DNA of 64,000 nt from Bryopsis sp. KO-2023. Lineage: Eukaryota; Chlorophyta; Ulvophyceae; Bryopsidales; Bryopsidaceae. Below the pieces are notes generated by a model. It saw only the letters and a program-made list of their open reading frames with translations. It was not told the DNA's origin and did no database searches. The position numbers and the translations under genes are program-made. Shown here in pieces: positions 1 through 64,000 of the stretch; position 1 is the first letter of the stretch; every line of letters starts with the position of its first letter. Where the stretch lies: NCBI GenBank assembly GCA_030272585.1, contig BSYQ01000011.1, positions 4,278,001 through 4,342,000 on the forward strand, read 5' to 3'.

Positions 1-340
1 AAGCGAGAAAGATGCAACTAATAGAGGGTTCAAGGCCGACTTCTAGGCTGCCTGAGCGAAGAGTGGTGATGGAAGACAAATGAGGGTAGAATTCCTTGTG
101 TATGGATCACATATTACAAAAATTGAGTGACCTCAGTGAACATCAAGCATGATGCCAGATTTCTCACTTCAGGGTTGACACATGTCCTTAAAATTAAGTT
201 TGAAGGAATTGAGTGGAATCCCTGTTGGCCCCCTCCAGGGGATTGGGTTCTATTCCCAAAAGGTTCCTATTATTAGATCTATCGCATCATTCACTGATAA
301 TTCACCCGTCTTTAGATGTCGTACAACAGCGTGACACCAC
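1..340. other. flanking DNA, nothing recognised
   Basis: No ORF with protein-like composition, no RNA gene and no element terminus is visible here. It leads into a short tandem repeat and then the satellite array. Confidence 0.5.
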
Positions 341-535
341 GTCAAAATATCGCTGACGCTCTCTGAGCGTGGAAGTAACACAACCGCAACGAGCGACGTG
401 AAACTACGTCAAATTGTCGCTGACGTTCCCTCAGCGTGGAATTAACGCAACCGCAACAAGCAACGTGAAACAACGTCAAATTACTGGTGGCGCTGTTTCA
501 CGCTGGATTGACACAGTCGCAACAAGCACGCAATT
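341..535 (+). repeat. 67-bp tandem repeat, about 3 copies
   Basis: Units begin at 341, 408 and 475, each 67 bp apart and starting GTCAAA. The third copy is diverged and truncated. Copies share the order CGCTGACG, then GCGTGGAA, then CAACCGCAAC, then GTGAAAC. A short dyad (CGCTGA then TCAGCG) sits inside the second copy. It is distinct from the 57-bp satellite that starts about 115 bp downstream. Confidence 0.7.
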
Positions 536-649
536 TTATGGGCGTTATTTTTGCGCTAATCATCGTCAGCGGTATCCGAATTCGATAAAGAGGCGTAAGC
601 GATAAAACAACGCCAGTTCTCGTCATTTTAACGCGGTTGGTTTTTTCAG

Positions 650-3600
650 ATGCATGTCTTCCCTTTCAGACTGCTGTTAGCAGACTTTTCAAAACCCTTG
701 AAACCGCCTCATATCCTTCCTTTCAGACTGCCGTTAGCAGACTTTTCAAAACCCTTGAAACCGCCTCATGTCTTCCCTTTCAGACTGCTGTTAGCAGACT
801 TTTCAAAACCCTTGAAACCGCCTCATATCCTCCCTTTCAGACTGCCGTTAGCAGACTTTTCAAAACCCTTGAAACCGCCTCATATCCTTCCTTTCAGACT
901 GCCGTTAGCAGACTTTTCAAAACCCTTGAAACCGCCTCATGTCTTCCCTTTCAGACTGCTGTTAGCAGACTTTTCAAAACCCTTGAAACCGCCTCATGTC
1001 TTCCCTTTCAGACTGCTGTTAGCAGACTTTTCAAAACCCTTGAAACCGCCTCATGTCTTCCCTTTCAGACTGCTGTTAGCAGACTTTTCAAAACCCTTGA
1101 AACCGCCTCATGTCTTCCCTTTCAGACTGCTGTTAGCAGACTTTTCAAAACCCTTGAAACCGCCTCATGTCTTCCCTTTCAGACTGCTGTTAGCAGACTT
1201 TTCAAAACCCTTGAAACCGCCTCATGTCTTCCCTTTCAGACTGCCGTTAGCAGACTTTTCAAAACCCTTGAAACCGCCTCATGTCTTCCCTTTCAGACTG
1301 CCGTTAGCAGACTTTTCAAAACCCTTGAAACCGCCTCATGTCTTCCCTTTCAGACTGCTGTTAGCAGACTTTTCAAAACCCTTGAAACCGCCTCATGTCT
1401 TCCCTTTCAGACTGCTGTTAGCAGACTTTTCAAAACCCTTGAAACCGCCTCATGTCTTCCCTTTCAGACTGCTGTTAGCAGACTTTTCAAAACCCTTGAA
1501 ACCGCCTCATGTCTTCCCTTTCAGACTGCTGTTAGCAGACTTTTCAAAACCCTTGAAACCGCCTCATGTCTTCCCTTTCAGACTGCCGTTAGCAGACTTT
1601 TCAAAACCCTTGAAACCGCCTCATGTCTTCCCTTTCAGACTGCCGTTAGCAGACTTTTCAAAACCCTTGAAACCGCCTTATGTCTTCCCTTTCAGACTGC
1701 TGTTAGCAGACTTTTCAAAACCCTTGAAACCGCCTCATGTCTTCCCTTTCAGACTGCCGTTAGCAGACTTTTCAAAACCCTTGAAACCGCCTCATATCCT
1801 CCCTTTCAGACTGCTGTTAGCAGACTTTTCAAAACCCTTGAAACCGCCTCATGTCTTCCCTTTCAGACTGCTGTTAGCAGACTTTTCAAAACCCTTGAAA
1901 CCGCCTCATGTCTTCCCTTTCAGACTGCTGTTAGCAGACTTTTCAAAACCCTTGAAACCGCCTCATGTCTTCCCTTTCAGACTGCTGTTAGCAGACTTTT
2001 CAAAACCCTTGAAACCGCCTCATGTCTTCCCTTTCAGACTGCTGTTAGCAGACTTTTCAAAACCCTTGAAACCGCCTCATGTCTTCCCTTTCAGACTGCT
2101 GTTAGCAGACTTTTCAAAACCCTTGAAACCGCCTCATGTCTTCCCTTTCAGACTGCTGTTAGCAGACTTTTCAAAACCCTTGAAACCGCCTCATGTCTTC
2201 CCTTTCAGACTGCCGTTAGCAGACTTTTCAAAACCCTTGAAACCGCCTCATGTCTTCCCTTTCAGACTGCCGTTAGCAGACTTTTCAAAACCCTTGAAAC
2301 CGCCTCATGTCTTCCCTTTCAGACTGCTGTTAGCAGACTTTTCAAAACCCTTGAAACCGCCTCATGTCTTCCCTTTCAGACTGCTGTTAGCAGACTTTTC
2401 AAAACCCTTGAAACCGCCTCATGTCTTCCCTTTCAGACTGCTGTTAGCAGACTTTTCAAAACCCTTGAAACCGCCTCATGTCTTCCCTTTCAGACTGCTG
2501 TTAGCAGACTTTTCAAAACCCTTGAAACCGCCTCATGTCTTCCCTTTCAGACTGCCGTTAGCAGACTTTTCAAAACCCTTGAAACCGCCTCATGTCTTCC
2601 CTTTCAGACTGCCGTTAGCAGACTTTTCAAAACCCTTGAAACCGCCTTATGTCTTCCCTTTCAGACTGCTGTTAGCAGACTTTTCAAAACCCTTGAAACC
2701 GCCTCATGTCTTCCCTTTCAGACTGCCGTTAGCAGACTTTTCAAAACCCTTGAAACCGCCTCATATCCTCCCTTTCAGACTGCTGTTAGCAGACTTTTCA
2801 AAACCCTTGAAACCGCCTCATGTCTTCCCTTTCAGACTGCTGTTAGCAGACTTTTCAAAACCCTTGAAACCGCCTCATGTCTTCCCTTTCAGACTGCTGT
2901 TAGCAGACTTTTCAAAACCCTTGAAACCGCCTCATGTCTTCCCTTTCAGACTGCTGTTAGCAGACTTTTCAAAACCCTTGAAACCGCCTCATGTCTTCCC
3001 TTTCAGACTGCCGTTAGCAGACTTTTCAAAACCCTTGAAACCGCCTCATGTCTTCCCTTTCAGACTGCTGTTAGCAGACTTTTCAAAACCCTTGAAACCG
3101 CCTCATGTCTTCCCTTTCAGACTGCTGTTAGCAGACTTTTCAAAACCCTTGAAACCGCCTCATGTCTTCCCTTTCAGACTGCTGTTAGCAGACTTTTCAA
3201 AACCCTTGAAACCGCCTCATGTCTTCCCTTTCAGACTGCCGTTAGCAGACTTTTCAAAACCCTTGAAACCGCCTCATGTCTTCCCTTTCAGACTGCCGTT
3301 AGCAGACTTTTCAAAACCCTTGAAACCGCCTCATGTCTTCCCTTTCAGACTGCCGTTAGCAGACTTTTCAAAACCCTTGAAACCGCCTTATGTCTTCCCT
3401 TTCAGACTGCTGTTAGCAGACTTTTCAAAACCCTTGAAACCGCCTCATGTCTTCCCTTTCAGACTGCCGTTAGCAGACTTTTCAAAACCCTTGAAACCGC
3501 CTCATATCCTCCCTTTCAGACTGCTGTTAGCAGACTTTTCAAAACCCTTGAAACCGCCTCATGTCTTCCCTTTCAGACTGCCGTTAGCAGACTTTTCAAA

Positions 3601-4239
3601 ACCCTTGAAACCGCCTCATGTCTTCCCTTTCAGACTGCTGTTAGCAGACTTTTCAAAACCCTTGAAACCGCCTCATGTCTTCCCTTTCAGACTGCCGTTA
3701 GCAGACTTTTCAAAACCCTTGAAACCGCCTCATGTCTTCCCTTTCAGACTGCCGTTAGCAGACTTTTCAAAACCCTTGAAACCGCCTTATGTCTTCCCTT
3801 TCAGACTGCTGTTAGCAGACTTTTCAAAACCCTTGAAACCGCCTCATGTCTTCCCTTTCAGACTGCCGTTAGCAGACTTTTCAAAACCCTTGAAACCGCC
3901 TCATATCCTCCCTTTCAGACTGCTGTTAGCAGACTTTTCAAAACCCTTGAAACCGCCTCATGTCTTCCCTTTCAGACTGCCGTTAGCAGACTTTTCAAAA
4001 CCCTTGAAACCGCCTCATGTCTTCCCTTTCAGACTGCTGTTAGCAGACTTTTCAAAACCCTTGAAACCGCCTCATGTCTTCCCTTTCAGACTGCCGTTAG
4101 CAGACTTTTCAAAACCCTTGAAACCGCCTCATGTCTTCCCTTTCAGACTGCCGTTAGCAGACTTTTCAAAACCCTTGAAACCGCCTCATGTCTTCCCTTT
4201 CAGACTGCCGTTAGCAGACTTTTCAAAACCCTTGAAACC
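650..4239 (+). repeat. 57-bp satellite array, 63 units (left part)
   Basis: The motif GTTAGCAG recurs exactly every 57 bp from 676 to 4210, giving 63 units. Each unit carries two dyads: CTGCT-GTT-AGCAG, and TTTCAA-AACCC-TTGAAA. Variant sites (C/T in the first dyad, TCATG/TTATG, TGTCTTCC/TATCCTCC) recur in blocks. Because 57 is divisible by three and the unit lacks stops in two frames, long repetitive ORFs appear by arithmetic; this is not taken as coding. The array continues after the inserted chromovirus at 13179. Confidence 0.97.
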
Positions 4240-4712
4240 TGTAGCGAATCAGGGTTTCTGACAGCCCTGCAGTACGTCAGCAGGCTTGCTGACAGTCCTG
4301 CAGTACTTTAAGTAGGAGGCTGGCTGCCCTGAGGCAGCGTACAGTCAGTCAGGGTGTGCTGGCAGTGAAGTAGTACGTGGACTACTGAGCTGGCAGCTAG
4401 AATGTTCTAGAAGGTCGCTCAGCACCACAGGAATGGCCGTGGGGCTGAGCTGGGCTCTGATTGAAAGGACTGCAAGGTCTGATGCCTTGCAGCAGTGATG
4501 CAGACTGATGTTACAGCCTATGATCAGTTAGGATCAAGGCTGCTAGGGTATTCTATAAGTTCTTGGGGTTTGAACGTTCTTGTAACCTTACTTTGGGATT
4601 GAACTCCCTTTGTCTCGCTTCCAAGTCGTCTATTCTTTCCCTCCAAGCCGTTTCAGGCTTGCAGTTCACAGCCGGCAGCCCACAATAGCGGTCTGCAGGC
4701 GGATTCACTACA
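4240..4712 (+). repeat. 5' LTR of chromovirus
   Basis: 473 bp, TGTAG...CTACA ends, identical by eye to the copy at 12706-13178. A TATA-like TCTATAAG lies at 4552-4559 and is the likely promoter core. Confidence 0.96.
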
Positions 4713-4713
4713 T

Positions 4714-4725
4714 TGGTTTCGGAGC
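4714..4725 (+). promoter_or_regulatory. primer-binding site of chromovirus
   Basis: TGGTTTCGGAGC begins one base after the 5' LTR. It has the TGG start expected for complementarity to a tRNA CCA end. The same 12 bases follow the left LTR of both TRIMs in this window. The primer tRNA would end GCTCCGAAACCA; I could not identify it. Confidence 0.85.
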
Positions 4726-4926
4726 AGGGGCGCAGCAAGACTGTGCAGGGTCGCTGGAGAACCTTGGAAGGCCCCACAGCCTTGGGAGAGATAGAACTGG
4801 AGAGTGCTGTGAGCAGCACACAGAAGCAGCGCACAAGCGCAGCACACAGACGCAGTTTTTGCGCTGTTCAGGGAAGCAGACTTGAAAAGTCACAGGCGCA
4901 GCTGTTGTTTCGTCGAGTTTGGTTGT

Positions 4927-5523
4927 ATGAGTTTCGGCAGACCTTCTGGTGGTAGTGACAGAGTTATTGAAGTGGTTTCTGACTCTGAGACGAGTATTCA
5001 TTCAGAGGACTCAGCAGAGAACCACCCAGAAGGGGTGCTGCCACATACACTGCGTTTTCCTGATACAGTGGTTCGTTTACCTTCTCCTCTTCGTTTTGCT
5101 CAGCCTGTACATATACTTGGACCTGTCAGACACCCTTTGGCAGTGTTGGAACCAGGCGCTCTGAGAGCACCCCCTCACGGTCACCGCAGAGCAGAACAGG
5201 GTCCAGGGTATTTCAGATACACAGAGTGTACTGATCCCAACTGCAATATATACAGGAATCGCTTAAGAGGTCAGCAGGAAAGAGAACGCAGAGAGCAGCG
5301 CAGAGATGGCTGGACAGGACGAGCAACCGCAGATAGGAATGCCGGCCCCAGATCCCTTCGACGTGCAGGGATTGAGGCAGATGATCTTGGACATGCAGGA
5401 AGAGGTCCAGCACCTGAGACACGTAGCAGCCAACGTGAACGTGCAGATGGACGACGCAGCTCGCAACGCAGTGCACAACAGGATGGCACAGCAGCAACCT
5501 CCCGCAGCTCTGGGCAGAGCTAG
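4927..5523 (+). CDS. possible upstream ORF preceding gag in chromovirus
   Basis: An ORF open from 4882, with an internal ATG at 4927 (MSFGRPSGG...), runs to 5523 and overlaps the start of gag in another frame. The first roughly 130 residues look protein-like: acidic and Ser-rich, then Pro-rich, then TECTDPNCNIYRNRL with two cysteines and a basic stretch. The part overlapping gag (after about 5306) is Arg/Ser-rich and probably an out-of-frame shadow. It could encode a small extra protein, or an N-terminal part of Gag reached by frameshift or splicing. No family is recognised. Confidence 0.35.
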   Translation: MSFGRPSGGSDRVIEVVSDSETSIHSEDSAENHPEGVLPHTLRFPDTVVRLPSPLRFAQPVHILGPVRHPLAVLEPGALRAPPHGHRRAEQGPGYFRYTECTDPNCNIYRNRLRGQQERERREQRRDGWTGRATADRNAGPRSLRRAGIEADDLGHAGRGPAPETRSSQRERADGRRSSQRSAQQDGTAATSRSSGQS

Positions 5524-6487
5524 GGCGAAAGGCCCTGACATGTGGTATGGTGATCCACATGATGTTCCCCTCAATGAGTGGCAAGTCCAGTTGCAGACAT
5601 ACTTTGATGTTACTGCAACCAGGGACAGGGAACAGCAGGTACTAGTGGCTGCAGGATGCTTGAGAGGAGCAGCAGGCACTTGGTGGAGAGGACGGTATGA
5701 AGCTGCGATGGCAGGACAGCTGAATCTGCCACAGGACGTTCCAGCTTTGGTGACAGCACTGAGACAGCAGTTTGGTAAAACGAATGAGAACAAAGACTTC
5801 AGGCGGGAATGGTCTCGTCTGAGGCAGGGACGATCTACTGTTGCTGAGTATGTGCATCAGTTCAGAAGACTTATGCTGCAAATCAATGACAGCAATGCTG
5901 GAGAGCAGCTGTTTCGCTTTGTAGAGGGTCTGAATGACCGTCTGCGAACTAAGGTTGAAATGGAAGATCCTGCAGATCTGGAGCGTGCGATAGCACTCGC
6001 CGCCACTTGGGAAGGTCCACTTCAGGCGTACCGCAGAGAGGAACGCAGAGGCCACAGTCCCAGGGGCAGACGTGAAGGATCACGCCAAGACAGATCAAAG
6101 AGCAGAGGCCGATCTCACAGCAGAGGCAGATCCTACAGCAGAGGAAGATCGCAGAGTCGAGGTCGCAGTGCTGGTCGTGGCAGAACTGACGCAGATCGTG
6201 ATAGGTATACACCACACCAATATACACCACAATTAGGGGACCGCATGGAGGTTGATGGCCTCCAGCGTAACCGCGTGGGTTTTGATGTTGGTAGAAACCG
6301 AAGCGACAGCCGCAGTAAAAGCAGAGGACGCAGTGGTAGTCCTCGCAGACAGAGGCAGAACAGGAGATCTGGAGAGAGTACCTCTGCCAGAAGGAGCAGA
6401 ATGGATGCAGGTCACTCTGCAGCGAATGTTGATTGTTACAACTGCGGCAAGAAAGGACATTTTGCTGCAGACTGTCAGGAAAACTGA
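5306..6487 (+). CDS. gag: chromovirus Gag (capsid/nucleocapsid)
   Basis: 393 aa. Residues about 80-230 match the Ty3/gypsy capsid region in style: GDPHDVPLNEW, then LRGAAGTWW, then RLRQGRSTVAEYVHQFRRL. A long Arg/Ser (SRGRS-type) basic region follows from about 245. A CCHC zinc knuckle near the end, CYNCGKKGHFAADC, fits nucleocapsid RNA binding. Gag assembles the cytoplasmic virus-like particle in which reverse transcription occurs. The start chosen gives MAGQDEQPQ. The pol frame opens at 6433, 54 bases before the gag stop and in the -1 frame, suggesting programmed frameshifting. The gag stop directly follows the knuckle. Confidence 0.9.
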   Translation: MAGQDEQPQIGMPAPDPFDVQGLRQMILDMQEEVQHLRHVAANVNVQMDDAARNAVHNRMAQQQPPAALGRARAKGPDMWYGDPHDVPLNEWQVQLQTYFDVTATRDREQQVLVAAGCLRGAAGTWWRGRYEAAMAGQLNLPQDVPALVTALRQQFGKTNENKDFRREWSRLRQGRSTVAEYVHQFRRLMLQINDSNAGEQLFRFVEGLNDRLRTKVEMEDPADLERAIALAATWEGPLQAYRREERRGHSPRGRREGSRQDRSKSRGRSHSRGRSYSRGRSQSRGRSAGRGRTDADRDRYTPHQYTPQLGDRMEVDGLQRNRVGFDVGRNRSDSRSKSRGRSGSPRRQRQNRRSGESTSARRSRMDAGHSAANVDCYNCGKKGHFAADCQEN

Positions 6488-9400
6488 GGAGGCCAGAGTC
6501 TGGAGAGACTGCTGGCCGAGAAATCCTGGCGGAGGAGGATAGAAGTGGAGTGTGGGATGGCCGGTGCAGCCCACCACACAGAGAGGCTACCAATTGGGGG
6601 GTAGCAGGAATTTTAAAGCAGAACTCCAAGGTTGGAGAGCCACGTGTAGCCTCAGCCAAGGAGAAGAAGAAGAAGAAGAAGATGGAGAACCTTGCAGGTA
6701 CAGAGCCATGGGTAGCCATACCTGAAGGGGATCTTGCAGTGTCAGTGTTGAATTTTGCAGGTGGAGGGCCTTGTGTAGCCACATTTGCAGAATGTCTGGT
6801 GAAGGATAAAGGGACAACGAAGGAGGGTTGTGGGCTGTGTGAAGCCACAACTGCTCTGGTCTCTGAGGCAGGAGGTGATGAGCCAAGTGAAGCCACACCC
6901 AGCCTGCAGGTGATGTCGGGCAGTGCAGGTTTGGGAGGTGTACAGCCTGAACCTGAGCTGCACAATGTTACTGAGTGTAAAAGTACTGATGGTGATCTGA
7001 GGGCAGACACATCAGATTTTTCAGTGAGAGAGGAGCTTGAACAGGGGAAACTTAGTGCAGATTCCCTTAAGAATGTTTGTTCAAGTGAACCCCCAGTTTT
7101 GAAGTTGAGAGGAGTCCAAGGGGGGACTCAAGGATTGTTGAAGACCACAGGGGCTGTGGCAGGTTGTTTTGCAAGAATTTTGTTAGATAGTGGTGCAACC
7201 GACAATTTTGTTTCGAAAGATTGGTTGTTAGAAAATGACATTCAGGCAAAGACTTCGGAGGTGGTTACTGAAGTGCAGTTAGCAGATGGCAAGACTTCAG
7301 AGAAGGTAGAAAAAGAACTGCAGGCCAGTGTCAAGATGGGGAGGTTTGTTTCAGAGGAAAAGATGTATGCAGTGACACTAGGCAGGTATGATCTGGTGTT
7401 AGGTATGTCTTGGCTGAGTAAACACAACCCTATGATAGATTGGCAGAAGAAGAAATTGGTTTTGCAGACACCTCAGGGAGTAGTCAAACTCAGAATGCAG
7501 ACTGGTAGAGTAGAGGATTGCAGTACTGAAGATTTGGATATGATGTCCGCCAAAGAGTTTGCTCGGGCAGCCCGCAAGGGTATGCCGATGTATTTGGTAA
7601 ATCTCCGGGAAGTTCAGGAGGAACATTTGATTAATAATGTGGAAAGTACTGATGCAGTAAAAGGCAGTGTTGCAGAAACCTTGTCAGAGGAAGGAAAAGA
7701 GGCAGCTGAGTTAGAAAAACAGATCAGAAAGGAGTTTCAGGATTTGTTTAAAGAGGAACTGCCACAGGAGTTACCTCCTGACAGGGGTGTGAATCATAAG
7801 ATTGAGTTGGTGGAAGGTGCAGAACCAGTAAAAAAGGGGCTTTATAGGGCCAGTTTTGCAGAAAGAGAAGAACTGAAAAAGCAGTTAGCAGAGCTGCTGA
7901 AGCAGGGATTTATCAGACCTAGCAAGTCTCCATGGGGTTCGCCGGTTTTGTTTGTTCCTAAGAAAAATGGGAAACTTAGGATGTGTGTGGATTTTCGGGC
8001 ACTTAACAAACTAACGGTGAAGAATAGGTATCCTATTCCAAGGATAGAGGAGTTGCTGGATCAGATTCAGGGAGCACGCTGCTTCAGCAAGATTGACCTC
8101 TGCTCAGGCTACCATCAGGTGCGGTTGGATCCTGCAGATTGTGAGAAAACGGCCTTCCGCACCAGGTATGGCCTTTATGAGTATGTTGTTCTTCCTTTTG
8201 GGCTGACAAATGCCCCTGCCACTTTTATGAACACAATGAATCATGTGCTGCATGATTTTCTGGACGTCTTTTGCATCGTTTACTTGGATGACATCCTGAT
8301 TTTTAGCAAAGATTGGGCAGAACACAAAGTTCATTTGCGGAAAGTGATGCAGAGATTGAGGGAACAGAAGTTGTATGCATCAGCTTCAAAGTGTGAGATC
8401 TGCAGAGATCAAGTTGAGTTTCTGGGGCATGAGTTAAGTGCTGCAGGAGTACAGGTGTTGCAGAGCAAGGTGCAGGTTATCAGAGATTGGCCACCCTTGA
8501 CATCAGTGAAGGATCTCATGTCCTTTCTGGGATTGGCAAACTACTACAGGAGGTTCATAAAGGACTTCTCTGCCAGAGCCAAGCCCTTGACTGCATTACT
8601 CAAAAAGGATGCAGAGTGGAAATGGACTGAGACAGAAGCTGCAGCCATGCAGGATATCAAGGAGGCATTGATGTCTGCACCGGTACTATTGGTGCCTGAC
8701 CCAAGTCTGAAGTTTGAAGTCACCACCGATGCTTCGGACTATGCAATAGGAGCAGTCCTAACTCAGGACAAGGGACAGGGTCAGCAGCCAGTTGCATTTG
8801 AAAGCAGGAAGCTGCAACCTGCAGAACTCAACTATGCTACTCATGAAAAGGAGCTGCTAGCAGTTGTGCATGCTCTGAAGGTCTGGAGACACTATTTGGA
8901 TGCACAAGAGTTTGTGGTGCACACCGATCATGCACCCCTCAAGTTTTTGCATACTCAGCCTCACCTGTCGCAGAGGCAAGCAAGATGGATGGAGACTCTG
9001 CAATCTTTCAAGTTCGAGATCAAGTACAGACCAGGCAGAGACAATGTGGTGGCAGATGCTCTGAGCAGGGCCACACATCAGGTGGAGGAAACAAAGTCTG
9101 AAATGAATGCTCAGGCTAGGCTGGAAGTTGCAGAAGGGTTCCTGCAACAGGTGCAGACAGCTTATTCCAAAGATCCACTGTGTCAGCAGTTGATCACTGC
9201 AAGACACAGGCCTGGACATGTGAAATGGGATGGCCAAAGGCTCTGGAGAAGAATTGGGAATGCTTGGAAATGGTGGATTCCTGAAGCAGATGGGCTCAGG
9301 GAGAAAATACTGCATGACTGCCATGAATCCCCATTGGCAGGACATTTGGGAAGAAGGAAGACCCTTGTCAGGGTGCAGTTGCATTATTTCTGGCCTCACA

Positions 9401-9633
9401 TCTCCGAGTCAGTGCACAAGTATGTCCGGAATTGCATTTCATGTCAGAGGAATAAGGCTTCTAATCAGAGGCCTTTGGGTAAGCTGCAGCCCCTGCCTAT
9501 TCCTGATGGCAGGTGGACCAGTGTTTCACTTGACTTTGTTGGGCCTTTACCTAGAACTCGAACTGGGTCAGATTATTTGTTGGTGGTTGTGGATAGGTTC
9601 ACAAAAATGATCAGACTTATTGATACGGGATAA
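6433..9633 (+). pseudogene. pol: chromovirus pol, 5' part: protease, RT, RNase H, start of integrase
   Basis: A -1 frame extension of gag. A Gly/Glu/Ala-rich linker (about 6620-6900) holds about five imperfect repeats of EP-x-V/E-A. Protease LLDSGATDNF is near 7184. RT has FVPKKNGKLRMCVDFRALN and the catalytic YLDD at 8281-8292. RNase H begins TTDASDYAIGAVL near 8720. The integrase HHCC zinc region (HESPLAGHLGRR... CISCQRNK) is at about 9320-9460. The first catalytic Asp region (SLDFVGPLPRT, then VVDRFTKM) follows. The native frame ends at 9620, where a TRIM is inserted; the ORF runs into its LTR and stops at 9631-9633. All motifs upstream look intact, so only this insertion visibly breaks the gene. 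Confidence 0.93.
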
Positions 9634-10158
9634 AGCGGCACAGGCCGCAAAGGGGGCGGGCCGGTCCACCAACGTCCCGTATCGTGTATCATTTGGTTTC
9701 GGAGCCGAACTTGCGATCCGAAGGTCACGAGTTCGAGTCCTAGCGAGGCCATGGAAGTTGAGAGTGAGTTGGCGCCTCTGACCCGAGAGTGGTAGTAACG
9801 AGAGGTGAAAGAGCATGAGGATCACTGCGAAGGAGGGGAGGGGGCTGAGATCATCACAGTGATCGCCGCCGCAGAGCAAGGCAAAAGACCATAAGCTCAA
9901 GAGACTAGACGGATCAAAGGGATAAGAACAAAGGATCAGAGGATCACAAGAAAGATCCTGGAGAACCCCCGAATAGACCCGCGAGAGAACGGTAACCCGG
10001 TAATCGCAGAGAGGGTCAAGGAGAATGGAGTAACGGGCACGAGGAGAAGGTGGTCGAGGGCGACCACTGGCCCGGGGGGGGACGAGATGATACGGGATAA
10101 AGCGGCACAGGCCGCAAAGGGGGCGGGCCGGTCCACCAACGTCCCGTATCGTGTATCA
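9621..10158 (+). mobile_element. TRIM element 1 nested in chromovirus pol
   Basis: A 538-bp non-coding element with two identical 71-bp terminal repeats (9621-9691 and 10088-10158). Each begins TGATAC and ends GTATCA. Target duplication CTTAT lies at 9616-9620 and 10159-10163. The primer-binding site TGGTTTCGGAGCC at 9694-9706 and a G-rich purine tract (about 10075-10087) before the right repeat are the hallmarks of a terminal-repeat retrotransposon in miniature. No ORF of its own is credible. It must be mobilised in trans; the host element shares its PBS. Bases 9707-9752 contain a tRNA T-arm-like motif (GTTCGAGTCC) but no complete tRNA fold. Confidence 0.95.
9694..9706 (+). promoter_or_regulatory. 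primer-binding site of TRIM 1
   Basis: TGGTTTCGGAGCC lies two bases after the left 71-bp LTR. The first 12 bases match the chromovirus PBS exactly, and extension to GCCGAA is shared with TRIM 2. The core TTCGGAGCCGAA is itself palindromic. Confidence 0.8.
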
Positions 10159-11163
10159 CTTATTCCTACTAAGCAAACAGTTACTGCTGCAGGGGTAGCA
10201 GATTTATTTTTCCAGAATGTGGTTCGTTTCTTTGGGTTACCTCAAGAAATTGTTTCGGATCGGGATACTCGTTTCACTAGCAATTTTTGGAGGTCTCTTT
10301 GGAAGAAGGCTGGAACAAGATTGGCAATGTCAAGCAGTTATCATCCTGAGACAGATGGTCAGACTGAAAGGGCTAACAGAACCGTGCAGGAAATTCTGCG
10401 CAGTTATGTTGAACCTGCAGGAACAGATTGGGATCAGCACTTGGCAGCTGCTGAGTTTGCTTACAACTCCAGTGTCAATGCTACTACTGGATTCTCCCCC
10501 TTCTATTTGATGAATGGGCAGAACCCAAGGACTCCTGCAAGTGCTGTGGCTGTGTCAGCCTGCCCTGCAGTGGATGATTGGTGGACTACTTGGCAATCTG
10601 ATCTGGAAAAATGCAGACACAATATTGCTGCTGCTCAGGCACGTCAACGCCAGGTGGCGGACGAAACCAGGCGGGGAGGGGGCTTTGAGCCAGGCGAAAA
10701 AGTTTTTCTGGCCACAAAAGACTTACCCCTACCTGCAGTGTTGAGCAGAAAGTTGTCAGCAAAGTACTGTGGACCATTTGAAGTCACTGAGAAGCTCTCT
10801 GAAGTTGCAGTCAGGTTGAGACTGCCAGGTCATTGGAGGATACATGATGTGTTTCATGTGTCCAAGCTCAAACCTGCATTTGAAGATCAGGTGGGCAGCT
10901 TTCCAGCAAGGGAGGCACCCAGGTGGCAACCTGAACCTGAGCTTGTGGATGGTCAAGAGGAATATCAGGTGGACAGAATTCTGGCAGACAGGACTGTCAG
11001 AGGCAGGAAGCAGTACCTTGTTCGATGGCAGGGATATGATCAATCTGAGGACACATGGGAACCTGCAGAACATTTGCAGAATGCTCGAGATGTACTACGT
11101 GACTATCAGCAAAGGAGTGAAGGGACCGCGATGAGGCGACGTCCTAGTCGGAAAGCACAGTAA
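10159..11163 (+). pseudogene. pol: chromovirus pol, 3' part: integrase C-terminus and chromodomain
   Basis: Continues the pol frame after the TRIM. The integrase core shows IVSDRDTRFTS (second catalytic Asp) and SSYHPETDGQTERANR (catalytic Glu). A GPY/F-type module follows (KYCGPFEVTEKL) and then VFHVSKLKP. A C-terminal chromodomain lies at about 10966-11120 (YQVDRILADR... YLVRWQGYDQSEDTWEP, with conserved aromatics). Chromodomains of chromoviruses bind modified histones and steer integration to heterochromatin, which fits the satellite insertion site. Element plus target duplication adds 543 bp (a multiple of three), but the TRIM LTR brings a stop, so no full-length Pol can be made. Confidence 0.93.
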
Positions 11164-11224
11164 AAAAAAACTGAAGAAGAAAAGGGAGAGTGTTATTTTC
11201 TCTTTATCGTTCGCGTTAGCAGGA

Positions 11225-12073
11225 ATGGTAGACCACGCTCAAGAGACCGAGGATCAGGTGGAACAAGCTTTCAAGTTGTTGAGCTCCAGGGCAGCATCAG
11301 CAGCAAATCTGTCCGCACAGCTTCGGAAAGCAAGAACTGAGTTGCAAGTCGCCCGTGCTGAAAATTATCGTTGGCGCGAGTGGGCAGCGAATATACCAGA
11401 AGTGGTGCAAGGGACTCAGCTCAGAGATGCAGATGCGGATGAGATCTCAGGAAGAGTAATGGAGTGTGAAGGAAAGTCAGTTGCAGGAAAGGAAAAGGTG
11501 GCTGATGTTAAGGAAGAAGAAGCAGGGTGGTACAGCAATTCTGTTGACAGAATACTTCCAAATCAGACACTGCTACTGCCAGAAGTGCAGCCAAACCCTG
11601 TGGAAGGGCTGACAGAGTCAAGCATGGGATGCACTCTGTGTTTCAAGACCTGCAACAGGCCAGTGCACACATTCCCTTGTGGTCAGCACAGGGTCTGCTG
11701 CAGATCTGTTTGTTGGATGAGGATGTGGTATGCCTATGATACCACTATTCAGCTCGATGCCGAGGGAAGGATGCAGGCGAACTGTCCAATTTCTCTGAAG
11801 GTAGCAAGTCCAGGACCTGCTCAGTTTGGAGAATGTGGATTGTGCAGGATGGTAAGGAGACATCCAGGCTTGACAGTCCCTCCAGCAAGAGTCATGACAA
11901 CACTTCGGATTGCAGGATTGGAGTTGCCTAAGAGCACTGCAGGAAGAAATCAGACAAACCGTGATGCAGCACCACACCGGATTGTTGAGTGGGAGGTTAT
12001 ACCTTCTAAGAAATCTGGGTCAGCAAAAAAGAGAAGTCTAGATGAGGTGATCTCTCAGGGTGCAGGTGACTAG
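11225..12073 (+). CDS. extra ORF (ORF3) of chromovirus with RING-like Cys/His cluster
   Basis: 282 aa, lying 61 bp after pol and before the 3' LTR, a position where most chromoviruses have no gene. Residues about 10-60 are predicted coiled coil (EQAFKLLSSRAASAANLSAQLRKA region). Residues about 136-190 hold a Cys/His cluster: CTLCFKTC, then PCGQHRVCCRSVC, then NCPIS. It resembles a C3HC4 RING with a reduced last pair. A further CGLC is at about 203-206. The tail is basic (KKSGSAKKR). No signal peptide or membrane segment is seen, so it is not envelope-like. A RING-type E3 or chromatin/nucleic-acid role is possible but unproved. Codon use and intact length suggest it is under selection in the element family. 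Confidence 0.75.
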   Translation: MVDHAQETEDQVEQAFKLLSSRAASAANLSAQLRKARTELQVARAENYRWREWAANIPEVVQGTQLRDADADEISGRVMECEGKSVAGKEKVADVKEEEAGWYSNSVDRILPNQTLLLPEVQPNPVEGLTESSMGCTLCFKTCNRPVHTFPCGQHRVCCRSVCWMRMWYAYDTTIQLDAEGRMQANCPISLKVASPGPAQFGECGLCRMVRRHPGLTVPPARVMTTLRIAGLELPKSTAGRNQTNRDAAPHRIVEWEVIPSKKSGSAKKRSLDEVISQGAGD

Positions 12074-12705
12074 TGCAGTTTGCTGCAGGTCACTTGAAGG
12101 AATGTTTGGTTTTTATTGAAATGTGATTTGCAGTGGGAGCTGCCAGTTCAGGCAGAACATATTAGGCTGATTGAATGAAACTTGGTATATTTCTTGACTT
12201 GGTGGAATTTGGAAAAGAACAATTTTCTGAGGGAGTTATATCATTTTGTTCCTTTTTCTTGAGTGCTTATGGGACAGGCAGAGTATTTTTCAGAGATTCT
12301 TAATAAACCTGCCAACTAGATACATTTTTGATAGCTGCAACAGAATGTGGTTTATTGCTGCAGCATAATAGTATCCTTTGAGAAGGGACATTTTTACTGA
12401 TTACTAGAACTTTGTGGGCTGATGAGCAGTGTTTATTTTGGAAAACTGCTGATCAGTCATTTGACTAATGTTTTCTAATGATTGAGGTTTTTATATGCCA
12501 AAGAAGTAGGAAGTTGCAGAAAACATAAGTTCAAGTGTGCAGCAGGGTTCTTTGGTTGTTGATGTTTTATTAGACCTACAAGGGAGTAGGGTTTGATTTG
12601 ATGATGAGTTTTCAGATCTTTATTGAGCTATGGAATTTCCCTAAAAGGTTGATTTATTTCAGTCAAAGTGCAGTAAGGGGCTACTGCAGTTCAGATGGGG
12701 AGGAA
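12074..12705 (+). other. 3' untranslated part of chromovirus
   Basis: AT-rich, with no credible ORF. It ends in the polypurine tract GATGGGGAGGAA that directly abuts the 3' LTR and would prime plus-strand synthesis. Confidence 0.8.
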
Positions 12706-13178
12706 TGTAGCGAATCAGGGTTTCTGACAGCCCTGCAGTACGTCAGCAGGCTTGCTGACAGTCCTGCAGTACTTTAAGTAGGAGGCTGGCTGCCCTGAGG
12801 CAGCGTACAGTCAGTCAGGGTGTGCTGGCAGTGAAGTAGTACGTGGACTACTGAGCTGGCAGCTAGAATGTTCTAGAAGGTCGCTCAGCACCACAGGAAT
12901 GGCCGTGGGGCTGAGCTGGGCTCTGATTGAAAGGACTGCAAGGTCTGATGCCTTGCAGCAGTGATGCAGACTGATGTTACAGCCTATGATCAGTTAGGAT
13001 CAAGGCTGCTAGGGTATTCTATAAGTTCTTGGGGTTTGAACGTTCTTGTAACCTTACTTTGGGATTGAACTCCCTTTGTCTCGCTTCCAAGTCGTCTATT
13101 CTTTCCCTCCAAGCCGTTTCAGGCTTGCAGTTCACAGCCGGCAGCCCACAATAGCGGTCTGCAGGCGGATTCACTACA
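12706..13178 (+). repeat. 3' LTR of chromovirus
   Basis: 473 bp, same ends and sequence as the 5' LTR. It is followed immediately by the second copy of the target duplication AAACC and resumption of the satellite. Confidence 0.96.
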
Positions 13179-13649
13179 AAACCGCCTCATGTCTTCCCTT
13201 TCAGACTGCCGTTAGCAGACTTTTCAAAACCCTTGAAACCGCCTCATATCCTCCCTTTCAGACTGCTGTTAGCAGACTTTTCAAAACCCTTGAAACCGCC
13301 TCATGTCTTCCCTTTCAGACTGCCGTTAGCAGACTTTTCAAAACCCTTGAAACCGCCTCATGTCTTCCCTTTCAGACTGCTGTTAGCAGACTTTTCAAAA
13401 CCCTTGAAACCGCCTCATGTCTTCCCTTTCAGACTGCCGTTAGCAGACTTTTCAAAACCCTTGAAACCGCCTCATGTCTTCCCTTTCAGACTGCTGTTAG
13501 CAGACTTTTCAAAACCCTTGAAACCGCCTCATGTCTTCCCTTTCAGACTGCCGTTAGCAGACTTTTCAAAACCCTTGAAACCGCCTCATGTCTTCCCTTT
13601 CAGACTGCTGTTAGCAGACTTTTCAAAACCCTTGAAACCGCCTCATGTC
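13179..13649 (+). repeat. 57-bp satellite array, 8 units (right part)
   Basis: The motif GTTAGCAG recurs every 57 bp from 13211 to 13610. The distance from the last left unit (4210) to the first right unit (13211) equals the element plus 5-bp duplication plus exactly one 57-bp step. Both parts were therefore one uninterrupted 71-unit array. Confidence 0.97.
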
Positions 13650-13658
13650 CCTGTAGAG

Positions 13659-13685
13659 ACCTATGGCTCTTTTTGGGCCATAGGT
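13659..13685. repeat. perfect hairpin at satellite array edge
   Basis: ACCTATGGC, nine-base loop, GCCATAGGT: a perfect 9-bp stem starting 10 bp after the last satellite unit. No following T-tract or gene makes it a terminator candidate. Confidence 0.6.
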
Positions 13686-13833
13686 GTTGTTTCATCGTCG
13701 GCGACGTCTGGCAGTGAAAACGGAATGATGGCAAAGCGAAATGTGATCGTTGCTTGTCAGCCTGGGATTCTCGGCGGTTGAGAAACACTCCGTATACTCG
13801 TAGATTGTCACGCTGCAATTTGTTCCACAAGGC

Positions 13834-14433
13834 TTGGTCCTGATGCGAGAGCTTTCGCTGCTTTGGCAATGGTGTATGGGCTCGAAGCTCTCTCCCCAGA
13901 GTTTCTGGATTTCGTCCCCGCGTTCTCTCATGTCGAGTTTGGAGCAGCTTCTGCAGAAGGACGCTTTCCGAATGTTGGGTACTGAAGAGGAAAACAAGGT
14001 TTTACACTCACTAGAAAGACTTGATCAAGACAACGACGCTGGTCGGTACAATTTCCCATACCTAGACTTCCAAACAAACTGGTTGGACGAGGTTTCTTTC
14101 TTGGTGGCGATGAGTATCCTTGTTAAGTCGACGACCAGTAGGTGTGCCGATGTTTTTGTGCTGCCTTCACAAACACACAAATATTTTCGATCGACTCAAC
14201 GAATTCTTGCCAAGGAGCTGAGCTCAGCGAACTGTCACGACGTTTCTCGCCCGAAATATCAAATACGAACACAAGCTTGGTGCGCTGAGGTAACCCGATT
14301 CATTCAAAGGTACTCAAAAATTTGGATACCAGGTCAACGACGGTTAGCTATAGCTCAACACAAGTCACAGGGTTGCCAGGAAAAGCCACCGGTATGCATT
14401 CGCAGTAGCAGCGCTGCTATGCGGTGGTATTGA
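13834..14433 (+). CDS. hypothetical ORF, 199 aa
   Basis: A single uninterrupted ORF with reasonable composition in its middle (SLEQLLQKDAFRMLG, then LERLDQDNDAGRYNFPYLDF, then HKYFRSTQRILAKELSSANC). No domain is recognised and there is no signal peptide. It could be one exon of a larger gene or a relic. No supported splice partners were found. Confidence 0.35.
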   Translation: MVLMRELSLLWQWCMGSKLSPQSFWISSPRSLMSSLEQLLQKDAFRMLGTEEENKVLHSLERLDQDNDAGRYNFPYLDFQTNWLDEVSFLVAMSILVKSTTSRCADVFVLPSQTHKYFRSTQRILAKELSSANCHDVSRPKYQIRTQAWCAEVTRFIQRYSKIWIPGQRRLAIAQHKSQGCQEKPPVCIRSSSAAMRWY

Positions 14434-15500
14434 CCCCACGATAGATCCGTGTTGCTCTCACCTGCACAATTGATGGCAGCTGTCGTCACTGGGACTGGGA
14501 AAGTACAAAGGTGGAAAGAGTGGTTGTGGGTGAATGGGACCTGTGTAGGAGAATAAATACTGAAATGTGCTCAAGAATGAACGGTCAGGGTTGGTTGCGA
14601 AGTCGCAAAACAATGTGCACCGTTGGCTGTTAGTGCCAGAAATGGTGGTTCTAGAAACTAGCAGGAAGACGACCTCAGTCGCTCGTTGCAACATGTCCAC
14701 ACACGACAAAGAGTAAAACTGCGATCAGGACAACATCAAAGCGCCGACACGCAAATTGAATATGAACTCATATCCTCTATATTCTTACACAGTGGGGTGG
14801 GCCCACTATTTATGTGCTTGCTAGCATGCTGTTTTGTGACGAATGACACAGTACCCATCACAGCACACATACTTCCTATGTGGAAACCATCCTCATCTGC
14901 AACGAAAAAATCGACTCTAGTTTTCATGGTCTCTGAGTTTTGACAGGCCTTGGGCATTTAGACTATGGGGGAGGAACGGTGCATCCCTTCCCATGAATCC
15001 TCAGCTTCCCTTTCACGTGGACCTTGTAACCAACCAATATGTATTGTTGTAAATGTATATGTATATGTACTGTATACGTATTGGACACCCCCTTCCATAC
15101 AGGAGGCCAAAAGAGTCGTTACATTCGCCTGGCCACCCTTTTTTACTCATCCATAAGTCGATCGCAGTACTCACTTGCTGGTCCCAGCGGGATGATTGAC
15201 ACATCAGCCCAGGTGATATATATGTAAATCAAACGTGATACATTAGAGTAGTTTGTCGTGTGTGTGATGAGTGATGGTGGTAAGAGCATTTTGTTTCGTT
15301 CGTTCACGCTCCGTTGTTCGTTGATGGCGACGTCGTGTTATCGACTGGGAGGAACTGTCTGGTTTCACGCGAGTGGAAAGTAAAGTTCACGCGATGGGGG
15401 GCCAGGTAGAGTTGTGTCTTTATTTAAGCACCAGCTAGTCGGTGAAGAACGTTTTCGGGGGGGGTTGTGTTATTGACTGTGTGCGTGACACCAACGTAGT
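14434..15500. other. intergenic DNA
   Basis: Short ORFs only. It includes a TATATG-type microsatellite (about 15045-15075). Its 3' end is the likely promoter and 5' UTR of the hydrolase gene. Confidence 0.5.
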
Positions 15501-15544
15501 TGACGTTCAGAAAGAATAAAGCAGCAACAGCGCATAAAGGGGCG

Positions 15545-18258
15545 ATATGGCCAGTGATTCTCCTCTTCTTTGCCGCGCTAGCTCTGCCCGTTCCATCGTT
15601 GTCGTTGGAGATCAAAAACACTTACACGATTCTTGGTGGGTCTAATTATCAATCGGTTTGGCATTGATGTTCATGGATTAACGCCCACTCCACTCCACTT
15701 CACTCTAAAAACTTTATTCGAGACAGTTTCCAATATTTGCCACCAACTACAATTGTGAATGTGTTGTATTGAAAAAATCTCACCATTACCTTGTTTCTTT
15801 GATCAGACCCCCCTTCGACGGAGACTGATCAAATTCCACATGCTGCTCTTATTTGGTATCCTGGAGGTCTTGTAAAGGGCTCAGATTACACTGCATTTGC
15901 CAAGGATGTGCAGGTCAGTGGTCTTTATTTGCAATTGTGGGCCACTATCATTTGTAGAGTGTTGGGGGGGGGGAGGGGCTATTCTGCTTTTTTTGTGGGG
16001 TGCATAACGCTTTCAGCCCTGATGTAATGCAGCTGAAGAAACAACACCGGTGTGGTACCACAAAAACGTATTTTCAAGGTACTGTTTGAAAAGAAAGCTA
16101 AAAGAAGGATAAACCGATTTACATGAAAAAGGCTTTCAATGACAGGAAAAGCTGAAAGGGAAGGTGCGCTTCTGGGTCTGCCTGGTAGATTTTGACTGGG
16201 AAACACTGATTCCTAGTGATCCATCCAAAGCACAACTCCTTCAAGAGTTCTACCCTGGATTTGAGCTCACTGTGGCTGGGATGGTTCCTCAGCTGGAAGC
16301 CAGAGGGTTCAAGTCTTTGAAAGACAGCTCAGGTTGGTCAGCTTTTTGATTTTTTGGGGACCTTTGGGAGAAATGACATGTTATGTAAGCAAAGGGGCAT
16401 CTAAGCTCACTGTGGAAAGGTTTTGCGGCTTGCCCAAGCTTAACAGAGGATGGTGTTTTTTTTTGTTTTTCTTGGGAGGGGAGGGGGGTTCGAAGAAACA
16501 CATTTCTAATTGTGTCTTTTATGTTTTTGATGTGTTTTTTTCTTACTGCTGTCTCAGGAAATGGAACACGATATTTGAATGTGTTCACTGGGGGCCACAG
16601 TTTTGGGGGGAAATTTGCCACCACAGAAGCGCTCAAGTCGGCCGGACCCATGATTCTGTCAGGGACCCCGATTCAATCACCAGAATATCTTTCAGGGCTT
16701 CAAAATGGACTGGATAGAGTTCTGTTGGAGCATCCCTATCCAGTGTTAATCACTGTGGGAGAACTTGATGGTCAACTGCGATGGATGTCACTCGCTCAAG
16801 CCTTCGTGGAGGCAATTCAAGTGGGCCTGGTTTTCGGGAAAAAGTACGTGGGCTCCTTCCTGCTTGCATGCCTTCCCTCAGTGTACACGTTTGCAGTATT
16901 ACTTCAGCCACAAAGTTATTCGCAAAATTCTGGAGCAAAATAGCTTCAATAATTTAAACCGTATGCGTTATCCATCAGGGTGGCTGCTGCAAGAAAAAAC
17001 ATAGCCCTGATTCCCGGAATGAACCACATGCAAATCTCTGAGGGTGAAACCAGGTATGAAAGGGGGGGAATCGATGCTGACATCCCCACCTCAGAGGCTA
17101 TCTCGAAGTGTGGGGACCTGGCAGCTGCTTTCGTCAATGTGCATGTTGGGGCTGGAGACAAGCAAGAATCGCTTTCTGAATTGGAAAAGGGACTGTTTGG
17201 AACTACCATGGAGATTGTGAAGCCTTATCTGGGAGCAGCTGGTCTTGCTGATGTGACATCTGCTCTGGAACAGATTGAGCAGGGGACTCCTGAGAATGAT
17301 TCAGTCCCATGGAAAAGGTAAGTGCACCTCCAAGGCCAAGGAGAAGCAGGCTCAGAGCAAGAGAGATGTCCTTTCGGGCACCTTTTTTCACCAACTTGTC
17401 TGGAATGACAGCAGCACACACACAGTCAGTTTTTAACAGTATATATCCATTATCCTAATTCATCCTGCTTTCTGCGGTGTTTTCTGTAGGTCAAATTTCA
17501 TAGACTACAGTGAAGAGGATGCTGCTGAGAAGGCATGTGCACGGATGCAGAGTTTGATTTTGCCAGAGTCCATGAAGGCAAGAGTCATCCCAATGGTTGT
17601 GGAAAAGCTGGAGAACTTCCTTGCTGTGACGCCCTTGCTGCAAGAGTCTGGAGATAGTGAGCCCCCTTTGGTTGTCCCAGTTTGCTACATTTTCAGGCAT
17701 CCTCGAGGAAGCTATATGAAAGGGGTTCCACGTACACCAGAATACTGGATAAAATTAGCATTAGCTGAGGATGCTACTTATTCATTCGATGGGGCCACAG
17801 GTAGGTTGCTGATGTGTAAAAATTCCGCCTGATGTCTGGTATATGTCGATATATTTTGTTGGTTTTCGAGCTGACAAGTGTTTTTGCATTTTTTTGTTCT
17901 AGATGATGGTGCTATATCTCTTCAGGACTTTTGTTCCAAGCAAAATTCTGAAGTGTTTTCAGAGGCCAAAAAGGTGGCGACCAAAAGCTCTCTCGATCGC
18001 TACAACACTAGGGGCATCCCAGTCAAATTCGGCCCTGATGTGGTGTCTGACGTGAGCGAAACTTCATTGGAAGAATGGACCGGTGATGATTATGGTATTG
18101 AGGTTGTCCATGATGACTCATCCACCACGAATGTAGTACGATGTCCCTTGCTTGTGGGCGAGAATTTCGTAATGGTGAAAACCTGGGGGCCTGCACGAGC
18201 CCTGGGATATCTGACAATCAATTCACTGCAAACCCCTACTAAGGAGAGGGATGATTAG
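15545..18258 (+). CDS. alpha/beta hydrolase with hydrophobic leader, 7 exons
   Basis: Exons: to 15635; 15807-15913; 16146-16332; 16558-16843; 16979-17317; 17490-17800; 17903-18258. All junctions are GT-AG and phases close, giving about 558 aa. The first exon encodes a hydrophobic leader (VILLLFFAALALPVPSLS), so the product probably enters the ER or secretory route. Numbering from 15545, a nucleophile elbow GGHSFGG has Ser near residue 143. A candidate catalytic Asp is in GELDGQ (about 199) and a candidate His in PGMNHMQIS (about 240). That gives a full hydrolase triad in the first half. The second half (about 330-558) is not recognised. Substrate is unknown. The start is unresolved: the leader frame has no ATG back to the stop at 15497-15499, so a short upstream exon is likely. 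Confidence 0.82.
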
Positions 18259-18866
18259 ACATCAGGAGTGTTTTAGAATTCAGCAGGTGGTTTTTTCGGG
18301 TGCCGTGTGGGGTTCTCTTCTTTTTGAATGTTTTCGGAGTCGGTTTGATTCATTCTTATTATGGAGGGTTTGCTCAAGATCTTGCTGTTTCATCAATTAA
18401 CTTGTACTTTTTTGCCAGTCATGTGGACTAATGTGAGAAAAATATATATTTTGTTTTTTGGAGAAAAGAGAGCAATTCACTCGAGGTGTGTTTCTGCCAT
18501 TTCTTTGGTTCTGGTGGATGATGCTTGAATTGAAGTGTCAAGACCACTTGCTGAATGTTTCCCCTAAAATGAAATAAATAACCATCATATTTCTTAGTTG
18601 CAAAGACAAAAACGCTGAACGGAAATTTTGAGTGACATACAGAAAAATGTCGGATGATTTAAGAAAAAATAAATTAACTAAACTACCTACTACTAAGTAA
18701 TAATCCGTTGTGAGAATTTCTTGCAAAAAAACCCAACCAATAAGTTTTTCTCGGAACAAAAATAATTCTCTCGTTGCAAAGCTTCAAAACATTTTCACAT
18801 GCAGTTTGTTCGAAGTTTCAATTGAATGATGAGCAGACGTTGAAACGACTGTGCTGACTTTTTGCA
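18259..18866. other. intergenic DNA / hydrolase 3' UTR
   Basis: AT-rich with no credible coding exon. It contains an AATAAATAA-type stretch near 18570. Confidence 0.45.
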
Positions 18867-19310
18867 ATGTCCTTGTCCCAAACAAGAACAAGTCAGGCAA
18901 TGGAGGCAGAACAGAAAAATCGGAACAAATCGGTGCAGACATTTCCACTCCACACCTTGAAACAGAAGTGCTGGAATAGTGCAAGAAAACCCAAGCCCAC
19001 AGAGAAACGGAGGCATGCATGGAGTCATACCCTGATCAACATCCCTGACTCCAATGAGATACGACGACCATCAGGTGGAAGGAAAAACCACGATCGCTTG
19101 GCACGAAATCCAGTGTTGCAGCATTACAAGACCCTTCCCACTCCACCAACACAAGCTCTGGATAGCAAACTCCTGACTTCCATCGTCTCTGCAATCAAAA
19201 TGGGTGTCCTCCGTTTCGGCTGTCTCCATTCGCACGGCCGACCTGACTTAGTCACGTGTTCCTTGGAAAGTGTAGGGAACCTGCAGACCCGCCCTCCCAA
19301 CATAAAGTGA
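18867..19310 (+). CDS. doubtful small ORF, 147 aa
   Basis: A single-exon ORF, basic and Pro/Ser-rich, with no recognised domain, ending 72 bp before the PLAC8 gene start. It could instead be promoter DNA of that gene. Reported only because it is the sole ORF of size in this gap. Confidence 0.2.
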   Translation: MSLSQTRTSQAMEAEQKNRNKSVQTFPLHTLKQKCWNSARKPKPTEKRRHAWSHTLINIPDSNEIRRPSGGRKNHDRLARNPVLQHYKTLPTPPTQALDSKLLTSIVSAIKMGVLRFGCLHSHGRPDLVTCSLESVGNLQTRPPNIK

Positions 19311-19382
19311 TGTTCTGGTTCTGTTAACCAGACCGAAAAGAAGGGTTGCGAATCTCGAGAAGTGTTGTTTCTGTTTGGTAAA

Positions 19383-20101
19383 ATGGCAAAAGTCCAGTAT
19401 GAAAAGTTGTCCACCGGCGAGCCCGTAAAGTCCGTGGCCGCCGCTGAAGAGCCTCGTCACTTTCATTCTCACTTTCTCAACTGTTTCGGAAACTGCGACA
19501 GTGTTGGATGGGGCTCATGCTGTCTCGTATATTGGTGCCCTTGCATCGCGTTCGGGTGAGAAAGCGTTGCATTTAGTTCAGTTAACGGTGGCTTGCGTGG
19601 CCTGCGACGACTAACTCAACGGTGTGTGCACGCTTATGTTGGTACAGAATGAACATTGCCAAGGTTACGGGGAAAACCGGTCGCGCGATCACATATGCGC
19701 TTCTGATGCTTGTTGCGATAGTGGGGATCAGGGGAGGCGATGCCGTTCTCAAATACAATAAGATAATCAACCCCTGTTTTGACGACGAGAATGCCTGGGA
19801 CACTCCGTGCACCGAAGCCGACCTCGAGGAATACTACCGCACGACTGTCCGCTGCTCCGTCGTCGTTTTGTTGGCATTTGCGGGCCTCGTCACGCTTGGA
19901 ATCGCGAACAGAAGGTACACACGCAGGGCTTTGAACCTTAAATACCACGTGGACGGAGGATGCGCGGAGTGCTGCGACGACACTTGCGCGTGGTGCTGCT
20001 TTCCTATGGGTTTGTGCCAGGAAACCCGCACTATGTTTTACAACAGAGTCGAGAACGGAGAATGGAAGGGCCCTATGACCATGGAAAACAGCATTGTGTA
20101 G
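19383..20101 (+). CDS. PLAC8-family Cys-rich membrane protein, 2 exons
   Basis: Exons 19383-19555 and 19648-20101 join in phase (GG + A) to give 208 aa. The PLAC8 hallmark is split by the intron. Exon 1 ends with CCLVYWCPCIAFG and exon 2 ends with the conserved Cys pairs of CCDDTCAWCCFPMGLCQE. Two hydrophobic segments lie between (ALLMLVAIVGI and VVVLLAFAGLVTLGIA). The usual PLAC8 spacing is stretched by an insert of about 70 residues. The family comprises small plasma-membrane or organelle proteins linked to cell size, cadmium resistance and ion handling (plant FW2.2/PCR, animal PLAC8). The specific role here is unknown. Confidence 0.87.
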
Positions 20102-20619
20102 ATTTGAAAAAAGAAAAAAAGAAGAAAAAAAATGAAGAGAAAATGCCGTAAAATATTTGTGTGAGATTCTCTCGACACAGAAATTCAAAACGGGGCGCAC
20201 TTGGTGTTTTTTTTGGTTGGGGATGTGCTACCCTTGTTTTTTTCTCTCAAGAAAAGGTGAGAATGATGGACTGGTTGTGAGATGGCGGCCTCTGCTTCTG
20301 GAGTGAGCTGATGTGGGCTGGTGTTTGTGTGGTGGGTAGATTTCCAACTGGCAGGAACAGAACAGTTGGACTGTTTGTTGCTTTGTGTAATATATGTGAT
20401 AACGTACCTGAAAAGTAGTGTTTGTATCGCTGTGAATGGGTGCATTGGACAGTGTGAGAATGTCATGGGGGTTTGAAATCGTCACCTGTCATAGATGGAT
20501 CGCCAGCACGGAGTGTCAGTTTCGTTAGCACCAGGGTATATCTTGGAAAAAAAATACCTTTGTATCTGATAACGTGGAGTGAGTGAAGTTTTTGATAGGC
20601 TTTGAGAATTTGGTAGCGT
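20102..20619. other. PLAC8 3' region and intergenic DNA
   Basis: Purine-rich directly after the stop, then unremarkable AT-rich DNA with no credible ORF. It ends at the terminus of the tyrosine-recombinase retrotransposon. Confidence 0.45.
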
Positions 20620-20746
20620 TTATGGAAAAAAACTGGCTCGAAGTACCCACCCCAACACAACCACACAGACACTCCAAGAAAACTGTAGAAAACATTCATT
20701 CAACCTTTAAAAACCTGTCCCATATGTTCGAAAAATCAAATATGCC
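20620..20746 (-). repeat. split direct repeat B2
   Basis: 127 bp, matching 21075-21201 with one substitution. It forms the 3' end of the minus-strand element. Confidence 0.93.
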
Positions 20747-20873
20747 TTTGTCCGAAAGAGATTACCCCCTATACAAAATCCTCATTCATTTCCCTGTAAC
20801 TCTCTTTTCCCCGTGCAGGACTTAAACAAAAAACTGCACAATAAACCAAAGAAAAACGGGTCGGGTGGGCGGG

Positions 20874-21074
20874 AAAAGCAAAAAGGTGGCGAGAACATAA
20901 GGACAACGCCTTTTAAAGCCACAGAAGTAGCCACAATCGAGAACAAGGCGAACGCTGCCCCAAACACAAAATGCAAGCGCTGCCACAAATGCGTCAGCCG
21001 CGGCTGACTGTGCCAGCAAAACCCGCCCAGCACCGATCCAGTCCATAAACTCATGAACTAAAAGTTAATAACAC
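20874..21074 (-). repeat. split direct repeat A2
   Basis: 201 bp, identical to A1 at 25025-25225. It directly abuts B1 and is separated from B2 by 127 bp of unique sequence. Confidence 0.95.
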
Positions 21075-21201
21075 TTATGGAAAAAAACTGGCTCGAAGTA
21101 CCCACCCCAACACAACCACACAGACACTCCAAGAAAACTGTAGAAAACATTCATTCAACCTTTAAAAAACTGTCCCATATGTTCGAAAAATCAAATATGC
21201 C
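21075..21201 (-). repeat. split direct repeat B1
   Basis: 127 bp copy of B2. It lies just downstream of the recombinase stop on the minus strand, as expected for the internal B repeat. Confidence 0.93.
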
Positions 21202-21219
21202 CACCGAACCGCCACCGCG

Positions 21220-22740
21220 TCACTCGAAGACAGAAGTATCATCGAGAAAAGACGCAGGAGGCGCAGACAAGCCCGCGAACAGGGTAGCACCAAAGGGTGC
21301 TGCCGAAGCTGCCAAGTCCAAATAACGCCAGATTGCGTTAGAGCGGGCAGACCATCCACCCCAAATGCGCAGCTTCCAAACTGGGACTCCGGAATGGAGA
21401 GCCGCTGTAGCGCCACCACGACGCAGCGAGTGCGAAGTCCAGTCACCTGGGGGCAGCAAGGGCTGGTAGAACTCACAGAAAGCTTGAAACCTGGCGCGAA
21501 CGGAGGCACCAGTGGTGGGGGGAGGGTCATCAGGTAACTGCCAGATGTAGGACGATTCAGTGCCAGCAGCGATCCAAGCGTCACGACGCCGGGAAAAATA
21601 GAGCAGGTACAGGTCCAGGAGAAAGGAGGGGAGATCCCTGAGGGTGCGCAGTCGCAACCGCTGCGAACTTTGGGAGCCGACGCCCTTGGTATACCTCTCT
21701 CGAAAAAAGAGAGCTTGGTCGGCCAGTAAAACCTCCAGGTCTCCTTCCAAAACCCCGGCGCCGCTGCAGGATCGGGAGAAAAACAGGTAGAGGGTGGTCA
21801 CGAGTAAGACGTCACGGAAAGGCGCCAATGCCAGCTCCGGCGTCACAGTCGCCAGAATGCGTTCCAGAACGCTAGGCGAAAACGCTTGAATGGCGTCATC
21901 GCGTGGGCCCTCCTTCCCCCAACCGCTTAGCACGCCGTTGATCATGCTGGTAAAAGTTAAAAGCTCCCAGCCGAGAAGTTTCATCACACTCGCAACTCCA
22001 GAAAGGTAGGTGGTGGCGGTCGTCACAACCACTGAGCCGGAGGCTTTCATGGCATGAACGTAAGCCAGTAATGTAGACTCGGCTGGAGGAAAAGCTTCGA
22101 AAAGTTCGCCAAGACAAAACAATAAAAACCGAGAAAACTGGGGGCGCAACCCCTTCTGTGTACTGGGCGCCAATGCATTCAAACGCTGTTGCAACAAAGC
22201 CAAACCTCTCTCCTCGCCCAACGTAGCCAACTGATGGGACCAAAACTCCGAAAAATCGTTCAGCACCAAACGGGCGACCCAGTCTCCGTTTGATAAACAG
22301 TCCAGCGCCAACTTGAGGCGTTCGGTGGTACGGTCCCTCCGAAACGTCCTGGAATGATCGTGCTCGCGCTCGGAGGAAAGGTCACTATCCGCTTGGCCGA
22401 AGCTGCTATTCGTTGGAACCACGCTCGGTGTCCCCAGTGGGGAACTAGGCACAAGGCTGGCAGACGATTGCGGAGTAGAAACTCGATAGTCGTCGGCAAC
22501 TCCGAAATCGGGGGAAACACCCAGTTGCGTTCCCTGCGCCAGCTCGCTAGGGGATGACGTAAGCAGTCGCCCCCCTCCGTGCCCGGCTCCTCCTGTAAGG
22601 AGTGGTACCGCCCCAGCTGACGAGTTCCCAAGGATGCGTACCGGTCGCACGTGCAGTGGTACTGGCGTTGGATAGTCGTGAATAAGGACGGGTGTAGTCT
22701 GTACTCCTCGGCTGACGTAAGTCGGGACAGGATGTCGGGC
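21220..22740 (-). CDS. tyrosine recombinase of the split-repeat retrotransposon
   Basis: The frame is open from 23619 to 21220, but upstream of about 22740 it is an Arg/Ser-rich shadow of RNase H; the true start or frameshift point is uncertain. The C-terminal half is a phage-integrase-type domain. A candidate first Arg is in FFSRSCSGAG, with the HxxR box in SHSLRRGGATAA (about 21410-21440) and then WGGWS. The nucleophile Tyr lies in IWRYLDLA (about 21305-21335). It would integrate the circular cDNA by strand exchange, without target duplication. It overlaps the RT ORF by up to about 480 bp beyond RNase H, in a different frame. Confidence 0.88.
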   Translation of the reverse strand, partial: ARHPVPTYVSRGVQTTPVLIHDYPTPVPLHVRPVRILGNSSAGAVPLLTGGAGHGGGRLLTSSPSELAQGTQLGVSPDFGVADDYRVSTPQSSASLVPSSPLGTPSVVPTNSSFGQADSDLSSEREHDHSRTFRRDRTTERLKLALDCLSNGDWVARLVLNDFSEFWSHQLATLGEERGLALLQQRLNALAPSTQKGLRPQFSRFLLFCLGELFEAFPPAESTLLAYVHAMKASGSVVVTTATTYLSGVASVMKLLGWELLTFTSMINGVLSGWGKEGPRDDAIQAFSPSVLERILATVTPELALAPFRDVLLVTTLYLFFSRSCSGAGVLEGDLEVLLADQALFFRERYTKGVGSQSSQRLRLRTLRDLPSFLLDLYLLYFSRRRDAWIAAGTESSYIWQLPDDPPPTTGASVRARFQAFCEFYQPLLPPGDWTSHSLRRGGATAALHSGVPVWKLRIWGGWSARSNAIWRYLDLAASAAPFGATLFAGLSAPPASFLDDTSVFE

Positions 22741-24278
22741 ATGGTGTTGTCCTTGGAAGGGATCCACTTGAGGTCCATATCGATTCCCAAAGAATCCAGG
22801 AGGCGATACACGTGACTGTACGTGCGTTGCAACGCGCTCGATCTGGAATTCTGTCGACTCAGCACCCAGCGAGTGACCAAACTGTCTGTCACCAGGGTGA
22901 TGCGATGATTGCGCAGCTCCGATTTGAAGTGTTCGACGGCTTTGCGAACCGCCGTAATCTCCAGGCCGTTGATGTGTTGCTTCTCCGTGTGTTGCCAAAA
23001 ACCCGCGGCGAGCGCGGGGACCCTCTGTCCAGGGGTTTCCAACTTCGCTCCCCATCCTGTTGTACTCGCGTCGACGCTCAAGGTGTGAGTCGGAAGTGGT
23101 GGCCACAGTGCCATGGAAACTTTGTTGGGGTCGAGCTTCTGCCAGTGGCGAAGCTCCGCCAAAGCTGGACGCGAAACCTGTACCCGACTGCTCCAAGAAC
23201 GCAGCCCGTGGAGACATCGATAGAGGTGGTGGAGCCAGTAGCGCGTTCCTGGAATGGCGAGGCGACACGACTGCGCATAGCCTGTGAACTGTGCGAGATC
23301 CCGAGCGGGCAATCGCCGTCCCTTCTGCAGAGCCGAAACTCGCACGCGGCGAGCGAGCTTCTTCAGCTTCGCGAGCCTGTGTGGTGGCAAAACAAATAAG
23401 CACGACTCGGTATCGATTAGAAAACCGAGGTGCTGAAGTCGTCGCTGTGGTTTCCAGGAAGATTTTTCTTCCTTCCACTGTAATCCCAATTGTCCCATCA
23501 TGCCTCTGACTAATGATCCAAAAATTTCTAATTCTGTGGGGTCTCCATGCATCCCCATAAAATCGTCTAAATACCATGTGATTCTGACTGGATCGGACGA
23601 ATTCCGATATCTCTCCCAAAACTTGAAAATAAAATCATGATCCCCTTGGGATTCAAGATGTGCAACCCCTCCGGGGTTCCGTAAAAATCGAACGAACTGT
23701 TGTATAAGTTCGCAAAAAAGAAGGGGAGAGCCCCGATAACCGAAAGGAAGGGAAGTACAACGAAAAAACTCCCCTTCCATCTCAAATTCGAAAAACTGTT
23801 GATGCATGGGGTCTATACCCAAATGAAAAAATGCATCTTTAAGATCCCATTTGATGAGGTAATCATTAGGTCTGAGATGCGAAGAAAGAGACCTAAGATC
23901 CTCATATTGAACTGGGTGAGGTTCGACCTGGCGATTCAACGGTCGCAAGTCGATTATCAATCGCTTCCCACTAACCTCTCCGTTCTCATTTCGTTTATCC
24001 ACTAAAAAAGCGTGACTGCAAATCCCATTCGCGCTAGGCGCTGCGATTTTCTGAATCGCCCCTTTTTTGAGATAATCCTGTTTAATTTTTTCCCATTCGT
24101 CGTTCTTTTCGACTGATCTCACTCTTTTTTTCGGAAAAACAGGGTCGGGTACGCCGACGAACCTGGCGCGAATACCGTTTCTGATACGGTTGAGCACCCT
24201 TTGGCTCGTCCCCACTCGAACCCATTCCTGATAGCGAGCTCGTACCTGGAGCGAAGTCCACGCCTGGTACGGATCCAT
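22260..24278 (-). CDS. reverse transcriptase-RNase H of the split-repeat retrotransposon
   Basis: 672 aa; its ATG shares one base with the gag-like stop (TAATG), suggesting coupled re-initiation. RT motifs: KRLIIDLRPLN, IKWDLKDAFFHL, SLPFGYRGSPL, and the catalytic WYLDDFMG (YLDD at 23573-23562), then LGFLIDTES. RNase H of DIRS type: LSVDASTTGWGAKLE, GLEITAVRKAVEHF, LVTDSLVTRWV, and DNTMPDILSRL near 22740. The last 130 or so codons (after RNase H) are basic, and the recombinase ORF overlaps there in another frame. No methyltransferase domain is visible, which favours Ngaro over DIRS proper. Confidence 0.93.
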   Translation of the reverse strand: MDPYQAWTSLQVRARYQEWVRVGTSQRVLNRIRNGIRARFVGVPDPVFPKKRVRSVEKNDEWEKIKQDYLKKGAIQKIAAPSANGICSHAFLVDKRNENGEVSGKRLIIDLRPLNRQVEPHPVQYEDLRSLSSHLRPNDYLIKWDLKDAFFHLGIDPMHQQFFEFEMEGEFFRCTSLPFGYRGSPLLFCELIQQFVRFLRNPGGVAHLESQGDHDFIFKFWERYRNSSDPVRITWYLDDFMGMHGDPTELEIFGSLVRGMMGQLGLQWKEEKSSWKPQRRLQHLGFLIDTESCLFVLPPHRLAKLKKLARRVRVSALQKGRRLPARDLAQFTGYAQSCRLAIPGTRYWLHHLYRCLHGLRSWSSRVQVSRPALAELRHWQKLDPNKVSMALWPPLPTHTLSVDASTTGWGAKLETPGQRVPALAAGFWQHTEKQHINGLEITAVRKAVEHFKSELRNHRITLVTDSLVTRWVLSRQNSRSSALQRTYSHVYRLLDSLGIDMDLKWIPSKDNTMPDILSRLTSAEEYRLHPSLFTTIQRQYHCTCDRYASLGTRQLGRYHSLQEEPGTEGGDCLRHPLASWRRERNWVFPPISELPTTIEFLLRNRLPALCLVPHWGHRAWFQRIAASAKRIVTFPPSASTIIPGRFGGTVPPNASSWRWTVYQTETGSPVWC

Positions 24279-24961
24279 TACTCTGTTTTTGTCGTTTTCT
24301 CCTTACTGCGATCACGAAAGCCTCCACTGCTTCCTGCGCCGTTTTCGTTTCGTTTTCGTCCCTGAGGTCGAGAGCCCTGAGCGCGCTGTTGTCCTAGGGA
24401 CTTAGAAAGCGATTTCAGATAATCCTCGCTCAAACTCTCTAGTGTGCTGACCGTTCTCGTTCCACTAAACTGTTTCGCCGCAAATGAAAGGCGTATTTTT
24501 TCTTGCAAAAGTTTCCACGCCCCAGGGTGACTATCACCACTATCCGCCTTCAACCTCAACACTTCTAAACTTTCGACGGAAAGAACTAGAGTTCTGTAAA
24601 AGCCTTGAGCGTAAGGGCCTAGCACTTGGCGCACTGCAGGTGGCGTGTGCGGACTGCAAAGAATAGTCAAAAAACCACTAGTGAGGTCGAACAAAGCTGA
24701 AACAACCGGCGACCAGGTTCGGAGCTCGCTCGCGAATCCCCCAGGCCCGAGTTTTTCTAACAAACGAAAACCCTGAACTGTCCCTTCGATAGGGAAGTAG
24801 TCTCCTAACGTAGTTCCACTCGGACGATCAACCGGGTTAGTCGTAACGTGGGGTATTTTTTCGATCGCGGTAACAAAAGACTGCCTCACGTAGGCTTCGT
24901 CAAAATTTCCTAGGTCCTGGCCTAGTATATGTCGCAAAGCTTCTAGCAAAGCGTTTTCCAT
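24278..24961 (-). CDS. gag-like ORF of the split-repeat retrotransposon
   Basis: 227 aa, first ORF after the A1 repeat. The body is mostly helical, with GFASELRTWSPVVSALFDL and LESLSEDYLKSLSKSLGQ; the C-terminus is a basic Gly/Arg/Lys-rich tail suited to RNA binding. No zinc knuckle. Position and coupling to RT fit a Gag role, but there is no sequence motif to prove it. Confidence 0.7.
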   Translation of the reverse strand: MENALLEALRHILGQDLGNFDEAYVRQSFVTAIEKIPHVTTNPVDRPSGTTLGDYFPIEGTVQGFRLLEKLGPGGFASELRTWSPVVSALFDLTSGFLTILCSPHTPPAVRQVLGPYAQGFYRTLVLSVESLEVLRLKADSGDSHPGAWKLLQEKIRLSFAAKQFSGTRTVSTLESLSEDYLKSLSKSLGQQRAQGSRPQGRKRNENGAGSSGGFRDRSKEKTTKTE

Positions 24962-25024
24962 TCGGGGGTAAAGATCTCCTTCAAGGAGCCGATCCGTTCA
25001 CGGGAGTGAAGGTCGGTTTTTGCA

Positions 25025-25225
25025 AAAAGCAAAAAGGTGGCGAGAACATAAGGACAACGCCTTTTAAAGCCACAGAAGTAGCCACAATCGAGAACAAGGC
25101 GAACGCTGCCCCAAACACAAAATGCAAGCGCTGCCACAAATGCGTCAGCCGCGGCTGACTGTGCCAGCAAAACCCGCCCAGCACCGATCCAGTCCATAAA
25201 CTCATGAACTAAAAGTTAATAACAC
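25025..25225 (-). repeat. split direct repeat A1 (5' terminus of element)
   Basis: 201 bp, identical to 20874-21074. It ends at 25225, beyond which the two copies diverge. It probably contains the element promoter and 5' UTR. Confidence 0.95.
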
Positions 25226-25989
25226 GCACTGCGTTGGGCATTGGGAAATGGACTGTGAGGAAATACCCCCAAACCTCTTCAAAATCAATTATCCAACGTT
25301 AGTGAAAAATTTTGGGGTGGAAGGGATTATCAACCATCACCCTGCCACAGTTGGTCACCAGACAAATTGCCAATTTCATAGACAATTTCATGCAAGAATT
25401 CCATCTTTCTGCCAATGTGAAGGAAGCATCCGACCTCCTGGACTCATTCTCTGTCAGAGTGAAACACAGTAAGACCACACCCCTTATGAAATCGTCCCTG
25501 GAAATAGGGTTCATAGCGTTGACTACAATTCTTTACCCCACTGTACTGTCCTCCCTGTCAATGTGTTTTCCTGCAGGACAGGTATTCCGTTGTCCTGCCC
25601 GGGTTTGTCATTTTCAATGATGGTATTGCCCTCCCACCTATCGATTACAGTAGTGATGAGATCTCACAACTCTGACTGGGTTGAGTAAGGATACACAAGA
25701 ACTCCTCAAATTTCGGTTTGTGTCCCCGATATCAGCAATTCTTCATCTCCATCAATAATTTTTCGCAATTTTTCCATTTACTGTGCTGATATTGATCCCT
25801 GTGCCGAAAAGTTGGAAGGAAAAATCTGCGGGCGGGGAAGCCCAGGGACAATCCGCGCTCTTTATTGGTAGTTCATCTTCTTTCTTAGCTCTATACATGA
25901 GTAACATCACTGTTGGCATTGATCTGATCAATATTTTTTTTGACCCTGACATCTTTACTTTGGTAGCACGCGCGCGCAAGTCCTCACCA
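25226..25989. other. intergenic DNA with a coding-like fragment
   Basis: Bases about 25340-25510 on the plus strand read as an amphipathic stretch (LPQLVTRQIANFIDNFMQEF, then EASDLLDSFSVRVKHS). This could be an orphan exon. No start, partner exon or family could be assigned. The rest shows nothing. Confidence 0.3.
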
Positions 25990-26327
25990 TGAGTTATGGA
26001 TTGCGCCAAAACCTGGTCCAAATGAACACCCCGAAAAATACCACTTCCTGGTCATTGTACACTTCACATGAACCCTTCGCGTGAGACCTGCACGCATCGT
26101 CCCCATGTCGCACCGTCCTCCCCACGACCGACGACGAGACCCCGAGCTCGGGACGCATGCTCGCCGAGCTCGAAACTCGTGACACCAGAAACGGGCGTAT
26201 TATTTTGTCTTCCAAACCAGCGTTTTCGCTTGCACCAATGGCGGAGACTTCGAAAAGGTGAGATATGTGTGCGCTCTTTTGGATAGTCAATATTCAGGAT
26301 CTTTCTTCGCTCCTGACCGCGTGCGTT
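25990..26327. repeat. inverted duplicate, copy 1 (5' end of the 26238 gene)
   Basis: About 338 bp whose reverse complement recurs almost perfectly at 31758-32098; one clear substitution was noticed. It contains upstream DNA, the 20-base first exon and most of intron 1 of the gene starting at 26238. Confidence 0.92.
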
Positions 26328-27328
26328 TCCCCTCGACAGCGGTGCAAAAAGGCGAACTCGACGACGATTAAAAAAGGCGAACAAGGCTCTAGTCGAAGCT
26401 TCGACAGGTTGTGGAGCATTTATGTGGATGCACTACAACCTGGGGACGTCTTTCCACGCAGGTTGCAACCCTGCGCTGAGAAGTTCGTTGGAAGGACGAA
26501 ATTTCGTCTCCAGGCTCGTAGAGGTTGAAGCTCGCCTCCATCAAGAAGGCCTTCAAGCAACAGGCTTAGAAGTTCTAGAGGCCTTTCTCAGAGGGCACGC
26601 AGGCGAGGAAGCTTCGAACGGTGAGTATGTTTTTGCAACCAAGCATTAAAAAAACCCTATTCCAATAGCTTGTAAGTTGGAATGACAATATGAGAATTTC
26701 CATTTGGTAGGGAGTGTTGAGTGGAGATCTGTCATTTATCGGAGCAAGAAAACTGTTTAGTATTCTTTGGCAAACATGGGAAGGGAAGTCCTGCTTCCCA
26801 TTCAAAAACAAGGTGGCCCCGCCCTGGTGGCCTTCCAACAATCCCTTCACAAGGCCTTCCAACAGTGGTATGGATCATTTTTATTGTCTTTGTGGATTGA
26901 ATACAACTTGTCAGATGTCTGCAAGCACGCAACAGTTATTTCAGCGAGAAACAAGATTGCAAATCGATTCGCTTGGCGATTGTGCTTCTGTTCTTTTTTT
27001 TTTCCTGGGGGGTTTTGGATATTGTTTGCTTTGGTATTCCCAGACTTTGAGACTTCTTAAATTGTGACTCTCTAACTTATGTATGCATTGATAAACCACA
27101 AGGAACAATGTTGCATCGGATTTCAGTGGAAAGCTAAAAACAGGCATCCACTGATGCACATGTGGGACTTTTATTTGGTAGTATCGTCTCAGCTGCAACA
27201 CAAACCTGGAGCAGCCTGCATTGCAGGAGGAGGTGGCTGAACTGGAACAGGGTTGCCTAAAATACCTCCAAGAAGTTTCATTCGTGGAGCACCACCAGAG
27301 CCGCTCAATTGGTGCTGCAATAAACTAA
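26238..27328 (+). CDS. small multi-exon gene of unknown function (partial model)
   Basis: Exon 1 is 26238-26257 (ATG, 20 nt, donor GTGAGA). Exon 2 is 26340-26620 (acceptor CGACAG, donor GTGAGT); they join in phase. The N-terminus is basic (about 10 Arg/Lys in residues 7-25), then a compact region: GAFMWMHYNLGTSFHAG, then NPALRSSLEGRNFVSRLVEV, then LQATGLEVLEAFLRGHAGEE. A credible last exon is 27193-27328 (acceptor GTCTCAG), with coiled-coil-like NLEQPALQEEVAELEQGC and a stop at 27326-27328. One or more internal exons near 26710-26930 (VLLPIQKQGGPALVAFQQSL is coding-like) could not be joined in phase. No family is recognised. The 5' end is duplicated in inverted orientation 5.5 kb away. Confidence 0.5.
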
Positions 27329-28088
27329 ATGGTTGAATGTAGTATGATGTTTTTTATCTCTAGGTCGAAGCAAGGAGCAGAATTTACAGACCATATCAGC
27401 ATTGCTGGAAATTTTGCCTTTGTACGCTCAGGGGAATAGTTCCTTCCTTCTTTATTTTTCTAGAATACATGGGAAGTGAATGTCAATGTTTGACATTGTA
27501 TTGGATATATCGAAACACATCCTTGTGTTTAGGTTGCAATGTTTTCAGTTGTTGATTGTGATATGCGTTTCTTGAAGTGTTAAGGTCTGTGACATCGTAT
27601 CATCTTAAACAGGAGCTTGAAGAGTACTGAAGCCAGGAGTGTGGAGGAGTTTTTGAAGAGAAGATTATAAGAAAAGTCTTTTTTTTGTTGTTCCTATTGG
27701 TCTCCTTTTGTTTTTTGCACGAGGGGGGGGCGGGATGGGATGGGGATGTGTGGAACTGGAAAAGGGACTGAGAAAAGCTTTTTGGGGGGCTATGGAGAAA
27801 TTCAATGGGGTTCAATGTGAACAAGAGTTGCAGGGAGGTTTTGACATTTTGAAAAAGGTGGTTAAACAAAAAAGATAAGGAAGAGGGAGGGAGGGGGGTG
27901 CATCCGTGATTTGCAGTTTTGTAGATACAAAATAAAATATAAACTAAAATAGACATTTTCCCGCATTTCGCGGGTATTCATCAGAGTGAGAGCTGCAGTG
28001 GTCTTTCAGTTGTATTTTCTCTGCTTGAAATCTTGATTCTTGCTTACATAAAGACAAGGGGAAAAAATATGTTTGGCTCTACAAAAAC
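27329..28088. other. intergenic DNA
   Basis: Nothing supported. A possible short exon follows TATCTCTAG at 27362, but no partner is evident. Homopolymer-rich from about 27680. Confidence 0.4.
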
Positions 28089-29046
28089 ATAGACTGGTAG
28101 ACTGTGTAAAAACTCAAATTGGTGTGTTCAAGAGTCTTGATATATCGATGTTGTTCATTCCCATTTTTCTTCCATCAGGCACCGCTCATTCGTTGGATTG
28201 CAGCACGAGTCCAGATATAACGTTTTGGTTTTAAAACAAATTTAGGTTGAACTCATCCCTGGTTCTTTTCTTCCTTAACCACCACCCCACTTGAAGAAAC
28301 TCGACAATAATTCAAAAACAATTCATTCTGAATGGAGCCTTTCAGCACAATAGAACACATGTCACATCATTCAATAGAGACGCACAACGTTCACCCAGCG
28401 AGCACTCGACTAAATTAGGAAGACTCGTAAGATATGTACCTAAATGATTTCGGATGGACATAAAAATTTGCAGACATAAACTCACACATTATTAAATAAT
28501 TCTCACAAAATTTCAGCTCCATCTGAAAACATTAACACTGTGAGGTAAGGTACGATTGGGCCGAAGGACCTAAAGACTCGCTAAAGAGAAAAACTTGATT
28601 TTCTAAGATGAACGAACCTTACCTCACAGTGTTAACGTTTCAGATGGAGCTGAAATTTTGTGAGAATTATTTAATAATGTGTGAGTTTATGTCTGCAAAT
28701 TTTTATGTCCATCCGAAATCATTTAGGTACATATCTTACGAGTCTTCCTAATTTAGTCGAGTGCTCGCTGGGTGAACGTTGTGCGTCTCTATTGAATGAT
28801 GTGACATGTGTTCTATTGTGTTGAAAGGTTCCATTTAGAATGAACTGTTTTTGAATTATTGTCGAGTTTCTTCAAGGTGGAATCCCCACTTGGGATGGTG
28901 GCTCACGGAGAGGGTGGGGCACAAAAGACTCTTTTGAAAAGAGTTCAGCCCCAAACGAAAATGACATTTCGGGACTCATGCTTCAGTCCAGCGAATGAGT
29001 GGTGCCTGATGGGAGAAAAATGGGTTTTGATCGATGGTGTTGATTC

Positions 29047-30055
29047 TGTTGATTGTACGCGATCGAATTAGTGGATCGCATATGGCGTTTCGCCTACCTG
29101 ACAGAAACTAGGGGAACATATAAGGAAAGACCGTGATACTTTGGATAACTCTTCGTGTAAAAGCGTTTAGTTCACAACATGGTTTCGGAGCCGAAGTGAC
29201 GCTTCCTGGGCGATCGTCCCTGTGACGAGCGTGAGCAACATGTCGACAACAACCCCAGGAGCGAGTCCAAGTCGAGCCTTTGCGCTTGAAGTTCGGTGCG
29301 CTATGCGAGTGTCACGTCGTTTGCTTTTGAACGATATTTGATGGGACGTATGGGAGTCCCTCGTTCAATTTGACGAGACGAGAGTCGCTCGGCTGAGGAC
29401 GGAAGCAGTAAGACCTGGAGTAACAATGGACGTGAGCGCGCGCGCGTCACATCGGCAGTTTTCTACCACTGAAACGACACCTGACACCAAGAGTCGACCA
29501 AATATCACAGTCCCCGCCAGAGAAGAGCATGGGACGTCAAGAGTGATGCGACTGGGCGGGTGGGCGTTGGGAGTTTGAAAACTGACCGACAGAGATGTTT
29601 TTTTTGACGACCTGGAATCGACGTATCAAAGTAGTCGTGGCCTGAGCGACGCAGGACAAAGAAGTCAGGTTTGGGGTCGAGAGTGGAGTGAAATTATGAT
29701 GCGGTACAATGTGGGCTTATTTTTTCCATGCATGGATTTATGGGGTCCTTGTTTTTGGAATGGTCCATCATTGTGTTTTGCGACCTTTTTGGTTTTTTCT
29801 GAAGTTATCACGTGGGAACCGTGAGCGTTGGGAGGTTTTTTGGATTTCGATTATTTTTTTCCTTTCGGGGCTTTCAGGTTTTTTTTCTTTCGGAGTTCTA
29901 CAGTTCCAGGTGGGTGGGCCCATGTTGATTGTACGCGATCGAATTAGTGGATCGCATATGGCGTTTCGCCTACCTGACAGAAACTAGGGGAACATATAAG
30001 GAAAGACCGTGATACTTTGGATAACTCTTCGTGTAAAAGCGTTTAGTTCACAACA
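29047..30055 (+). mobile_element. TRIM element 2
   Basis: 1009 bp with identical 133-bp LTRs (29047-29179 and 29923-30055). They start TGTTG and end CAACA, with a TATA-like ACATATAAG inside. Target duplication GATTC lies at 29042-29046 and 30056-30060. The PBS TGGTTTCGGAGCC starts at 29180, directly after the LTR. A purine-rich AGGTGGGTGGG lies just before the right LTR. The 740-bp interior has no credible ORF. It is larger than classical TRIMs but non-coding. Its orientation relative to the foldback arm shows it inserted after the foldback formed. Confidence 0.94.
29180..29192 (+). promoter_or_regulatory. primer-binding site of TRIM 2
   Basis: TGGTTTCGGAGCC, followed by GAAG. Identical over 16 bases to the TRIM 1 site, despite unrelated LTRs. 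Confidence 0.8.
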
Positions 30056-30120
30056 GATTCCCAACTTCATTGTCTTGAACAGACCAATTTGAGTTTTTAC
30101 ACATAGTCTACCAGTCTATA

Positions 30121-31445
30121 TTTCCTGACTTTGCAGCACCGTCGATGAACCCCATGTCTTTCAGAAATGGAATCACTTAGCCCAGTAACCAAAGCACATG
30201 GCAGTTGGGAGAAAGAAAACAAACTCTGAAACCAAGCTCCTGAAACCGACTGACGCTCGTTTATTCATTGAACTCCTGGATCCCCTTGAACCTGATCGTC
30301 AAGTTTCAAGGCTCAAGCAGAAACTTTCTGAGACACTCCAATGCCAACGAGTCTTTTACAAATTCATCACTTTCACGCCTTTGGAATCTTAGGAATCTTT
30401 TCACGCCTTTGGCAAGCGGGGGCGTAGATTGGCACGGTGTTGATGGACATCCTTGTTACCATGCCATTCACTGAAACAATGATCTGCTCTGATTTGTCAG
30501 ACACCGTCTCACCAGCTGTATAGTGAACTTGCTCCAGGTCCATGGTACTGAATGGAACGAATCTGGGTATCCTACCACCCTTCAGACCGGGGTAAGATCA
30601 AAACGAAAAATAATTTAGGGGGAAAAAACAGAGACATGGTGTGTGCCGGAATCAAAGCAGAAATCGAGGGACTCAGCAAACAAATCACTTGTTTTCAAAA
30701 CAATAGCACTCACCCCGATTGGGTCAATATGTATCCGTTTGTTCTGAATCTTTCAAAAAAAGTTCAGTGAAAGCTATATGGTTACAGCAGCCAAATGTGA
30801 TGGCGTTAATCCATCCTTGAAAACAAAAAGACACTCCACTCGATAAACGAAGATCTGAACTCATCGAACTCTTGCAATATTGTGAATGTCTTCTCCCATC
30901 TCTTCTTCCCCATAGTCTATACACAACAAATTCACAGCACTATTCTGACTTCCCTGATACTCAAATGTATCCAGATGTTGGGCCCCCAACACCCCTCCAA
31001 AAAAATGAAGAAACTCTTTAAAAAAAATACGAATAAATATATGTTCCAATAAGAAAAAATCCTCTCAAGCAATTTCAACATCGAGCTTTGGCAGGTTTAC
31101 TCTTGAGACACTGGTTGCTTTATCATTTGCATCTATTCCTGATTCGTTTTGTCGAGGCCCGCAATGTATTCAACAGAAGAAGAGAGACAAATGTCTACAA
31201 ATTCTATGATAAAGGAAGCCTACAATAAATGCCTGTGTGATACATTTTCCAGTTGCACTCCACAGGTACTTGGTGCAAAAAAAAAAACAACCTCAGCCCT
31301 ACCTCATATCACCACCTCCAAGCTCCCTCACAGATGTCAATCTCGCCAGTGCTAATCTTGATTGGCGTGTGTTTGCTTTCCACTCCAAGCTTCGCTTCCT
31401 GTTCCAAGCGAAATTTCGCTCCTGCTAGACCAACGAGAAGCTTTT
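30121..31445. other. intergenic DNA
   Basis: Only short ORFs without protein-like features or supported splice structure. No repeat or RNA gene recognised. Confidence 0.4.
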
Positions 31446-31851
31446 TCAGTATGCGTTGTTCGAGCACACAGCGCAGACGGCGACACAACAAGATTCCGCT
31501 CCGGGCGTAGACGTCCTGACCCACGCTAATGGCGCGTGCGCACCGATAGAAAAGACGAGCGGCGACGACGACGACGACGACGACGAATCGCCAGCCAGGG
31601 AAAACGAAAAGATCGCGAGGCGCAGCGCCAAGCGCCAGATACGTGGAATTCGAACCAACTGTCTTTCTTTATCGTCAAGGTCACTTGTCGACGAGTTACT
31701 GGGCTGCTCTGGACGTCTTGCGGGTGATAGAACGGAAATGAAGCGCACGAAATTTTGACGAGACGCACGCGGTCAGGAGCGAAGAAAGATCCTGAATATT
31801 GACTATCCAAAAGAGCGCACACATATCTCACCTTTTCGAAGTCTCCGCCAT
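31446..31851 (-). CDS. possible chimeric two-exon gene on duplicated promoter
   Basis: The inverted copy carries the ATG and 20-nt first exon (31851-31832) with donor GTGAGA. A candidate acceptor (CCCGCAAG) at 31717 would join in phase to 31716-31446. The model gives about 97 aa: a Ser/Pro-rich start, a basic hydrophobic segment (RLALRLAIFSFSLAGD), a Ser run encoded by a TCG repeat, and a Cys-rich end. In-frame closure is suggestive but has a one-in-three chance of arising randomly. The plus strand also has a 100-aa ORF here with an Asp run (31456-31758), equally unproved. Confidence 0.25.
31562..31592. repeat. GAC/GTC trinucleotide microsatellite
   Basis: A run of about eight GAC triplets (GACGACGAC...). 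It encodes an Asp run on the plus strand or a Ser run on the minus strand. Confidence 0.75.
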
Positions 31852-32098
31852 TGGTGCAAGCGAAAACGCTGGTTTGGAAGACAAAATAATACGCCCGTTT
31901 CTGGTGTCACGAGTTTCGAGCTCCGCGAGCATGCGTCCCGAGCTCGGGGTCTCGTCGTCGGTCGTGGGGAGGACGGTGCGACATGGGGACGATGCGTGCA
32001 GGTCTCACGCGAAGGGTTCATGTGAAGTGTACAATGACCAGGAAGTGGTATTTTTCGGGGTGTTCATTTGGACCAGGTTTTGGCGCAATCCATAACTC
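31758..32098. repeat. inverted duplicate, copy 2
   Basis: Reverse complement of 25990-26327. The match ends at 31758 next to ACGCACGCGGTCAGG and at 32098 next to CCATAACTC. The flanks on both sides are unrelated to the other copy. Confidence 0.92.
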
Positions 32099-32706
32099 CT
32101 CACCATCGTTCATCGCACATCAGTGGCCACTGTGCCGCTCCGACACTGCTCCGCCACATTTCCTGCCTTGTTTCTCACGACACTCTGATCCTGGGGTGGT
32201 GCAGGACATGGTGGTAGTGTTCTCACTAAAGACTTGTGGCTGCTTCTTTCGTAGATAATTTGTGTCATACCTGTCAGCAGGCAGTCAGTCATCGGTGTGG
32301 GTGTCCTTTTTTCAAACGAAATGCAGCCACAGATTCGGATTTTTTTGGGGGGACGTGGACAAATTCACTTTGTTCCCTTTCGTGGCCGATATCCTTGCAT
32401 TCATAAATGCCCAATCCACCACATCCCGCGGCGCCTCCCCAGGTACTTCCTCCCTAAACAGAAACAGTGGCGGTCCTTCTGTCACCTCTGATCGGGTATA
32501 TTTCTTGCTGCACCGCGTGTTCACCCTTTAGTCGTGCCCTTGCTGGACTGGTGTTACCTGAAACGAGATGTTGAAGATTTTCTCCGCACGTACAGAACTT
32601 ACCCTACCCTTGTTTGAGCGACTTCTGCAAGCATAAACACGCCCAGAACCTTGACCGCTTTTCCTGAAATCATGAGCAGAACCTTCGTCGCCGGCACCTG
32701 CACAAG
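32099..32706. other. intergenic DNA / promoter of secreted protein gene
   Basis: No supported gene. The last part should contain the promoter of the gene starting at 32707. Confidence 0.4.
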
Positions 32707-34520
32707 ATGAACCGCTTTCAGCAAAGCGTGATCTCCCTGGTTCTCTGTTGCTCGCTTGCGGTGGTGCAGAGCGTCGACATCTGTGATATCGGGTGTGTGC
32801 AGAACATTTTCGCGAGCAGCTGCGGGTCGGCGGAATGTGTGTTCGGGTCAAGTGATCCCGATTCGGTGAGTGCATGAAAAAGGGAGTCCTTGTACGCTCT
32901 TGGCAAACGTTTGCTTGCAGACCGTACCGCTGCAGCATTTTTTGTTTACTGAAACGGGAGAGCAAGGGTTGACAGCTCTTTTTTTTTTCGCGTGTTGCAG
33001 CTGAACTCTATCTGCACTCCAGGCTGCCGAGTTGCGATTGCTGGCGATTCTCTGAGCAGTAAGTCTTCTTATGTGATGCTGTTTGATATCTCGAACAAGT
33101 CACTCGAAATCGTGCCGTGACTTCGCACGCGCGGCCAAATCAGAGATTCAGACAGCCCTTCCACGATGTCTAAATATCAATCTTGCTCAAAATCCTGCAG
33201 GTTGCCTGTTCGAAACGGAGGGGATCCAGCATCAGGGTGTCCAGAGGGATCTGGGACAGTTGGTTGACAGTCTCTGCAAAAGCCGTGGTTTGTCACTGGA
33301 TGTAGATGCTTTACTTGCTGATGAGGCAGCTGCCAAGGTGCGCCCAATTTCAACACAGTGCTTCCACCCTTGCAGAAAAGGCCCACGACCAAAAATACCA
33401 AAAAAGTGCAAGTCCAATTATCTGTTGTACTTGTGTTTGTTTTTCCAGCTCCTTGCGAGTCGACGACAGATCTCGAAAGGAGAACAAGTGGAAACTTCGC
33501 CTTAATCTGACTAACGTCTTTTCATGAATGCAGGCCCAGGATGAGGAGACAACTGCTGAAACAACAAGTGAGATCGTGACAACCTCAGAGACTGCTGAGA
33601 CCACTGAAACCACTGATGAGGCAACCGCTCAGTCTCCTGAGGAGGCCACCACTGAGGAGGAAACAGCTGAGGTCCCTGAGGAGGAAACTACTGAGGAGGA
33701 AACAGCTGGGGCTCCTGAAGAGGAAACTACTGAGGAAGAAACAGCTGGGGCTCCTGAAGAGGAGACTGCTGAGGTCCCTGGGGAGGAGACTGCTCAGGTC
33801 CCTGAGGAGGAGACTGCTGAGGCTCCTGAGGAGGTAACTGCTGAGACTCCTGAGGAGGAGACCGCTGAGGTCCCTGACATTGAAACTGCTGAGGCTCCTG
33901 AAGAGGAGACCGCTGAGGTCCCTGAAGAGGAGACCGCTGAGGTCCCTGAGGAGGAAATTGCTGAGACTCCAGAGGAGGAAATTGCTGAGACTCCAGAGGA
34001 GGAGACCGCTGAGACTCCTGAGGATGAGGCTGAATTCCCTGAAGAAGAAGCTGAGGTCCCCGAAGAAGAAACTGAAGAGCCAGCTGGTGAGCCAGAAGTG
34101 GAGGTTGAGGAGCCAGTTGAGGAACCAGTTGAGGGACCAGAAGAGGAGGTTGAGGAGCCAGCAGAGGAGCCAGAAGAGGAGGTTGAGGAACCAGCGGAGG
34201 AACCAGAAGAAGAGGTTGAAGAACCCATTGAGGAGCCAGCTGAAGAGCCTTCTGAGGAGCCAGCTGAAGAGCCTGTCGAGGAGCCAGCTGAAGAGCCTGT
34301 CGAGGAGCCAGCTGAAGAGCCTGTCGAGGAACCAGCTGAGCAACCCTCTGCAGCACCTTCCGAGGCACCTGCTGAGGAACCGTCCGAGGAACCCTCTCAG
34401 GAACCTTCTGAGGAGCCAGCTGAAGGGCCTGAGGAGGAGGTTGCGGCTGCCCCTGGACCATTTGTGTCAGACGACGATCTGGAAGAGCGAGTGGAGGCAT
34501 TCCTTGACGTCGATTCTTAA
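32707..34520 (+). CDS. secreted protein with Cys-rich head and long Glu/Pro/Thr repeat tail
   Basis: Exons 32707-32865, 33001-33058, 33201-33337 and 33534-34520; phases close to give 446 aa. A signal peptide is clear (SVISLVLCCSLAVVQS). Residues about 22-120 contain around nine cysteines (CDIGCVQ, SCGSAEC, CTPGC, SCLFE, SLCKS) and may form a small disulfide domain. The last exon (about 328 aa) is repeat: first units like EETAEVPEE/EETAETPEE, then EEPAEEPVEEP units, very acidic. It ends with a non-repeat VSDDDLEERVEAFLDV. Such tails are typical of cell-surface, wall or mineral-associated proteins, but no family is recognised. Confidence 0.85.
33534..34450 (+). repeat. coding degenerate minisatellite (Glu/Pro/Thr repeats)
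   Basis: Two adjacent repeat types within the last exon. An 18-24 bp based type (GAGGAGACTGCTGAGG-like) runs to about 34020; a 15-30 bp type (GAGGAGCCAGCTGAAG-like) runs from about 34080 to 34430. Open frames on the antisense strand here are by-products of the repeat. Confidence 0.75.
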
Positions 34521-37500
34521 ACAGAAGAAAACAAAAGACAGCTTTTAACATTCTTGGACACCCTCGGCACACAACAAACTGGCCTTCTGTCATTTTATTT
34601 CCTTCATGGCTGTGGGAGAGACGTGATTAAAATCTGGTTGTTGTTAAACCACAACACAATGCACAACTGTTGACCGCTCTGGTTGGATAAATGTAATGTT
34701 GTGTATCAGGGCTTGAACTGTGGATTTGAGGGAACTAGTAGATGGGTTAGGTTGGGCTTGCGGGGCTTTTCGTTAGTAAATAAGGACTTATCTCTTTTTA
34801 TTTGAATTAAAGTGCCTGGAGGGTGTCTGTTGCTTTTCATTAAAGAAAAATCACTGGCTTGGGAAAAAAAAACAGAAGAAATCTGTTGTTGGGACTGCTA
34901 TACACTTGGAACACATGTATTAGCAGGAGTTTTGTACATGGGGGCGACTCTTGTACATAGGCCCCACGGCAGAATTTTATTTTGGGGAAACTTGGCTGGG
35001 GGGTTCACATTAAAGGACGGGGAAGTCAATTGTATCGTAATTTGTAGATGGCAGAAGATCAGCAAGTTGTAAGGCATCTATTTTTATTTTTTCTGTGGGG
35101 ACCGTCTCCAGATTGCTTTGCTCTTTGCATCAGACATTGAAATGCAGGTGTTCGGTAGAGTGAACTCCCTCTGAAAAACTTGAAATGTTTTGAAAATCGG
35201 CTCCTTTTCTTTCTTTGTGTTGGAATTTGTTTTTCTTGAGTGGTGGGCCAACGCCATCAGTATCATGTCTGCTGCTTGATTGATTGTCCCCCCCTTCTTG
35301 CTTCCTATGTCTGACATAGACTACCGGTACAACCATGGAGCAATACAATCTGGTGGTTTGAAGGCGTACTTTCGCAGAACTCAGAATTAGTGGTAGGAGG
35401 GATGCACGCTTCATAGTCTTGGGAGTGACCAACAAACTTGGTCCATGCAGTACCACCCTTTTAAACCTAGCCCAACCGGTGCAATGTTACAAAGCCACCC
35501 AACAGTTGCTGGCAATAGGTTCATCAGATCAGAGCACCTCCACAAAACAGGAACACCACTGAAATAGAAGATAAAGATCCCCCATGTCCATACCATTCTT
35601 CTTTCCTTCCCCTCTCTGTACTTTTGCTTCAGTAGACGCCACCCCATCCCTTCACGTCTCCATGTTCATTCAATAAAATAACCATTGACAAAAAAAACCC
35701 AAACTCAAATCAAAAGATCAATTTTTCAGGCCTGATTTCATCCAGCCTTTGTCTCTTGATTTTTGATTTCTTTTCAACTTGAAATTCCCTTCAGCTCCCC
35801 TGCCGAAACAGAGACCAAAATAATCTTCTCGGACATTGCAGTGCAATGAACACCCTCACAACAGCGATCGAATCGTCTTTTCCTGACCTTATTTCAAGGA
35901 ATCACCCATTGGGAAAAAAAATGCAAATTGTTCCAATGTCACCGATGCCTCTCTCACACTTTTTTTTCTCCTTGAAAACAGATGTTTTCCCTTCAGCCCT
36001 CCCCCCCCAAATTTCAAAATTTTTGATTTGGAAGGATTCTCAAGACAAAAAAAACAGAAAAAAGAAAAAAAAATCACCGAAACATGTATCCTGCTTTCTT
36101 GTCATTGCTTTTGCTTGATTCCCACAAAATCCTTTTCTTGACAAATAGCCCTTTCCTTTCATATTCTTGCTTCTTCATCTTTCTCTCTCTTTTCGTTTGT
36201 TATTGGTCACACTTTTTTTTTGGGGGGGGGAGGGGAGAGAGAAAGAGTGATGATATTACCTCTCATGATCAAAATCAAAACTAGGAATAGACATCTTTAT
36301 CATTGTTGCCCTGAGTGTCATCCCCTAGAGAGAAAATATGCATACACTCAAATACATGTGCGTTTTACCTCTCTCCGATTCCGAGAAGCCCAAAATTTTT
36401 CGTCAAAAACAGCGAATAGAAAGTTTTCAAGAAAAAGGAATGGGGTGGATTGAAAAAAAACCCAAAAAAACATGGAGATTTAGACCAATGATTGCTCACA
36501 TTATACCTTTATATTCTTCTCTTGACAAAAAAAAGGGCTGGAAGAAATATCAACCCAAAACCCCAACGAAGGTAAAAAGAGGGGGTTGCATTTTGTTCTC
36601 TTGAAGTTCCAAAGAGCTGTCCTTTCTTGCCTCCAAAATAAAAAATAATAAAAAACGAAAAAAAAACAAAACACGAAGCCAACGAAATTTCTGCTGCTCC
36701 CTATTTCACACAACATTGAGCAGAATTCTTCCCGACTCCAATCCCCTTTTCTGGGGGTTAGCTTTTGACATAGAAATGAGTTTTCTTACTCTATTCAAAA
36801 GTAAAAAGAAAAAGAAGAGAAATCACATTCTGGTCTGCTCATCACCTTTTCATTTCGCTTTTGTTGGAGGAAAAAAAAAAAAAACTGACAAAGAAAATAT
36901 ATCAGAAACAAGAACCCGCACCCCAACCCACTTGATGCCCACACCATTTTTTCAAAGAAACGGAAAGCACACAGTTTTATGGCAAGCCGAGCATTCACAC
37001 TCACAAAAAAAAAAGAAAATCAAATTTAATAAAACATAACATGACCTTACACAAGTAAAATTATTGGTCGAAGATTTCCAAAAAAACTCTCCCTTTTCCC
37101 CATTTTCTTGCTTGCATTTTTTTCTCTCTCTCTTTTTCTCTCTCAACACCACCATCCTTGAATGACATATTTTTTACTCCCCTTTTTTTTTCCTACCCAT
37201 ACCCAATTGTTTTTGCTTTCCTCCCCCCACCCCCTCAAACCCCTCCCTTCTCAATCAATCACTTAAACTAAATACAAAAGACGCAAAAAAAAAGGAAAAG
37301 CACAAAGAATCCTAGTTGTATATTGACTTGTGCCCTTTCAAAGAGAAAGTCTGTTGGAAATTGACTCCTTTTTTTTTCACTTTTTTTTTTTCTTTTTTGC
37401 CTTGCAGTTAAAGTTGTTTTCCTCTCACTCCTTTTTTTCTTTTTCTTTTTTTCATCTTTTCAAATCCCCATGTCTTTTTTTTTGTTGGTTTTTCTTTTGC

Positions 37501-38714
37501 CAGCTTCAAACTATATATTCTCTTTTCTCGTTGATGCATTCACCAAAAAAAATCAAAAAAATGCCATCTCATCAAAAAAATAAACCTGTCGCCATGGCGG
37601 TATAACAATCCTCTTTTTTGTTTTTTTTTTCCATTATTTTTTTTTTTTGCTTTTCCCTTGCTTCCTTCCTTTTTCATCTTTTTTTTTCTTCTTAAAATTC
37701 ATTTCACACTCACACCATAAACCCATCTCTTCTCATTTCCCCGTTCATAATCCCAACAGATTAAAAAAAAACAAAAAAACACCTACCTGGATTTCTACTG
37801 TATTTTGCCCTAACCTTTTCTTTGAAAATATTCCATCCCTCGATTGATTTTTTTCAAGGGCTTTTAGCTCCAGAGAAAGAAAAAAAAAGAGAAAAAAAGA
37901 GAAAAAAAACCCATAAAAAGAACAAGCCGAAACCTGACTTTTTTAATATAAAAAATAAAAATGAAGACAGAAACCATATTGTTCCAAATCATATACCCTT
38001 TCCCCCCCCCCTTCTTTTTAAAATGCTACGCCCCTCATTGGAGGGGAAAAAAAATGCACCCTGGGAAGCAATGTGATGGCTCCAACCAAAAAACAAAAAC
38101 AAAAAGAACTGAATTTTCCAAAAACATTGAAAAAAACACGAAGGGAGGACAATAAGAAAACACGATTGCACGTGATTTTTTTTCCCTTGATTTTATGAAA
38201 TTGGGCTGGATTTGGAAACCAGGCAATCGAAAAAACCACCACAGGGAAAACAAAAGCGGCAAAAGAAAATGGAAATACAAGCTACACATATTTTCTTTTT
38301 TTTTTTTTAACCTCGCCCCCCCTCCCCTCCCCCCCCCCCCCCTTTTTTTTCCCTTTCATACCCTCTTAAAAAAAAACCATCAGCAATTTTCCTTCTCTCT
38401 CCCCTCCCGCTTTTTACAAACCCAAATCTCAACTCCAAAGCAAACACCCCGCTTGCCCCTCCCCACACGTCCAAAACCTCGAAAAGTGTGGATATAGAAA
38501 CAAAAACAAAAGCAAAAAAAACAGCCTTTTGCACCCCTCCAGCATCTTCCAAAAACAAATAGCTGAACAAATCCCAACAGAAAACCGCAAACGGAGGGAA
38601 GGGCATTTTTCGGGGGAGGAGGGGGGGGGGTTGGGTCGGCAGGGAAATATATATGTAAGTTTGAAGCCAGCCCCCCAAATTTTCCTTTCATTTTTTCCCC
38701 CCTTGGAAATCGAC
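34521..38714. other. long convergent intergenic region, low complexity
   Basis: Lies between the stop of the acidic-repeat gene and the stop of the minus-strand kinase gene. From about 35650 it is dense in A, T, C and G homopolymers. No ORF has protein-like composition, and no RNA gene or element terminus was seen. Confidence 0.6.
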
Positions 38715-41700
38715 CTAAAAGCATTCGGAGTAGGTGATGTCCTCTGATCGAGACGATCGAATGCTTTCTAAACTCCGGGGGGCCCCGCTGTAAGACAGGG
38801 AATTCGAAGTCATTTGGACCCAGGGGTGGTCCATCAGTTGTCTAGCACTGGGGCGACTCGATGGCTCCAGACGTAAGGTCATGTTCAAAAAATCCACTGC
38901 TCCGGCTGACATGAACTCCTTAAGCAAACCATAACAAATAGATAAATGAATAAAAAACAGTATCAAAAAAAACATGGGAAAAAGCGCCTCAGGAAACCCC
39001 CTGCAGGATATTTTGTTTGCATAAAAAAGAGTTTCTTGACAGTTTTGCCAGTAAATATATCCAAAAGGATGGAGTGCAAAAAAAAAAAGGTGAAATTTGA
39101 GTGTGGTTACAGGAAAAATCCAATCATTATCGTCAAAGCGTTGAGCCCATACTGGTCATTTGCATTGTCAACAGGTCACATGGGGCTTTCAGTGTCCATA
39201 CATTAATCTGGACATAAAACGAGGGCAAAAAAGCATCATTACAGAACAAATTTTCGATTCTTACCTTCATTTTGATATTGTCCAATGAAGAGCGGATGCC
39301 CCCAGGTGCCTCCAACGCCGTCTGCTGAATTTGAATCATTTCTCCGTGGGTTTCTGCCAAAAAGGGTTGCCTTCCGGTCAAAGCTTCGAAAACAGTCACC
39401 CCCAAACTCCAAATATCCACTTTTTCCGAATATGCAGGAAGATCGCTTTCGGGCACACCTCCATGCACAATCTGACAAAATTGACAAAAGAAATATAAAT
39501 ATATAAAAATGTTTCAAGTTGGAAGAAAATGAAAAGAAAAAAAAAACAAAAAAACCTTGAAAATGAAAGGTGACATTGTATGCGATAGGATGCAAAAAAA
39601 TCATTTTTCTTTCAACTTTTTTTTTATTTCCTGCAACAGGTGAAAAAAATCCGTCACTTTTTCACTACCTATCCAGCCCCCACCACTTCTCCCCATCAAA
39701 AAAAAATAAAAAAATAAATAAAAATGAAAAATGAAGAAAAAATTATAGGAAAAATGCTTTCAAAAAATACCCTGCAGAATATTTCCGAAACAACGAGTCG
39801 CTATCGAAAAAACAGGGAAGCATTGCAATTTTATCAGGAACTTATTAAACAAAAATTATTTGACAATCTTACATCGTCGAACAGCTCGGTGGATGGGGGT
39901 TTGTTGACCATTTCTGGCGCCATGTAGGGCAGGAAACCCTCACGACTGATCAAACTGTCTTCATCCACGATGGCTGCAGAAAATAAATCAATGATCCGCA
40001 GCCGACCACACCCGTCGAAGACGATGTGCTCAGGTTTCAGGTCCCTGACGAAAAAACAAAACAAAAAAACCACCTTTTTACGTTACGTCATATCTAATAT
40101 TTATTATCACATCATCTTCCCCCACTCCCCCTCCAAAAAAAATAGCACCAAAAGAAACCAACTATTTTTGCTTGCTTCAATTTGTGTTTCATAAGCATTT
40201 GTGCTGAACTCACCGGACGACAATGCCTTTGTTGTGAAACCAGGCCAACACCGTAAGAAGTGGTCTGACCACCAATTTTATACAATATTTTTCGGACAAG
40301 CGGCCGCCGTTTGAGACCATGTGGCTGATGAGGGTGCCTCCGGTGCACTCCTCCAAAACGGCGATCGCTTGATGGGTGTCTTCGAAAGAACCCAACAGTT
40401 GGACTACACCTTCTGTCCTGAAACGTAAAAAACAATCAAAAAGAAAATTCGTAAGCAATCGTTGAAACGATCCACTGACCCACCCCCCCACCCCCTCCCA
40501 AAAAAAAAGAAAAACAAAAAACAATATCTCCACATGTAAAGAAACGAAGAAAATTGATAAGCTTCTTCTTTCTGTCCAAGATATGATATTCTTCACTTTT
40601 TTTTTTCAATGGGCATGAATTTTTTCCCCCTTAAATACAGGGAGTGGCGTTCGTTTTTGGCACGTTAAAATTTTTGCCTCGACTTGCCCTCACCCTTTGG
40701 CCATTGTCAAAATTTTAATTTCTTTCGTAATATTCTCGTGGAAGATGGCAGCCATGCGATCCTTATCGTAGACCTGACACAGAACATCAAACAAACAGGA
40801 CATTCATCTCTTTTCTTTTTTTTTGCATAGGGGAACGAGCTACAGTGGGTTTTCAGGCACACAATCATTAAAAAAAAAGGAAAAAAAAACAGTTTCTTCT
40901 CTATCCCAAACGACATTTACAATTGATGGATAACATCCATCTCTGACTCCAAAATATCGAATTGACAAAAACATGCCTGCAAAAAAAAGAAAAAGAAAAA
41001 AGTTTTTACTCATACAGAGCGCAGCTCACCTTGAGGACAACACGCTCCCCTGTATCTTTGCTTCTCGCCTTGATGATTTTCGCATGACTGACCGAAAAAA
41101 ACAATTTGGCTGTCAGCAATACATGGCTACAATACGTTACAGGGTACATCTGACCCTCAGGATCCTGCTCAATTTATGTTTGTGTTTATCTATATTTAAA
41201 TTATGCTACCAAGGCTTTCAATATCAACAACACCTTCGGGCATACAAATGGCAAAACATATATATAGATAAATCTGGAGCATATAACAGGCACAACGATT
41301 TGCAAACCACCGACCATCCTCCGCTAAACGGTTAACCAAAAATTTGGCTTTTTCGATCGTGCAAACTAGAACACCACACACACACATATCGCACCTTCCT
41401 CTGTGCGAAGTCACGAAGAAGCTGTAACTCGACAGGATGTTATCCACGCTCCTCAAACTACTCACAGCTTGGACCCCACTTCTTCTCGTACCTGCTGTGA
41501 GGTCGATTGCTGACCGCCTTGGGCGTCTCGGGATGTTATGTGCATAAACATCACTACGTTGTGGAACAAAAAAAAAACACCAGAAAAGAAGAATTCCATT
41601 AAACCCATGTTTAAAAAAATATTGAAAAAAAAGAATCATTGAAGTTTACATTTTTCTATCAACAAACTATTTTTGGAAAAAAAGGGGAAAACACGAGAAA

Positions 41701-43095
41701 ACACCAGTAGTTTACAACAGAAAACGAAATAGTTCGAACACAAATATTACCCTTATCATTGCACTCACATTATAAATATATATATATACAACACTTTTTG
41801 CACCACAAAAAAACCAACCCTCTATGCAAAAGAGTGATATGGACTCAAAAAAAAAACACATTCAGCACATAATTCTTACTTTTCACTTTATTTCTATTTT
41901 ATTTTATCCAGTGGAACTCACAATGACATGCTTTTGGATATCGATGAGGTCCTCGACCTATCCATCGAACTTCTTTTTGATCCAAATGAACTTCTTGGAT
42001 CACCGTCCAAGCTGTACTTGGAAGGATTGCCTTTCCCCGGTTTGCTTTTGCTTTTTGGCCCACCCATCCATTTGTAAAACCACGACACCAGAGCCTCACG
42101 CACACGGCCTACCTTGTTCAGCCTGATTTTGGAGGGAAAAAATTAAAACACGATTTATTTATTTTCCTTGCTGTATTTACGGGAAAAAAAAAGATGAAAA
42201 ACGCTTCCTTGCTATTTTTATTGTCTAATCTATATACAACCCCCTCCCCCCTTTTTTCCCCTTGCAATCATTTTGGAATTTGTTATTTTTAAAGGATGAT
42301 TGGACAGTATTTTTCTATCTGTGTGGTGCTTGAAAAAGCCAATGTTGGATCTACGTGAACTTTCGATCCTAGTAGAGACAAGAAAAATAATGCCCAAAAA
42401 TAGGTAAAAATAAAATAAATCTGTCAGTTATGACTGACACATTTTTGAAAGGCATTTTTGAGTTTTTAAAAACTATTTTCGAGTGCAACAGAAGATCAGG
42501 AAAACTGAAAGAGAGGCAACCAATCACTTTGATTGCGGAACCATCAAAAATTAATAATAATATTTTGTTTGGGGGGGGGGAAGGGGGAGAATTTACACAC
42601 TTATTTACAGAGAAGAAGTTACTGAGGTTGCAGAAGGTTCAAATTGTTTCAAACACTTTTTTCACCCATACAAGTAAAAAAAAATAAAAATTGCAACTGC
42701 AACTGCAACGGAACGAAGTTTCGACTGTGGCGTTATCGTTTTTGTTTTTTCAGAGACCCTCCCCCGCAAAAAAGAAAAAAACATGCAGACCCAGGAGCAG
42801 AAATCGCTACAGGCGTCAAGTTCGACACAAACGATAGGAAGACCCCCCCCCCGCCTTGCATGACGACCATGAAAAAAAATATCTTGAAGTAAAATCCAAG
42901 GGTGCATACGACAGAAAAAAAATGCGTCGCCCAAAGAAGGAAAAAAAAAACTATAACGAATAAGAACAAGTGCACTCACTTCTCTTCGCTGATTCGGTTC
43001 TCTCCATCTTTGCCCGGGGTGTTGAACACAGACCCGAAATAACGCAATCCCTCTCTACTTCGCGTCCCTCTGCCGCTCGACGAACTAAACTTCAT
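38715..43095 (-). CDS. protein kinase-like protein with degraded catalytic motifs (probable pseudokinase), 9 exons
   Basis: Exons (minus): 43095-42980, 42122-41922, 41553-41395, 41087-41030, 40773-40694, 40417-40214, 40044-39873, 39471-39265, 38918-38715. Phases close: 466 aa. Residues 1-150 are basic, Ser-rich and probably disordered. The kinase fold spans about 155-445. Kept: beta-3 Lys (VVLK, about 178), alpha-C Glu (ITKEI, 196), Asp of the catalytic loop (274), MAPE (314-317), DIWSLGV. Changed: the glycine loop has one Gly (HRGRSHAKI); HRD is VRD and its Asn is His (VVRDLKPEH, 272-279); DFG is DLF (292-294). The fold resembles CAMK/AGC-type Ser/Thr kinases. Weak or absent catalysis is inferred; a scaffold or regulatory role is plausible. 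Confidence 0.88.
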
Positions 43096-43984
43096 CACAG
43101 AAACCCCGATACCGAAAGCCGACAGCTTTCACCCTTCTTTTTCTGTTCTTTTCTCTTTTTCTTTTACTTTTTTCTGTCCCCCCAATCTTTCTTTCCTCTT
43201 CTTCTTCTGGTTTTGTGATTCGCTGTATCAGCAGGACACCAAAAAAAAGAGTCGGAAACGGGTCGCCTATCGCATAGCTTCGTTCTGTGGATCAGTTCGC
43301 CGTTCTGGCGTGGGTGGTGGTGGGGTTTGGTGGTGAGTGGGCAATCGCTCATGGGGGAGAAGGGGGTTCGATTTTGTGTGGATACGTTCACGGCGAGGGT
43401 GCGATCCGTATCTTTAATTTTCGGCCACGTGATGCGGTGACGTGGTGATTACGCACCGGTTCAAAGCCATTTTTCGTTAATCAGACTCGCTCGGACGCCC
43501 TTCTGGCGAAACGTGTGTGAAAATCCCCACGAATTCACGCAAGAAATCAGTGTTGGTTGGTTGCCGCGGGCGTTACATATTCGGAGCATCCTTCTAACGC
43601 TCACTCTTCTCCCTCCTCTTCAATATTCTCACAGGCGTGGATGGATGTTGGTGCTACCAGATTGGCGTCGAAGCTATTGCCATTGTCGTTTCCACACTTC
43701 CGCCAGTTGTCTCGATAAATTCGCATGGAGCTTCGCCCATCAAAGTCCTATTCACACTTCGGCAGATTCTCGTTGGGAATGCGACCTTGCTTCCCCCCAA
43801 TCCGTGAGATTTCGTATTTATGCTCGCACTGCGTGGGAGTTTGAACGTAGACTTCTCAGTTCTGCAGGGCTTTCGTCGATTGTGTTAAGTTTTTCTACTG
43901 AATCAGTAGCCGCCACTTCCTCATTGTTCGTCTTCGAGAAGGAAAAAGTGGAACGAACACACGCACGAACTTTCCGCGAAAAGA
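43096..43984. other. divergent intergenic promoter region
   Basis: Separates the minus-strand kinase-like gene from the plus-strand secreted gene. It should hold both promoters; no specific motif is recognised. Confidence 0.5.
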
Positions 43985-45869
43985 ATGGGTTTCCGCATCG
44001 AAACCAAGCGTTACGCGGCAACTGTCGCCTTGTGCCTGGTGTTATCGGCCACAGCGTTGGCGAGCGACGCACTCTTTGACGAGATATGTGGAGGTAGGTA
44101 GTTTTGAAACTGTCGCCTTGGTGCCCTGTCCTTGCTCTTAACTATTTGTCGATCTGACACGGGTGTGCAAAAAGTTCACTTTTTTCGGCAACCTCAGTAA
44201 ATTCGGGAAAGTGTGAAGCGTGCGCGTGTCGTCCAATATCTACCCCACTTTGACGATTCGAAAAAAGGACTCTCTCCCAGTGAAGGGTTCTGTTCTCGTA
44301 ATAAAAAAAGTTATCATCAAAAACACAGATCCACGACACAATGTCGAGCAAGGATAGTTTCTGCAGTTTGGGGGGCAAGCAAATTTTTGTGTTGCTGTTT
44401 GCAGACGTTTCCAACGACGCTGGCGTGCGAGTTTTTGCAAGTCCTGGCACTGATATTCCCAAAATGAAAGGAAAGGATGTTGAGAAGTGCAAAGCAATGG
44501 AATGGTTTATCAAGTAGGTTACTCAAATCACTGCAGCATGGCCCCAGAATCCCAGGGGGGCAACAGAAGCATAACAAATATTCATTGTCTTTTATATTAA
44601 ATCTAGGTCAACCACACTGACAGTACAAAAACCAAACTGCTAGAAATCTGCACAAACAGACATCGACATTTCTGACAAAGCAATTCGATCGTGGATGCAT
44701 TTTTCAAGATGGCTTTTTCTGACAAAGAATGCTAACATACATACTGGATGTTTGCTGCTCAGGTTTGTGGAAGGAGGGTTTAACAAAGGCAGAAGCAAAT
44801 CGAAGAAAATCAAGCTTGATAAGAAAACTGGAAAACTTTCTGTGAAGAAGAAAACCTCGTCGAGTCAGAACGACTTTATTGACTGTGGCAATCCTGACTT
44901 AGCGATGACGAAGCTTTCTGGGAGCATCCCCAATTCCAGGAGCGCATGTGACATCACAGAAGAATATCTGTCCTTTTTTGGAACAAATGACGGACCAGGT
45001 ACTTTCAGTCCTAAGACCTAAAATTCTGTGCAGAAGAAAAAAACAAAAGTGAGGGAAGGGAGGATGTGTGTGTGTGTGGGGGGGTGGAGAGGTGGCAGAA
45101 TGGTTGTGCACACCAAAAACAGATGAGAGAGTTGATCAGTGTGTTGTTCTCCTGTTGGAATTATAGTGCAGAAAATCAGTTTGATTTGGTGGCCGCCCCC
45201 ATGGTGGTGCGTGGTCACCAATGGCCGCCGCTTAATGCAAACCACCGCGGAATCAGTCTCCATCCGATCTGGCGGAAGCTCAGCGGAAGCTTCTTTCTCT
45301 TCGAATGCTGATGCAACTTCAGAACTTTCGGTCTCCATTGAGGACAGCGATGGAGCTGTGAGCGTTTCGAGAGGGTCGAGAAATGGTGTAGCATTTGGTG
45401 TGTTGCCCGTAGCTGCGGTCACTATATGCAAAGGGAAGTGTTGCGTCACCTCGGTGGTGAAGGGAGAGATGTTCGATCGACTTTCTGCTGTGACCTCCAC
45501 GGCATCGTGAGTATCCGTAGACATAAGAATTTTTGAAAATTTTTATGTATCTGTATTGCACCCTTGCTTTACTTTTTCATAGAAAAGGAGGAAAGGAACG
45601 ATTCTAGCGTAGCGTGCTTTCACAGAATTCATGGAATGCTGCCCAGAGCTCAAAATGCACATGTGAATTTGCAAAGAGAAGATAGTTGCATCGTGTTGGT
45701 TGTTTCACTCAGATGCTCAGGAGTCGGACCAAGCCAGGGTGGGACGACATCAACGGCTAGAACAGCAACCACGTCTGGAGCGTCGTCCAATGTCAATTCT
45801 AATGCAAGGTCTGCCTCCTCCCGCTCCGCCAGTGCCAGCAGCAGTGTCAAGTTTTCGAACCTTCCTTAA
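43985..45869 (+). CDS. secreted Ser-rich protein of unknown function, 5 exons
   Basis: Exons 43985-44093, 44405-44513, 44763-44998, 45167-45506 and 45713-45869; all GT-AG with closing phases, giving 316 aa. The N-terminus is a signal peptide (TVALCLVLSATALAS). A basic region follows (SKSKKIKLDKKTGKLSVKKK, about 85-104), and cysteines are spread through the middle (IDCGNPD, SACDIT, WWCVV, ICKGKCC). The C-terminal third is Ser/Thr/Ala-rich (SGASSNVNSNARSASSRSAS), like mucin-type or silica/wall-associated proteins. No catalytic domain is recognised. It shares the secreted, Cys-plus-low-complexity plan with the gene at 32707 but no sequence similarity was noticed. Confidence 0.8.
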
Positions 45870-48349
45870 GAGGTTTTTTTCCAGCCAGACTATGAAGACC
45901 TATGCTATGCTGCAGAAGTTTTGACGTGAACGGAATTTCCCCAGGAGAGTGGAGTCAATTTCAGAGTGCTCTTTTTGGGGGGGTTCACATAGAATGACTA
46001 CTTGAAAATTTGAACGGGCATGTATTTCCAGTGATGCCAAAACATGTACTTTAGTCTTTTAGTTGTTGCAGTGTTTTTGAGGAATGCGCAGTGATCTTGT
46101 GAAAGAGAGAGAGGCTCTTTTTATTCTCAATGAATAAATTCCGATGTGGAATGTTTTGAGGGGTTCACTGATTTTCTTCTGTTGAAACGGGGTAGTCCTG
46201 GGGGACTTTTGAAAGTGTTATTGTGGCAGTCGTTGTGACTCTGTAACAATCTATTTGCAGAATAAAACCCAGAAGAAAATGGCACTTTGGTATCTGGAAT
46301 GTTTTCTTTACACTTGAGCAGGTCGCTATGACTGTACACCTTTTGTTGCACAAATCCATATTTATTTCCACAATCAATCAAACCAGTGTTCAGCCCATGT
46401 CTATCCTCGATCACAAGACATAGAATCAAACGACAAAGAAGATTGTCCCAAGAAAGCGGCCTGTGTCTGTTTCAAGACGCAATCAATGAGCTGTTAATCG
46501 GCATTCTAATTTCTGACACACGTCGCAAAATGCTTGGTTTCGAGGTCAATTTTCCAAAGATTGAAACTGTGCAACAGACGTTTCAATGTGAAAAGCTGTA
46601 CACAATCATTGTTCAACTTCTTTTGTGTTTGGAAAGCTGCTGTTCCGCTTTTTTCCATATTGTACCTTACACCAGATCGTAAGCCAACACAGCATTTCAT
46701 GAAGTATGTATGTTTTGCTCAAATAGTTTGCTTGGGCTCAGAAAGAGGAGAAAAGTTTTTCTTCTGTATAAACGTTTCTGCCGGGGCTGTTCCAGTCCTG
46801 TTTTCTGTTTTCTAAACCTTTCCTAGACATTTTCCCGCAACGATTTGACTGCGCAATCCTTACAAAGAAAATTCATTCACATGTGTGGTTTCGACTGAAA
46901 ACTCCACCCCACTGCAATCATAACAATCCAAGGAAATTATATATAAAAAAAATGGTTTTATATGTTGCAAACAAATAAAAAGCCTACACAAAGACAATCA
47001 AGTGATTCACATTCCTCCAGAGACAATCAAATGATTCATATTTTTCCAGGGTGTTTCCTCCATTGGAGCAACCCCTCCACAAAAAAATAAATGTAAAAAA
47101 AAAAACGCACACACATACACACATAAACGAAGAAATTGAAAAAAATATTGACCTAGTTAGATCAAAAAAGCCTGGCATGATCGCTTTCGGAAGCTGGCAG
47201 GCCGGACGCATCAGAATCTGTCCTTTTGGGTCCCAGAATGTGCGACCTCACTTTTCCCCATCCCCTCCTCGCTGCTTGTTTCAAAGCCACTGCTCCTGCC
47301 TACAAAAGCAAACAAAAAAAAAAGAGGGGGGAAATACGATTAACAAACACATACAAACCAATAATTGGCAATGCGAGCCTCTTCCCCAGCAAAAACAGGT
47401 TTCTCAGCATGCGATTGAAACATGTGTATCAAACAAAAAAGAACACAAACACCCGAACCAAACCAAGGGAGACTGGGAGATGGTTTCCCTGCTTCGACAA
47501 CCCCCCACCCCCTCCCCCGAGTTTCAAGAATATAACACCAGTCAAATTTGACTGCTGCAACTTCAACCACTCCTTCCATCCCCCCACCCATCCACCGACA
47601 CGAAATGAGACCGACTGGAAGACGCCCCCCAAAGCAACTAGCAATTCTCTGCGGAGGATTTGACCGACCAAAAGGCCGGTGATATGACCGACTCATGTTG
47701 CAGCTAAGACCCAATGCTCGCCCGGCTCTTTTTTTTTTTCTTTGATGAGCTGTGAGTTTCTTTTGTTCACATTCATTTGGTTATTCTTTCTTTTTTTTTT
47801 GGTTCTTTGGAGGAGTTATGGCATTTTGTTTTTATTAATTTATATTTGTTTGTTTTACCTCCACCCACCTGACTCAGGGTTTTTATGGCTCAAGAATGTT
47901 TTTTCAGGAATACTCTCACTTCTGAAAAAAAAAAAGAAACAAGAGAAAACGGTACCAAGGTTTTAGCATTAAAAAAAAAAGAAGTTGTTAATGGTGATTG
48001 AACACCCCCCAAATAAGAAAATTTGTGTAAGGAAAAAAAAATATCAATCGAACACTGCCAGTTTGGCGATTGTTTTTCTCTGTTTTTTAAAATCAGTTCG
48101 TTTCTTTGCAAGGTTTCGATTGAAGGTTAAAAAAAAAAAAAAAAAAGTTTCTTAAAACACGTGGAAGAAAAACTAGACAACAAAAAAAAACACGAAATTT
48201 TGGATTCGAAAAATTCTCAGTTTCATTTGTTCGGCAAGTTTTTTTTTTTTTTTCCTTGAGTATCTGTGTTCGTTTTCTTATTCATTTTTCTGTTTCATTT
48301 TTTTTTCTTTTCACGTGTAGCAGTTTTTTTTGCTCGATTTTGGAGGAAG
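45870..48349. other. convergent intergenic region
   Basis: Between the stop of the Ser-rich gene and the stop of the minus-strand ABC transporter. Only short ORFs in AT-rich and homopolymer-rich DNA; nothing supported. Confidence 0.5.
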
Positions 48350-60612
<12,263 letters not shown>

Positions 60613-61858
60613 TGTGACTCACACCCCCTGCCAAAAAACAAACAAAACCCACCACTCTGTTTTAATCAAAAGATAAAAGAAAACAAAACGTATCAAAACA
60701 GAGATTTCCATCATTGAACACCAGGTATGAGTCATGCATTGTGTCTGCAGATATGCATGCAACACAATCCGAATCGATCTGATGCACGTGGGTGCACGTG
60801 CACCTCTCAACCGCGCAGCGGTGGGTGGTTGTGCGCGGTTTCAAGGTTTGCCGCCGCTCTGCCTTCGTGGCGCGTGTCGCTCCAAGGCCGGACGTACGAG
60901 TGAGTTGCGAACAACTGTGTTCGATGCTGGGAAGTGCCCAAAAAGAATCAATGCGGTTCGTGAGGCCTACAGTATTGTCGATTTCGAAAGCTATTGAGGG
61001 AAACGTCCAGACGTAGCAACACCCAGAGGTCAGGGATGGCCCATCTCTAGTCAGGAAAAGCTTTCTATTGTAGAGTTGGATTGGTAACGTGCATAAACGA
61101 GTACGGAATCCTACGCTCCATCCGACGGGATATTTTCGGAAGGTCGTCGACGCCAAAAGAAAAAGTTCCGACAGTTCCGAGTTTCGTCTCGACCCAAACG
61201 TTTATTCGGATCGAACTAATCCCGAAAGATTCCCCACAACAGCGCCACTACGCGGAAACCATCGACTCCATCCTTGAAACACAAGATGATGCCGAACGCT
61301 CACGAAGGAAAGCGTCACGCCTCACCCCCTCGAAAGTTATTCGCCTGCCCTCTTGCACAATCTTCCAGCACTGATCGAACACGATCGCAAGCCGGAAACG
61401 AACCTGGCGGACGACGCTCGCCGGAAAGACTTCCGAACTGGACGAACGGGGGTATCAAGTGTAGCGGATGGACCGCGCGGTTGTAACGAAACACGACCAT
61501 GTGTCATGCGAAACAAAGGGGTGACGCTCTGTGACAAAAACATGACAGTGACTGCCGTCGTTTTAGAATGAAGAATGTTGGCAGTACAGTTGAGAATTGG
61601 TACTGCCGCCAGTTGATTGAACTTAAAATTTCTTAATGATGAAGCGATTGAGAGAAAATTGGGAAAGCGTCACAGTATGGAGGATTTTCGTCGCAGTCAG
61701 AGTTTTTGTTCTGTTTTTCTTTTTTTCAGCTACGAAAACTCGCGCGACTCGATTTGGAGGTTCAACCGTAGTGAAGAATTTCAAACGTTCGGCCTCCCGT
61801 CCGGGTTCCTGTTGCTCTTCGATGCAGCGACCCCACCTACGTGTCCAAGGGTGCGTTC
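60613..61858. other. divergent intergenic region
   Basis: GC-richer than its surroundings, with several short overlapping ORFs (about 61080-61570) but no consistent exon structure. It should contain promoters for the ABC transporter and the repeat-protein gene. Confidence 0.45.
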
Positions 61859-63713
61859 ATGCTGCGAGTGGCATCTAGTGTTTGCAATCGCCTTGGGAAT
61901 ACTGCGGGACGCTGTCTGAGCGTCGATGCTAAGCCAACCTCTCACTGCTGGAAGGTGAGACTGTGGCTGCTTTTCCCCCTAACATTGGAGCATTCGACGA
62001 ATCACAGGCCTGATAACAGTTAAATAAGAGCACCTTTTAAAAATTATTTTTATATCTCAATCTTTAGTCAGAAAGAATGAAAGAAAGAAGTCAACAAATG
62101 GCTATCACCCCCCAAAAAAGCAATTAACTCAGGTGCATGTATCCTGAGAAAAAAAAAGTAAATCAAGAATAAGATGTGGATGTTGTGATTAAAGGAGAGA
62201 GTGGACCAGTCCGACGTAGACCTCCATGTCTCCAACCCCAATGCATCGAAAACACCCCCTGCAGAATCTGAGCCATTTGATGAGGGGCAGTGCATCCTCC
62301 AGGAGTTTGACTCCATGGCAGCCTACACTCAAATGCACACACGAAAGAAACCTCGCTTCGCGCTAATGCCCATGTGGACATGCTGCTTTCAAGAAATCCC
62401 GGAGGAGCTGGAGGACTGGTTTGTCGAGTGGGAATCTATAAAGCTAGCTTGGGATGCATGTGCTCAGATGGCCTTGGACTGTGACTGTCTGGACGCCAGG
62501 TTGATCGCCAACATCATCCATCGATGCAAAGCTGGAGGATATGTGAACAAGCTGTTGTTGACTGTGTTACTGGACCGGATGCGGAAGCTTCCCAAGGGTG
62601 GAAAACTTGGGCAGTCCCAAGTTTCGATGATCGTACAGTCGCTGGGAATGCTGGCGCGTATGCACAGGGATGTAGGTGATAACCTGATCTTTGGAAGCGG
62701 CCAGCTCGTGGTTGAGGACGGTAATTTGGGTTGAAGCTGCATTCCCTTGGTGTGAAGGATTCACTGGACAGGGGCAAAACCAACAAGATGGTAGTTTGCT
62801 ATGCACAGGTCCCAAAGGGATTCACAACCAAGCTGGCCATTTCTTCGATGCACAGTGTTTAGACTACGCTTATTCATTGATGCGGAGGATTTCTTTGACG
62901 GGGAGCTTCCCAAGAAGCTACTCAATCCGAACATATTCCTCCATTCTGCACGGCCTGGGTTTGCTTTATCAGCACCACCTGCCGATTGCATCCCAGCCGG
63001 TTGAAAGTATGGTGGACAGAATCGTTCGAGACTTCTGTCGAAAGGCCGCAACGGAGCCTTTTCTGCCATTGAACCTTGAGCAAGTTTTGCATACGTGTGC
63101 ATGTCTCGATCGTGGAACTTATGTGGAGGAGCTTTGCAACTTGGTGGAGCATTCGATGAGGAGAGGGGTGTTTTTCAGCGAACAGGGTATCAGCAATATC
63201 GTGTGGTCCCTGGGAAAGCTGAACATGGGTTCGGCAGCCTTGTTTCGATTGCTTTGGGGGGCGATCATCCAGAAAAGGAGCGACTTCACTGGTCAGGGAT
63301 GGTCCATGATAATGCATGGTTTGGGGTTGAGGGCACTACACGCAGGTTTTTATCCAACGACACTTGATTTGCAAATGTTGGGTTGGGAGATTAAGAGGCC
63401 GAGAAGACTGAGGGGTTTCCGGAACACAGATTTGGTGATACTTGCAACAGGGTTTGGGATTTTGGGCTTCCGTGATGCGGACGTGGTGGAGGCGATGGTT
63501 GCTGAGATGGAAAGGCGAATTCGAGGTAGGAGGGATCTGGTGAAACTGTGGGCTGAGCAACGCTGGCGGCGAGAAATCGGCCCTGGTTTGTGGAGAAGCT
63601 ACTTGGAGGATGGGTTTGAAGAGGAAGCGAGCAGCCTCACCAAGCTTTGGGAACCTGAGCAAGTGTCGTTAATGGAGGACGCCCTGGGCAGGTCAATTTC
63701 GATAACAGGGTGA
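61859..63713 (+). CDS. probable organellar helical-repeat RNA-binding protein (OPR/HPR-like), 3 exons
   Basis: Exons 61859-61954, 62195-62720 and 62809-63713; phases close to give 508 aa. Residues 1-20 (MLRVASSVCNRLGNTAGRC) have the basic, amphipathic, acid-free look of a mitochondrial or plastid targeting peptide. The body is mostly helical and repeats a signature of the octo/heptatricopeptide type: SQVSMIVQSLGMLARM, YSSILHGLGLLYQH, SNIVWSLGKLNMG, SMIMHGLGLRALH, VILATGFGILGF, at roughly 35-60 residue spacing. Such proteins stabilise, process or activate organelle transcripts or rRNA. No RAP domain was recognised at the C-terminus. Exon 2 could begin at 62195 or 62199 without changing frame materially. 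Confidence 0.78.
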
Positions 63714-64000
63714 TGCAGGAGCAAGAAACAAACAAGGCTCTGAAGCATTAATTGTGCTGTTCATTGCTGTTTCCTTTTTCTTATTTGGGGGGAAGCTGTT
63801 GTCTTCTCGTTAGCCCTCCTTCCTAGTTTTTTTTTGTTCATAGAAAAGTTTATTTTATGGTTGATGAAAAATTCTTCATTTTCTGGCTCGCTCCACCATG
63901 CCCAACTAGACACAATGGATCTTACAGAATTAAGCCCCGGCTACTCGCCTGCTGCACATTAAAACACAAATCACTCAGTCTCCACTACAATCAGCACCTC
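63714..64000. other. 3' flanking DNA
   Basis: AT-rich, no gene seen; likely the 3' UTR and downstream region of the helical-repeat gene. Confidence 0.4.

Follow-up and report, generated by a model that had tools for sequence, protein, structure and literature searches.

Results

Structure of the nest

How did three repetitive sequences come to lie one inside another in the green alga Bryopsis sp. KO-2023, and does their nest mark a preferred landing site, part of a centromere or an ordinary accumulation of mobile elements? In the window, by which we mean the whole stretch of 64,000 nucleotides that was analysed, an array with a period of 57 bp forms, as assembled, two blocks of 62.9 copies (653–4239) and 8.3 copies (13179–13649), neither assigned to a strand, which are separated by the insertion of a plus-strand chromovirus. 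The two LTRs of this element (TGTAG...CTACA; 5′ LTR at 4240–4712 and 3′ LTR at 12706–13178) are identical across all 473 bases, and the target duplication AAACC is exact on both sides (4235–4239 and 13179–13183). When the chromovirus is removed and the array edges are joined, the rebuilt unit is 57 bp long, as the preliminary description had claimed from the unit spacing, and belongs to a monomer type with 26 further occurrences in the array. Within the integrase gene of the chromovirus lies a 538-bp TRIM (9621–10158, plus strand), whose 71-bp terminal repeats (9621–9691 and 10088–10158) match at 71/71 bases and which is flanked by exact copies of CTTAT (9616–9620 and 10159–10163). The perfect duplications and identical terminal repeats reported in that description were thus recovered for both elements.

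The TRIM insertion is proven independently by TRIM-free targets elsewhere: the 36-bp joined flank with a single CTTAT recurs at 32 further places, of which 15 differ by one mismatch, 10 by two and 7 by three, none being exact, against 0 for a reversed control. The nested insertion is real and is confirmed to the base level. The earlier proposal that the array came first, the chromovirus second and the TRIM last, all recently, is also supported; the order, which is relative and carries no absolute age, follows from the nesting, and recency follows from the identical terminal repeats, the intact duplications and the presence of only 6 monomer types among the 71 units of the array.

The array and its neighbourhood

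A genome-wide or centromeric satellite forms arrays on several or all chromosomes. A genome search with the array sequence gave 77 matching places, all on contig C11 and on no other contig, a count that is a lower bound because the search tool skips very common words. The label 'satellite' is therefore an overstatement for what is a locus-specific minisatellite, in which blocks of 17 and of 7 units are repeated among the monomers. Long open frames over the array were the one sign of coding, and they follow from a 57-bp unit that lacks stops in two frames; a protein-coding array was rejected.

The left edge of the array (653) is not free but directly adjoins a TIR DNA transposon, the terminal part of which occupies 1–652 (no strand assigned) and which as a whole spans about 2.2 kb (C11:4276447–4278652). 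With a 16-kb query, matching ended at 652–656 in 6/7 other loci and at 577 in the seventh, and an inverted match of 620–652 was found at the other end of the transposon (C11:4276447); the end at 652 rests on the 16-kb-query loci, as the inverted-match query itself stopped there. To the right lies a decayed gene copy (13665–14691, minus strand) which resembles a gene-like locus on C5 in exon-like parts and in the upstream region. An 82% identical paralogue of this copy is situated immediately right of an array of 55-bp units, and the coding similarity is broken in both copies. The unit of decayed gene copy and minisatellite is present twice in tandem, the 55-bp array being the paralogue of the 57-bp array.

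At least two further LTR insertions split the 55-bp sister array, one of them enclosing another copy of the same chromovirus. Because the paralogous array is itself split by other LTR elements, the nest exceeds the three levels first counted, although the nesting as such was correctly recognized. One insertion in the sister array appears to have been duplicated later along with the array, and array turnover and insertion therefore seem to be interleaved. The LTRs at C11:4231787 and 4266727 are identical over 410/410 bases. A single giant 26-kb LTR element between them was considered and rejected in favour of a stack, because two internal 6-kb stretches hold several further gag-like or pol-like open frames, as judged by reading the translations rather than by a family search.

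The chromovirus and its copies

The chromovirus carries a primer binding site TGGTTTCGGAGC after the 5′ LTR (4714–4725) and a polypurine tract GGGGAGGAA before the 3′ LTR (12697–12705). Between these lie, all on the plus strand, a gag frame (5267–6484; Retrotrans_gag, 3.7e-14; zinc knuckle, 8e-07), a pol frame for protease, reverse transcriptase, RNase H and the zinc-binding part of integrase (6433–9620), which is interrupted by the TRIM, and a frame for the rest of integrase and a chromodomain (10165–11160). Pfam thus recovers the order of a Ty3/gypsy chromovirus. The integrase parts on either side of the TRIM were searched one at a time; the first gave the zinc-binding domain (3.7e-21) and the second the end of the core domain (0.00034, below Pfam's cut-off). 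Among the best 120 of 7536 relatives of the pol piece at an E-value of 0.001, the top match is a metagenome protein with 70% identity and the remaining 119 have at most 54%.

At the integrase C-terminus (about 10963–11115), PF00385 matches at 1.8e-17 and solved chromodomains match down to 1.8e-14, those of MPP8 among them; in the alignment with CDYL the Y-W-Y cage is kept (eeYqv, vrWqg and gYd). In the portions available of PMC3605345 and PMC3350952, these three residues define group I, and the predicted chromodomain is accordingly of the group I (classical) type. Its frame stops at 11163, which leaves about 1.5 kb up to the 3′ LTR (12706). An additional frame at 11135–12073 was rejected as a gene, with no homologue at 1e-3, no Pfam match and no solved relative; the one other copy compared, on C9, has an early stop in this frame, and its changes favour no codon position (4, 4 and 5).

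The genome search suggested in the preliminary description found LTRs of this chromovirus on at least 13 contigs. After subtraction of 543 bp for the TRIM and one duplication, the LTR-to-LTR spacing in the window falls from 8466 to 7923, beside 7919, 7921 and 7922 in three other copies; further paired copies in the same list span 7956 to 8428. Target duplications of 5 bp were found at 10/10 further copies; at C3:7379205, whose LTR start (TGTAA) escaped the script, the duplication GTTGG was read by eye and the 5′ flank was left out of the repeat finder. In the second batch of flanks, no duplication was seen at C5:4405451, which is not a true outer flank because its 3′ side reads into the interior of the element.

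The TRIM family

The TRIM has the same 12-letter primer binding site TGGTTTCGGAGC as the chromovirus (9694–9705, plus strand) and a purine-rich run before 10088, both landmarks of such elements. This primer site is also common to a 1.7-kb element and to the element opening at C11:4231787. A pattern search for the corresponding primer tRNA gave 0 matches, but the pattern may miss initiator tRNA-Met, whose T-loop falls outside it. Nineteen aligned rows represent 17 distinct copies, two of which were entered twice and counted once. The copies are 538–540 bp long with 71-bp repeats, which are identical in 16/17, and some are in tandem; 15/17 have a 5-bp duplication, and the other two continue into TTTGGTTT, just like a TRIM interior.

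For both strands, the fold of the 71-bp repeat is better than that of any of 200 shuffles (z −3.6 and −3.9), and the same holds for the stretch 9692–9760 (z −3.3). Despite this fold, a known RNA or ribozyme was rejected, as Rfam gave 0 matches in the window at the gathering threshold and, in 9560–10220, 0 matches even up to E = 5.

One unusual feature of the nest is a tRNA-Met-like stretch (9716–9741, plus strand), which adjoins the primer site of the TRIM and contains a B-box, GTTCGAGTCC (9731–9740), whose letters are invariant in all 19 rows. The best A-box match reaches 6/9 in the window TRIM and 6/9 and 7/9 in two others, and 237/500 shuffles reach 7 or more; candidate A-boxes are thus at chance level, and none in the TRIM is convincing. 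The absence of TTTT from the TRIM is uninformative because 1828/2000 simulated sequences lack it too. We consider it rather unlikely that RNA polymerase III transcribes the TRIM from a promoter split between the terminal repeat and the internal region, with the tRNA-Met-derived B-box after the primer site and transcription beginning close to base 1 of the 71-bp repeat. If true, this would be a new TRIMp3 layout with transcription driven by the 5′ repeat alone, in which the terminal repeat could be reduced to hardly more than the R region; to our knowledge, no element of this kind has been described before from a green alga.

Discussion

The locus very probably arose when ordinary mobile elements recently inserted, one after another, into a locus-specific minisatellite of Bryopsis sp. 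KO-2023. The unit of decayed gene copy and minisatellite is present twice in tandem, and its two arrays, with monomers of 55 and 57 bp, are each homogenized, presumably through turnover by unequal exchange. The chromovirus entered the 57-bp array, presumably by means of its own integrase, and the TRIM entered the integrase gene of the chromovirus, each with a 5-bp duplication. Too short to encode enzymes, the TRIM may have been copied by those of an LTR element that shares its primer site, the chromovirus being one candidate. The lack of a selected gene at this site is the probable reason why the layers survive.

It is possible, though clearly less probable than not, that the chromovirus reached the array by targeting, as first suggested, with its classical chromodomain reading H3K9 methylation on the repeats and tethering the integrase. 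The chromodomains of CDYL and MPP8 read H3K9 methylation, and the cage is kept here. Another chromovirus copy (C10:2091083) is surrounded by a different array of 57-bp period, for which no window match was found at 1e-6, and two more, at C8:1839654 and C11:4239940, are inside another LTR element. According to the part of PMC3350952 at hand, MAGGY is directed to heterochromatin by its group I chromodomain. The counts, however, lend no support to targeting of arrays: 1/23 other sampled chromovirus sites is in a tandem array, which is indistinguishable from 0/20 random sites drawn from 13 of the 28 contigs (Fisher p = 1.0), and inclusion of the window copy gives 2/24 against 0/37 pooled random and TRIM sites (p = 0.15). 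TRIM sites contribute 0/17 to this pool, with 150 bases examined per side; one TRIM flank has an A-rich imperfect repeat that adjoins but does not span the junction. Chromovirus flanks were one-sided at C10:5000921, C11:1128773 and two C9 sites, and only the 5′ flank was counted at C6:5897147, where a short tandem repeat lies at least 250 bases past the LTR end. The same picture would result from selection against insertions elsewhere. Given the classical chromodomain, a preference for heterochromatin stays plausible.

That the array is part of the chromosome's centromere and the chromovirus a centromeric retrotransposon is very unlikely. One contig does hold a tandem array, several nested LTR elements and a second chromovirus copy 34 kb away, but array-related sequence was found on that contig only, the chromovirus LTRs are dispersed, and about 0.31 Mb separate the array from the end of the 4.60-Mb contig. 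Centromeric chromoviruses of the CRM group, as characterized in the available part of PMC3605345, have a CR motif and coding sequence that reaches into the 3′ LTR, unlike the classical cage and the frame ending well before the 3′ LTR found here. Misassembly typically occurs at tandem arrays and identical LTRs, but an assembly join or chimera is barely credible given the exact 5-bp duplications at both insertions, the outer one in correct array phase, a window with 0 non-ACGT letters and the 32 TRIM-free sites.

The sequential pile-up departs in nothing from known mechanisms, and the nest is best regarded as an ordinary genome scrap heap, not a proven landing site or centromere. Its value is that it places young element families of a siphonous green alga in a clean relative order and that, with an H3K9 methylation profile to hand, it would offer a tractable test of whether a classical chromodomain steers insertion in this lineage.

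Each layer has known counterparts. Locus-specific minisatellites with higher-order blocks consist of few monomer types with repeated multi-unit blocks, as does the array described here, which differs in comprising two tandem paralogues with unit lengths of 55 and 57 bp. In its Ty3/gypsy domain order, C-terminal classical Y-W-Y chromodomain and green-algal host, the chromovirus resembles the Chlamyvir clade, presented in the accessible part of PMC3350952 as green-algal chromoviruses with a group I chromodomain. Helenus and Cassandra (TRIMp3) likewise have a small-RNA-gene-like sequence within a TRIM; theirs lies in the LTR, as far as the available text of PMC10886601 describes, whereas the tRNA-like stretch at 9716–9741 follows the repeat ending at 9691 and thus belongs to the internal region, without a convincing A-box. 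TRIMs as defined in the available part of PMC4717578 are shorter than 1 kb, with terminal direct repeats and a 4–6 bp duplication, and are reported there from Chlamydomonas and Volvox; the same paper also describes tandem TRIMs. The window TRIM agrees with these plant and algal elements in its size, terminal direct repeats, 5-bp duplication, primer site, purine-rich tract and tandem family copies, and differs from them in terminal repeats of merely 71 bp and in the tRNA-Met-like stretch that directly follows its primer site.

Results

The nest in the window is real and was described with precision; in kind it is ordinary. A chromovirus separates the left (653-4239) and right (13179-13649) blocks of a 57-bp array; AAACC flanks it on both sides, its LTRs are identical across 473 bases, and joining the array edges on its two sides restores monomer type B exactly, a type found 26 further times. 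A 538-bp TRIM interrupts its integrase gene; CTTAT bounds this TRIM at either end, and its 71-bp terminal repeats are identical. The 36-base target without the TRIM occurs at 32 other places in the genome with 1-3 mismatches, and its reversed control at none. Subtracting 543 from the LTR spacing of the window chromovirus leaves 7923. Three other copies measure 7919, 7921 and 7922, and the rest of the paired copies range from 7956 to 8428. The observation of a nested insertion is correct and far beyond chance: both target duplications, the identical terminal repeats and the exact 57-bp spacing reported in the preliminary description are present, and its order of satellite, chromovirus and TRIM stands. 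Its three layers are confirmed, but the count of levels was too low, as a sister 55-bp array elsewhere on the contig bears nested insertions of its own. No account of the nest was found in titles and abstract openings, mostly outside subscription papers, on algal chromoviruses, centromeres or satellites, Bryopsis KO-2023 or green-algal TRIMs.

The genome searched, that of the siphonous green alga Bryopsis (Ulvophyceae, Bryopsidales), comprises 91 Mb in 28 contigs, and the window corresponds to C11:4278001-4342000. With 88% of the query covered, the frame at 62688-63710 is 100% identical to BSKO_12274 (Bryopsis sp. KO-2023). Elsewhere in the window, 33528-34520 holds a 330-residue open frame rich in Glu, Pro and Ala repeats, and on the minus strand of 21162-24997 an RT/RNase H frame (Pfam) is overlapped by a long frame. 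The end of the latter, without a Pfam match, looks by its motif like a tyrosine recombinase, and the element is perhaps DIRS-like.

The label of satellite does not hold. Array-like sequence was found on C11 only, as the 57-bp array and its 55-bp relative at 73-79% identity, although similarity counts from this search are lower bounds. Immediately to the right of the 55-bp array lies a copy, at 82% identity, of the right flank of the 57-bp array (13665-14691). A gene-like locus on C5 (our reading of stretch L052, not an annotation) has an exon to which both copies show broken minus-strand coding similarity (E 2e-12 and 5e-12, in a small subject set). The frame changes in one copy, and the other has stops; neither gave anything below 0.1 against two C3 loci. 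A stretch upstream of the C5 locus is also shared with the array flank. About 140 bases at 14550-14691 are shared at 82% with that upstream side (L051/L052), with 64-77% matches at two C3 places (L053, L054). The arrays are therefore minisatellites next to a dead gene present as two copies in tandem, not a chromosome-wide satellite. Six monomer types account for all 71 units of the 57-bp array, in which a 19-unit run recurs 17 units away and a 9-unit run 7 units away, which indicates recent homogenisation by block duplication. The left array edge is base 652, where a TIR DNA transposon ends (C11:4276447-4278652; window 1-652); this transposon has an internal 67-bp repeat and occurs in many copies, and no clear target duplication was seen.

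In the 55-bp array, an LTR element opens at C11:4231787 and closes at 4266727, with LTRs identical at 410/410 bases and TTCAT on both sides. Another copy of the chromovirus, at 4239940-4248334 and with the duplication TAGGA, lies between these LTRs together with additional retroelement-like frames. Beside that copy, C11:4248315-4248834 (L066, minus strand) has an open frame with a collagen-like Gly-Pro-Pro repeat, apparently within another retroelement. A 1.7-kb LTR element (6325-8036 of stretch L048, from C11:4272325; duplication ATACC) has an abnormal end, in which the 3' LTR is followed by the primer site and then by a repeat of the last 16 LTR bases. A solo LTR (L048:4542-4828, from C11:4270542) has the same duplication and abnormal end; the surroundings of the two are identical over the 185 bases that precede the solo LTR and over 214 starting close to its end. 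In the simplest account, one faulty integration would have been duplicated later with the array, one copy then shrinking to a solo LTR; array turnover would thus have continued after the insertions.

By Pfam, the window chromovirus encodes Retrotrans_gag and a zinc knuckle, followed by aspartyl protease, RT, RNase H, an integrase zinc-binding domain, a Tf2-type SH3 domain and a chromodomain (1.8e-17); the end of the integrase core scored 0.00034, below Pfam's cut-off. A search with 510 residues from RT to integrase gave 7536 relatives within E 0.001. Among the best 120, a metagenome protein leads with 70% identity, and none of the other 119 exceeds 54%. Its LTR gave 254 candidates in the genome, of which the 40 scored are all 99-100% identical. 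A Cys-rich open frame follows pol (11135-12073) and has an early stop in the C9 copy; a homologue was sought and none was found.

The TRIM gave 93 candidates in the genome, 40 of them scored, with 41 matches. Among 17 distinct copies with flanks, 5-bp duplications are present in 15 and identical terminal repeats in 16. The two copies lacking a duplication run on into TTTGGTTT, like the TRIM interior, and so look like tandem TRIMs. In the window TRIM, one base private among the aligned rows is common to both terminal repeats, which is what copying of the two from a single template would produce. A second TRIM (C4:6864405-6864942) appears by its coordinates to lie within an LTR of the same chromovirus family (C4:6864053).

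The TRIM primer site, TGGTTTCGGAGC, is that of the chromovirus. It is followed directly by 26 bases that are similar to the elongator tRNA-Met of the genome, including the B-box, with an alignment score of 35 (best of 300 shuffles, 24); tRNA-Ile scored 27 (best shuffle 25) and four other tRNAs 16-21 (best shuffles 20-22). An A-box was sought in the TRIM and was not demonstrable, and the absence of TTTT is uninformative. Separately, tRNA-Ile(TAT) and several further tRNA genes recur on C5 in numerous tandem units, each of roughly 3.0-3.7 kb (~2.78-3.14 and 3.67-3.77 Mb).

Discussion

The suggestion that the chromodomain could have targeted the array needs correction. We considered 24 chromovirus sites. 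Besides the window copy, these were a first batch of 10 with both flanks and a second of 13, which includes the C9 sites L011 and L012 and is in part one-sided. Duplications of 5 bp were present in 10/10 of the first batch and, in the second, in six by script and one by eye; the rest were not two-sided, except one that lacks a duplication because its 3' side is element interior. In the available flanks, two of the 24 lie within a tandem array, namely the window copy and C10:2091083-2099548 (L075, L076), in the middle of another array of period 57 bp that has no match to the window at 1e-6. The count leaves out repeats without contact with the junction, namely a short one near C6:5912022 and the Gly-Pro-Pro coding repeat near C11:4248650-4248790. 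As the window copy raised the question, leaving it out gives 1/23, against 0/20 random sites (one has a 53-base repeat not spanning the site) and 0/17 TRIM sites. Neither 1/23 against 0/20 random sites (p = 1.0) nor 2/24 against 0/37 pooled random and TRIM sites (p = 0.15) is significant. Several other chromovirus sites lie in repeated DNA, a comparison that depends on the stretches sampled and from which we draw no inference.

The 63 matches to the chromodomain include MPP8 and HP1-type chromodomains, and the three cage residues are kept in alignment with CDYL. By the definitions in PMC3350952 and PMC3605345, it is therefore a group I chromodomain. The green-algal Chlamyvir clade carries group I chromodomains according to PMC3350952; the likeness is one of chromodomain type. 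TRIMs of Chlamydomonas and Volvox, as well as tandem TRIMs, have already been published (PMC4717578). In Helenus, as described in PMC10886601, the tRNA-like part lies within the LTR, whereas in the Bryopsis TRIM the tRNA-like stretch lies outside the terminal repeat.
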